Source: Gordius sp. MW1 (lineage: Eukaryota; Nematomorpha; Gordioida; Gordea; Gordiidae). From it: a DNA stretch of 64,000 nt. The translations under genes were made by a program, and so were the position numbers. Shown in pieces: positions 1 to 64,000 of this stretch. The DNA lies in the NCBI GenBank assembly GCA_964036665.1, contig OZ038532.1:10930537-10994536 (forward strand), read 5' to 3'. Each line of letters starts with the position of its first letter. Positions within the stretch are counted from its first letter, which is position 1. The notes beneath the pieces were generated by a model, which did no database searches, was not told the DNA's origin, and saw only the letters and a list, made by a program, of their open reading frames with translations.

Positions 1-3
1 TAG

Positions 4-3000
4 GCAACCGCCAGATCTGCACCCGACCGAGAAAAGGAGATCAACAATTTGGTAACCAAGGATTTTGTGTTCACTTAATACTCTTAACAATAAACACAAA
101 TAATGGCATTCAGCTAAACCAAATTACATAATATTAACTTTACTAAGCCACAAATATACCCTATAAAATTCAGTTTAATCCTAAATGGGCATTATATTAT
201 GTAAGGTGTCATTTATAATTTCCATTTATTATCTAATAAAATAGCTAATGAATTATTGGTTCAACCATAGTAAAACCGGTAAAAATCACATTATAAATCG
301 AACCTATGCTCTATATCAGAGTTTTCCTGCATAACTACAAACTATGGATTTGGGCTTGGAAATTTTTTAAATCCATTTTTTGCTTGCTTTAGATCGTGAA
401 AGCGGATTTCAACAACGACATTTTCATCCAAGATTTTGGTGTAAGCGTGGTCAATCAAATGACCGAAGTGCGAGGACGCGTCTTACCACCCCCTAAAATT
501 CAATACGGCGGCAGGGTATTTCATTTTAGGCTTTATAATTAATTTCTGCTAGAAAATTTAATTTGTGGAATGGAATTTTTCGTTACGAGATTTTGGATAC
601 ATTAAAAAGCTTGATCATTGAGAACTAATTAGAGTTTAAAGCTAAGCCCAATGGACTCCCCATCAGTTCTAACAGGGCGGCGAAAGGCTATATATTTATT
701 TACAATTATGTATCCAATATTTTTCAATACCTTAGAAATTACAACTAGCCTTTGAAACTTATCTCGATCGTATTTTGCATTGAGACTAAGGCCTATTATT
801 TAAAAAAAAATTATAATGAAATAAGCATTAATTTATGCTTGTTCAACGTCTTCGCAATACTAGGAAGTTTTTCTCGATATTCAGGTTTTTTACTTATTTT
901 GAAAGACTTTGAACTTTGACAAATAAATTTTTTACAAAAAGTGTTAACGCTAGACCAACCGCAAACCATTTGGTACATTAAGAGTGTTTTTATTATTTGT
1001 TAGGCTTACATGACCATTCTGTCTATATATATACATTGACTTAGCAAGGATTTGTATAAGAGGGAAATGGCAAGACATTTTATTTACAATATTATTAAAT
1101 TATTTTTTGTAAAACATGTATAAAATAAGTCGTGATTTAAGCTTTCTTGGTAAGATCAATATTCCAGTTAATATTTTCTGCACGAAAATTATTCATAAAT
1201 TCAAAAAGTTTATAAATTAACTCTGAAATTACTCAACATTATTTTGCTAAATTATATTATAATTTTACATATGGGTGAATTGAAATTTTGTTAAAAATGC
1301 AAACTATAGTTTTTTTGTCTGTGCTTATGTACCCCCCACAGCTATATATTTTGAAAACAATTAATATCGTTAGACGAAGCAACAAGCGATCCCTAACCAG
1401 GGAGTGTGGGACATGAGGGGTAAACAATTTCACACTGGAATCGAGATACGGGTTTGGGCCATCGCTTGTTTCGCTCCCCAAAAAACTTGCAGAGAAGACG
1501 CCTTGCGAAACTTCACTCAGCAACTACAAAAAATCTCTAACGACGCCGGCATGCCCATAATAGGTCAGTTGCTCTTTAATCTTTTTGAAAACTAGCGTCA
1601 TTTATAAAGGGATTTTTAGGAATTTAAGAGTGCTTTAAGTTAGTTTTTTGTCGCAAATATGTAGTTACAGGGTTTAATCTATTCGCTCCATGCATTATAT
1701 ACTCATCTTAATTTTGAGTACGTTATTTCTGGTTAGTTGTTAATAATTTTGGACCATCTTGCAGGATGAATTCCATCATTGAATTGCAATAAAATTTTGC
1801 GAGTAAAATGAATAGTCAAATATTGTGTATTACCTGATTTGGTACAAATTTTAATTAATATTGACTTCTGCATTCGGTGGTTTTTTAAGCTAATTACCAT
1901 GATGTGGCCTCAGAAAAGGCCATAATGCTTTTTGCTGTCAGACTCAAGTGGGAAAGGTTAAAAATGTAGTTTTATTAAAACAGCCCTTGATTTTTTCTCC
2001 CCTTCACGAATCTGACAGGGCAACCCTGCTTTTGCAAGTACGCGACTGGGCCGGAGCAGGTCGAACCGATGTTTCGATTTCTTAAATCCACCTTCCAAGG
2101 CTTACAGCTTGTCGTAGTCGTTTTACCGGGAAAAACGCCCGTTTACGGTATTTATTCTATTATAGCCATTTTCAGTGTTTGTAATTTCGAGCGTATAAAT
2201 CAGAACATGTGCAATTTTGGGGCGATTTTTTACGTTCGTGTTTAATTCTCTCCCTTACTTGTGCGTTTGAAAAATAGTTTGAAGTCTTAATATGAAAATT
2301 TGAAAAATAGTTTGAAGTCTTAATATGAAAATTTTTAAAATAAATTTTTGGAATAGTAAACCTAATTTAATAATAAGTGCACCACGCTATCTTTATTAAG
2401 TTTGAAGTTTTTGAATCTAGGCTACTTAAGCTGCTAGGCCATAATTTCATGCTGATTTTATCTTAATTCTATAGAGCCAGCACCATGTTAATTTAAAGTT
2501 TGGTTTGAAAAAAAGTAGTAACAAAAGCTTTAATATAACCGAATAGCCTTTTTTAGAGTTTTTAACTAATTTAAAAACCGTTGATTTAGGTTTAGGTAAA
2601 GCAAAGTAATTAAAGTTTGATAAGTTTAAGCCAAAAACGGAAAATGTTCCATTTTGCACACCCATCCAATATAATATCAACACTCTTTTGCTATATAATT
2701 TTAGCCGAAGTTAAACGGGTGGGAGACACGTTGCTTGGCATGGCGACGCAATGCGTCCAAGCCAAAAACGTGAATAAAACCTCTCCTCAAACGCTCTCTA
2801 ACCTCTGCCTCAAAATCAACGTCAAACTAGGTGGGATAAATAATATCCTCGTGCCCAATATCAGACCAAAAGTTTTCAACGAACCCATCATATTCCTCGG
2901 GGCTGACGTAACCCACCCACCAGCTGGAGACAGCAAAAAACCGTCCATAGCCGCTGTACGGCATTAATATTACATGTCTAGCCTAGATTATTTCATTCTA

Positions 3001-5708
3001 GTGGTTTTAAAACAATAAATTAATAGCCCTAAACGGCCATTCTTTACACCTTTTCAGTGGTTTTGATGTGAATAAATAGGAAAAATTTCCGATAACTGTT
3101 TGTCACACTTGGTAGTCAGATTTTGTTTAGAGACTGGATAAGAAGGGGTTAAGCTCGGCTATACAGGCTTGATAGCCATGTTGACGATGTGACATATGCA
3201 TTTTGAAAGAAAATACCGTGAGCGGAATTTGAACCGAGAGGTCTTGTTTAAAAGTCAAAACCAATACATCTACGTCCACACTACTTTAAGTCCGCTCTGA
3301 CGGTTTTATAGATGTTTATGTTATAGTAACAACTATTGTGAAAAGGGCTGGAGACCAAATGTTTGTTGGTCTATTTTTCCTAGTCTCATACACAGACTAA
3401 ATATTTTTTGGTCAAACCTTGGTCTCTTCATGTTTCGTCGACTAAAATTATAAGTCGACCAAACAAGACCCAGCCCTTTTCACAACACTAGTAACAACCT
3501 ATGCATTTTAGTTATTCAATAAAGTAATGAACTTATTAATGTAAATCCTGACGTATATAGTTGGTGGGGAGTATGGATGCGCACCCCTCGCGGTACGCGG
3601 CCTCGGTTAGGATTCAAACGCACCGGCAAGAAATCATAACCGATCTATCCAAAATGGTTAAGGAGCTGCTTATCCAATTTTATCGATCCACCCGTTTTAA
3701 ACCGACTCGCATCATATTTTACCGCGACGGGGTTAGCGAAGGCCAATTCAATCAAGTAAACACTTTGGCCCCTTTTCCCTGGAAATATATATATGCCATT
3801 TCTATTTAAACTATATTTAAGAACAACTGATCTTAGATCAATATATCCCTTTTATTTGGTTTTGCCTCTATACATGTGACTCGTCTTTTTAATAAACTTT
3901 TTAACTATATAGATAAGCAACTTTGGGCTTTTTATTAAAAAAAATATGCTGTTTTATCCTAAAAATGTGTATAGATAATCGATATTAGATCAATTAATAT
4001 TTAACTTATAATTAAGACAGAATTGGTAAATGCTTAGTTATAGTTAAGCATCTACGTTGACTCATGACAACTTATACTCCTTTTACGCCCCTCGCTTTTT
4101 TAGGTGCTGCAACATGAATTGAGAGCTTTGCGCGAAGCGTGCATGAAACTCGAGGTGGGATATCAACCGGGTATCACCTTCATCGTTGTTCAAAAGAGGC
4201 ACCACACCCGCCTCTTTTGCGCCGATAAAAAGGAGCAGGTTTGCATACGCTCCAATTTCGTTTACACTTTAAACTCCCAAGCTTTTTTGACAATCTTATA
4301 AATTTAGAGTCTAAAATTAAATAAAAATAAATTTCACATTTGCGGTAAGAACATTTTATGATAGACTGGCGAATAGCTGATATTTGCATTAAAATATTAT
4401 TAAGTAAATTAAGCACCAACTTCAGTCAAGTTTTTTCAATATATGGAAGAAAGAATATTGAGGACCTCAAAAAGATAATTTTATATATGTAAGTTTTACA
4501 TTTACTTAAACGTAGTGGATAGCGTTTAGTTGTTAATAAATATATGCCTCAAATAAGGCCACTTACACCCCTTGCTTGATAATTATCAGCTGTTTGCCAG
4601 TATAAATCTATGCGTGTAGCTCTATAATTGGTTTAAATAACGAACCCATTATATTGTTCAGTGACAAATTCCCCGACATATGCGGCAAAATTTGACGGTA
4701 TCCTTTGAATAAATTTTAACAAACCTAACGTAAGACTAATTATTTTTGGTTAGATTGGGAAAAGTGGCAACATACCCGCCGGAACTACTGTCGATGTCGG
4801 AATCACGCATCCCACGGAATTCGATTTTTACTTATGCAGCCACGCTGGTATTCAAGTATGTTATCTTTCCCTACCTTCTTTGTCAATTATCTATCGATAG
4901 TGTTAGTTTGTGGCCATATAATTGGTAACTTAATAATATTCCTTATACTGTTTTCTATTTTTGCATAACAATCACTCATATTAATTTTTAATGAGGGATT
5001 TTTATCATTGTCGTCGCTCTTGCAAATTTTTTAGGTTGGGAAATTTTCAAACTAACAATTTGACGGGTCTTTTTCAAATCGGCTATTTAATATAAGTAAT
5101 TTGGATTTTTCGAAATTAACTAGGGGGGCAGACGAATTTATTAAGAAGGTTATGAAGCTGAGTTATATTATTTTTCGACATTGAAACAATCCTTCTAAGA
5201 ACTACAATCGAAAATTCTTACTATTTTTTTGAATTTTCAACGCTTACTCTTTTTTGGTCAACCTTTATAAAACAATGTTAATAAAGATTGTTTAAACTTT
5301 ATTAGTTAACAAAACGGTTACGCCTTAACTATATACATAAATAAAACAAAATCGTGCTTATCAAATGTTTATTTATCATTGCTTTCGATGATGTAAATAA
5401 AACTAATGCTCTCACAGGGAACCAGTCGACCTTCTCATTACCATGTGTTGTGGGACGATAACATGTTCAATTCGGACGAGCTGCAGCAACTCACATACCA
5501 ATTGTGTCACACCTACGTGAGATGTACTCGCAGTGTTTCCATCCCAGCGCCCGCTTATTATGCCCATTTGGTTGCCTTTCGAGCTAGATACCATCTCATA
5601 GACAAAGATCACGAACTGGCCGAAGCTTGTCAACAAGCCTCCGAGATGGGTTTCACCCGACCTATAGCTGTCCACGTCGATACCAACAAAGTTATGTACT
5701 TCGCCTGA
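4..5708 (+). CDS. AGO1: Argonaute (Ago1/AGO2 type), C-terminal half, nine exons
   Basis: Small-RNA-guided effector of miRNA/siRNA silencing. Exons with consistent phase: 4-51, 393-515, 1374-1563, 2019-2147, 2705-2955, 3561-3755, 4104-4238, 4754-4855, 5418-5708. They join to 487 codons plus stop. The first reads [16 protein letters not shown] and the second holds [14 protein letters not shown] (PAZ end and L2). MID follows with [17 protein letters not shown] and [13 protein letters not shown], where the 5'-phosphate-binding Tyr/Lys residues are kept. PIWI carries the slicer tetrad: Asp in GADVTHPP, Glu in MVKELL, Asp in [11 protein letters not shown], His in YYAHLVAF. It ends in the family's MYFA. 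The N and most PAZ exons lie left of the window. No frameshift or premature stop is seen. The Ago1-like signature TKQQAIPNQ is arthropod-style. The insert before the C-terminus ([13 protein letters not shown]) looks shorter than in vertebrate AGO2. One intron hosts a MITE. Family assignment is very secure; the exact paralogue is less so. Confidence 0.95.
2266..2331. repeat. 33-bp direct duplication in an Argonaute intron
   Basis: Two adjacent copies of a 33-bp unit beginning TTTGAAAAATAGTTTGAAG lie in the intron between the 2019-2147 and 2705-2955 exons. It is a simple tandem duplication with no sign of function. Confidence 0.85.
3212..3305 (-). repeat. Degenerate tRNA-like / SINE-like remnant
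   Basis: On the minus strand there is a Pol III B-box-like motif (GGTTCAAATTCC). The outer ends (ACCGTCAGAGCGG and CCGCTCACGGT) fold back on one another. A normal tRNA cloverleaf cannot be drawn, so this is more likely a decayed tRNA-derived repeat in an Argonaute intron than a tRNA gene. Confidence 0.3.
3334..3490. mobile_element. hAT-type MITE (TAGTGTTGT-end family) in an Argonaute intron
   Basis: This 157-bp element has inverted ends (TATTGTGAAAAGGGCTGG and CCAGCCCTTTTCACAACACTA). It is flanked by a perfect 8-bp duplication, gtaacaac, at 3326-3333 and 3491-3498. Length and ends match the element at 19203-19406 and the larger elements at 39285-43100. An 8-bp target duplication is the hAT hallmark. 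It has no coding capacity. Confidence 0.85.
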
Positions 5709-8240
5709 TATCAAAATATCCTCTACCCCCCCCCCCTCCTGCACTCGACCCTTAAATTATGAATGCGCATTACGAAAAACTCCGAAGAAACTTGTAGCTT
5801 CTTAAATGCTGGAAAACTCATCGTGCAACCTTGGACATCGATTCCCCTCACTTATGGATCTCAGAAGGGTAAATGGCGTTTAACGTTGAACGCCTCAGTG
5901 TTGCATCACATTTTGTATTCTTCCCATCTACTATCTAAATCTCCCCCATTTTTTATTGTCCTGCACCCTCTCTCGCCTTCCTTTAAGCCTGGCGTCACGG
6001 AAGAGCGGAGGATCAATTCGTATTTCAAATTCTCGTACGCATTTTAAATCACTTGCCGAAAACTAACGATATCGCATATCGTCTTCTCGTTATATCATTT
6101 ACCAGGCACTTAGCCGGAGCCTTCCCTGGATTTCTCATGTTCAAAAGTGTCAAAAATATCAAATATTGGCTTGGTACAAATGCTATACACTCCCATATGA
6201 ACTTCAATAATGGAGGATGCAAAAATGCGTTTACCCGCCCGCGATGCACTAGACCGCATGCACTACTCAATTACATATAACGTTTGAGTGACACTTTTTG
6301 TGTATTTGCATTTCCCCCCCCCCCGCGATCGCTTATTGTCATACGTTTGTTCCCTCCTACCAATTTTATCTCAACCCTCTTACATTTTAACCTTAAGGTT
6401 CACTGTAATCCCCTCGATCGTGTTGGTGAATGGAAGCATGTTACTTCGTGATGACGAACTCGGCCTCAAAATTTCATTTTCACCTTTTTAAAAGAGACAT
6501 CTAATTATTATGTGTTTCTATTTTTGGTCCGTTAACGTTTTGTCAACGTCCGTCCTGTATTAGGCGCGCCTCAAAATCGCTGGAGAAATGTGTTTAATTT
6601 TTATGACGATTTAGTTTGCCTGAAACTCATGCCCCCACATAATGCATAGTATACAATACATGGTATTCATTCTATTAGTATTCAATAACGGTAATCACAC
6701 CACCAATTTGTAGTAGCCTCATACACAAACACACACTATACACATATTTATCACTTTTAGACCTCATTCCTTCTTATATAATTTATCAAAAACCTTTTCC
6801 CGTTGTGGGAAGTTCCCGCTCCTTTATACACACCTAAAATGGAATTGGGATGATTATAAATCAAACTTCAATTCGTTACCTGTCATATTGGCAATCATTT
6901 TAATTTTTATATAGAGGGTATTTCAAATAAAAAATTTCAATGTTTACGTTCACTTTAGCATATACTTTGTGACCAAAAAATTCAGTCGGCATCGCTTTTA
7001 ATATTTAATAATTTAGCTAACTCTTGCAACATAATGGGCATATACTATAATGTCCGCTTTTCTAAAAACAATGTAAAGGTATAGGGTGTTTTTGTTAAGC
7101 AAACTCTATTCAATGGTAATAATAATGAATGACATTTTAATGAGCGCATTTACATATCTAATTATTATTATATGTGCTTTTATAAATCAATGCCTGTTGC
7201 AAGAATATTAAAGTATTGCAGCAGGTCAGGTTTATGGATAAATTAATAGTTGAAGAATAAGTTAAAGGGGCTCTTTATGATCACATGCACGCAAACATTA
7301 TCAGAGTTATTTATTTTGAAATCATTCTCCATTACTTTATATATACCTTTATGGTAACACCCGGGTACATTCCAACACAGTTTAATGAAGTGGCAAGGGT
7401 AGAACCAAACTAAGAGGCTCGTATATTCATTAACAAAGCTGTTAAGTAACTAGTCAAATGTAATAGTTTTTTTTCTTCAGTAAAGGGTATTTTCCCAAAA
7501 TACAATGGCACAATATACAAATAGCTTGAAACCGTTTCAAGATCTTATAATGCGCATGCGTATGCATTTAACAGACCAATCAGATAGCTGCGCATTTAAA
7601 TAATGCGCATGCGTATGCATTTAACAATTATTGCTGCACTATAAAACTTTAAGGGACAGGGTTAAGGTTCAGGGTAGTGTTTTAGGTTAGGATTAGATGC
7701 ACATCAAATTCCCTTCCCATTTGAGATTTAATTTTCCGTGATATTGAGTGTGGCAATTTGGACTGTAACCATTATATTTTGTCTAATTGAATTTTGGGCA
7801 TGATTCGTTTAATTAAAGTTACAGATACTTTTTATGAATTAAAACTTTTTTAATTAAATATTCAAATTACACGTCTAGTTTGTGTACTTCACTTTAATTT
7901 AAATTTCCTTCGCAAATCAAATTTGAATTTCGAATAGATAATCTATTTTATCAGTAAATTACCAATATTATTTAAAATATTATTTTAGTACAAATTTGTA
8001 TTCCAAAAATTCTAAGAAGTGACACAACAGGTAAAAAATGTAATGAACATTTAATGAATTTTAATTGGTTGTCTCTTATCAATTGTTCAGTTCTTTTAAT
8101 ATATGTGCAAAACAAATTTTTATTAACTTAAAATATTATATGATTTTGGCCCAACCTCTAAATTTGAATTTTGAAAGCCATTTGATAAATTACTTTAGTA
8201 CAATATTATTGAAGTGATAATAATGTTTTAATGGATGATA
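5709..8240. other. Gene-poor AT-rich stretch downstream of Argonaute
   Basis: It presumably begins with the Argonaute 3'UTR. Short open frames here show no domain, no codon-like conservation and no splice logic. Visible contents are poly-C runs near 5730 and 6310, the 26-bp duplication at 7548-7626, and AT-rich sequence. Confidence 0.6.
7548..7626. repeat. Duplicated 26-bp GCGCATGCG-containing motif
   Basis: Two identical copies (7548-7573 and 7601-7626) contain TAATGCGCATGCGTATGCAT and are separated by 27 bp. The core resembles the NRF-1-type palindrome TGCGCATGCGCA. A perfect version of that palindrome occurs at about 12733-12744. Confidence 0.7.
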
Positions 8241-8244
8241 TTTA

Positions 8245-8361
8245 AATGCTCAGTAAAAAATTCAAAAATGCTCAGTAAATAAACTTAATAATGCTCAGTT
8301 ATAAATATAAAATGCTCAGTAATTTCAAAAAAATGCTCAGCAATTTTAATTAATAATACTC
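8245..8361. repeat. Short tandem array of AATGCTCAG motifs
   Basis: Five copies of AATGCTCAG, plus one decayed AATACTCAA, recur about every 20 bp, separated by AT-rich filler. No coding or known regulatory role can be assigned. Confidence 0.75.
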
Positions 8362-8399
8362 AATATTAATCTATTTAGCGTTAATATTTTATAATAAAA

Positions 8400-8575
8400 C
8401 TCGGGCCTTCGGCCCTCGTGGGAAGGGGGAGAAGGGAAGGGGAGTAGGGGAAGGGAAGAGGGGAAGGGAAGAGGGGAAGCGGGAACTCTTCTATACTCCG
8501 TATAAACGTAGCATATTTGCTATGCAATTTATGGGCGAGAAAGGTGGGAAGGGGCGAGAATGCCTATAGGGGGTA
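8400..8575 (-). repeat. GC-rich element, copy 1 (reverse orientation, no hairpin array)
   Basis: This is the reverse-oriented relative of the elements at 16695-16988 and 22238-22558. It shares the terminal motif CCCCTATAGGCATTCTCGCC and the internal block CGCCCATAAATTGCATAGC. It has a long GGGAAGG-type purine tract where the others have polypyrimidine. It ends in a short GGGCCTTCGGCCC hairpin in place of the array. Confidence 0.75.
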
Positions 8576-8797
8576 TTAGATGCAAAATAATTAGTTAATT
8601 AGTTATAGGCCCTTGTAGGGGAGGACATAGGGTAATTATCAATGTTAACCAATTCAAAAACGAAAAAAAATTTCGATTTATTTGGCCAATGGTCATTTTT
8701 TTATTGGTCAGTAGCCAGCGGACGGTCAAAAATTCATATTATCATTGGTATTAACATGAACAAATATTAATTTAATTTAAAAAAATTAAAAAAAAAT

Positions 8798-8870
8798 TTG
8801 TCCACTCCCTGACTTGAACCCCACACCTCCAGTTCACAAGCCGGCGCTTTAACCACTATACCATGCTGGC
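8798..8870 (-). repeat. tRNA-derived sequence, probable SINE head
   Basis: The minus strand starts GCCAGCATGGTATAGTGG (A-box region) and continues through a possible GTG anticodon to GGGGTTCAAGTC (B-box). The acceptor and T stems do not pair properly, so a working tRNA-His is unlikely. It sits in the same repeat package as the satellite fragments on both sides, as expected for a tRNA-derived SINE. Confidence 0.5.
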
Positions 8871-9059
8871 TTTAATATAGTAGAAGTTATTATGTTATTT
8901 ATATAGATGATGAAATAATAAAGTTGTGTTTTATGTTTAGAAAATCAATATATTTCGTCGGTCAGTAGCCAGCGGACGGTCAAAAAGTCATATTATCAAT
9001 GGTATTAACAAAAACAAAATATTAATTTAATGTAAAAAAAAAATTAAAAAAAAAGTTTT

Positions 9060-9215
9060 TTTTTAGTTTTAAAAAAGGGCTAAATTCTTAAACTACCAGC
9101 CCGATTCGCTCGAAACTTTACCCGTAGGTGCCCAGGGCGGCCGGGGGTAAAATAACCTTTTCAGATTCCTAAAATACCTTTTCATTTTAAAAATATCGGA
9201 CATTTCCCTGCCACA
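9060..9215. repeat. Interspersed repeat block (ACCAGCCCGATTCGC family), copy 1
   Basis: This block contains CTACCAGCCCGATTCGCTCG, then CCCGTAGGTGCCCAGGGCGG, then a stretch about a frame-less AAAATATCGGACATTTCC. The same package recurs at 55330-55430, 56840-57115 and 57655-57795 in both orientations. It resembles the untranslated tail of an interspersed transposon, but no coding part is seen. Confidence 0.6.
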
Positions 9216-9599
9216 CGTGCGGTGTAATATCTATGACACGTAGAAAGATTTTACTAATTATATAAACTTACGCGCGCCATCTAATAAAGTACAATTCGTG
9301 TCTGAGTTTAATAGTAGATTCAATTTAATTAGAAATAACGGGCTATGCTTATACCTTTGAAGGAGGTTTCGAATTTTGTGTTAGTTTCTATCGATATATT
9401 TTATCGTAAATTAGAATCTAATACCTATATTATTTTTTTAAATATTACTTTTTAGGTTTTCTATGAAATCACAATCTAATTAAATGAAATATATTAACCC
9501 AATAAAAAAATATATATGCATTTATAAGGTTAAAAATATATATTACATAGTTGGCTGTCTGTTAGACCATCTATAATAAATTTTTAGGTTATATATAAA

Positions 9600-10700
9600 A
9601 TTTGGCCAATGGTCATTTTTTTCATTGGTAAGCAGCCAGGACACGGTAAAAGTGGATATAAATTCATAAGTCAAAAAAAAACGAAAAAAAAAATTTCGAA
9701 TCACATTTTGGCCAATGGTCATTTTTTCCATCGGTCAGGAGCCAGCGGACGGCCAAAAAGTCATAATAGCAATGGTAGTAACAGGAACAATCATAATAGT
9801 CAAAAAAAACGAAAAAATAAACTCGGATTCACATTTTGGCCAATGGTCATTTTTTTCCATTGGTCAGCAGCCAGCACACGGTAAAAGTGGATATAAATTC
9901 ACAAGAGTAAAAAAAACGAAAAAAAAATTTTCGAATCACATTTTGGCCAATGGTCATTTTTTTCCATTGGTCAGCAGCCAGGACACAATAAAAGTGGATA
10001 TAAATTCATAATAGTCAAAAAAAACGAAATAAAAGTTTTCGAATCACATTTTGGCCAATGGTCATTTTATTCCATTGGTCAGCAGCCAGCGGACGGCCAA
10101 AAAGTCATAATAGCAATGGTAGGAACAGGAACAATCATAATAGTCAAAAAAAACGAAAAAAATAATTTCGATTCACATTTTGGCCAATGGTCATTTTTTC
10201 CATCGGTCAGGAGCCAGCGGACGGCCAAAAAGTCATAATAGCAATGGTAGTAACAGGAACAATCATAATAGTCAAAAAAAACGAAAAAATAAACTCGGAT
10301 TCACATTTTGGCCAATGGTCATTTTTTCATTGGTCAGCAGCCAACGGACGGCCAAAAAGTCTTATTATCAATGATAGTAACAAGAACAATCATAAAAGTC
10401 AAAAAAAACTCCGGGATTCTAACCCAAAAACTAGTTAAATTGCATAGCAATTAAAAGTAAACAACTTTTATTTATGTTTATTATATAACATTGGTCAGCA
10501 GCCAGCGGACGGCCAAAAAGTCATAATAGCAATGGTAGAAACAGGAACAATTATAGAAGTCAAAAAAAACGAAAAAAATAATTTCGATTCACATTTTGGC
10601 CAATGGTCATTTTTTTCATTGGTCAGCAGCCAGCGGACGGCCAAAAATTCTTATTATCAATGATAGTAACAAGAACAATCATAAGAGTCAAAAAAAACTC
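9600..10700 (+). repeat. Satellite array of two alternating unit types (about 108 and 128 bp)
   Basis: Units begin TTTTGGCCAATGGTCATTTT and are phased at about 9600, 9708, 9836, 9944, 10050, 10183, 10309 and 10597. Short units continue with CAGGACACGGTAAAAGTGG. Long units continue with CAGCGGACGGCCAAAAAGTC. Each unit contains opposed CCAATG/CATTGG boxes that can form a hairpin. Related fragments lie at about 8680-8790 and 8960-9050. Open frames across the array come from the repeat phase and are not genes. Confidence 0.9.
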
Positions 10701-12045
10701 AGGTGTAATATCCATTTCCACGACGCTCAAAAAAATCGACATGCCAATCAAAAAATTTTCTTAAAATTTGAAATTAAATTTCTATGGGCTAAGACAAACG
10801 TCAATCAACAGGTGTTTTTAGTTACTAACCTATAAAATTCACAAAAAATATTGATTATAATTCAACCATGGTTTACAAGATTAATTAAAATTCATCATAT
10901 TTGTAATTAAAATTTTTCATATTTAGCATTCTGCAATTTCTTCTTTTGATATGTATTTTTGAGCTTGAGCTGATGATCATTGATCTATGTTTATAATTCC
11001 TTTTAAATGGCTGATATAATTTATAAAGTCAATATTGTATTTGGTACATTTAATAACCTAAGGGATATTTGAGTGAGTATTTAAATACATTAGCTAATGA
11101 TCATTATATCTGATCTATGTTTATAAGCCTATTTTAATTGTAAAGCTAATTGATGAACTCAATATTGTATTTGGTACATTTATAATAACCTAAAGGATAT
11201 CTGTTGAGCTTGAGCTAATGATCATTATATCTGATCTATGTTTATAAGCCTATCCTTTTAATTGTTATTTTGGTAGGGCTAATTGATGAACTCAATTTTG
11301 TATTTGGTATATTTATAATAACCTAAGGGATATCTGTTGAGCTTGAGCTAATGATCATTATATCTGATCTATGTTTATAAGCCTATCCTTTTAATTGTAA
11401 TTTTGGTAGGGCTAATTGATGAACTCAATTTTGTATTTGGTACATTTATAATAACCTAAGGAATAGCTGAGTTAGTACTTGAATACATTGAGCTTGAGCT
11501 AATGATCATTATATCTAATCTATGTTTATAAGCCTATCCTATTAATTATTTTTATTGTCTATAAGCTTAAAACTAAGGTAAAGTTTATAACTTAGACTAA
11601 TAAAGTAAAAGATTTTTTAATAAGCTTCAAATGATTATGTGCATTTTTATACAAAACTAGAGATGAAAATACAAATGCTTGAGCTTGACTAAACTGATAT
11701 TCATAATTTTCTTGATTTAACCTAAATTTATAAAATACATGTGAAAAAAAAGATTTGATAATATACTTAAATGGCTAAATTGATAGTTTGTTAGTGATTC
11801 TCTAAATTTTAATTTATAATTTAGATAATTATGCATAGTAATTATTTAAAATATTTTGAAAGTCTTGTGTCGTCATTTTAGTGTCTTCAAAAAAAATACA
11901 TGTTTTTGTGCCAAAACTAACCTATTGAGCTTTTAGGAAGATCACGTGATATGGCATATAACTCGTTATTATGCCATATTAACCAATAGGAATGTTCAAT
12001 TGAGCGTCGTCGTTTTTTAAATGTCGACGTTTCAGATCATTACAC
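10701..12045 (+). mobile_element. AGGTGTAAT-ended element with internal tandem repeats, copy 1
   Basis: This 1.35-kb block begins AGGTGTAATATCCATTTCC and ends GACGTTTCAGATCATTACAC, with short inverted ends. It interrupts a repeat whose uninterrupted form is seen at about 10405 (AAACTCCGGGATT), so the insertion point is C|CGG with no target duplication. The centre is a tandem array. A sister lies at 36367-38007. It has no coding capacity. Terminal palindrome plus tandem core recalls non-autonomous Helentron/DINE-like elements, but the class is not proven. Confidence 0.65.
10960..11570. repeat. Tandem repeat, about 118-150 bp, inside the 10.7-12.0 kb element
   Basis: About five units share GAGCTTGAGCTAATGATCAT and CTGATCTATGTTTATAAGCC, followed by TTTGGTACATTTATAATAAC. 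Spacing varies from about 118 to 150 bp because of internal indels. Confidence 0.85.
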
Positions 12046-12310
12046 CGGGATTCCAACCCCAAAACTAGTTAAATTGCATAGCAATTAAAAAGTAAACAAC
12101 TTTTATTTATGTTTATTTATAACTAGTTAAATTGCATAGCATTAAAAGTAAACAACTTTTATCTATATTTATTATATAACCAAAACTAGTTAAATTGCAT
12201 AGCAATTAAAAGTAAACAACTTTTATTTATGTTTATTATATAACTAGTTAAATTGCATAGCACAACTTTTATCTATGTTTATTATATAATAGATAATTTA
12301 ACAAATCTTA
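12046..12310. repeat. Tandem repeat, about 60 bp, with AATTGCATAGCAATT core
   Basis: Four units of AACTAGTTAAATTGCATAGC followed by AATTAAAAGTAAACAACTTT occur in tandem. The core is an imperfect palindrome. The same unit appears singly at about 10430-10490 and, inverted, at about 13500-13560 and 13800-13860 among the satellite arrays. Confidence 0.85.
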
Positions 12311-12440
12311 TATATAACACACCGAGGGAGATAGAGATGAGGGGTGGGGCACCTCTTATGCATTAATTTAAAAAATAACACAGCGAGGGAGATAGAGATG
12401 AGGGGTGGGGCACCTCTTTCTCATCCATTAATTTAAAAAA
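12311..12440. repeat. Direct duplication of a GAGGGAGATAGAGATGAGGG block
   Basis: Two copies, about 60 bp each, share GAGGGAGATAGAGATGAGGG and GTGGGGCACCTCTT and are separated by ATTAATTTAAAAAATAACAC. No function is visible. Confidence 0.7.
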
Positions 12441-12691
12441 GCGATAACCTAATATACCCAATGCAAATAGATAGGGTAACGGACGACGGACGACGGACAC
12501 CAAAAAACGATCCCATAAATTGCATAGCAATTAATAAAGTTAAATTGAGTTTGTGAATTAAAATAGTTTTTTATTCTGGCTACATTAAACAGATTGGAGA
12601 CCTGATTGTTAAATTTTTATTAATTAAAAGGTATTTTAGTGTCTTGAATTTTTTCCTCCCTTCTCGCCCTTCGAATAAATATCACTTCTGT

Positions 12692-12937
12692 GCAAATCGT
12701 AATATGTGCATTTCGTAATACAGGCAAGAATTGCTTATGCGCATGCGCAGTTATAACCCTCCGCGTTTGGTAAGTTTTCTAATATTATTATCTTTTATTT
12801 TGTAAATATTATTATCGTTTATTTTGTAAATTTCATGTAATCTAGGTAAAATGTAATATAGGCAAGGGTTAGATTTAGTGATTTATTTGATAATATGTAT
12901 TACTTATTACGAAATGCACATATTACGAAATGCACCA
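12692..12937. mobile_element. Small inverted-repeat element (possible MITE)
   Basis: The left end GTGCAAATCGTAATATGTGC and the right end, the complement of GTGCATTTCGTAATATGTGC, form inverted repeats of about 33 bp around 180 bp of AT-rich sequence. That interior includes a perfect TGCGCATGCGCA palindrome near 12735. No clear target duplication was found. Confidence 0.55.
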
Positions 12938-13269
12938 GATTCATAAATATAGCAAATTAGAAAAGCTATGAAAAGAAATGATCTATATTTCCCATTCTTA
13001 AATGCTCTGTCTCTCCCTTCTTAAATTTTACTATGCTTGTGTTTTGTGGTATTTGCTATTACTTACACTGATCTTATTTTCCTGGTTGTTATTATGGGGG
13101 AACCGAAGCTATTATTAATTGCTATGCAATTTATGGGCTCACTTTCCAATTTGTTTTGTCACGCTATTCGGCGTGCGCACCGAACGTGGATGTCACGCAC
13201 CGAATGACTTCGGCTTGTTTACTGCTAAAACCGCTTGGAATTCGAATATTAATGTTAATTTAACTAGTT

Positions 13270-14900
13270 TTGGGGTTAGAATCCCGGAGTTTTTTTGACT
13301 TTTATGATTGTTCTTGTTACTATCATTGATAATAAGAATTTTTGGCCGTCCGCTGGCTGCTGACCAATGAAAAAAATGACCATTGGCCAAAATGTGAATC
13401 GAAATTATTTTTTCGTTTTTTTTTGACTATTATGATTGTTCCTGTTTCTACCATTGTTATTATGACTTTTTGGCCGTCCGCTGGCTGCTGACCAATGTTA
13501 TATAATAAACATAAATAAAAGTTGTTTACTTTTAATTGCTATGCAATTTAACTAGTTTTTGGGTTAGAATCCCGGAGTTTTTTTTGACTCTTATGATTGT
13601 CCCTGTTTGTTCTTGTTACTATCATTGATAATAAGAATTTTTGGCCGTCCGCTGGCTGCTGACCAATGAAAAAAATGACCATTGGCCAAAATGTGAATCG
13701 AAATTATTTTTTTCGTTTTTTTTCGACTATTATGATTGTTCCTGTTTCTACCATTGCTATTATGACTTTTTGGCCGTCCGTTGGCTGCTGACCAATGTTA
13801 TATAATAAACAGAAATAAAAGTTGTTTACTTTTATTTGCTATGCAATTTAACTAGTTTTTGGGTTAGAATCCCGGAGTTTTTTTTAACTCTTATGATTGT
13901 CCCTGTTACTACCATTGCTATTATGACTTTTTGGCCGTCCGTTGGGTGCTGACCAATGAAAAAAATGACCATTGGCCAAAATGTGAATCCAAGTTTATTT
14001 TTTCGTTTTTTTTCCGACTATTATGATTGTTCCTGTTACCACCATTGATAATAAGACGTTTTGGCCGTCCGTTGGCTGCTGACCAATGAAAAAATTGACC
14101 ATTGGCCAAAATGTGAATCCAAGTTTATTTTTTCGTTTTTTTCGACTATTATGATTGTTCCTGTTACTACCATTGATAATAAGACGTTTTGGCCGTCCGT
14201 TGGCTGCTGACCAATGAAAAAATTGACCATTGGCCAAAATGTGAATCCAAGTTTATTTTTTCGTTTTTTTTCGACTATTATGATTGTTCCTGTTACTACC
14301 ATTGATAATAAGACGTTTTGGCCGTCCGTTGGGTGCTGACCAATGAAAAAATTGACCATTGGCCAAAATGTGAATCGAAATTTTTTTTTCTCGTTTTTTT
14401 TCGCTAACACTGATTTATAGACCATCTGTTGGAACTGACCAATTAAAAAAAATGACCATTGGCCAAAATGTGATTCGAAAATTTTTTTTTTGTTTTTTGT
14501 TTTGACTCTTATAAATTTATATCCACTTTTACCGTGTCCTGGCTGCTGACCAATGAAAAAAATGACCATTGGCCAAAATGTGATTCGAAAATTATTTTTT
14601 CGTTTTTTTGACTATTATGAATTTATAACCACCTCTACCCTGTCCTGGCTGCTGACCAATTAAAAAAATGACTTATATCATTTTTGAATATCTATACTAT
14701 TTTATTTTTAGATATCTTATTAATAAATCTAATTATTATTACATCTTATTTTTAAAAGTCATATTTTTTAATATCTAACGCATTTTTATATATTTAAATT
14801 TTATTTTCAAAAATTTATATTATAAGCCACAAATGATTGTTCTTGTTCCTACCATTGATAATAAGCCTTTTTGGCCGTCCGTTGGCTGCTGACCAATAAA
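13270..14900 (-). repeat. Satellite array, inverted relative to 9.6-10.7 kb
   Basis: This is the same two-flavour satellite on the other strand. Units end ATTGGCCAAAATGTGAATC and carry the complement of the CAGCGGACGGCC block. Units are densest at 13320-14660, with a stray copy near 14830-14900 beyond an AT-rich gap. Some 128-bp units are nearly identical neighbours, which suggests recent unequal exchange. Confidence 0.88.
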
Positions 14901-14904
14901 CATT

Positions 14905-16245
14905 TTTGTAAGAATTTAATGTTTTCAGACATTTATCCATTTCTAGACTTAAAAAAACCTTATCAATAACAAATTATTCCCAAACATATTAACATTTAGT
15001 TTTTGTGTTATCAAAATTAACTCATAAAACTAGTTTTTAGGTATTCAAAATCTTTAACTACTTGATTGAAATCACAATATCTTTATTTCCTATTTCTAAT
15101 GATTGCTAAAATAACAGATAAAATATTGCCTTTCAACAACTTACTGATAATTAAAAAAAAGGGGGGAGGATAGCAATTCGTAAGTTTCTGTTTATACTCT
15201 TTGAAAAGGTCACATGTGTTCACTTAAGTTACCATATAGTCGTGTCCATTTCGCCCTTTTAATGATAACGCATCTGTTGTTACCATGTTTCAGTTTTACA
15301 AGTATACCGTCGTTACCTAGAAAAGAATTTAACCTTTACTATTCGAGCATTCAAAACCTCACTATTTATGTCCAATGTAAGTTTTTATTTTAAATTTGTT
15401 TTTTTAATATTATTTATTTTATTTTTATATTGATTATACGTTAAACCCCTACCCCTCCCTATCTTACCCTTCCACCGCTGAGTTGGTATTATTAGGGGGC
15501 GGGAGTGGAGGAGATCATCCCTCAACCCCTTTTTATTATTATTGATTTTTATATGCTTTTGGCAAATTAACGGAGGGAAAGGGGGGATAGTGTGTGCGTT
15601 TAGTTTTAACGGAGGGAAAGGGGGGGGAAGGAGGTAGTTACTCTTCTATTCCCCCTCACTTCAGGCAAATACACTTAGAGCGCCAAGTCAGCTGTTTATA
15701 TCAATCAAATATTTATAGGGCTATTTATTTTTAAATCTTTTAAATTAGAAAATTAATCTTTAATTTAATTAACTGCGAATTAGGGCATACTAATTTAAAG
15801 TTTTCCTTTACTTACAATAACGTTCCACTAGATTTTGTTTTGGTTCAAACAGTTTAACTTAAAAATGAAATGGTTGCATTTTTTCTAGCTTTATATTTTA
15901 ATGTATTCAATCTTCTCGGAACTTTTGGTAATAATCCAGCCTCCTTATGCTGACCCCACTTCTTATGTATATACCTTATCTAATCTCTGTTATTTAACGC
16001 CTCTTTTATCATTTAATAAACATTAATCTCTCCTTCAATAATTTAATCTTTCATTTAATAAACATTAATTTCTCCTTTTTAAATACATTTTTAATATATT
16101 CCAAATGTCTTTGTATAATGTTATGTTTTCCATATGAACCTATTATAAATGACGTCTAACTCTATAATTCAGTACACTTTTAAAAAACATTTTATCGTAA
16201 AAATATGTTTATCAAAAATGAAATTTAATTGATCAGACAGGTACA
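14905..16245. other. AT-rich stretch without a recognised gene
   Basis: Only low-complexity features are visible: short GGAGGGAAAGGGGGG tracts near 15570 and 15615, and pyrimidine-rich runs. No splice-consistent coding exon was found. Confidence 0.5.
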
Positions 16246-16440
16246 TGGACGTAGCCAGGTTTTGGTTTGGGGGGGAGGCGAAACGTTTAAAATTTCAATC
16301 AGGGGGGGGGGCCAAACCTACAATTTTTAATTTTTACGGGTTTTTTCATTGAAAAATTTTATTTTCGTCATTTAGGGGCTAAAGGTCGACCAAGCAAAAC
16401 CCAGGCAAAACTAGTCCCCCCCCCCCACTAAATGACAAAA
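16246..16440. mobile_element. CATGGGCGTAGCCAGG-family MITE remnant
   Basis: It starts CATGGACGTAGCCAGGTTTT, followed by G-runs and a poly-C tract. It matches the left end of the complete family member at 48886-49210. The right end is decayed or rearranged, and no target duplication is evident. Confidence 0.55.
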
Positions 16441-16694
16441 AATTTCAATAAAGCTTCCTCCAAGAGTTACATTTTAGCCCCTTCACCCTCCTAACCTAAA
16501 ATGTTTAACCTAATTTCATTAATTAAAAAATAAAAAATAAAGATGATATTTATATACTTTATCCAGCCGACATTATACACTTAACTCATTTATATTTTCC
16601 CGCTTCGTCAAATTGTAAATCAAAATAAAATTTTACGTTTTTTTGGCTAACATTGATACCTACCTATGCCCGTCAGTCCAATTCTTTTGCATTT

Positions 16695-16988
16695 AATACC
16701 CCCCTATAGGCATTCTCGCCCCTTCTCACCTTTCTCGCCCATAAATTGCATAGCAAATAAGCTACATTTATACGTAGAATAGATGAGTCGTCCCCTCTTC
16801 CCTTCCCCCCCCTTCCCTTCTCCCCCTTCTCCGGGGGTCTGGGGGCGGAGCCCCCAGGAGATGGGGGTTTGGGGGCAAAGCCCCCAACGGGGGACTGGGG
16901 GCGGAGCCCCCAGCAGGGGGTTTGGGGGCGAAGCCCCCAAAAGGGTCTGGGGGCGAAGCCCCCAGTTACGCCCGAAGGGCGTATTATA
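16695..16988 (+). repeat. GC-rich element, copy 2, with five mini-hairpins
   Basis: It opens with CCCCTATAGGCATTCTCGCC, passes a polypyrimidine tract, and ends in an array (16840-16981) of five perfect inverted repeats of the form TGGGGGC-nnA-GCCCCCA. A closing CGCCCGAAGGGCG hairpin follows. Four of the five hairpin cores fit GCGNAGC, a sequence class known to make unusually stable DNA mini-hairpins. GC content contrasts sharply with the AT-rich surroundings. Open frames across it are a by-product of the repeat. Confidence 0.88.
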
Positions 16989-17466
16989 TATTATTATGAT
17001 GCTGGATGATTGGTATTGATGTTGTTGTGTTGTTGACGCCATCGCGATATAAAAGATAGAAAACAACAAGCATACACACACTCTTCCATTTTTTCACCAC
17101 ATCACTTATATGCTTATAGTATTAATCCCTGTTTTTTGATAAGAACTATTTTATACGAATTTGACACTTCTTCTCACTTTTCCATCCATAATTTTTTTTA
17201 GTTTTAAATAAATAGAGAAATGTTAAAACCTTTTACAAAAGAAAATTATCGACTTATTTGGCTAAAAACATTTTTATCTGTTTAATTTAGCGCTCTTTGT
17301 GTTTTTCAATCAAAACTTTAATTAACTACGCATCAATTCATACACTCTCCTCATAATGATTACAAGTAAAGTAATAATAATACTAATAAGGTGTTTTCTT
17401 AAATTTCTACAAGTTATCACAATCAAAGGCCTTGCTAGCCTCTTGATTAGATGTAGAATAAAGGGG

Positions 17467-17632
17467 TGGCCCGTCAACTTGCCGAAAACCATCTCGCCGA
17501 ATTCACGGGGGACATTTTGTGATTGGTTGAGATTGGTTAATGGGGGACGATTTTAAATTAAATTAGGGGACCTTTTTTAACCGGGGGACATTAAATTCGG
17601 CGAGATGGTTTTCGGCGAGTTGATAGGGCACC
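17467..17632. mobile_element. Inverted-repeat MITE (GCCGAAAACCATCTCGCCG ends)
   Basis: About 165 bp is bounded by GTCAACTTGCCGAAAACCAT and its near-complement, which forms inverted ends of roughly 35 bp around a GGGGGAC-containing core. It has no coding capacity and no clear target duplication. Confidence 0.7.
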
Positions 17633-18020
17633 GGAAAAAGGGTGGTACTGCTTTTTGATATATTAATCATAAGTGTTTTGTGGGGGGGGGCAATTTCACT
17701 TCTTGCCTCCCCCTAGCAAAAACCTTTTGAGAAATCTCTAAATAAATGATCAAAATGGGACATTTTTGTTTGCCTGTTGAAAGGTTGCATATTCAACAAT
17801 AAAATTTAGGTTTAAAGTTTAAATTAAGGTTGGTTCAATATTTACCTTGACCTTATTAAGGTGGTATTTTAATTGGAAATTTGTTTTCAAGTATATCCAA
17901 ATAAAAAAAAAATTTTGGTTTAGGAAAAGGTGAGTGTTCAGAATTGATAGTCTTCTTATATTAAAGGTTGAAATATTGATTCCTTAATTAAAGTAGTTTT
18001 TAATATACGTATCTATAGCT

Positions 18021-18184
18021 ATGGACATAATCAGGATTGGGATTAGAGGGAGGATAATTATGATTTAGGTAAGGGCAAAATGGCAATTATTTAAAATTTT
18101 AGCCATAATTTTATCAATTTTTGAAGAATTGGGTTTAGAGGGTGGCAACCGCCCCTCCCTGCCTCCCCCTAGCTATGCCTATGT
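18021..18184. mobile_element. CATGGGCGTAGCC-family MITE with 8-bp duplication
   Basis: A 164-bp element is flanked by a perfect ctatagct duplication at 18013-18020 and 18185-18192. Ends are diverged (ATGGACATAATCAGG and CCTAGCTATGCCTATGT). The interior shares GGGCAAAATGGCAATTAT-type sequence with the copy at 18309. Confidence 0.75.
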
Positions 18185-18308
18185 CTATAGCTATTCTAAT
18201 TTATGTTTGAACTGGGCCCCTCGAAATGTTGCACGGCCTAGAAAAAATGTTTAAAAACATTTAAAACATTAGCGTTATTTTCATATGGCGATGCTTAAAA
18301 ATTATATT

Positions 18309-18462
18309 TATGGGCATAACCAGCATTGTAATTAGAGGGAGGCGATAATGATTTAAGGAAGGGCAAAATAAGGACTTTTTGAAATTTTAGCCATTATTTT
18401 AATAAATTTTGGGATTTGGAGGGGTCAGCCGCTCCTCTCAGCCCCCCCTGGCTACGTCCATG
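18309..18462. mobile_element. CATGGGCGTAGCC-family MITE with 8-bp duplication
   Basis: A 154-bp element is bounded by TATGGGCATAACCAGC and CTGGCTACGTCCATG. It has a perfect attatatt target duplication at 18301-18308 and 18463-18470. It is clearly related to the copy at 18021 and to the full-length member at 48886. Confidence 0.82.
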
Positions 18463-18989
18463 ATTATATTAAACCCACATTTTTAGGGTATTAAAATAAC
18501 GTCTCTTTCTTTAGTTTGTAGTGTAGGTAGTGCCAGATGTGTTTTTTAGCCAAGCTGATTCGCCCTATTGGCTATAGTTATTTAATAAATCGAGCGTTTT
18601 GTCCGTGAGCTAAGCTAGCATTTAAATCCCAATTTAAAAAGTTATAGAATGCTCATTTTTGAAAGTTGTATTGCCCTTTAAAAATACAAATGTAAACTCT
18701 AAAAGATGTATAATTACGATTATTGCTTTTAAATAGGCAATGTATAAATTGCATTTTAGAAAAACTAAAAACGGCAGCCATTGTCCCAAATTATTATATT
18801 AATTTCTAACTACCTCTTTGCCCTTGCAATCTCTTCATTTTTGATATATTTCCCTATAATTGATCTCAAGTACTAAAGGGGAATAGCAAAATTTTTAATT
18901 CAAATGGACTCATGGCTTTCGCTCCTTTCTCCTATTTAACACTTTAATAAATCTATCGGTTTTTTCTTTTATCGATCAAAAACAATCAG

Positions 18990-19188
18990 ACCTAACGTAT
19001 GTAACGAGACCATAACGATTAAGGCGGAAAAATTATTGGAAGATTGTAATCAATACCCCAAAGATTACATCGATGCAGGGGATGGAGGAAAGGAGATGCG
19101 CAAAACAGCTAGGTCTTACATGTTTGGAACTTTAACTAGACAACACTGCAGTGCGATAAGGAACTATTTCCAGTGCCACACCACGTGA
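18990..19188 (+). CDS. Orphan Cys-containing terminal exon, unknown protein
   Basis: A pyrimidine-rich tract and AG at 18988-18989 precede an open frame of about 65 codons. It starts PNVCNETITIKAEKLLEDCN and ends RNYFQCHTT before TGA at 19186-19188. Four spaced Cys residues, a charged/amphipathic composition and a GC content above the flanks make it look like real coding sequence, perhaps the last exon of a small secreted disulfide-bonded protein. No upstream exon was identified, and the family is not recognised. A MITE is inserted 14 bp after the stop. It may be a stranded exon of a disrupted gene. Confidence 0.45.
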
Positions 19189-19202
19189 TTACTATGTCTA
19201 AT

Positions 19203-19406
19203 TAGTGTTGTAAAAATGGCTGGGTTATGTTTGGTCGACTTTTGGTTTTACTAAGACTAACGGTCAACTCTGGTCTATTTTTCACATTTCCACTAAGCCT
19301 AGGGGTCTACCAAGGAAAACAGACCAAAAAACCTTTGGTTTGTTTATGTTTAATCGACCAAAACCAAAGGTTGACCAAACAAAACCCAGCCGTTTTTACA
19401 ACACTA
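19203..19406. mobile_element. hAT-type MITE (TAGTGTTGT ends)
   Basis: This 204-bp element starts TAGTGTTGTAAAAATGGCTG and ends with the complement (CAGCCGTTTTTACAACACTA). An 8-bp duplication (tgtctaat/tgtcaaat, one mismatch) flanks it at 19195-19202 and 19407-19414. Interior blocks containing GGTCGAC are shared with the 3334-3490 copy. Confidence 0.85.
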
Positions 19407-19464
19407 TGTCAAATGTATACAAAATTATTATCTTTGAAGCAGATTTATAGAATTTTGCTTAGAT

Positions 19465-20115
19465 TTTTAATTGCTATGCAATTTATGGGCTCACTTTCCA
19501 TTTTGTTTGTCCGCCTATTCGGCGTGCGCACCGAACGTGGATGTCACGCACCGAGTGTCTTGTTTTGTTTACTTTTAATTTTTGTTAATTTAACCAGTTT
19601 TTGGGTTCGAATCCCGGGTTTTTTTTACTATTATGATTGTTCCTGTCACTACCATTGCTATTATGACTTTTTGGCCGTCCGTTGGGTGCTGACCAATGGA
19701 AAAAAATGACCATTGGCCAAAATGTGAATCCAAGTTTATTTTTTCGTTTTTTTTCGACTATTATGATTGTTCTTGTTACTACCATTGATAATAAGACTTT
19801 TTGGCCGTCCGTTGGCTGCTGACCGATGGAAAAAATGACCATTGGCCAAAATGTGAATCCAAGTTTATTTTTTCGTTTTTTTTCTCGCCTATTATGATTG
19901 TTCCTATCTGTTGGTACTGACCAATTAAAAAAAATGATGTTTTGACTCTTATAAATTTATATCCACTTTTACCGTGTCCTGGCTGCTGACCAATGAAAAA
20001 AATGACCATTGGCCAAAATGTGATTCGAAAAATATTTTTTCGTTTTTTTGACTATTATGAATTTATAACCACCTCTACCCTGTCCTGGCTGCTGACCAAT
20101 TAAAAAAATGACTTA
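19465..20115 (-). repeat. Satellite cluster with B-box-bearing leader, inverted orientation
   Basis: A leader (19465-19620, also present near 13105-13285) contains TTGCTATGCAATTTATGGGC and a perfect Pol III B-box-like GGTTCGAATCC. It is followed by two long and two short satellite units and the same AT-rich tail (TTTTTGAATATCTATACTAT) that ends the 13.3-14.7 kb array. The shared leader and tail suggest that a whole block was copied. Confidence 0.8.
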
Positions 20116-20482
20116 TACCATTTTTGAATATCTATACTATTTTATTTTTAGATATCTTAATAATTAATCTAATTATTATTACATCTTATTTTTAAAAGTC
20201 ATATTTTTTAATATCTAACGCATTTTTATATATTTAAATTTTATTTTCAAAAATTTGATAAAATTAAAAATAACAATTAAAATAAGAAAAAAATTTTCAA
20301 GCCGTGATTGAGCGTAGGTCAATACCTGGGAGGGGCAAAGTGATTTTTTTAAAATCTTTATTTCCAATTCTCTATTATTATTAAAAAGTTGATTAATTAA
20401 TTTTATTATTTCTAATTTCCGCCTGTTGTTATCTTAATTGAAACTATTTTCTAACACTTATAATTAACCTAATATTTAGGTT

Positions 20483-20534
20483 TGAAATTGCAGTTGACAT
20501 AATTACCTAATATTTAGGTTTGAAATTGCAGTTG
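20483..20534. repeat. Direct duplication of ACCTAATATTTAGGTTTGAA
   Basis: A 32-bp unit ending ATTGCAGTTG occurs twice, separated by a few bases. It is a simple local duplication. Confidence 0.7.
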
Positions 20535-20908
20535 TCATAATTGAAAATTACAACTAGATAATCAATATATTAGAATTATTATTATATAGAAATTAAAAGG
20601 GGAAAGGGGGAAATTCCTTCGTCATTTTATATTGATTTTTTTTTCAATGGCGCTATGCCAAGGTTAAACCCCTACGCCTACCCCTATCTTCCTCGGGGCG
20701 GGAGTGGAGGAGTCATAATCTTCTTCTTTCTCGTTGATACACAGACAAATTCCTAGAAGGTGAAAGTGCCTGTCTAAATCTGTTGTTCCAATAAAAGTGG
20801 AAAGCCTTGCCATGTGATCTTGTATGTTGCATTAGCATGCAACAATTTTGATAATTGTGAATTTAAGAGCAGCCTACATTAATTTTATTTAATATGACAC
20901 AATATATA

Positions 20909-21343
20909 TTACCTTTTTGTTGATATAAAAAACTTAAATGTACTGTTCTCATAGGATATTCTGTAAGAAACGATATAAGGTATATCATTGTCATCAGGTA
21001 ATGGGGATTTCAAAATGAGCCAATGCTCTAATTCTCTCAAGCTTATATAAGTTGGGCCATATTTTTCTTTTTTTAAACCACTTAGGTAATTCCTTAACTG
21101 ATTTATAGATGGCACTTGCTCTGATTTTTGAAGATTTTTGAATATAGATTTTGGTTTAAGGCCCATTGAAACCATTTTTTTAATTTCGCTTCTGTCAAAT
21201 TTTGAACCCTTAATATCAAGTTCATCGTGTGTATGTGATGAAGTTGACCGAAATATTATAACCCTATCAGAAATTGATTTATATAATACTGTGTATGTGT
21301 AGTGTAGCTTATAAATTTTAACAAGTGCAGCTATATATAAAAA
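20909..21343 (-). pseudogene. MULE-type transposase N-terminal fragment (tentative)
   Basis: The minus strand is open for about 145 codons, from just after a stop near 21344 to 20909. The upstream half (LHYTYTVLYKSISDRVIIFR) precedes a Met-containing part with GLKPKSIFKNLQKSEQVPS, NQLRNYLSGLKKEKYG and SLRELEHWL. That sequence (G-KPK-I, then P-xx-QL-NYL, then KKxKYGP) recalls the region ahead of the DDE domain in Mutator-like transposases. No DDE core, zinc knuckle or terminal inverted repeat was found nearby, so this is a fragment. The assignment rests on remembered family patterns, not on a search. Confidence 0.45.
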
Positions 21344-21369
21344 AATTTAATCCAAGAAATATTTTAAGG

Positions 21370-21456
21370 TCTTGAGGCGTAGTGGATTTTATTTGTGACC
21401 GGCGTCAATACATCTCAATACCTCGTAGGTTCGAATCCCCCCACCTATCTGTTTTA
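21370..21456 (+). repeat. tRNA-like sequence with a perfect B-box
   Basis: GAGGCGTAGTGGATTTT resembles an A-box region. GTAGGTTCGAATCCCCCCAC contains a perfect Pol III B-box. The acceptor stem does not close and the middle is too long, so it is probably a tRNA-derived SINE remnant. Confidence 0.4.
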
Positions 21457-21484
21457 TTTAAAAACTAAATCCACTTTGCATAAA

Positions 21485-21645
21485 AAAACTTGGCAAGTGT
21501 ATTTAATCTCTGAGCAAATTAATAAAAATCTGAACATTTAATAAAAAACTTAACATTTTATTCAAAACTTGGCAAATTGAATAAAAAACTTGAAAAAGGG
21601 CAAAAAAAACTTTGCACTTTGAATAAAAAACTATGCAAAATAATT
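21485..21645. repeat. Degenerate short tandem array (AATAAAAAACTTGG-like)
   Basis: About six loosely conserved units of 20-28 bp share ATAAAAAACTTGGCAA-type sequence. Low-complexity repeat. Confidence 0.6.
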
Positions 21646-22237
21646 TGTTGCCTTTATTTATGCCGAGTTTAGTATGTAGTAATAACATTAAACATGCATA
21701 ATACGTCATCATATTTACATGGATATTGAAAAGATTTATATATGGAAGAGAATACCAATAGTTTTATATTAATAGTAGTAGCCAGAATTTAATTTAAGGT
21801 TCATCAATTGGCCTGGTTATTTTTATAACCCCCTCCTCGCTTTTTATATTTTAGCAAATAAATTAATTTAAAATTAGTAATACACTAAAGAAAGCCTAAC
21901 CTAGACGAGGATAATTGTTGTTATAACTGGAAACATTCTTTACGACAATATGGATTTTTGAATTAATAATAGAATTTTTAAAGTATATTTGATTATTTTA
22001 ATGTTCACATTTCATTTTACAAAACAATCCCTTGTTACATAGCCAGCTTCTGCCAAATTAAAAAAATACTATCTTTTTCTTCTTCAAATTTTTATCACAT
22101 GCAAAACATACGTTATAAAACGGCGAGTAAAAATGAGGTTTTAAATTTAAATGAATTTTATTTTTTTTACAAAAAAGTAGATTTTTATGTTGTGTAACTA
22201 GCATAGGAGTAGTCAAGGGGGAAACCCTAGCAATTAT

Positions 22238-22558
22238 CCTACCCCCTATAGGCATTCTCGCCCCTTCACACCTTTCTCGCCCATAAATTGCATAGCAAAT
22301 ATGCTACATTTATACGTAGAATAGATGAGTCGTCCCCTCTTCCCTTCCCCCCCCCCCCCTTCCCTTCTCCTCCTTCTCCAGGGGTCTGGGGGCGGAGCCC
22401 CCAGGAGATGGGGGTTTGGGGGCGTAGCCCCCAACGAGGGTTTGGGGGCAGAGCCCCCAACGGGGGACTGGGGGCGGAGCCCCCAGCAGGGGGTTTGGGG
22501 GCGAAGCCCCCAAGGGGGTCTGGGGGCGAAGCCCCCAGTTACGCCCGAAGGGCTTATA
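22238..22558 (+). repeat. GC-rich element, copy 3, with six mini-hairpins
   Basis: It is nearly identical in its first 140 bp to copy 2 at 16695, then carries six TGGGGGC-nnA-GCCCCCA inverted repeats (22387-22537) and a closing CGCCCGAAGGGC. Five of the six cores fit GCGNAGC. The extra hairpin relative to copy 2 shows that unit number changes while the palindrome itself is preserved by paired substitutions or homogenisation. Confidence 0.9.
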
Positions 22559-22585
22559 TAGTATAGTGGAAGAAAACATTTCGCG

Positions 22586-23997
22586 ACCTGAGAATTGGAA
22601 TGCTCTATCTGCTTTTTGAAAATTTTAATGTAAAAGTGCTATTCGGTAGATCTCTATATATTTTATCATAAACTTTCTAAGAAATGTGGAAAAATTTTCT
22701 GGCTTCGCTTTCAAGGTTCTTATTGCGCTTAAATCGCGAATATTAATATTTTTTAAAATTAGTTTGCTCTATCTGCAATTACCCATTCGCAAGCGCTCAT
22801 TTAATCACGTAAATAAATCGTCTGCTTTTATTTAATTCTAATAATATCTCTACAATTAATTTTCACATTGTGGCATGTCAAACATTGATATATTTAGAAC
22901 TAATTCGGATGAAGATGAGTAAAATTAATAAATATATCCATAATTTTTACAATATAAGGGCCTAAATCAAGAAATTGATAATGATGGTTACAAGACAAGA
23001 TCAATGAATGAAACTATGGCTAGGAAAAGAAAATTTTAAAGGGAAAAGAGTATGTTAGTATTAAAGAAAATATGAAAAAGAAGTGTTCAGAAAAGAAATA
23101 TTAAATATTGTACAAATTGCAATTTATATGCTCGCAAAAAATAAATGATTAATAGATGGAAACTCATAAAAGTGCCTGATTCAAAAAAGGCTTGTTTTAT
23201 AGCAAATTTATAGTATGTCTGCCGAGTCAAAGAAGGCAATTAATTTTCCAGAAAAAAATACATACCAATATTATTTTGAACTAAAAAATGTCAGAATAAG
23301 AGTTTGCAATTATTGTATCTGTATACTATTTATATAATAATTAGAAAATTGTCTAAAACTAACATGAATTTAGCTTGGTATAATAATGTCTTTCAATGGG
23401 GTAGAATTTATATGTAAGAAAAATAATATTAATCCCTGTACAAATTGACCCCAGTTAGGATAGAGCTTAATAAAGGATATTAATCATGATTATATTAGAA
23501 ATTTAATTATATACATTTATCAATTCATAAGTTTTTTATGATAAATTTTGCCGCTTACATAGTCCCAATTTACCTTAAAATTGTTTATAATAGTAAAAAA
23601 ATTTAAGTTAATGGAGGAATATAGTTATAATAATAAATAACTAGTTTTATAATCTCATATTTATTTCAATATTTAAGGTTATAAGTAATGATTTTATTTT
23701 TAATTTCTACAAAATCGTAAAACATGCTGTTAAAAATGCAGATAGAGCAAAGTAGCTAAATAAAATCGCAAGAAATTTTGAACTTTGCTCTATCTGAATT
23801 TAAAATAAGTCATTTTTTATTGACAAACATAAAATCCAAATTTTTGGCTAAAATATTACAGATGCTAATAGTCTACACTATCAAACTTAATTTTAAGTCA
23901 TATGAAAAATAAGTTTAGATTTTATAACATTTCAAACTTAAGACTCAATTATCTCAGTTTGGAGTTTTGTGCATATAGAGCATTCCAATTCTCAGGT
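22586..23997. mobile_element. 1.4-kb DNA transposon remnant with 23-bp inverted ends
   Basis: Ends are ACCTGAGAATTGGAATGCTC and its exact complement. GCTCTATCTG motifs recur just inside both ends (about 22769, 23742 reversed, 23787), like subterminal transposase sites. The interior has a short start, MSNIDIFRTNSDEDE, then stop-riddled coding traces with paired Cys (YCTNCN). This suggests a dead copy of an autonomous element rather than a MITE. No target duplication is evident. Superfamily not assigned. Confidence 0.65.
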
Positions 23998-24140
23998 AGC
24001 CATTTGACTGCTGTATTACAGTGGTATTTGATTCGGACATTAAAAGAATTATTATATTAGAATATGCATATTTATAAGTTATTCATAAGGCTAAGTGTCA
24101 CATTATTCTATGAATTTTATAATATTCGATTCGTTCCAAA

Positions 24141-26140
24141 ATGCATTTAGAAAAAGAGATCATTGTTGGGAAAATGAAACTTTATACCTGTATGGTTGCT
24201 GCTATGGGTATGCTCAAGAAGAAGGCCAAAAAGGCTGCACCAAACGTAAAGACTATTTCAATTATTTCCTTGGTTTTTTTATATGGTTTTATTTGGTTAT
24301 TTAAAAACCGGCATAATATAATTCGATCTATATTTGCCGTATATTCATTATTTTATTACAGCAAATATGTATTTATAGAATTAAGCTTGCAAACCATGGT
24401 GGATACTTTGAAACGAGAAAATCTCAGCTATTTCATCGAAAGGAATAACATCACTCATGCTCTACCTATCGGAACGGAGAAAATCACATTATTATTACCC
24501 GCAGAAAAGGCTTTCCAAAATTTAATCGTAAAAAATTGAATAAAACGGCAAATTTTACATAACTATACAAAACTTCCACATTATGATAAAATTATTTAAT
24601 AATTTTGGCTTGCTTTTAATAATTAATTATAATAACAAATGTAATAGAATCGCTCCTTGACCCACGGTCATAGCTTAGAAGATATATACACTGCGCACAC
24701 GTTGCACGGATTAGTCCCAAGGAGTCATATGTTACAAAACCAAATATTTCCTACCAATAGTCCTAGCGTCCCCGATATCAGAATCAATTATTTCACGGTT
24801 TTTTAAAAATATAATTTTCATTTCTATTTGACGTTAATTTGCTTTAAAGTTGTAGGGCTTTACAATTTTTCCAGAAATTTGGTAATTTGGAAAAACAATG
24901 TTTACTAATGCTAAATAATTCTAATAACAACATAGTCATTTGTCTAAAATTTTGTTGAGAAATCATTTAACAAATAACTTTTAGATATTTTACATATACC
25001 TCGTATTTTTTTGAATTATAGCTAAGGAGCTCATCTTTGACTTATCGAATATAAATTATATAAGAGGGCTGTTTAAATACATCATTTCAAAACAAATAAG
25101 TATATTTATTTTATTGCTTATAATATTTTGGTGACCCAGGATGAGGAGGCGCACCCCCAAGTTAAATGGACCGCAAATTGTGTCCCTTTAAATCATGGTT
25201 CAGACATTGAAACAAATCAAGGATTGATCATAAAACTAGATGGAGCATTACCTTTAAAACCCATATATGAAACTGTATACCAGTTCCTAGCCCGAAAACC
25301 CAAATATTCCATCATGCTAAATAGTAATTGATGACTAGTCAATAAAAAAAATCAATAAAAATCGTTTTATTAATTATTATTATTATGATATCTTTAATAT
25401 TGCTTAGAATTGAAGGAGGCAGGTTGTGAAGCAAAGTTGAAAAATTCCAAAGCTCATAACACATATTTCATACCCACTAATAATGCCTTCAAGAAAATCA
25501 ATGGGAAATATGACTTAAATCAAGGGAACAACACTTGTGCTGCACGTAATTTTTTTAATATAAATTTTACGTTTTTAAAATAATTATAAATATATATATT
25601 ATCACTAAATTTTTTAAGTAAGTGGTTAAAAAATAATTTGGGCATTAATGTCTGTTAAAATTTGTATTTTTTTATTTAAATAAAATTTTGTTCACATATT
25701 GCAACGACATTTAATAGGGAAATTATCACAAAAAATATTTGTTGTTTTACTACGCTATCACCACATGGGCGTAGCCAAGGGGTGACAGGGAGGGGCGGCT
25801 GTCCCTAAATCCTAAAATTTGTTGAAATTTATGAAAATTATGGCTAAAATTTCAAAAAATGATTATTTCGCCCCTCCCTCAATCATTATTGCCCCCCCCC
25901 CTTTAATTTCAATTATGGCTTTCATTTTTGCCAATAGTAACCACCAAACACCACATTTTGGGAATATGGATTTGCCCTAATATCTTTGATCATACTAAGA
26001 GCATGGAGGCCCAAGATGACACTCAAGTTGTATTTGATTACATTAAAAGTGGGAGCAATGGAGCAATTATGGTCGAAGGAATCAAAGTTAAAGGAACCAA
26101 AATGACTACTAATGGTCATCTCATATTTATGGTGTGCCCT
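24141..26140 (+). CDS. Fasciclin (FAS1) domain protein, 3' end interrupted
   Basis: Adhesion/extracellular-matrix type protein with at least two FAS1 domains. Phase-consistent exons: about 24141-24527, 24648-24797, 25140-25323, 25408-25545, and 25938 to about 26140 (frame open to 26200). FAS1 signatures are TEKITLLLPAEKAFQNL and HSLEDIYTAHTLHGLVP for the first domain, then NQGLIIKLDGALPLK; AHNTYFIPTNNAFKKING opens the second, which reaches MVEGIKVKGTKMTTNGHLIF. The N-terminus is uncertain: the open frame includes a hydrophobic stretch (ISIISLVFLYGFIWLF) but no clean signal peptide. After TNGHLIFMV the normal domain end is lost, and the sequence passes into transposon-like DNA and then the Helentron. 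An intron before the last exon holds a MITE. It is likely a truncated gene, or one with a transposon-supplied end. Confidence 0.75.
25764..25925. mobile_element. CATGGGCGTAGCC-family MITE in a fasciclin intron
   Basis: It starts ACATGGGCGTAGCCAAGGGG and contains the family's CGCCCCTCCCT and poly-C blocks. The right end (AATTATGGCTTTCAT) is decayed. Its last bases lie close to the polypyrimidine tract and AG used by the final fasciclin exon. A related scrap (AAATCATTATTACCCCCCTG) appears again at 26140-26170. Confidence 0.6.
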
Positions 26141-26180
26141 TCCGTAAATCATTATTACCCCCCTGTCATTTTTAACGGAT

Positions 26181-29100
26181 ACTACAGTAGATGTAGCTGA
26201 CGAGACCCAAATTCGTAAACGCGGAATTTTGGCCGCCAAACAACGCGCTTACCGCGCACGCCTCTCGGCTACCGGTAAGAACACCGACGAAGCTACCAAA
26301 CAACGCGCTTACCGCGCACGCCTCTCGGCTGCCGGTAAGAACACCGACGAAGCTACCAAGAAACGCGCTTACCGCGCACGCCTCTCGGCTGCCGGTAAGA
26401 ACACCGACGAAGCTGCCAAACAACGCGCTTACCGCGCACGCCTCTCGGCTGCCGGTAAGAACACCGACGAAGCTACCAAGAAACGCGCTTACCGCGCACG
26501 CCTCTCGGCCACTTCTGGCGAAGAAACCGGTGAGGCCCCCCCTCGTGAACGCAATCCCGCCCGCCTCCTTACGCCTCGAAGCGAAATAAGTCTTTTAGAC
26601 GAAATTATTGGCGTACCCGAGATATATGAGCTCGCCTCTCGAGAATTTGCTCTAACGTTTACATGTAACGGGTATGGCCACCTTTGTAACGTGTGTGATC
26701 GTTTATGGTTCCATCATGATCTTAGATCTGTCGGTAAAAAGATGGTTTCATTACTTACGACTGAATTTCCCGGCGAAAAGGTATCTTCATTCATGTTATG
26801 TAATACTTGCTATACATCTTTATCTGGTGCTCGGATACCTATTATGTCAAAATCAAATGGTTTTGCTGATCCGCCATACCCAGAGCATTTACCGCCGTTA
26901 GATTGTGTTACAGAAAGGTTGGTATCACCACGGTTACCATTCCTACAAATTCGTCGATTACGCTATCACTATGGCAGTAAACGATTGTTTGGTCAAATTA
27001 TAAATGTACCCGCTGACATTAATTCTATGGTATCGGCATTACCGCGTTCAGTCGCTGACGACTATGCAATAAACGTGCATATAAAAAACATCAATCCTAC
27101 AAAACGTCCCAATTTGTGGGTTACGTAAATAAGAAAGATGTCCGCTTATGGTTAAGTTATTTGATGACAAAGCCTCTCTATAAAGATATCACCATTGATG
27201 CCTCCTTCTTAGAACCTGAGACTAGTATATCAAATGTAACTGCCGGTCAACAGGGTACAATGATAGGGAATGAAGAGCATGAAGTCGAAACACTGCCCAT
27301 CGTCAACGAAGCTGCCGATAATATGACCTGCCAACCGCAAACTATGCTATGGAATGAAGAGCATTATCTTTCTCTCGCACCTGGTCAAAACGCAACTCCA
27401 CTTGGCCTTGCTTTTGACACATATGCAGAAGAGCTATCATTTCCAGGTATATATCTTGGCGAGCCTAGAATTTTCAAAGACGGGGTGCGAGTAACGTCTT
27501 TTACTATGGCCACCAGTGAAATTCGGCGTCAGGATAGACGAGGCGCCGTCCCAGAACATGTTTTGTATATGGCTGCTAAGGTGATGAAATTACGTGTTAC
27601 TGCATCGATGTATGCTACATTCAAAAATGTTTTAAGCGACTCTTGTAGTGTCACACGAAAAATGATCGAGGACGAGGAATATTTCGAAAAATGTTTAGAC
27701 ACAAACTTAGCCTTTCTTAAATCAATACCAAATTCGGTCCATTATTGGTCTAGTCGAAAGAAAGATCTTTTTGCCATGCTTCGCTAGTTAGGCAGGCCCA
27801 CTTTGTTTTTTACTCTTAGTGCTTGCGAATTTGTATGGCCAGATTTGTTACACGTGCTCTATAAATTAAAATATCGTAAACATTACGAAGGCGCCGACAT
27901 AGTCACGGGAATATCCAGTCTCGAGCGAAGTACATTGGTCAATGACGATCCTGTAACTTGTTCCTTGTATTTTGCCAAGTTAGTAGACAAGCTATTATTA
28001 ATACTTAAATCTCCGAAGTGTTCTCCCTTTGGGCGTTACCGTGTACTAGATTACTTCAAACGTGTCGAGTTTCAACACCGCGGTAGTCCACACGCACACA
28101 TATTACTATGGTTAGAGAACGATCCCTTGGAACCGGTCTCCGAGAACATGCCCCGTACCATACAGTGGATCGATACACTAATTAGCATAGATCTGCATAA
28201 ATGGCTCGATGAGAAATTCTCCAAACTGCAAGTTCATAAACATACATTTACGTGCTATAAAAAGATGCGTGGCCATCACGTCTGTCGCTTTGGTATACCA
28301 TTTTGGCCTATGCTCGAAACCCGCATTCTCATGACCATGGCTAAAGAAGATTCGCGCAAAGATCCTCTAACAAAAAAGTACGCAGAGATGAAAGCGGATC
28401 TGGAGTCTCGATGGCAGGTACTTACAAGCTTCGACGGATTCCTCGACTTCCCTCGCACACCAATTATCTCAACGTATTGCGTGCCGGTATACACCGTCCT
28501 ATGTTATTTCTAAAACGAGGCATGGATCAACTATGGAATAATCCTATGAATCCATGGGTATCGATGACGCTTAAATCTAACATGGATATACAATTTATCC
28601 TAGATGAATATTCATGTGCAGCGTACATCGCCGAATACGTGAACAAGGCCGAGCGCGGCCTTAGCTCCCTTCATAGGGATTTAATAAAATTGCGAGAAGA
28701 GTATCCCGATCAAGATTTTTTTGATTGTATGCGTGAACTGGGAACTCGCACCCTTAACGCAATTGAAATGAGTAGCCAAGAAGCAGCATGGTATTTGTTA
28801 CGATTAGGCATGTCGGCATCGAGCCGTAAGATAGTTTACATACCCACGGTTTGGCCACACGATAGGCAACGTGTGGTAAAGAGTCAGTCCCAAATGGATA
28901 CCGAATCTCTTGATCCAGGAGCGACAAATATTTGGCAAGACAGTTTATTCGATCGATACGCGCAAAGACCCGATGCTCTTACCAGCGTTTGCCTAGCCGA
29001 TTTTGTAGCATACTTTTATGTTCGTCAAAATAGCGAGTATGTTAAACGGAAACTTACTCATATTATACGCTACAGACGCTATAATCTAAATAAACTTACG

Positions 29101-31683
29101 GACTACAAACGAGGAATGACGCTTTTGTATATACCATTCCGTAACGAGCGCCTAGATCTATTGAACAATGATAAATATCTTGCAATTTAAGACTCGCACG
29201 AGCGCGAAATTCTCGAGGCGCGAAAACGTTACGAATCAGACGTTGATATAGAACTAACCATGTCCGAATGTCGTCGATTGTATACAGACGAATTACCTAC
29301 CGAACAGCCCGACCGGGAGCGCACTAGAATTGATGATGATACAGCGATGGTAGCCATGTTGGCAGTCGCTGATACTAATGAGGACATTCGTAAATTTGCT
29401 CTGCAAAACACGGCAATCATTCAAAAACGTTCTAACATACTTACCCACGAAGAATATTGTGCACAAGTTCGCTGTGCTACCGGGCGTCAATTGTCTCTGG
29501 TCGAAGAGTTCATACATCGAAAGTGGCCTGGAGGCAATAGTGACCCCATACAGATTTTTCTTACCGGGCCAGCAGGTAGTGGGAAAACCTTTACCCTCAA
29601 ACTGCTGATGGAAACATGTAATCGCTACTCGGAAGGTGTTGCTGGTTATAATGCCTTTGTATCACCGGCTTCCACCGGTATGGCTGCAAGTGCAATAGAT
29701 GGTGTTACCGTCCACTCTGCCTTCCGCATTAAGCAAGTAACTGCAAGCATTGCTGACCATATCTCTAGAGAATCGCTAAATTCGCTTCGCGTCGTTTTCC
29801 GCAGTATAGACACGATATTCATCGATGAAATAAGTATGATAGGTGCAGACATGTTAACTAAAATCAATACTAGACTACAGCAATTCACCTCCAACAATGA
29901 CACATTCTTTGGTGAAATGAATATTGTATTTTGTGGCGATTTACGGCAACTGCCACCATTTAGACAAACTCCGATTTATAAGCACCCACGCCATACCCTT
30001 ACAGGTCCAATTCTCTGGCGGTCTTTGGCTTATTATCCGCTTACGGATATTATGCGTCAAACAGAAAAAACATTTTCCGATATCCTAACAAAAGTGGGGG
30101 ATGGGCAGGCCTTAAGTTTAGAGGGAAAAACCTTATTGAAAGGCGATTTGTTGCTAACAATGCTATATCCCCTGCTGATACGGCCATAAGAATTTTTTAC
30201 ATGACTGCAGACGTTGATAAGTTTAATCGGAGCGCGGTTGCAGGTGGAGTGGTACACCAAGCCCTTGATGTTTACTCCGGGCATACAAGTGCGTCTCAAT
30301 TGGAGAGTGCCAAACATAAAGTCGCCAGAATGAAATTAGACGAAACGGGTACTCTCCCGAGCTCTCTTATATTACTGCTAAATAAACCATACATGATACG
30401 CACTAATGTAGATGTGAAAGATGGCCTTGTTAATGGCACGATCGGGATTTTACAATACATTGAAGCGTCAGATGATAACAATGTAATTAGACTTTGGCTT
30501 CAGTTTCCTCCCAAATCTCGTGTCGGCTTAATAGCTAACATCAAGTACGGCCCATATATTAAGGAGCATCCATATTTACAAAAATCATGGGTGCCGATAC
30601 GTCAACGAACCGCTCATATTAATTTAAAGAGCACTGTGCGCTGGAAACGAACTCAATTTCCCTTGGTCGAAGCTAGCGCAATTACTGTACACAAAGCACA
30701 AGGTAGCTCGTACGATAGGGTTATCTACGATTACAATAGGAGCCACGAACATCAGCTTGTTTACGTTGCGCTCTCTCGTGCTACGAGTCTCGCTGGTTTA
30801 ACCATGACAAACGTGTGTGACGATCACGAATTTTACCACGCACGCGGTAAACCTAATACTGTCTTAATGGCCGAAATATCAAGATTAGAAACGAACCCTT
30901 TGCACTTGTTATCCGATGAATGCGCCGCTTTCTTGGCCCCTATCGGTTCCGAGGATTTATCGCTCTTAACTTTCAACGTAAACGTCATCAGGAAGATGTC
31001 AAGGTGCGGCCTTTGCTTCTGACGGCTAATATTCTGGCGTTTTGCGAAACCTGGCTTGACGATCACGACCGTGTCGATCTACCGAACTATACGTGTATTA
31101 AACAATTTAAAAGGTCCACAATTCGGGCTGGTGGTGTTGCTATTTATACGAAAAACAGTTGTACTCTGGCATATACGCCCCACGAACTGCTTAAGTACAA
31201 CAAGAACACACAAACGCTAGACCCAAGTTTGGACACAAATGCTTTGTGCGGGACATATGTGCCATAGAATGCACGATCCGAGGGGAACCGGTTTTATTAA
31301 TAACGGTTTATGTTTCGCACAGTAGATCGCACGTCAATATTCGCGAATTTTTCGAAATCTATTTATTGCCATACACCGCTCGTGTACTCGGGGTAACAAC
31401 TGATACGCGTACCAGCCGATATCACAATATACCTATTATATTATCCGGGGATTTTAATGTGGATCTTAGCGATATAGCCAATGAAAGCTTTCTTATTTTC
31501 ATGGAATCAACGTTTGGCCTGCGATTGCATTCGCCGAGGACTCCCACTACAAGGGGTGGCGCGTGTCTTGATGGTGTTTTCGCTCGCAACACCGTACCCT
31601 TAGTTAGCAAGTCTTATATCAGCTACTTTAGCTATCATCGTCCAATCTTTAGTATTACCGGTCCCTCCGAGGGAAGCCTCTAA
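26181..31683 (+). pseudogene. Helentron Rep-helicase-endonuclease reading frame, multiply broken
   Basis: The encoded protein nicks and unwinds DNA for rolling-circle transposition. Visible parts are the repeat N-terminus (26247-26510); a zinc finger with CNVCDRLWF and LCNTCYTSL; Rep with FFTLSACEFVWPDLLHVLY; the HUH motif HRGSPHAH (about 28075-28102) and the tyrosine motif YIAEYVNK (about 28620-28650); helicase Walker A GPAGSGKT (about 29562-29590), Walker B IFIDEISM, FCGDLRQLPP and VHKAQGSSYD; and endonuclease with FCETWLDDHDRVD and SGDFNVDL. Compared with the other copy, it has frameshifts near 27085, 28450 (10-nt loss), 30126, 30981 (10-nt loss) and 31252, and stops at 27785-27787 (CAG to TAG) and 29188-29190 (TAT to TAA). 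The catalytic tyrosines are intact, but the protein cannot be made. Confidence 0.9.
26247..26512 (+). repeat. 60-bp coding tandem repeat (20-residue basic units)
   Basis: About 4.5 units of exactly 60 bp encode TKKRAYRARLSAAGKNTDEA-type repeats. Units differ at only a few positions and are far more GC-rich than the surroundings. The right Helentron copy carries at least six more units at 63597-64000. The repeat is in frame with the Rep protein. Confidence 0.92.
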
Positions 31684-31915
31684 GTTCTTTCCGATCTCGT
31701 AAGTATACTTGCATTATGCATTCAGATTTAAATTTTTTTTTTATTAATAAGTAAATATTTCTAAATTTTAATTCCCTTTTCAAATTAAATTAATTTCAAG
31801 AAAATAAAATACCACCCCCATTAGGTAACTTGATATCTTACCAATTTATTTTTAAACTCTTTTACCATAATAACAGGTTAATTGACCTAAGACAATAGGA
31901 ATAAACAGATGCTAG

Positions 31916-31968
31916 AGAATTTGGACACAAATGCTTTGTGCGGGGACATGTGTGCCATAAAATGCACT
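31916..31968 (+). pseudogene. Helentron endonuclease fragment fused to KLHL10 scrap
   Basis: TTGGACACAAATGCTTTGTG and the following bases match the Helentron frame around LDTNALCGD (31228-31270). The match ends abruptly, and KLHL10 intron/exon sequence begins at about 31970. The piece at 33690-33895 stops where this one starts. Confidence 0.75.
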
Positions 31969-31969
31969 T

Positions 31970-32233
31970 ATTAATTGGATGTGTACTTGTAATTCATACG
32001 CAAAGTAGGATTTTGCAGCAATAGGAAAAATCCCGTATTAAGCCACAAATTCATAAGTCGTCTTAGCATTTCAAATTCTAATCTAGGTACGATCAGAGCC
32101 AAAATCAATGGACCCCATTTTGTCCCATGCATTATAAGCGCAAAGACGCTAGCGCGACCGTTTTGGGAGATCGAATATACATTGTGGGTGGTTTTAATGG
32201 AAGCTCGTACTTGATTACGGCCAAGAGATACAA
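31970..32233 (+). pseudogene. KLHL10 intron-6/exon-7 fragment lacking one kelch repeat
   Basis: This matches the left-arm KLHL10 sequence from about 50949 through exon 7 (about 51170), then jumps from one GGTGGTTTTAATGGA motif to the next about 141 bp later (51305). Exactly one kelch repeat is therefore missing. The frame stays open: MHYKRKDASATVLGDRIYIV, then GGFNGSSYLITAKRYNPD. Similarity ends at ATCCCGATAG (about 32243), where the zinc-knuckle candidate begins. Confidence 0.85.
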
Positions 32234-33195
32234 TCCCGATAGTTCGGAAAATATTGAACATGTGGTTGTCGAGGAAGAGAAGGATCTAGAGTTACTTGGA
32301 AAGGGCATTAAAATGAAGGAAACCTATCAAAACAAACCCAACGACTGTTGGACCAAATACTTGATAAAAAGGTTATTAATTGCTAAATTTTTGCCAAACC
32401 TATTTTCGTCATTCATGTTTCTTATAGGCTATAATTAAATATTATTAAAATATTTGCATTAAATATAGTGTTTTTAATCCATTAAATTTTGTAACTTATT
32501 TTCGAACATTGAATTGTAAAATAAAATTATTATGGTTAACATATAATAAATAGTATATGCACTAAAAACGTTGCGTAGAACAAGCTCTTGGAAGTTTGAA
32601 ATTGATGTAAAAAGAATTAGGTAGGGTTACCAATGCTTCTTCAAAATATTAGAAATCTAACTCTTATCATTTGAAGCAAAAATTTTTTTATTTGTATCTT
32701 TTGTCGTTTTAAGTGAATGATAAATATCCCGCTATAATAATAATTTTATTTAAGTTTTTTCATAAAATTTCATACGTTGGACGACATGAATATAGGTGTA
32801 TGGAATATCATGAAATAAAAGGTAGGAATTTATTAATTTTTATTCTTATATTATCTGACCCTAAATTTTTATATTTAGGTACTAAATGTGATATTTGTAA
32901 AAGGTGGAACCACATCACGGACGAGTGCTATTATTATAAAAATGTTCTAGAAGTTGGTGTCGTATGTTATGTATGTAATGAAAGAGGGACGCACGAGTGG
33001 ATGGACTGTGCGTGGAAAAACAACGATGAAAAACCAGCGTACATCAAACGGGAATGGATTTGGGCTCGAGTATTGGATGGCGAAAAACGCCGACGCTTTA
33101 AGGAAGTGGGTACTCAAATCGAATGGAATACAAGAATACTAAAAGTACAAATCGTGAATCCATTACAGAGCGATGTCCCTTCCCAAAAACCTTGA
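32127..33195 (+). CDS. Candidate chimeric kelch / CCHC zinc-knuckle protein
   Basis: Three phase-consistent exons (32127-32371, 32796-32821, 32879-33195; GT..AG introns of 424 and 57 bp) join to 195 codons plus stop. The first about 38 residues come from the KLHL10 fragment. An unrecognised acidic/charged part with KDLELLGKGIKMKETYQNKP follows. Two zinc knuckles come next: C94-x2-C97-x4-H102-x4-C107 (CDICKRWNHITDEC) and C120-x2-C123-x5-H129-x4-C134 (CYVCNERGTHEWMDC). A basic C-terminal tail completes it. CCHC knuckles usually bind single-stranded nucleic acid. The 3' exons look like an older gene; the 5' kelch part looks newly attached. The start at 32127 is only the first ATG in the fused frame, and a real upstream exon could exist instead. 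Expression is unknown. Confidence 0.5.
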
Positions 33196-33689
33196 TCTCC
33201 TCTGTACCCAATTAAATTATTAATTCCTATGCAATTTATTATTGTATTTATCGCACTTGTACAATATTATATTAATAATGCAATAAAATATAAAACAATA
33301 TATAATTATAAATAATAAAATAAAATGGGCGAATTAACAAAAATGTTAAATATTGTTAAAATTAATTCAATAGAAAAAATATTAAATAAGAATTCTTATT
33401 CATTAAGATTTTAAGGATTTAAAAGATTTAGTGTTGAAAAATCCTATCGCTAAATAAGGGATATATAACTACGAAGCATGAATCTACTACAATTGCTTGG
33501 GTCACCTAAATGTTTTTAGACAAAAAATTTACAATTCACCATAAGTTTGTTAAAGATTTAGAGAAATATTAAGCTGCACAAACTGAACCTCTCTATTTCG
33601 AAGAGGCAAAGTGAGAGACATCTAGAAATATCAGAAATACATGGGTTGCTGACCAAACAGCAGGCAAATTTGACCATTTTTTATTTAAT

Positions 33690-33898
33690 ATTAATGAAAC
33701 CTGGTTGGACGATCACGACCGTGTCGACTTACCCAACTACAAGTGTATTAAACAATTTAAACGATCCACAATTCGGGCTGGTGGTGTTGTTGCTATTTAT
33801 GCGAAAAACGGTTGTACTCTAGCATGTATGCCCCACGAACTGTTTAAGTACAACAGGAATACACAAACGCTACACTCAAATTTCGACACAAAGACTTT
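33690..33898 (+). pseudogene. Helentron endonuclease fragment
   Basis: Encodes ETWLDDHDRVDLPNYKC through HELFKYNRNTQTL, matching the endonuclease of both Helentrons, with several substitutions and one inserted codon. It ends at the DTK/DTN position where the 31916 fragment begins. Confidence 0.85.
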
Positions 33899-34017
33899 TA
33901 AAAAACCTGCTATGCAAATTTTTTTTATATTTGTATACTTGCATGTTTCTATACCCCAAATAGTTTAAAATAATGATTTAATAAATAGGGGTATGTAGGA
34001 TGCGTTAACGTAGGAAC

Positions 34018-34830
34018 CAGAGGTCAGATTTGTTAGGAATTTTCTGCCCGAACCCGGCCCGGTTCAATTCTCTAACCTCATTGCCCGCCCGAGCCCGCCC
34101 GAACCCTTCTGGTGTCCGCCCGAGCCCGCCCGAAACATTTATGCTGCCCGAAATGCCCGGCCCGAAATATTAAATTTGCCTGTTAGGCCCGAAATTTTGC
34201 GACCTAAAATTCTTTTAATATTTAAAAGTCGAATGATTTTTTCAAATGAAACTTTTGTACTTTAATTTTAATCCTAATTGGTCAAAAAAACGTAGTATTT
34301 GGTCTTTCTAAAATATTTGAGCTTAGCGATAGCGATGAGTGATAAGGGAATAATAAAGGCGAATTTGGAAAGCCTTGTTAAATCATTTGTTAAAAAATTA
34401 AATGATATTAGAATGAAATTTAACACTTTCAGGCGTTGTATCAATTTGGGCGTGACGATTTTGTACTAGTATAGACAGCACATGCGAATTACGAACAATG
34501 AAAGGGCTGCATAAATATAAATATTTTAATCCTCTCCATAACCTAGCTAGGGACTTGATGGAAATAAAGGGGTTCTGGCAAAAATTGTAAAAATAACTTG
34601 GGGACGGATGGCGATTTTTTAGCATTTTCATATGCAAATTAATGAAAAGTAACAAATAAATACACTATCTAAAAACTCATTAAGCCCGAATTGCCCGAAT
34701 CCTATCTTCTTCGTGCCCGCCCGAGCCCGCCCGAAAATAAAAATTTAGGACAGTTGCCCGGCCCGACCCGGCCCACGGGCCGGGCCGGGCCTGTTCGGGC
34801 AGCGGGCCGGGCCTGGCAATCTGATCTCTG
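34018..34830. mobile_element. hAT-like element with GCCCGGCCCG-rich ends
   Basis: An 813-bp element. Terminal inverted repeats are CAGAGGTCAGATTTG and CAGAGATCAGATTGCC. A perfect 8-bp duplication, gtaggaac, lies at 34010-34017 and 34831-34838. Subterminal arms are dense in GCCCG and GGCCC motifs. The plus strand near 34510 reads NPLHNLARDLMEIKG, reminiscent of the hAT dimerisation region (LARDLL). This suggests a deletion derivative of an autonomous hAT. It is inserted in a GTAGGAACATTAAA interspersed repeat. Confidence 0.85.
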
Positions 34831-35240
34831 GTAGGAACATTAAATTTAATGGCATATGAATAAGGGGGTATTAGTTTAAAATAAGGCCACCGTTGATTTA
34901 CGAGTTACATATTTAAGTTAGAAAATAAATAATAAAGGAAAGAAAGAACCCAGGAAAAGTAATTTAATAAATACATATTTCTCAATGTTAGGAACCTTTT
35001 CAACTGAGAAATAATAATATTTGTTATCCCTAAATATAAAATTGTGATAAGTTATTTATTAACCCTAATTTATGCCCCCCCAAAAACATACTCTCGACCT
35101 CGAGTACCCCCTTTCAATTTTGGAATTTAATGGGGTTTCTAAGGGAAACGGGATGAGTAAGTGTAGGAACATTAAAATTAATGGTATAGGGATAAGGGGG
35201 AATGAATTTGAAATAATACCGGCGTTGATTTACAAATTAG
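34831..35240 (+). repeat. GTAGGAACATTAAAATTAATGG interspersed repeat, two copies
   Basis: The block GTAGGAACATTAAATTTAAT and its neighbour AAGGGGGTATTAGTTTAAAA occur at 34831-34930 and again at 35162-35230. Further copies lie at 44873-44936, 46441-46560 and, reversed, 55680-55815. The short open frames that cross it are not conserved between copies. Confidence 0.7.
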
Positions 35241-35649
35241 CCCTCATGTTACGATTTCTTAAACGAGATGAAGTAAGATGATTTTTGGTTTAATTTCATG
35301 TATATTAAAGTTATCGGGTCGAGTAATATTAAAGTGGGAATTAATAGAAAATGCATAAATTAAAGGAATAATAAAATAAAATGGGGGAACTAACCAAAAA
35401 TGCTAAGCATTGTTAAAATTAATTTAATAAAAAAAAGATTAACGGACATGATTAAGATTGGGAATGTTTTACTTACGTTGGCCAATGCTTACCCACTACG
35501 CCTATGTATATTAACCTTGGGTACTTTTTGCATTAAATTCAAATTTAAATAATGGATATAGATAATAAAATTTTGTTCAAAACGACATATTAATTTATCC
35601 CTTTATTGTTAATCACATTAATATTTATTTTCTAAATTATTAATTGCTA

Positions 35650-36063
35650 TATTTTTTTCAAACCTATTTTCGACATCCATGTTCCTTATAGACTATAATT
35701 AAATATAATTAAAATATTTGCATTAAATTTAGTGTTTTTAATCCATTATATTTTGTAAGTTATTTTCGAACATTGAGTTGTAAAATAAAATTAGTATGTT
35801 TAACATATAATAGTATGTGCACAAAAAACGTCGCGTAGAACAAGCTCTTAGAAGTTTGAAATTAAATTGATGTAAAAGGAATTAGGTAGGGTTACCAATG
35901 CTTCTTCAAAATATTAGAAATCTAACTCTTATCATTTTGAAGCAAAAATTTTTTTATTTGTATCTTTTGTCGTTTTAAGTGAATGATAAATATCCTGCTA
36001 TAATAATAATTTTATTTAAGTTCTTTCAAAAAATTTCATACGTTGGACAACATGAATATAGGA
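35650..36063 (+). repeat. Duplicate of the zinc-knuckle candidate's first intron
   Basis: About 410 bp match 32380-32796 (for example TTGCGTAGAACAAGCTCTTG-type and CATACGTTGGACAACATGAA). The copy stops precisely at the AATATAGG splice-acceptor position, so it carries intron without the following exons. Confidence 0.8.
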
Positions 36064-36366
36064 ATTAAAAAAAGTTAAAACTAAAATATATCTAATTATA
36101 AATAGTTCCTAAGTTATTAACTAACTTTAATAGATAGATTCTATAAGATATAGCTTTGATAGATGTTTAATTAAATTCTCGAATCTTGTAAGAGGTATGA
36201 TAAATAAAGTAGATTAATAAATTGAAGTATCTTAATATTAATCTGATCTTACAATTAGGCTTTTAGTCTATCAGCCTTTGGTCACACATACACAAAGGAA
36301 ACTTGTTATGCCATTGTTAGTTTGCGATCCTCCTCATATCGATTATTATATGTATACTAGCTGACC

Positions 36367-38007
36367 AGGTGTAATGTTCAATTCGCGTATCGTTTTATAT
36401 CGCGTAAATCAATCAAACACGTCAATCATGTATTTCTGCACTATAATTGCAAAAAAGATTATTATAGGCTGGTATAAATGTCAATCAAAAATTGTGGTTT
36501 GTTATACAATAATTTTGTTAAGATTTTTCAATAAAGGTTTAACATAATATAAATTAAGCTTCATTAAATATTTAATTTTAACTATTATAAACAAATTCAA
36601 TTTATTTATATGTATTAAGTTTTTTAAACTATTATAAAAAGTGGGGAACTTAAATAATATTAAATTTTAACTAATATAAACAAATTTAAATAATTTATAT
36701 ATATTAAGTTTTTTAAACTATTATAGAAACTGGGGAACTTAAATAATTATTTTATGTAAAGGATCTTATAATCCCTGATTAGGTGTCATATATTTGGTTT
36801 TAATTCATTTATAAGTGATCCAATCTATATAAATTTAGTTTATTAAATTTATTTTGCATCTGATAAAGCTGTTATAATATAAAATAATGATATTGATATT
36901 ATAATTTTAATAAATATATATTTTTAGCCATTACATATCATCATCTTTATTGGGAAAAGGCAAATACAAACCATGTTTTGTCAAATATCATTAGACATTG
37001 AAACAAGAATAATGTATTTTATTTAAAGTAAATATAAAGTTAAAACAATATAGTAACAATTAAAAACTTTTCATAAACAACTATCAAATTCAAATATATA
37101 GGAATAGTCCCATTTTTCATATAATCCATAATCTCAGCAAAACCATATTCTTCCATTCTATTAAATAAATGCTAAATTAATCAAAGTATAAATTAAGTAG
37201 TTTAATATTTATAATATTAGGGACGTATAAGGCATACATCTAAAAAGGTAAATAACAAACTTTTGCATTAGCTTATATTTATAATCTTAGATAGGAACTT
37301 ACTTATTACAAAATACTACAATTTCAACAATTATAAAGGCATACATCTAAAAAGGTAAACAACAATTATAGAAGCATACATCTAAAAAGGTACATAGCAA
37401 ACTTTTGCATTAGCTTATATTTATAATCTTAGGAACTTACTTATTACAAAATACAAAGTTTACTACAATTTCAATAATTATAGAAGCATACATCTAAAAA
37501 GGTAAATAACAAACTTTTGCATTAGCTTATATTTATAATCTTAGGAACTTACTTATTACAAAATACAAAGTTTACTACAATTTCAACAATTATAGAAACA
37601 TACATCTAAAAAGGCAAATAACAAATTTTTGCATTAGCTTATATTTATAATGTTAGGAACTTACTTTTACAAAATACAAAGTTTACTACAATTTCAACAA
37701 TTATAGAAGCATACATCTAAAAAGGTAAATAACAAACTTTTGCATTAGTTTATATTTATAATCTTAGGAACTTACTTATTACAAAATACAAAATTATATT
37801 GGTAAAAAAGTTTGCAAATTACGTGATCTCAAATGAATGTCATTACGTAAAATAAAATGTATGTTTTTCCGAAATTTGAACCAATCATGTTAGTCAAAAA
37901 AATCACGTGATTGACAAAACAAGTACTTTTTTCGTGTTTTCAACGAATGTGGAGGCGTGATTGACGATTACGCGATCTTAAACGCTACGTCGTCTCATAC
38001 GCTACAC
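36367..38007 (+). mobile_element. AGGTGTAAT-ended element with internal tandem repeats, copy 2
   Basis: This 1.64-kb block begins AGGTGTAATGTTCAATTCGC and ends CGTCTCATACGCTACAC. It splits the common arthropod-type motif ACTAGCTGACC|CGGCAAACG, so it again lies at C|CGG with no target duplication. Like the 10701-12045 element it contains GTCAATCAA near the left end, ATCACGTGA near the right end, and a tandem array in the middle. There is no coding sequence. Confidence 0.65.
37220..37795. repeat. Tandem repeat, about 112 bp, inside the 36.4-38.0 kb element
   Basis: About five units of TTTTGCATTAGCTTATATTT / TTAGGAACTTACTTATTACA / AGCATACATCTAAAAAGGTA follow one another with high identity, plus one partial unit. 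Confidence 0.9.
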
Positions 38008-38111
38008 CGGCAAACGTTGTTTTGCCATATTAAAAATATTTTAAAAAAAAATTAAAAAATTTAAATAAGAAAATTAAAACTACCAAAAAAAATTTAAAAA
38101 CTCAACTAAAC

Positions 38112-38428
38112 GAAAAATAACAAATAATTGATATTTTTAAGGGTGGTTAAAAACACAAAATTTTACCTCAATAATGTTCGAATTTAAATTTTCATGAAGC
38201 AAATTTTTTTTAAGTCAAATTTACCTATAATCAAAAAAAAATATCGCGCCTGGCCTTTATGATAAAATAACAAAAGGCGAATACGGATACGCATATAGGT
38301 TATTTAACGAAAAATAACAAATAATTGATATCTTTAAGGGTGGTTTAAAACACAAAATTTTACCTCAATAATGTTCGAATTTAAATTTTCATGAAGCAAA
38401 TTTTTTTAAGTCAAATTTACCTATAATC
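38112..38428. repeat. Direct duplication of about 120 bp
   Basis: Two copies (38112-38232 and 38308-38428) run from CGAAAAATAACAAATAATTG to CAAATTTACCTATAATC, separated by 75 bp. The second copy ends where the CATGGGCGTAGCC element begins. Confidence 0.8.
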
Positions 38429-39045
38429 ATGGGCGTAGCCATGTTTTGGATTAGGGGGGGGGGGCAAAACGTTTAAAAGTTCAATTAGAGGGGGGCAAAA
38501 CATAAATTTTTCAATGTTTTTGCATTGAAAAAAATTTGGTTTCGCAAATAGGGGGGGGGGGCAGCCAAGGATTTCAATACAAAAACCCTTAAAAATTAAA
38601 AAAAAATTATGCTTTGCCCCACCCCCTAATTAGCCAGGCAGGCGGGAGCAGGGGGCGCGGCTGCCCGTCCCCCCCCCCCTATTTGAACTTAACTCCAATT
38701 AATACAGATGCTTATTAGCGAATTTACACAAAAATAAAAGATCACTATGAAAATCGTCAAATCTAACACGATTTCCATACACGGATCAATGCCATCCAAT
38801 TAGATTTTAACGCGTTTTCTTTTTAATATTTTATTTACCAATGTATTTTACCCATGTGATTATTAGAATAAACTACTATTTGTTTAAAAAAAAAATTGTT
38901 TTGGTAAAATAAATTTAAATTACGGTTGCATGAAAATTTTTGGATAGTCGAGACCTTTTTTTTTTTGCTCTCAGGAAAATTGTTGGCAAGACCTTTTTTT
39001 TTAATCTGCCCCCCCCCCCTAATTCAAAACCTAGCTACGCCCATG
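38427..39045. mobile_element. CATGGGCGTAGCC-family element (larger, decayed)
   Basis: The left end CATGGGCGTAGCCATGTTTT and the right end, the complement of CCATGGGCGTAGCTAGG, bracket about 620 bp with repeated poly-G and poly-C runs. It may be two overlapping insertions. The 8-bp flanks do not match. Confidence 0.55.
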
Positions 39046-39284
39046 GATATATCAACATTTATTGGCACTTTGTTAAAATTATTTTCATTTTTCTCCTTGT
39101 TTAACGTGCAAAAAATTACAAAATTAGATTTTTTAATTTATTTAGCCACGCAGGAGGGGGGGGGGGCACGACCGTCCTATAATAATAATAATAACTGAAG
39201 CAAAAAATGGCTTTGATAGTGCGTAAAAAGTTTTCATTTTCCGCAACACATGCCTACTGCATTTATCACCAGACTACCTACACG

Positions 39285-40300
39285 TAGTGTTGTGACGGGC
39301 GCGCTAGATAGAGCGCCCTAGGGTGTGCTGAGGGGTATTGTAGTCTTATGAAAAAGAGCCACACCCACACTGCTAGTCTCCTTTTCTGGTGAAGACATTG
39401 AGTGTGGGTGTGTTGAATACCGACCATTAGCTAGTCTATTATTTTTTCATAGAGACCCGATAGACCCTTAGATATATGCTAAGGGGGTGTTATTAACTAG
39501 TTGTTATTGTCATCATCATCAACACGATGTGTGCTGTCGTTGTGCGTGCAGTGCAGTCAAATTTGTTAATCTAAGCTATCCTATCTATAAGTGTAAGTAA
39601 ATTAATATTAAATTAGAATTTTCTAAGTTGTTTAATTTTTTTTTTTGGGGGGGGGGGGGGTGTAACCGAAAGGGAGGGTTACAATATCAAATAAATGTAT
39701 CTAAACTTGGTGTTTTTGTTATGCCCCTCCAAAAATATAATGTTCTTAAGCCCTTGTAAATTTTACACGCTGTAACAAGTAAAAGCACAACATACATTTT
39801 ATTTCAAAAAAATCATTTTTTTCCAAAAAATAGTTACAAAAAAATTTAACCATGAAAATTTTATAACCCCCTCCTTCAAAAAATCCTTCTTATGTTTCTA
39901 GGTTTTTATGTCTTAAAGTCTTTGATGTAACTAAACCATAATATTTTAACCCATTTAATTTAGTTATTAATCAAAAAACTTTTCATTCCTACCCCCCCCC
40001 CCCCTCATTTACACCACTGATTTATCCACAGTGTTGCTATTTTATGTTAAAAAAAGTAAATAGTACAACCCTCATGCCTTATTTGTTTCATCAATGTGAT
40101 GGTTAATGTGACTAATGAAATGGCACATGTGGCGGTTCTATTTTCTACAATTTAGGACCATGGGGGAGGGGATTAGTAAAAAAAGGGACCTTACACTAGG
40201 CAAGCGCGCCTTACGAGGGACCTTTATAAGGGTTGGCTTCTTAGTCTCTTTCTTTCTATTAAGGCGTGGGTGTAAAATGGCGCGCCGCATAACAACACTA
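39285..40300 (+). mobile_element. hAT-type non-autonomous element A with 8-bp duplication
   Basis: A 1016-bp element. Ends are TAGTGTTGTGACGGGCGCGC and CGCCGCATAACAACACTA. A perfect cctacacg duplication lies at 39277-39284 and 40301-40308. It contains poly-T/poly-G and poly-C runs. No transposase is present. A second, inverted copy lies at 43379-44449. Confidence 0.85.
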
Positions 40301-40787
40301 CCTACACGATAGATAGTAGTGTTGTAAAAAACCAAGGGTTTCAATTGGTCGCCTGCAAGCGTTGACGTTTATTTTCACCCAGCCTTATCAGTGTTAGGTG
40401 AATTTTCTTGGGAGAGCTTTGGCGTTTGGCGTTTTTATAAAAAAGACCTAAAGCGTTCTGGGTGAATGTTTCGGGGTGACCTTTGGCGTTTAGGTTTGGG
40501 TGTATTAAACACCTAAAGGGTGTGGGTGGATAACATTATTAACCTTTTGGTTTGGTTTTGGTCGTTTGGGATGGGGCAAGCAAATATATCAATTTTAGGT
40601 AATAAACTTTTAATTTAAGAAAATAAAAATATTATATCATGACGTCACTGAGTTTAAACTTTTTCCATTGTGACGTCATAATGAAAAGTATTATAATTTA
40701 TAATCTAATCTCTAGTAAATTATAGTTAATTATTATGCTTTGCTTATGCTGCATTATAGAAGTAATGTTTTATTTATGAAAAAAAGA

Positions 40788-41205
40788 TGGCTAAAATCTG
40801 TTTAATGATTTCAAAATTTATTTTTTAGACATGCCAAAAATTTTATAAAAATTTATAAAAGGTGGGAAATTTCGCTTTGTAGAATCTTCTATATAGATGG
40901 CTAAAATCTGTTTAATGATTTCAAAATTTATTTTTTAGACATGCCAAAAATTTTATAAAAATTTATAAAAGGTGGGAAATTTCGCTTTATAGAATATTCT
41001 ATATAGATGGCTAAAATCTGTTTAATGATTTCAAAATTTATTTTTTAGACATGCCAAAAATTTTATAAAAATCTATATAAGGTGGGAAATTTCGCTTTAT
41101 AGAATATTCTATAAAGATGGCTAAAATCTGTTTGATGATTTCAAAATTCATTTTTTAGACATGCCAAAAATTTTATGAAAATTTATTTAAATATATATTT
41201 TTGAA
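40788..41205 (+). repeat. Tandem repeat, about 110 bp x4 (left arm of foldback B)
   Basis: Units read GATGGCTAAAATCTGTTTAA, TTAGACATGCCAAAAATTTT and GGTGGGAAATTTCGCTTT, ending in AGAATATTCTATAT. The mirror array at 42110-42630 has five units, one of them shortened. Confidence 0.9.
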
Positions 41206-42109
41206 TTTTCTGCCTCAGCCAGGTGGTAATAATTTTTTTGAACATTTTAATATGGTTTAACTTTATAATTTACACATTTGCTAAGCAGATTAATTGCGAT
41301 TAATCACAAAATTTAATTTCAAATATATTTTGAATTCCTCGGCTCTTGTAAAAGATAAAGACTTATTAGTTATATAATGTCCCTTTTATTTTATATTTGT
41401 AGCATTTTAAATAAAGTGTATTAATTATATGCATACGCATAGCATATTATTAAACTATATTTTCATTGCTTTCAGCAATTGCTCGTAGTGATTTTTTATT
41501 AAAAGAATGTTCAAAATGTATTAAAAACACAAATTGTAAAAGATATCATAAACAAAAATAGCACATACATTTTTTCCAACAGAAATAAACTTAAGCGAGA
41601 GCATTCGTGGGGTATAATCATACCCCACGACGAGGCAGGGTTAATCGTAACAATTATTATTAGACGTGTTATACGGTTATACGTTAAAAAAGAAATGATA
41701 TAATAAAGAGCCTAGCTAGCCCTCCCCCACCATGCCTCCTTGTTCTGTTTGTTTAGATGTTAAGTTCCATATGTGCTCGGACGGACACATAAGCTCTGTC
41801 ATAAATATTAGCTTGTTTAAGTACGAGCAATGCTGAAAGCAATGAAAATATAGTTTAATAATATGCTATGCATATAATTAATACAATTTATTTAAAATGC
41901 TACAAATACAAATATAAAATAAAAAGGACATTATATAACTAATAAGTCTTTATCTTTTACAAGAGCCGAGGAATTCAAAATATATTTGAAATTAAATTTT
42001 GTGATTAATCGCAATTAATCTGCTTAGCAAATGTGTAAATTATAAAGTTAAACCATATTAAATGTTCAAAAAAATTATTACCACCTGGCTGAGGCAGAAA
42101 ATTTAAAAA

Positions 42110-42630
42110 TATATAATTAAATAAATTTTTATAAATTTTTTGGCATGTCTAAAAAATCATTTTTGAAACCATTAAACAGATTTTAGCCATCTATATAGAA
42201 TATTCTACAAAGCGAAATTTTCCACCTTTTATAAATTTTTTGGCATGTCTAAAAAATAAATTTTGAAATCATTAAACAGATTTTAGCCATCTTTATAGAA
42301 TATTCTATAAAGCGAAATTTCCCACCTTTTATAAATTTTTATAAAATTTTTGGCATGTCTAAAAAATAAATTTTGAAATCATTAAACAGATTTTAGCCAT
42401 CTTTATAGAATATTCTATAAAGCGAAATTTCCCACCTTTTATAAATTTTTATAAAATTTTTGGCATGTCTAAAAAATAAATTTTGAAATCATTAAACAGA
42501 TTTTAGCCATCTATATAGAAGATTCTACAAAGCGAAATTTCCCACCTTTTATAAATTTTTATAAAATTTTTGGCATGTCTAAGAAATAAATTTTGAAATC
42601 ATTAAACAGATTTTAGCCATCTTTTTTTCA
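42110..42630 (-). repeat. Tandem repeat, about 110 bp x5 (right arm of foldback B)
   Basis: Inverted counterpart of 40788-41205. Unit number differs between the arms (five against four), so the arrays have changed independently since the arms were formed. Confidence 0.9.
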
Positions 42631-43108
42631 TAAATAAAACATTACTTCTATAATGCAGCATAAGCAAAGCATAATAATTAACTGTAATTACTAGAGATTA
42701 GATTATAAATTATAATACTTTTCATTATGACGTCACAATGGGAAAAGTTTAAACTCAGTGACGTCATGATATAACTATTTTTATTTTCTTAAATTAAAAG
42801 TTTATTACCTAAAATTGATATATTTGCTTGCCCCACCCCAAACGACCAAAACCAAACCAAAAGGTTAATAATATTATCCACCCACACCCTTTAGGTGTTT
42901 AATACACCCAAACCTAAACGCCAAAGGTCACCCCGAAACATTCACCCAGAACGCTTTAGGTCTTTTTTACAAAAACGCCAAACGCCAAAGCTCTCCCAAG
43001 AAAATTCACCTAACACTGATAAGGCTGGGTGAAAATAAACGTCAACAACTAAGCTTAGCAATACGCTGGGAAAAACCAGCCAGCCGTTTTTACAACACTA
43101 ATAGATAG

Positions 43109-43370
43109 ATAAGATACGCAGCAGTAGGTGATGAGGGCAGGGCGTTTGATTGACGTTCGATACAACGTCAAAACGCATAAAACCCAATATCTCGAAAACT
43201 ACTCGACCGATTTGGCTGGAACATATCTTAAAACACGCTCCGGAGTGGCAGGAATAAACTGTGAAATTTTGAGCCAAATCGGTCCGGTAGTTTTCCAAAA
43301 TTGGTGGCGGCATACATACACACATAGTTTCATTTTTATATATAAGATTTTATAATTGTAAAAAATTTAT
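43109..43370 (+). repeat. Interspersed repeat resembling a retroposon tail
   Basis: GCGTTTGATTGACGTTCGAT, AAACCCAATATCTCGAAAAC, CGACCGATTTGGCTGGAAC and GCATACATACACACATAG lead to TTTTTATATATAAGATT. This layout (conserved GATTT-GGAAC block, then a TATATA-AGAT tail) is typical of arthropod interspersed repeats. A relative lies at 57615-57800. The autonomous parent is not seen. Confidence 0.55.
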
Positions 43371-43378
43371 TGCATAAA

Positions 43379-44449
43379 ACGTGTTGTTATGCGGCGCGCC
43401 ATTTTACACCCACGCCTTAATAGAAAGAAAGAGACTAAGAAGCCACACCCTTATAAAGGTCCCTCGTAAGACGCGCTTGCCTAGTGTAAGGTCCCTTTTT
43501 TTTTTACTAATCCCCTCCCCCATGGTCCTAAATTGTAGAAAATAGAACCGCCACATGTGCCATTTCATTAGTCACATTAACCATCACATTGATGAAACAA
43601 ATAAGGCATGAGGGTTGTACTATTTACTTTTTTTAACATAAAATAGCAACACTGGGGATAAATCAGTGGCGTAAATGAGGGGGGGGGGAGTAGGAATGAT
43701 AAGTTTTTTGATTAATAACTAAATTAAATGGGTTAAAATATTATGGTTTAGTTACATCAAAGACTTTAAGACATAAAAACCTAGAAACATAAGAAGGATT
43801 TTTTGAAGGAGGGGGTTATAAAATTTTCATGGTTAAATTTTTTTGTAACTATTTTTTTTTGAAATAAAATGTATGTTGTGCTTTTACTTGTTACAGTGTG
43901 TAAAATTGACAAGGGCTTAAGAACATTATATTTTTGGAGGGGCATAACAAAAACACCAAGTTTAGATACAATTTATTTGATATTGTAACCCTCCCTTCCG
44001 GTTACACCCACCCCCCCCCCCCAAAAAAAAAAATTTAAACAATCCTGCGTACGACCCTGACTAAATTGTTATAATAAAAGTAAGTTGAATGTCCTGTCCA
44101 GTACTTAGAAAATTCTATTTTTATATTAGTTTACTTACACTTATAGATAGGATAGCTTAGTTAGATTAACAAATTTGACTGCACTGCACGCACAACGACA
44201 GCACACATCGTGTTGATAATGATGACAATAACAACTAGCTAATAACACCCCCTTAGCATGTATCTAAGGGTCTATCGGGTCTCTATGAAAAAATAATAGA
44301 CTACTAATGGTCGGTATTCAACACACCCACACTAATGTCTTCACCAGAAAAGGAGACTAACAGTGTGGGTGTGGCTCTTTTTCATAAGACTACAATACCC
44401 CCTCAGCACACCCTAGGGCGCGCTATCTAGCGCGCCCGTCACAACACTA
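43379..44449 (-). mobile_element. Inverted copy of element A
   Basis: Element A in reverse: it starts GTGTTGTTATGCGGCGCGCC and ends CGCCCGTCACAACACTA. The first two bases of the inner end are changed and the 8-bp flanks do not match, unlike the copy at 39285. It was probably placed here by rearrangement rather than by simple insertion. Confidence 0.8.
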
Positions 44450-44934
44450 AAAAAACATATCTCTGTCGGAGAACATTCTATATCCATTGGGGAATTTCTT
44501 TATATTTAGCAACAACCTCTTAACGGATCGACTTAAACATGGGGAATATTTAATAATTCACTAACATTTTATTTAAATAACTATATGACAATTAAAAAAG
44601 TCTGTTTTTACATGATTTTAAAACTTTTATACTTTAATGTGTACATAAAGGTATTTTGTACATAATTTAATCTCCTCTCATATGTTCAAGCGCCTATTTA
44701 ATTGTTAAATAGAAATTCACTTGTGTTCTAACAGGAATATTATCGTAAATTAAAATGGGTAATCAAATAATATTCCCCTCAAAGCCTACGGAAAAAGGAC
44801 GTCTGTCAGTTTTACCATCGATACGAAGCGGATCTTTAAATAATCGGGAAGAAGTATGGAGGATGGGAATGCATAAGTGTAGGAACATTAAAATTAATGG
44901 TATAGGGATAAGGGGGAATGAATTTGAAATAATG

Positions 44935-45915
44935 CGTTTTATTAATTTATTTTATCTTCTTAATTCTTCATCTTTATCTATTTTTATCCCTATTAGTGTT
45001 TCAGCTACAAATTCGCCTACAATACTGCTTAACCTAAGGTATTATTTATAGCGATATTTGTTTAATTTCATTTATTTTATATTATGTTAAAAGTAATCCT
45101 ATTAATTTTGTGGTTTTTTAAATAATTTAAGCACTTTTTCTCGATTCTTCTAGAAAGATAATCCTTTTACGCTGTTGAAATAAAATTCAGTTAGCACTTC
45201 TAACTTAATCTAAATTTTACTGTAAATTCACAATTCTTCACAACTTTCATCGCAGTAAACAAAATGATTTTTCAGTTTTATATTTTAAGTAAAAATAAAC
45301 ATTTACATTAATTAACTAATATATAGATACATGTAATAGGTACCTAACGTTTTATTAATTTATTTTTATCTTCTTAATTCTTCATCTTTATCTATTTTTA
45401 TCCCTATTAGTGTTTCAGCTATAAATTCGCCTACAATACTGCTTAACCTCAGGTATTATTTATCGCGATATTTGTTTAATTTCATTTATTTTATATTATG
45501 TTAAAATCATATTAATTTTGTGGCTTTTCAAATAATTTAAGCACTTTTACTCGATTCTTCTAGAAAGATAATCCTTTTAAGCTGTTGAAATAAAATTCAG
45601 ATTAGTGTTTCAGCTATAAATTCGCCTACAATACTGCTTAACCTCAGGTATTATTTATCGCGATATTTGTTTAATTTCATTTATTTTATATTATGTTAAA
45701 AGTAATCATATTAATTTTGTGGCTTTTTAAATAATTTAAGCACTATTACTCGATTCTTCTAGAAAGATAATCCTTTTATGCTGTTGAAATAAAATTCAGT
45801 TAGCACTTCTAACTTAATCTAAATTTTATTGTAAATTCACAATTCTTTACAACTTTCGTCGCAGTAAACAAATGATTTTTCAGTTTTATATTTTAAGTAA
45901 AATTTCGGGCATCTT
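44935..45915. repeat. Triplicated AT-rich block (about 250-420 bp units)
   Basis: Three tandem copies begin near 44935, 45345 and 45600. They share TCAGCTACAAATTCGCCTAC, GTATTATTTATAGCGATATT and TCGATTCTTCTAGAAAGATA. The middle copy lacks the distal part. No coding signal. Confidence 0.8.
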
Positions 45916-47226
45916 GAAATTTATAGGCAACAGTTAGCACGCTCTTTTAACATCCTTTTCGTGGTTTCCCATATTATACAAAAAAAAATTTATTTAATTT
46001 CCTAGTATATTAAAGGTATCGAGTAATATTTAAGTTGATAGAGCACCACATAATAGATATTAATATTACTACATTTCTTTAAAAAAAATATATTCAAATT
46101 AAGATATTTTAAATTAAAGATTGTAGTTTAAATCAATGTAAATCAAGTCACAACTTTAAAAAATGTCAACTTAGACATATAGTAAACTTTAATTGCTCGA
46201 GATGAAAAGTTAAAAAAAGTAAAAAGAATTTAAAGATTTATTCCTAGAAACAAATGCATAGCCATATAGCAATTAAAACTAGACAACATAAAAGATAAAA
46301 ATTTTTAAATTCTATAGCAATTAAAAGATTAATGGCCTTTTAATGTTAAGAATGTTCTACCCAGGTTGATGATTAAATTCAACATACGGGGAAATAAGTT
46401 AGATGAAAATAGATTAATATAAAGGTATGGAGAATGGGAAAGCGTAAGTGTAGGAACATTAAAATTAATGATATAAAAATAAATGGGGATGAGTTTAAAA
46501 TAAGACTGGCGTTTATTTACGATTTACTCCTTTTTAAGTTTGAAAATAAATAAAGGGAACAAAGAACCCAAGAGAACACATTCTAATTTTTCAAATCAGG
46601 AATGCAATACCAAGGTAAGAAATTATTAGAGTTTTTGTAAAGAATTTTATATATAAGATATCATTTTTTGCACGGTCTATCCACTTATTTAACGTGAAAA
46701 TTATATATGCTATTATCGTATCCGATGATACGAAGATGAAGATATCTTCCCACCTCATCTTATTCAAAAGTTAAGAGTTCAACACGCGGTACAATTCTTT
46801 TGATCTTACACGTTGTACACTCATGACCATTATTCTTTTACATTTAATTTCTAGTACGCGTATGTTACCCCCCCCCCCCCCCGACGCGCTTATACGTTTG
46901 TGTTATTTATTTCTCCCCATATATGATTGTTTATCAACATGAATACGTATGAGTGATTTGTAGTAAGGAGATTGATACATTAATATAATTTTTCTTGGGA
47001 TAAAATAGATTGGCGAAATGTAGAGCGGTAAAGTACGATTACTATAAAAGTCCGTTCCACATTCTTAAACTTAGCATTTGATTTTGAAGCAAGTGACTTT
47101 AAAATTTGGAGACTGACCACACAATAAAGGGGGAGGGGGTAAATTTACCTTGATTGTTATCATTCTTATTCAATCATATTTTAATTGCTATGCAATTTTT
47201 TTATTTCACTAATATATTCCCAATTA
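45916..47226. other. AT-rich stretch upstream of KLHL10
   Basis: It contains a GTAGGAACATTAAA repeat copy at 46441-46560, a poly-C run near 46870 and a stray AATTGCTATGCAATT motif at about 47180. No promoter element could be pinned down for the kelch gene that starts at 47227. Confidence 0.45.
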
Positions 47227-50200
47227 ATGGTAACTACGCTTGATTCTACAAATTCAATGCATGTAGATTACGATCTTGATTTTTATGGGCCTAATGAAAC
47301 TTCAAATAGTGGTTGTGATAAGTATACAGTTTCTAGGAGAGATTCATTTTCATTTCACAACATGAGGATATTGGAGGAGTTTGGGGATAACCGGGGCGAA
47401 GGTTGTGATATATCTTTGAAGGTATACTATTGTTAACTTTAAGGCATGTTTTGCTATCAGATATGTTTTGTCCCTAAAAACAATTATTGTAAGCTTCTAC
47501 AATTTAAAAACAAAATATACTTATATACTTTATTTTTTGTAGGTCACCAAATTAGGTCCCTATTTTTACAAGTTTTTGACCTATTCTTAAAAAACAATTT
47601 ACACATAAATTTTGTCTTAGAAAGGTTGGAGAAACAACATTTACCGTCCACAAACTGTTGCTTAGCGAAAAAAGCTCTTATTTTCGTGCCCTTTTGTATT
47701 TTCATTTTCGGGATCCTTGCTGCAGGGAAATTGTAATTAAAGACTTGACTTCCCTCGATATGGATAAACTTAAAAAATACTGTTACACGGGAAAATATGA
47801 AATAAATACTGATAACGTTCAACTAAGGAATATTGTATAACTTTATAATCAATATGCTAATTATAATAGCATATGGCATTTTAAAATAATAGCATTTATG
47901 ATAAAAAAATATAGTGATATATATTGCTTGCCCTCCTATCTGATAAATTTCGAGATGAAAAGTTTTAGTATAAATAATCGTAAAAATAGTAGATTTTCAT
48001 CAAAAATTAAATCTAAAACCAATTAAGGTAGTTAATTATCTCTATATTCGCAACATCAACAAGAATTCTATTAATATCATTATGTTTTCTAGATAATTTA
48101 GAAAAAAAACATCTAGATAATTTAGAAAAAAACATTTGTTTTTTTCGCCAGGGGGTCTAACCCAATTCCCCCCTCCCCCCTGCTTACGCCACTATATAAA
48201 TACTTGGTTAATCGTAAAAATATATTTCGACATAAATTAATAATTATAAACTTCCTTTACAAACTTACAAAATCTAACAGGATACCTTTATCCTAGCCGA
48301 TCGATTTTCCTTCATAACTCTACTCGACTCCTGCGTTCGATACATGATAACCAATATCGACATAGATAATTGTTTTGGTCTCCTTAGCTTTGCCCAGTGG
48401 TTTAGTTACCCCCGCCTCTTAAACGCTGTTCAAGGTTATGTTCGGAGTAATTTTGAGCCTATAACAGAATTTAGCACCGACTTTTTAGCCATTTCGTTAC
48501 CGAATTTAGTTAATCTATTACTGAGAGAGGAATTAAACGTGAGGAACGAAGAAAAAGCTTTTGAAGCCATAATTAGATGGATTAGTCACGACCCTAACAC
48601 TAGGAAGGTTAATATAGTGCCATTGTTGAAAAGTATAAGGATGGGCCTAATAGATTTAATGTATTTTGGTGAAAAGGTTGAAACTTGTCCCTACATTAAA
48701 GATATTCCAGAATGTAAGCCCATAATAAAGGAGGCTAGGAGATGTATATACAACTTGAAGACCACATCATCTCCCGATACCGATATGGATGAAGAAGAAA
48801 TTTTAACGTTCAAGTTTAAACAATAAATTTAATTAAATTTTTCATAATTAATATTACAATTAAAGAATTAATTGTTGGTAACTGTCATGGGCGTACGCAG
48901 GTTTTGAATTAGAGGGGGCCAGATTAAAAAAAAAATTTTTTCTAAAATTTTCCTGAAAGCAAAAAAAAAAAATAATAAAAATAAAAATAAAAAAAAGGTC
49001 TCGACTATTCGGAGGGGGGGAGCCACATTAGGGTGGGGCAGAGCCTAATGAGGGTGGGGCAGGGCAAAATTAGGGGGGGGGGCAAAACAAATTTTTTTTT
49101 AATTCTTGAGGGTTTTTGTATTGAAAAAAATCTTATTTTTAAAATTAGGGGGGGCAGCCGCCCCCCTCCCTGCCCCCCCCCCCCCCCCCCCCCCCCTGCG
49201 TACGCCCATGGTAACTGTTATGATTAAAGGACATCTGCATCCTTTTTTAGAAAACCATAACTTATAAAAATGGACATTTAGGGTAAGTCCGTGATATTAT
49301 TATTTTTTTTTATAATATTAGAAATAAGATAATTAATAAATTGTGGGTTTTTTTATAATACTCAGAAGATAATAATAAATTGACTTAACCTTTATGTAAT
49401 ATATTGTTTAGACCGAAGTTGACGAAGCATAAAAACAAGGATACAGCTTTAAATTTAAAACATCGTTTTACAAAGAGAAGAGTACCTAACGAAATAATGT
49501 TCGTAATTGGTGGAATTGATATCCATAGTACTACTAGCATCGCAGAAGTATACGATGCTAGAGCAGATAGATGGGTCAGATGTCCAGATCTAGAACCCAG
49601 GGAATCTAGGTTTAATTAATTTAAAACGCAATGCAACTAATTAGGTTTTGGACCTCATGTTTGATTTATTTCATTTTTTCTGAGGTAGGTCAAGTAAAAA
49701 TTTTGGTTAGGAGTTGTAAAGTTTGCCATAATGATTCATTATTGCAGTTTAGCTTAAAAATTTTAGTCTTTCTAAATTTCCCGAGGCTAAAAAAAATCAG
49801 CGGCTGTAAACATAATAATCACAATTTTTAAGTAGACCATCTATGAAAATTCTAAGAATTTAAACTGAGCAGTTAACATGAATTCAGCCTAACTGTAAGC
49901 AAAGCTAAGTATAAATTCTTTAGCCGTATATTAACATTAAACCCATGGCCTATTACGGATTGATCAGTTTGGAGCAAAAGATCTATATGATAGGAGGTTT
50001 CTACGGGGACGATCACTACAACACTTGTAAGGTGTTGGAGCCTGGTCGATTGAGCCATATTACCCATATTCCGATTTGTAAATATAATTAACCACATTGC
50101 ATTGCCAATTAGAAAATCATCTATATATAAATATATCCTCATTAATTCAAATGCTTTCTAAGCCCGTGTATAAATGTATTGTATTGAATGCGATTTGCAG

Positions 50201-51961
50201 GGGAGACTAGGCTAACAGAAGATATATGGACCGAAATCGCTACTATGAACTCCGCTAGAAGTTATGTTAGCGTAGCGGCTTTAGGGGGCTCAATATAAGC
50301 CATAGGGGGATTTGATGGTCATGACTGTCTGAACACGGCCGAAAGGTTTTAACTATTTTGCATTTAAAAAACTGAATACTAACACACAACCCAATATTAT
50401 ATTTACATGTACATTAAACATATAGATGATAACATTAAAAAAAATTTCCTTTTAATTCTTGATTATGGTTGCTGGACAGCCAAAATATCTAAACCCATTT
50501 CAACCCTCCATTTTATCAATCCTAAAGTACCATATTGGAAACAAATTTTATAAAAAAGATCTTTGCTTGATATTTTTGATTGATATAATTCGATCGTCTA
50601 TTAAGGCACAGAATAACAAAAAAAGCATCTTTACGCTCTTAACATTCTAAATGTCGATCTTATTTACTATGTTAGTGGCTAATTTTCTTTATATATAAAA
50701 ATTTTAATATACTGTGAAAATGTATTCCAATCTACCAGCAATTCATGAAACTTTACTTAAGGTTTATTTTCGATCTTTGCTAATTTCGTTTTAATTTTTA
50801 ATAGGGTTTGAATATAATTCTCAGACATGTCATAATTGAAGTTTAGTATCTCATTACTCTTTGCGCACAAATATAATGAAGTTATGGTGCTCAATTTTCT
50901 ATTATTAAATTAATTTACTTAGTCGCATAAAACGTTAAGGGGTCTTATTAATTCGATGTATACTTGTAATTCGTACGCAAAGTAGGATATTGCAGCAATA
51001 GGAAAAATCCCGTATTAAGCCACAAATTCATAAGTCGTCTTAGCATTTCAAATTCTAATCTAGGTACGACCAGAAGCAAAATCAATGGACCCCAATTACC
51101 CCCATGCATTATAAGGGCAAGGACGCTAGCGCGACCGTTTTGCGAGATCGAATATACATAGTGGGCGGTTTTAATGGTCAAGAATGCATGTGCAGCGCTG
51201 AATATTATGACCCGACCAGCGATACTTGGACTCTAATATCATCTATGAATGTGAAGCGGAGCGGGGTGGGTGTCGTAGCTTTACACGATAAGCTGTATGC
51301 TCTAGGTGGTTTTAATGGAATCTCGTACTTGGTTACGGCTGAAAGATACAATCCCGATGGTGGTAATTGGGAATCCTTGCCCGAAATGGATCAACCTCGA
51401 AGCAATTTCGCTTGCCAGGTATACTAAAGTTTTAAACTTGTTATACATACGTAGCCATAGAGGGCGGTAATTACCCCTCCCTGCCTCCCCTTGGCTACAC
51501 CCATGTACGTAGCCTATTTATTCAAAACTAATCGCCATCTCAGTGGAGAGGTCACCTATTTAGTGGCTTAATTGGTTTTCCAATATTATTTTATTGCCCA
51601 TTTATAATATCTGAACTCAATTGTATAAAAAATGCTTAAATTATCCCTAGCCTAGCACTTAAATTATTTAAGCGAGCAACACTCGAAATTAAAAAAATAT
51701 TATGTTCCTTTTAAAAACTAATTTAATTTTATTAGGCAACAAATTTTATAGAATAACTATATGCAGGTAATAGATGATGTGATATACGTGGTGGGTGGCT
51801 TTAATGGAGTATTTTCCATACAACAAGTGGATTGCTTCAATGACAAAACCCATGACTGGTTTAAAAAAGCGCATTATACGAATTTATCCCGAAGGGCCTC
51901 GATTGCTTGTGTTATTGCCAATTTACCAAACAGAAATAAATTCATATATTCTCGGCTCTAA
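47227..51961 (+). CDS. KLHL10: KLHL10-type BTB-BACK-kelch protein, one in-frame stop
   Basis: KLHL10 is a Cullin-3 substrate adaptor of the male germ line. Phase-consistent exons: 47227-47421, 47625-47834, 48281-48813, 49412 to about 49574, 49924-50044, 50201-50345, 51064-51418, 51767-51961. They total 639 codons including the end; human KLHL10 is about 608 residues. BTB: GCDISLKVGETTFTVHKLLL. BACK: NEEKAFEAIIRWISHDP. Kelch blades include MFVIGG, YDARADRW, KIYMIGGF, AIGGFDGHDCLNTAER, DRIYIVGGFNGQE and VIYVVGGFNG. The donors of exons 3 and 4 are least certain. Defect: TAA at 50296-50298 in GGSI*AIGGFDG, where the inverted copy has TAC (Tyr). Conserved PRAYHG is altered to PMAYYG. Either a very recent pseudogene or a read-through/assembly issue. 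Confidence 0.82.
48886..49210. mobile_element. Complete CATGGGCGTACGCAGG MITE with 8-bp duplication
   Basis: A 325-bp element with a perfect 16-bp inverted repeat (CATGGGCGTACGCAGG / CCTGCGTACGCCCATG). It is flanked by gtaactgt at 48878-48885 and 49211-49218. The matching position in the other palindrome arm (about 54487-54500) is an empty site with one gtaactgt, which proves both boundaries. G-runs and C-runs of ten or more make up the core. Confidence 0.95.
51440..51510. mobile_element. Deleted CATGGGCGTAGCC-family MITE, present in both palindrome arms
   Basis: TACGTAGCCATAGAGGGCGG to TGGCTACACCCATG, flanked by tacgtagcc, is a short internal-deletion derivative. The inverted arm has the same scrap at about 52200-52270, so this insertion predates the duplication. 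Confidence 0.65.
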
Positions 51962-52269
51962 CATAAAATTCTCTTTGCCTTTTCAATTTAATGTTGAATT
52001 AATAAATCTTTGTGTGTCTGTAAGTGTAAATAAAAGATATTTTATCTAAAGTATGTTTGTATTGATAATTTAAGCATTTTTTATACAATTGAGTTCAGAT
52101 ATTATAAATGGGCAATAAAATAATAAAGGAAAACCAATTAAGCCACTAAATAGGTGACCTCTCCACTGAGATGGCGATTAGTTTTGAATAAATAGGCTAC
52201 GTACATGGGTGTAGCCAAGGGGAGGCAGGGAGGGGTAATTACCGCCCTCTATGGCTACGTATGTATAAC

Positions 52270-54942
52270 AAGTTTAAAACTTTAGTATACCTGGCAAGCG
52301 AAATTGCTTCGAGGTTGATCCATTTCGGGCAAGGATTCCCAATTACCACTATCGGGATTGTATCTTTCAGCCGTAACCAAGTACGCGGTCCATTAAAACC
52401 ACCCAGAGCATACAGCTTATCGTGTAAAGCTACGACACCCACCCCGCTCCGCTTCACATTCATAGATGATATTAGAGTCCAAGTATCGCTGGTCGGGTCA
52501 TAATATTCAGCGCTGCACATGCATTCTTGACCATTAAAACCGCCCACTATGTATATTCGATCTCGCAAAACGGTCGCGCTAGCGTCCTTGCGCTTATAAT
52601 GCATGGGTGTAATTGGGGTCCATTGATTTTGCTTCTGGTCGTACCTAGATTAGAATTTGAAATGCTAAGACGACTTATGAATTTGTGGCTTAATACGGGA
52701 TTTTTCCTATTGCTGCAATAACCTACTTTGCGTACGAATTACAAGTATACATCGAATTAATAAGACCCCTTAACGTTTTATGCGACTAAGTAAATTAATT
52801 TAATAATAGAAAATTGAGCACCATAACTTCATTATATTTGTGCGCAAAGAGTTATGAGATACTAAACTTTAATTATGACATGTCTGAGAATTATATTCAA
52901 ACCCTATTAAAAATTAAAACGAAATTAGCAAATATCGAAAATAAACCTTAAGTAAAGTTTCATGAATTGCTGGTAGATTGGAATACATTTTCACAGTATA
53001 TTAAAATTTTTATATATAAAGAAAATTAGCCACTAACATAGTAAATAAGATCGACATTTAGAATGTTAAGAGCGTAAAGATGCTTTTTTTGTTATTCTGT
53101 GCCTTAATAGACGATCGAATTATATCAATCAAAAATATCAAACAAAGATCTTTTTTAAATTTGTTTCCAATAATGGTACTTTAGGATTGATAAAATGGAG
53201 GGTTGAAATGGGTTTAGATATTTTGGCTCAGCAACCATAATCAAGAATTAAAAGGAAATTTTTTTTTGAATGTTATCATCTATATGTTTAATGTACATGT
53301 AAATATAATATTGGGTTGTGTGTTAGTATTCAGTTTTTTAAATGCAAAATAGTTAAAACCTTTCGGCCGTGTTGAGACAGTCATGGCCATCGAATCCCCC
53401 TATGGCGTATATTGAGCCCCCTAAAGCCGCTACGCTAACATAACTTCTAGCGGAGTTCATAGTAGCGATTTCGGTCCACATATTTTCTGTTAGCCTAGTC
53501 TCCCCTGCAAATCGCATTCAATACAATACATTCATAAACGGGCTTAGAAAGCATTTGAATTAATGAGGATATATTTATATATAGATGATTTTCTAATTGG
53601 CAATGCAATGTGGTTAATTATATTTACAAATCGGAATATGGGTAATATGGCTCAATCGACCAGGCTCCAACACCTTACAAGTGTTGTAGTGATCGTCCCC
53701 GTAGAAACCTCCTATCATATAAATCTTTTGCTCCAAACTGATCAATCCGTGGTAGGCCCTGGGTTTAATGTTGATATACGGCTAAAGAATTTATACTTAG
53801 CTTTGCTTACAGTTAGGCTGAATTCATGTTAACTGCTCAGTTTAAATTCTTAGAATTTTCATAGATGGTCTACTTAAAAATTGTGATTATTATGTTTACA
53901 GCCGCTGATTTTTTTTAGCCTCGGGAAATTTAGAAAGACTAAAATTTTTAAGCTAAACTGCAATAATGAATCATTATGGCAAACTTTACAACTCCTAACC
54001 AAAATTTTTACTTGACCTACCTCGGAAAAAATGAAATAAATCAAACATGAGGTCCAAAACCTAATTAGTTGCATTGCGTTTTAAATTAATTAAACCTAGA
54101 TTCCCTGGGTTCTAGATCTGGACATCTGACCCATCTATCCTCTAGCATCGTATACTTCTGCGATGGTAGTAGTACTATGGATATCAATTCCACCAATTAC
54201 GAACATTAATTCGTTAGGTACTCTTCGCTTTGTAAAACGATGTTTTAAATTTAAAGCTGTATCCTTGTTTTTATGCTTCGTCAACTTCGGTGTAAACAAT
54301 ATATTACATAAAGGTTAAGTTAATTTATTATTATCTTCTGAGTATTATCAAAAAACCCACAATTTATTAATTATCTTATTTCTAATATTATAAAAAAAAA
54401 TAATAATATCACGGACTTACCCTAAATGTCCATTTTTATAAGTTATGGTTTTCTAAAAAAAGGATGCAGATGTCCTTTAATCATAACAGTTACCAACAAT
54501 TAATTCTTTAATTGTAATATTAATTATGAAAAATTAATTAAATTTATTGTTTAAACTTGAACGTTAAAATTTCTTCTTCATCCATATCGGTATCGGTAGA
54601 TGATGTGGTCTTCAAGTTGTATATACATCTCTTAGCCTCCTTTATTATGGGCTTACATTCTGGAATATCTTTAATGTAGGGACAAGTTTCAACCTTTTCA
54701 CCAAAATACATTAAATCTATTAGGCCCATCCTTATACTTTTCAACAATGGCACTATATTAACCTTCCTAGTGTTAGGGTCGTGACTAATCCATCTAATTA
54801 TGGCTTCAAAAGCTTTTTCTTCGTTCCTCACGTTTAATTCCTCTCTCAGTAATAGATTAACTAAATTCGGTAACGAAAGGCCTAAAAAGTCGGTGCTAAA
54901 TTCTGTTATAGGCTCAAAATTACTCCGAACATAACCTTGAAC
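52270..54942 (-). pseudogene. KLHL10: Inverted partial KLHL10 copy (exons 3 part to 7)
   Basis: Reading leftward: BACK part (54942-54544), kelch exon 4 (about 54290-54110), exon 5 (about 53778-53640), exon 6 (about 53505-53362) and exon 7 (about 52640-52290). Exons 1-2 and the last exon are absent. Exon 4 lost two bases (GATGCTAGAGGATAGATGG), which brings in a stop. Exon 7 lost one base after GGFNG (about 52390), which shifts the frame. Yet exons 5 and 6 keep residues conserved in KLHL10 (PRAYHG and GGSIYAIGG) that are mutated in the left copy. It cannot encode a full protein, but it is nearly perfectly complementary to the left-arm transcript. Confidence 0.88.
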
Positions 54943-54959
54943 CGGGATAGCGATTAAGA

Positions 54960-55240
54960 GAATTGATGCCAACCCTTGCTTCTAAACATTTCTTTTTATT
55001 TGAGATATTTAACTTATAAATTTAGATTTTAACATGTTTATTTTTTCTCGTGTTTTTAAAAGTTCTCATTTACGTACATTTTCCTGTGCATTTGGCATAA
55101 ACCCTAGCCGATACTCCAAAAATTGTCAAGTAAGAGGGGAGTAAGTGAAAGTGGGCAAAAGGTAGCTAGGGGTAGTACGAGTGAGGGGGAGAATCGAACG
55201 AGTGCCGTAATTAATTATTTATACAAATTTTCCATCACTA
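54960..55240. other. No gene recognised
   Basis: Mixed AT-rich sequence outside the palindrome, with purine-rich GTGAAAGTGGGCAAAAGG-type tracts. No coding, RNA or repeat signal stands out. Confidence 0.4.
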
Positions 55241-55244
55241 TGGC

Positions 55245-55435
55245 CAGTGGTGATATTTTATAATGGATAGCAGACAGTCTGGTATTAACAAGAACATTTA
55301 ATTTAAAAAAAAAATTAAAAAAAATTTCTTTTAGTTTGAAAAAAGGGCTAAATTCTGAAACTACCAGCCCGATTCGCCCGAAACTTTACCCGTAGGTGCC
55401 CAGGGCGGCCAGGGGTAAAATAGCTTTTAGGAACA
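55245..55435. repeat. Interspersed repeat block (ACCAGCCCGATTCGC family), copy 2
   Basis: It repeats the package seen at 8960-9160: GTATTAACAAGAACATTTAA, AAAAAGGGCTAAATTCTGAA, CTACCAGCCCGATTCGCCCG and CGTAGGTGCCCAGGGCGGCC, in the same order. The two sites share a whole transposon-like segment, not just a motif. Confidence 0.7.
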
Positions 55436-55679
55436 CGTAGGAAGAGGTAATTATTAATTTAATCTTTTTCCCTTTAATATAGTAGGCCTCTCATATATGT
55501 GTGGTATATAAACTCCCAAAATTAGTAAAGAATATACATTACTTTCGTAAAAATCATTATATTTGGCCTATGCTCATGCATATATAAAATAAATATGTCA
55601 ATATCTTAGTAAGCCATCAGAATAATAAAAAGGAAAAAAAGAGTTGTCAGGGGTTTTTATAGTGGTTTCTCCTGGGTTC

Positions 55680-55815
55680 TTTGTTCCCTTTAATTATTTT
55701 CAAACTTAAAAAGGGACTAACTCGTAAATAAACGTCAGTCTTATTTTAACCTCATCCCCCCTTATTCCTATGTCATTAATTTTAATGTTCCTACACTTAC
55801 GATTTCCCATCCTCC
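55680..55815 (-). repeat. GTAGGAACATTAAA interspersed repeat, reverse copy
   Basis: The complement contains CGTAAGTGTAGGAACATTAA and AATGACATAGGAATAAGGGG, matching 34831-35240, 44873-44936 and 46441-46560. Confidence 0.7.
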
Positions 55816-56254
55816 ATATCCCTATATTAATCTATTTTCATCTAACTTTTTTCCCCATTGTTGAATTTAATGATCAACCTAGGTAGAACATTCTCAACAT
55901 TAGCCATGCCCATTAATCTTTTTCTATCGAATTAATATAATTAAAAACCTTCACAAACTACATTTCTCTGTGCTCGGCACTGTATAAGTTAAAAATTAAA
56001 ATAAATTTATAGCAAAAATAATTAATTGATAATCAAAAATAAATTCCATAAAACATCATGTTTCGGGTCGGGGTTAGACAAATTAAATGCAAAAAATGGT
56101 CATAACTAAACCAACAAGTTAGAACAAGTTAAAACTAAGGTGGACAGTACATTTTTCTTTTTAAGTGAGCCTGTATATTACATAGCAATTAATAAGAGGT
56201 AATTTAACAAGGCTGTATGATTTATAACGTGTAGCTCATAGTTATTTTTATAGG

Positions 56255-56345
56255 AAACTAGCTGTGCCCGGCCAAGCGTTGCTTTGGCTCAGTCCTTAAG
56301 TGGTTAAATAAGTATAAGCTATTAATAAGACTTATCTAAAATGGG
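56255..56345 (+). repeat. ACTAGCTGTGCCCGGCC interspersed repeat end
   Basis: AACTAGCTGTGCCCGGCCAA followed by GCGTTGCTTTGGCTC is the widely met arthropod/animal repeat motif (ACTAGCTG..CCGGC..CGTTG). The same motif is split by the element at 36367-38007. Only the end is visible here. Confidence 0.5.
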
Positions 56346-56839
56346 GTCATATATGAAATAATTTATAATGTGAAAGGTCCGAATGATTTTATGAACCCAC
56401 TATTTTTAGTATATATTTATATAATAGGACAAACCAAATGCAAATTCTGTTTTAGTCATCAAATCCGACTAAAATTAAATGATTTTGAAAAAATTGCTTG
56501 TTAATGCTGTTACTTATTATACAATAATACCATTATTTTATTTTTCTAGTTAGCTGATTTATTTGAAATACAATTTTCTTTAATATAATAAAATAAGTAA
56601 TTGAAGGATGGATAATTATTAAAAATATGCTTCTATGATCGACCACGTGATAATAATGACAAAAACTGCATAATTTAAATTTTATTTATTTAATTTAAAT
56701 AGTCTGTTAAACCCCAATAATTTTAACCGTATACTGTAACATTTTTATTATACTTTTAAATATCTAATTCGCGAAAACTTCAGCTTTGTACGTATGACGT
56801 CATTATTGTATATGCTGCTATGAAACTGGACGGGAAATG

Positions 56840-57115
56840 TCAGATATTTTTAAAACAAAAAGGTATTTTAGGAATCTGAAAAAGCTATTTTACCGCGGGC
56901 CTATCTGGGCATCTACGGCTAAATTTTCGCTCGCGGATCTGCAGTTTCAGAATTTAGCCCTTTTTTAAAACCAAAAGGCCGAGAAATGTCCGATATTTTT
57001 AAAACTAAAAGGAATTTTAGCAATCTGAAAAAGCTCCTTTACACCTGGCCGCCCTGAGAACCTACGGGTAAAGTTTCGCGCGAATCGGGCCGGTAGTTTC
57101 AGAATTTATTCTCAT
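56840..57115 (-). repeat. ACCAGCCCGATTCGC-family repeats, partly duplicated
   Basis: Two successive blocks contain GGAATCTGAAAAAGCTATTT-like sequence, a CCGCCCTGAGAACCTACGGG-like block and GGTAGTTTCAGAATTTA, in inverse order to copies 1 and 2. Another block lies at 57655-57795 inside the retroposon-like repeat. Confidence 0.65.
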
Positions 57116-57339
57116 TTAAATATCTCATTTAATAAAAATTAATGATAGATAAATAATGACATTTATATATAAATAGCATTTACTCAGAATAATCAACGTT
57201 GGACTATTTTATATTACATTTAAAATATATATACTTTCATCTTTCTCATTTAAAATATCTCATTTAATGATTATGAGAAAAATTCATCTTCTTCACCTAT
57301 ATATTTTCTCAATAATCTATAATTTTATTTATTTCAGGT

Positions 57340-57555
57340 TAATTCATAAATTTTATGTTGTCCCCGTTAAGAAAAGATGACGTTTAAGAAATTTAATTCA
57401 TAAATTTTATGTTGTCTTGTCACCGTTAAGAAAAGATGACGTTTAAGAAATTTAATTCATAAATTTTATATTGTCACCGTTAAGGAAAGATGACGTTTAA
57501 GAAATTTAATTCATAAATTTTATGTTGTCACCGTTAAGAAAAGATTACGTTTTAC
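57340..57555. repeat. Tandem repeat, about 62 bp x4
   Basis: Four units of AATTCATAAATTTTATGTTG followed by TCACCGTTAAGAAAAGATGA and CGTTTAAGAAATTT. The second unit carries a TCTTG insertion. Confidence 0.9.
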
Positions 57556-57614
57556 AAACTACTATAAGTGATACACTTTTACTACAGAACTGTCTGTATA
57601 ATCAAATTTTCAAC

Positions 57615-57800
57615 GAACGCGAGGAGGTGCGTTTGATTGACATTTTATTGAACGTCAAAACGCATAAAACCCAATATCTCGAAAATTAAAAGGAATTTTA
57701 GAATTCTGAAAAAGCTATTTTACCCCTGGCCGCCCTGGAAACCTAGGGGTAAATTTTCGCGCGAATCGGGCCGGTAGTTTCAGAGATTAGCCCTTACATA
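57615..57800 (+). repeat. Retroposon-tail-like repeat, copy 2
   Basis: GTGCGTTTGATTGACATTTT and AACGCATAAAACCCAATATC match the repeat at 43109-43370. The second half belongs to the ACCAGCCCGATTCGC family, so the two families are joined here. Confidence 0.6.
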
Positions 57801-58423
57801 CATATATACATACGTATATACACTTTACTTTATATATATAGATAACTTAGAAGCTCTTATTATATAATATCTTTCAAAGTGTAAAACAATAATACCAATT
57901 GAATGGAGGTAATAGTTGAATATTCAAGCGATAATTTTACTTTTTAAAAATAACTATGAGTTATATTGCTGGGAAATAAGAGTTTACAAACAGTGAGCGA
58001 ATGTGGATACGAAGGCACACAAGAGATTACCAAACATGTAAGTGGTTGTTTTTGGGGACGGTCCCGGAGGATTAGTAGTTTTGCATTCAAATGCTTGTAA
58101 CCGAAACACTAATAGCAATAAAAAAATTAATAGATAAAGATAAAATGGAGAATTAACAAGAAAAAGAAAAGTAAATTAATAAAACGTTAGGTACCTATGG
58201 AAGGGGAAAATTTTCATTGGTGGGTTTTTTGAGGTTTTCTTTTTTCGTTTACAAGTGGGGGTTTCATCAGGGTGATTCTCTGCAAAAAATTGGTAAGATA
58301 TCATTTCCTTGAAATTAATTTAATTTGAAAGGGCATTAAAATTTAGAAATATTTAATTATTAATTAAAAAAAAAATTAAATTTAAATGCATAATGCAAGC
58401 ATACTTACGAGATCGGAAAGAAC

Positions 58424-61400
58424 TTAGAGGCTTCCCTCGGAGGGACCGGTAATACTAAAGATTGGACGATGATAGCTAAAGTAGCTGATATAAGACTTGC
58501 TAACTAAGGGTACGGTGTTGCGAGCGAAAACACCATCAAGACACGCGCCACCCCTTGTAGTGGGAGTCCTCGGCGAATGCAATCGCAGGCCAAACGTTGA
58601 TTCCATGAAATTTAGAAAGCTTTCATTGGCTATATCGCTAAGATCGACATTAAAATCCCCGGTTTATATAATAGGTATATTGTGATATCGGCTGGTACGC
58701 GTATCAGTTGTTACCCCGGGTACACGAGCGGTGTATGGCAATAAATAGGTTTCGAAAAATTCGCGAATATTGACGTGCGAGCTACTGTGCGAAACATACA
58801 CCGTTATTTATAAAACCCGTTCCCCTCGGATCGTGCGTTCTATGGCACATATGTCCCCGCACAAAGCATTTGTGTCCAAACTTGGGTCTAGCGTTTGTGT
58901 GTTCTTGTTGTACTTAAGCAGTTCGTGGGGCGTATATGCCAGAGTACAACTGTTTTTCGCATAAATAGCAACACCACCAGCCCGAATTGTGGACCTTTTA
59001 AATTGTTTAATACACGTATAGTTCGGTAGATCGACACGGTCGTGATCGTCAAGCCAGGTTTCGCAAAACGCCAGAATATTAGCCGTCAGAAGCAAAGGCC
59101 GCACCTTGACATCTTCCTGATGACATTTTAAACTCTGTACGTTGAAAGTTAAGAGCGATAAATCCTCGGAACCGATAGGGGCCAAGAAAGCGGCGCATTC
59201 ATCGGATAACAAGTGCAAAGGGTTCGTTTCTAATCTTGCTATTGCGGCCATTAAGACAGTATTAGGTTTACCGCGTGCGTGGTAAAATTCGTGATCGTCA
59301 CACACGTTTGTCATGGTTAAACCAGCGAGACTCGGCGAGAGCGCAACGTAAACAAGCTGATGTTCGTGGCTCCTATTGTAATCGTAGATAACCCTATCGT
59401 ACGAGCTACCTTGCGCTTTGTGTGCAGTAATTGCGCTAGCTTCAACCAAGGGAAATTGAGTTCGTTTACAGCGCACAGTGCTCCTTAAATATATATGAGC
59501 GGTTCGTTGAAGTATCGGCACCCATGATTTTTGTAAATATGGATGCTCCTTAATATATGGGCCATACTTGATGTTGGCTATTAAGCCAACACGAGATTTG
59601 GGAGGAAACTGAAGCCAAAGCATAATTACATTGTTATCATCTGACGATTCAATGTATTGTAAAATCCCGATCGTGCCATTAACAAGACCATCACCTACAT
59701 TAGTGCGTATCATGTAGGGTCTATTTGGCAGTAATATAAGAGAGCTCGGGAGAGCAGCCGTTTCGTCTAATTTCATTCTGGCGACTTTATGTTTGGCACT
59801 CTCCAATTGAGACGCACTTGTATGCCCGGAGTAAACATCAAGGGCTTGGTGTACCACTCCACCTGCAAACGCGCTCCGATTAAACCTATCAACGTCTGCA
59901 GTCATGTAAAAAATTCTTATGGCCGTATCAGCAGGGGATATAGCATTGTTAGCAACGAATCGACTTTCAATAAGGTTTTTTTCCTCTAAACTTAAGGCCT
60001 GCCCATCCCCCACTTTTGTTAGGATATCGGAGAAGGTTTTTTCTGTTTGACGCATTATATCCGTAAGCGGATAATAAGCCAAAGAGCGCCAGAGAATTGG
60101 ACCTATAAGGGTATGGCGTGGGTGCTTATAAATCGGAGTTTGTCTAACTGGTGGCAGTTGCCGTAAATCGCCACAAAATACAATATTCATTCCACCAAAG
60201 AGTGTGTCATTGTTGGAGGTGAATTGCTGTAGTCGAGTATTAATTTTAGTTAACATGTCTGCACCTATCATACTTATTTCATCGATGAATATCGTGTCTA
60301 TACCGCGGAAAACGACGCGAAGTGAATTTAGCGATTCTCTAGAGAAATGGTCAGCAATGCTTGCAGTTACTTGTTTAATGCGGAAAGCAGAGTGGACGGT
60401 AACACCATCTATTGCACTTGCAGCCATACCGGTGGAAGCCGCTGATAGGAACGCATTATAACCAGCAACACCTTCCGAGTAGCGATTACATGTTTCCATC
60501 AGTAGTTTGAGGGTAAAGGTTTTCCCACTACCTGCTGGCCCTGTAAGGAAAATCTGTATGGGGTCACTATTGCCTCCAGGCCACTTTCGATGTATGAACT
60601 CTTCGACCAAAGACAATTGCCGCCCGGTAGCACGACGAACTTGTGAACAATATTCTTCGTGGGTAAGTATGTTAGCACGTTTATGAATGATCGCCGTGTT
60701 TTGTAGAGCAAATTTTCGAATGTCACTAGTATCAGCGACTGCCAACATGGCTACCATCGCATCATCAAATTTAGTGCGTTCCCGGTCGGGCTGTTTGGTA
60801 GGTAATTCCTCTGTATACAATCGACGACATTTAGACATGGTTAGTTCTATATCAACGTCCGATTCGTAACGTTTCCGAGCTTCGAGAATTTCGCGCTCGT
60901 GCGAATCATAAATTGCAATATAATTGTCATTGTTCAATAGATCTACGCGTTCGTTACGGAATGGTATATACAAAAGCGTCATTTCTCGTTTGTAGTCGGT
61001 AAGTTCGTTTAGATTATAGCGTTTGTAGCGTATAATTATAAGAAGTTTCCGTTTAACATATTCGCCATTTTGACGAACATAATAATAAGCCACAAAATCG
61101 GCTAGACAAACGCTGGTAAGAGCATCGGGTCGTTGCGCGTATCGATCGAATAAACTGTCTTGCCAAATATTTGTGGCTTCTGGATCAAGAGATTCGGTGT
61201 CCATTTGGGACTGACTCTTTACCACACGTTGCCTATCGTGTGGCCAAACCGTCGGTATGTAAACTATCTTACGGCCCGAGGCCGACATCCCTAACCATAA
61301 CAAATACCATGCTGCTTCTTGGCTACTCATTTCAATTGCGTTAAGTGTGCGAGTTCCCATTTCACGCATACAATCAAAAAAAACTTGATCGGGATATTCT

Positions 61401-63600
61401 TCTCGTAATTTTATTAAATCCCTATGAAGGGAGCTAAGGCCACGCTCGGCTTTGTTCACGTTTCAATGTACGCTGCACACGAATATTCATCTAGGATAAA
61501 TTGTATATCCATGTTAGATTTAAGAGTCATCGATACCCATGGATTCATAGGATTATTCCATAGTTGATCCATGCCTCGTTTTAGAAATACCATAGGACGG
61601 TGTATTCCAGCGCGCAATACGTTGAGATAATTGGCGTACGAGGAAACGCGATGGAAGTCGAGGAATTCGTCGAAGCTTGTAAGTACCTGACTCCGAGACT
61701 CCAGATCCGCTTTCATATCGACGCACTTTTTTGTTAGAGTATCTTTGCGCGAATCTTCTTTAGCCATGGGTATCAGAATGCGGGTTTCGAGCATAGGCCA
61801 AAACGGTATACCAAAGCGACAGACGTGATGGCCACGCATCTTTTTATAGCACGTAAATGTATGTTTATGAACTTGCAGTTTGGCGAATTTCTCATCGAGC
61901 CATTTATGCAGATCTATGCTAATTAGTCTATCGATCAACTGTATTGTACGGGGCATGTTTTCGGATACCGGTTCCAAGGGATCATTTTCTAACCATAGTA
62001 ATATGTGTGCGTGTGGACTACCGCGGTGTTGAAACTCGATTCGTTTGAAGTAATCTAGTACACGGTAACGCCCAAAAGGAGAACACTTCGGAGATTTAAG
62101 TACCAATAATAGCTTGTCTACTAACTTAGCAAAATACAAGGAACAAGTTACAGGATCGTCATTGACCAATGTACTCCGCTCGAGACTGGATATTGCCACG
62201 ACTGTGTCGGCGCCTTCGTAAGTTTTAGGGTATTTTAATTTATAGAGAGTGTGTAACAAATCTGGCCATACAAATTCGCAAGCACTAAGAGTAAAAAACA
62301 AAGTGGGCCTGCCTAACTGGCGAAGCATGGCAAAAAGATCTTTCTTTCGACTAGACCAATAATGGACCGAATTTGGTATTGATTTAATAAAGGCTAAGTT
62401 TGTGTCTAAACATTTTTCGAAATATTCCTCGTCCTCGATCATTTTTCGTGTGACACTACAAGAGTTGCTCAAAACATTTTTGAATGTAGCATACATCGAT
62501 GCAGTAACACGTAATTTCATCACCTTAGCAGCCATATACAAAACATGCTCTGGGACGGCGCCTCGTCTATCCTGACGCCGAATTTCACTGGTAGCCATAG
62601 TAAAAGGAGTTACTCGCACACCGTGTTTGAAAATTCGAGGCTCGCCAATGTATATACCTGGAAATGATAGCTCTTCTGCATATGTATCAAAAGCCAGACC
62701 AAGTGGAGTTATGTTTTGACCAGGTGCGAGAGAAAGATAATGCTCTTCATTCCATAGCATAGTTTGCTGTTGACATGTCATATTATCGGCAGCTTCGTTG
62801 ACGATGGGCAGTGTTTTGACTTCATGCTCTTCATTCCCTATCATTGTACCCTGTTGACCAGCAGTTACATTTGATATACTACTCTCAGGTTCTAAGAAGG
62901 AGGCATCAATAGTAATATCTTTATAGAGGGGCTTTGTCATCAAATAACCCAACCATAAGCGGACATCTTCCTTATTTACGTAACCCACAAATTGAGACGT
63001 TTTGTAGGATTGATGTTTTTTTATATGCACGTTTATTGCATAGTCGTCAGCGACTGAAGGCGGTAATGCCGATACCATAGAATTAATGTCAGCGGGTACA
63101 TTTATAATTTGACCAAACAATCGTTTACTGCCATAGTGATAGCGCAATCGACGAATTTGTAGGAATAGTAACCGTGGTGATACCAACCTTTCTGTAACAC
63201 AATTTAACAGCGGTAAATGCTCTGGGTATGGCGGATATGCAAAACCATTTGATTTTGACAAAATAGGTATCCGAGCACCAGACAAAGATGTATAGCAAGT
63301 ATTACATAACATGAATGAAGATACCTTTTCGCCGGGAAATTCAGTCGTAAGTAATGAAACCATCTTTTTACCGACAGATCTAAGGTCATGATGGAACCAT
63401 AAACGATCGCACACGTTACAATGGTGGCCAAACCCGCATGTAAACGTTAGAGCAAATTCTCGAGAGGCGAGCTCATATATCTCGGGTACGCCAATAATTT
63501 CGTCTAAAAGACTTATTTCAGTAAGGAAGCGGGCGGGATTGCGTTTACGAGGGGGGGCCTCACCGGGTTCTTCACCAGAAGTGGCCGAGAGGCGTGCGCG
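58424..63600 (-). pseudogene. Helentron Rep-helicase-endonuclease frame, few but critical lesions
   Basis: Same domain order as the left copy, in two long open stretches (about 63597-61456 and 61459-58808). HUH motif at about 62039-62007; helicase Walker A at about 60545-60515. A 4-nt deletion (about 61455-61470) falls inside the paired-tyrosine motif: YIAEYVNK becomes YIET then stop, so the second catalytic Tyr is lost. In the endonuclease, Leu to stop occurs at 58810-58808 and again at 58666-58664 (before GDFNVD). A frame change lies where the repeat array joins the body (about 63600). The helicase is intact. One codon of the zinc-finger region (TCGFGHHC) is deleted relative to the left copy. 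Confidence 0.9.
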
Positions 63601-64000
63601 GTCCGGTAGCCGAGAGGCGTGCGCGGTAAGCGCGTTTCTTGGTAGCTTCGTCGGTGTTCTTACCGGCAGCCGAGAGGCTTGCGCGGTAAGCGCATTTCTT
63701 GGTAGCTTCGTCGGTGTTCTTACCGGCAGCCGAGAGGCGTGCGCGGTAAGCGCGTTTCTTGGTAGCTTCGACGGTGTTCTTACCGGCAGCCGAGAGGCGT
63801 GCGCGGTAAGCGCGTTTCTTGGTAGCTTCGTCGGTGTTCTTACCGGCAGCCGAGAGGCGTGCGCGGTAAGCGCGTTTCTTGGTAGCTTCGTCGGTGTTCT
63901 TACCGGCAGCCGAGAGGCGTGCGCGGTAAGCGCGTTTCTTGGTAGCTTCGTCGGTGTTCTTACCGGCAGGCGAGAGGCGTGCGCGGTAAGCGCGTTGTTT
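63597..64000 (-). repeat. 60-bp coding tandem repeat, right Helentron (at least six units)
   Basis: Units of exactly 60 bp encode the same 20-residue basic repeat (RAYRARLSAAGKNTDEATKK) as 26247-26512 and run off the window edge. Neighbouring units are nearly identical. A deletion at the inner junction (CGGTCCGG at about 63600) breaks the frame into the body of the protein. Confidence 0.92.

What the first reader, a model, noticed from the sequence alone, without database searches (positions are those of the whole stretch)
48428..54942. KLHL10 palindrome that could make a long hairpin RNA
A 2.9-kb inverted duplication of exons 3-7 and their introns is separated by only 418 bp, with the last exon in the loop. 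Read-through from the left gene would fold into a near-perfect double-stranded RNA of gene sequence. In Drosophila, hairpin-RNA loci built from inverted gene copies feed siRNAs into Argonaute and act mainly in testis, and KLHL10 itself is a spermatid gene. The inference is a candidate natural hpRNA silencing an intact KLHL10 elsewhere.
Basis: partly seen in the sequence, partly recalled or inferred. Interest (0 to 1): 0.82.

Follow-up and report, generated by a model that had tools for sequence, protein, structure and literature searches.

The report
Inverted duplicate of decayed KLHL10 paralog
A second, fast-changing copy of the sperm gene KLHL10 in what is probably a horsehair worm was duplicated head-on into a palindrome and has since decayed in both arms; it could in theory make a hairpin RNA, but its likely transcript stop signals sit in the loop and the simplest reading is a gene relic among transposons.

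Summary
The palindrome is real: left arm 48416-51645, right arm 52064-54960, 38 mismatches in 2,887 aligned columns, 418-bp loop holding the last exon. The predicted intact KLHL10 exists elsewhere (C3:19419671-19425055, eight exons, 696 aa). Its closest full-length relative is from a horsehair worm, Gordionus, so Drosophila is only an analogy. The window copy is a paralog, 77% identical in protein, with 80 polarised amino-acid changes against 8 in the intact gene. Its exon lengths differ from the intact gene only by multiples of three, and the arms share no frame or splice lesion, so it kept its frame until about when the palindrome formed; then each arm broke separately. Against a hairpin RNA: two AATAAA lie in the loop before the right arm (though the intact gene lacks them), and matches to the intact exons (78 of 1,053 gap-free 21-nt windows) do not clearly exceed shuffled divergence (mean 54.7). 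For it: Dicer-type domains are encoded, and one siRNA can suffice in flies. Fragments of the paralog lie among repeats at 11 further places. No RNA data were available. Most likely a template-switch inverted duplication of a dying paralog.

The parts
47227..47421 (+). left gene exon 1 (start ATG 47227)
   Evidence: aligned to the intact gene
47625..47822 (+). left gene exon 2 (BTB part); donor GT changed to CT
48281..48813 (+). left gene exon 3 (BACK)
49412..49609 (+). left gene exon 4; 99 nt shorter than in the intact gene, in frame
49947..50044 (+). left gene exon 5; acceptor AG changed to AT
50201..50345 (+). left gene exon 6; TAA stop inside (50298 is A, C in the right arm)
51064..51418 (+). 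left gene exon 7 (Kelch), open
51767..51961 (+). exon 8, lies in the loop
48416..51645 (+). left arm of the palindrome
51646..52063 (.). loop; holds exon 8 and AATAAA at 52001 and 52029
52064..54960 (-). right arm of the palindrome
52291..52644 (-). right-arm exon 7, 1-nt deletion
53360..53504 (-). right-arm exon 6, open
53661..53758 (-). right-arm exon 5, acceptor AG kept
54096..54291 (-). right-arm exon 4, acceptor AC, 2-nt deletion
54557..54936 (-). right-arm exon 3, cut near the arm's outer end
48886..49210 (.). insertion in the left arm only, terminal inverted repeats CATGGGCGTACGC, target duplication of 8 or 9 bp ((G)GTAACTGT); the right arm is the empty site
54980..55208 (.). dispersed repeat with a sharp edge 19 bp outside the right arm; all 39 listed other matches start within 2 bp of this edge
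46714..47034 (.). dispersed 321-bp repeat, several times found in pairs about 1.4 kb apart; ends 192 bp before the left ATG

Best explanation
An unprocessed KLHL10 paralog that was still coding, but evolving fast, suffered an inverted duplication: at the end of the gene (52063) the copying strand appears to have switched to the opposite strand at 51645 (2-3 bp overlap) and copied back into exon 3. Afterwards both arms decayed separately. Repeats active in the genome carried or abut fragments of the same paralog elsewhere. The locus is now a palindromic pseudogene with no shown function. Shown: the structure, the intact parent, the lesions, the in-frame length changes, fragments beside repeats. 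Inferred: the template switch, the order of events, the lack of function.
For: Palindrome and divergence. Intact eight-exon KLHL10 at C3:19419671-19425055, all seven introns GT...AG (exon ends placed by hand from homology). Polarised by Gordionus KLHL10, 80 amino-acid changes fall on the window copy and 8 on the intact gene. Exon-length differences 18, -6, 9, 99, 0, 0, 0, 54, and no frame or splice lesion common to both arms in exons 3-7. Exons differ between arms more than introns (23/1,191 against 15/1,696): no sign that the coding sequence is being kept. Inner junction with 2-3 bp overlap. Fragments at 11 further places.
Against: Low intron divergence (0.9% against 1.9% in exons) could mean patchy gene conversion that keeps the palindrome. 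The exon-2 donor lesion lies outside the palindrome and may be older than it. Without reads an assembly fault stays possible, including a mis-joined second allele.
Confidence: 0.75

Rival explanations
1. Natural hairpin RNA: a transcript through both arms folds into a roughly 2.9-kb duplex, Dicer cuts it, and the siRNAs restrain the intact KLHL10 or the paralog fragments.
For: The inner 1,088 nt fold at -694 kcal/mol; 2,126 of 3,207 distinct left-arm 21-mers also occur in the right arm; 78 of 1,053 gap-free 21-nt windows of left-arm exons 3-7 and 65 of 992 of the right arm are identical to the intact gene, with exon 4 above shuffles (left 10 against 0.4, fraction 0.0085; right 2 against 0.2, fraction 0.049); Dicer-dimer and RNase III domains are encoded; fly hpRNAs are thought to arise from their targets and may match by a single siRNA (passages of PMC10317233).
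Against: Two AATAAA lie in the loop; the right arm lacks exons 1-2 and the gene's start; over all five exons the 21-nt matches do not exceed shuffled mismatches (left 78 against 54.7, fraction 0.13; right 65 against 53.5, fraction 0.27). No RNA data.
Confidence: 0.09
2. Ampliconic palindrome kept by gene conversion, as on sex chromosomes, of a male gene.
For: Close arms, low intron divergence, KLHL10 identity, several extra partial copies.
Against: Both arms broken differently; lesions not homogenised. Sex linkage of C6 is unknown.
Confidence: 0.05
3. Assembly artefact: a second allele or fold-back read joined in inverted orientation.
For: Arm difference (1.3%) is in the range of two alleles; cannot be tested here.
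Against: Insertion with target duplication in one arm only; right arm ends beside a different repeat at 54980; left copy continues into exons 1-2.
Confidence: 0.08
4. Foldback-type transposon that carries KLHL10 exons in its arms.
For: Foldback-like elements are common here, e.g. window 39285-44449; a second palindrome with a KLHL10 piece and a Helitron-like element lies at C8:5.36M.
Against: Arm sequence 49209-51200 gave, among the 40 scored of 375 candidates, the two window arms, a broken relative at C7:13.86M, short pieces at C1 and window 32 kb, older paralogs and one short dispersed repeat in an intron, but no second copy with both arms.
Confidence: 0.03

Closest known systems
Unprocessed (duplicated) pseudogene with local inverted duplication
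   Same: Introns kept, intact parent elsewhere, lesions in both copies, 2-3 bp overlap at the junction
   Different: Frame seems to have been kept until the inversion; fragments spread widely beside repeats
Drosophila hpRNA loci (Nmy, Tmy, hp-ODox, hp-tHMG; passages)
   Same: Inverted repeat derived from a host gene copy; intact relative elsewhere; a gene with a spermatid role (recalled)
   Different: No transcript or siRNA seen; AATAAA in the loop; different phylum; match to the presumed target overall as expected from divergence
Coding palindromes in nematomorph mitochondrial genes (PMC6649704, abstract)
   Same: Long inverted repeats over coding sequence, probably the same phylum
   Different: Mitochondrial, perfect, up to 284 bp and under selection there; here nuclear, about 98%, and decayed
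Ampliconic gene palindromes of sex chromosomes (recalled)
   Same: Close arms, short spacer, male gene
   Different: Arms not kept intact

Membership tests
hpRNA locus (as described for Drosophila) | inverted repeat able to form a long duplex | tested here: met
hpRNA locus (as described for Drosophila) | one mRNA-like transcript through both arms | not testable with these tools
   no RNA data; AATAAA at 52001 and 52029 in the loop speak against it
hpRNA locus (as described for Drosophila) | Dicer-dependent 21-22-nt siRNAs from the arms | not testable with these tools
   no small-RNA data
hpRNA locus (as described for Drosophila) | siRNA-length complementarity to a host gene | tested here: met
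   78 of 1,053 (left) and 65 of 992 (right) gap-free windows identical to the intact KLHL10 exons; in total not more than shuffles give (fractions 0.13, 0.27), exon 4 in excess
hpRNA locus (as described for Drosophila) | target rises when Dicer is lost | not testable with these tools
   needs an experiment
hpRNA locus (as described for Drosophila) | Dicer and Argonaute encoded by the genome | tested here: inconclusive
   Dicer_dimer and RNase III hits; the Piwi-domain search did not complete
Unprocessed pseudogene | intact parent elsewhere | tested here: met
Unprocessed pseudogene | introns retained | tested here: met
Unprocessed pseudogene | disabling lesions | tested here: met
   both arms
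Foldback transposon | dispersed copies with the same arms | tested here: not met
   (40 of 375 candidates scored); met instead by the separate element at 39285-44449
KLHL10 | BTB-BACK-Kelch protein closest to kelch-like 10 | tested here: met
   with the intact copy; window copy 491/634 identical to it

The most novel reading that the evidence does not exclude
A fast-evolving KLHL10 duplicate became an hpRNA-like silencer in a horsehair worm, made by inverted duplication among transposons and acting on KLHL10 or on its dispersed fragments: RNAi-based gene conflict in the male germ line outside insects.
Probability: 0.07. Interest if true: 0.8.

Novelty: new member of a known kind. Interest (0 to 1): 0.33.

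Why it matters
If it makes siRNAs, it would extend hairpin-RNA gene silencing in testis to another phylum. If not, it is still a readable example of how a gene duplicate dies: in frame until an inverted duplication, then decay, with pieces of it lying in or beside Helitron-like and other repeats, in a phylum already known for palindromes in mitochondrial genes.

Tried and rejected
Argonaute (Piwi domain) and RdRP searches did not complete. Idea that the exon-8 unit 51693-52065 is itself a mobile unit, because it starts sharply inside repeats and is missing from the C1 copy: rejected as the sole reading, since the end at 52065 follows from the window's own palindrome junction; the sharp start fits a repeat end joined to intron 7. 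Idea that the hairpin is tuned to the intact gene: a first shuffle test treated gap columns as mismatches; repeated with gaps held fixed it shows no excess overall, but exon 4 stays in excess. A first count of the left-arm insertion as 319 columns came from my own label range; the gap is 333 columns. Species name: not settled. Gordionus KLHL10 matches at 57% over 99% of the query; the other matches among the 120 shown of 808 that cover at least three quarters of it lie at 35-46%, including the one with the best E-value (Argonauta, 40% over 89%); some over 45-47% of the query reach 55-59%. This points to Nematomorpha, from one gene. The assembly (211.8 Mb, 12 contigs) equals none of the three nematomorph sizes in the table read (201, 288, 288 Mb); a size near 213 Mb for Nectonema munidae is recalled. 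A paper search for at least two of KLHL10, hairpin RNA, inverted repeat found 603; none of the ten shown contains KLHL10.
Full report
OBSERVATION. Left arm 48416-51645, right arm 52064-54960, loop 418 bp. Arms differ at 38 of 2,887 aligned columns: 23 of 1,191 exonic, 15 of 1,696 intronic. One gap of 333 columns is an insertion in the left arm (element 48886-49210) with inverted terminal repeats CATGGGCGTACGC and a target duplication of 8 or 9 bp, (G)GTAACTGT; the right arm is the empty site.

IDENTITY. The window lies at G000:C6:10930537-10994536 of a 211.8-Mb eukaryote assembly with 12 contigs. A search with palindrome DNA found an older relative on C3. Its eight exons, whose ends I placed by homology, join into a 696-aa BTB-BACK-Kelch protein; all seven introns begin with GT and end with AG. 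Many matches are named kelch-like protein 10, others are unnamed or called hypothetical, BTB-domain or diablo-like. The best E-value is a 1,157-aa Argonauta protein (40% over 89%); the closest full-length match is Gordionus, a horsehair worm, 57% over 99%. The other matches among the 120 shown of 808 that cover at least three quarters of the query lie at 35-46%; some over 45-47% of it reach 55-59%. In a full alignment the intact protein is 59% identical to Gordionus and 47-50% to five others. I therefore take the organism to be a nematomorph; this rests on one gene.

THE WINDOW COPY. It has the same eight exons. Protein identity to the intact gene is 491 of 634 positions; where Gordionus polarises the difference, 80 changes fall on the window copy and 8 on the intact gene. 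dN 0.120, dS 0.336 between the two. Exon-length differences are 18, -6, 9, 99, 0, 0, 0 and 54 nt, all multiples of three. Lesions within exons 3-7 are arm-specific: left, exon-5 acceptor and a stop in exon 6; right, exon-3 cut, exon-4 acceptor, 2-nt and 1-nt deletions. The left exon-2 donor is also lost, but lies outside the palindrome, so its age relative to it is unknown. The copy thus seems to have kept a reading frame until about the time of duplication (inference). Short homology to the intact gene's upstream DNA remains (47139-47188, 83%), but a dispersed repeat sits at 46714-47034, so at most about 190 bp of the old upstream region is left.

JUNCTIONS. Related copies run on past the loop as TATTGAGTTAAC (L011) or TATTGATTTAAC (L009), while the window turns after TATTGA into TAATTTAAGC, the reverse strand of 51645 backwards, with 2-3 bp in common. 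The outer edge of the right arm lies 19 bp from the sharp start of a dispersed repeat at 54980.

HAIRPIN TEST. An RNA through both arms would pair (inner 1,088 nt: -694 kcal/mol; 2,126 of 3,207 distinct left-arm 21-mers occur in the right arm). But AATAAA at 52001 and 52029 and a GT-rich stretch lie in the loop before 52064. The copies L009 and L011 have both AATAAA; the intact gene has neither (GATAAA at the second place), so they are not conserved and their use is inference. Matches to the intact gene in gap-free 21-nt windows of exons 3-7 against 2,000 shuffles of mismatches with gaps held fixed: left 78 of 1,053, mean 54.7, fraction of shuffles as high 0.13; right 65 of 992, mean 53.5, fraction 0.27. 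By exon, left: exon 3, 36 against 22.4 (0.16); exon 4, 10 against 0.4 (0.0085); exon 5, 0 against 2.7; exon 6, 0 against 5.2; exon 7, 32 against 24.0 (0.27). Right: 29 against 15.9 (0.13); 2 against 0.2 (0.049); 0 against 4.4; 3 against 10.2; 31 against 22.9 (0.25). Exon 4 is the one exception; past coding constraint would also clump identity. Fly hpRNAs may act through a single siRNA (passages, PMC10317233), so targeting is not excluded; there is no overall sign of tuning. Dicer-type domains are encoded (Dicer_dimer at C4:18258425 and C4:18173219; RNase III at C4 and C7). Argonaute did not complete.

SURROUNDINGS. Fragments of this paralog lie at 11 further places: C8:20.95M, C8:5.36M, C8:23.4M, C8:28.9M, C7:6.4M, C7:13.86M, C4:22.1M, C3:8.62M, C1:15.87M, C6:3.19M and window 31967-32243; mostly 91-100% alike, C6:3.19M 85-92%, one piece of C7 87%. 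Older relatives are the intact C3 gene and a broken one at C8:8.6M. Five loci (C8:23.4M, C8:28.9M, C7:6.4M, C4:22.1M, C3:8.62M, the last interrupted by about 4.5 kb) carry exon 8 with its acceptor and AATAAA (read out for L011) inside a repeat of about 3 kb, 94-97% alike; several exon-less partial copies end at the point where the exon unit begins (40 of 2,577 candidates scored). At C8:5.36M a Helitron-like element (its window relative has Helitron N-terminal and PIF1 helicase domains; an endonuclease-like tail is my reading) abuts the KLHL10 piece at 51443 in both arms of a 4.35-kb palindrome of 97%. At C7:13.86M KLHL10 pieces flank an inverted structure; inverted repeats of other sequence lie beside the pieces at C8:20.95M and C8:28.9M. 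The other palindrome of the window, 39285-44449, is a dispersed foldback-type repeat. No second full copy of the window-type paralog turned up with the exon-7 protein, arm DNA or the 5' part (best candidates only).

VERDICT. A KLHL10 paralog, inverted-duplicated and decayed, among transposons. Papers: PMC6649704 abstract and one passage; PMC10292708, PMC10380579 and PMC10317233 passages; PMC11603191 passages and section 21; others only as search listings.

Noticed in passing
L011 4775-5147, L012, L013, L014, L015 (C8:23.4M, C8:28.9M, C7:6.4M, C4:22.1M, C3:8.62M): A dispersed repeat of about 3 kb carries the KLHL10 last exon with splice acceptor and AATAAA; several exon-less partial copies end where the exon unit begins, which looks like capture of downstream host DNA by read-through.
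   Followed up: partly
L010 1-9962 (C8:5355501-5365500): A second palindrome, arms about 4.35 kb and 97% alike, made of a Helitron-like element joined to KLHL10 intron 7 and exon 8.
   Followed up: partly
window 39285-44449: Another palindrome (inner spacer about 335 bp, arms 94-98% alike in pieces) with 110-bp tandem repeats in its arms; a foldback-type repeat with tens of copies, often as inverted pairs.
   Followed up: partly
window 26236-31805 (+) and 58303-63882 (-): Two Helitron-like elements, 94% alike, in inverted orientation on both sides of the KLHL10 locus; the first is followed by a KLHL10 fragment at 31967-32243.
   Followed up: partly
L018 (C8:8602401-8612400): A third KLHL10-like copy, about 92% identical to the intact gene over its longest match, with stops, minisatellites and an inserted piece in intron 7.
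   Followed up: no
G000 C4:18173219-18258667: Two Dicer-dimer domains and two RNase III hits within 86 kb, suggesting two neighbouring Dicer-type genes.
   Followed up: no
arms 48416-51645 / 52064-54960: Introns of the two arms differ less (15 of 1,696) than exons (23 of 1,191); cause unknown, possibly patchy gene conversion.
   Followed up: no
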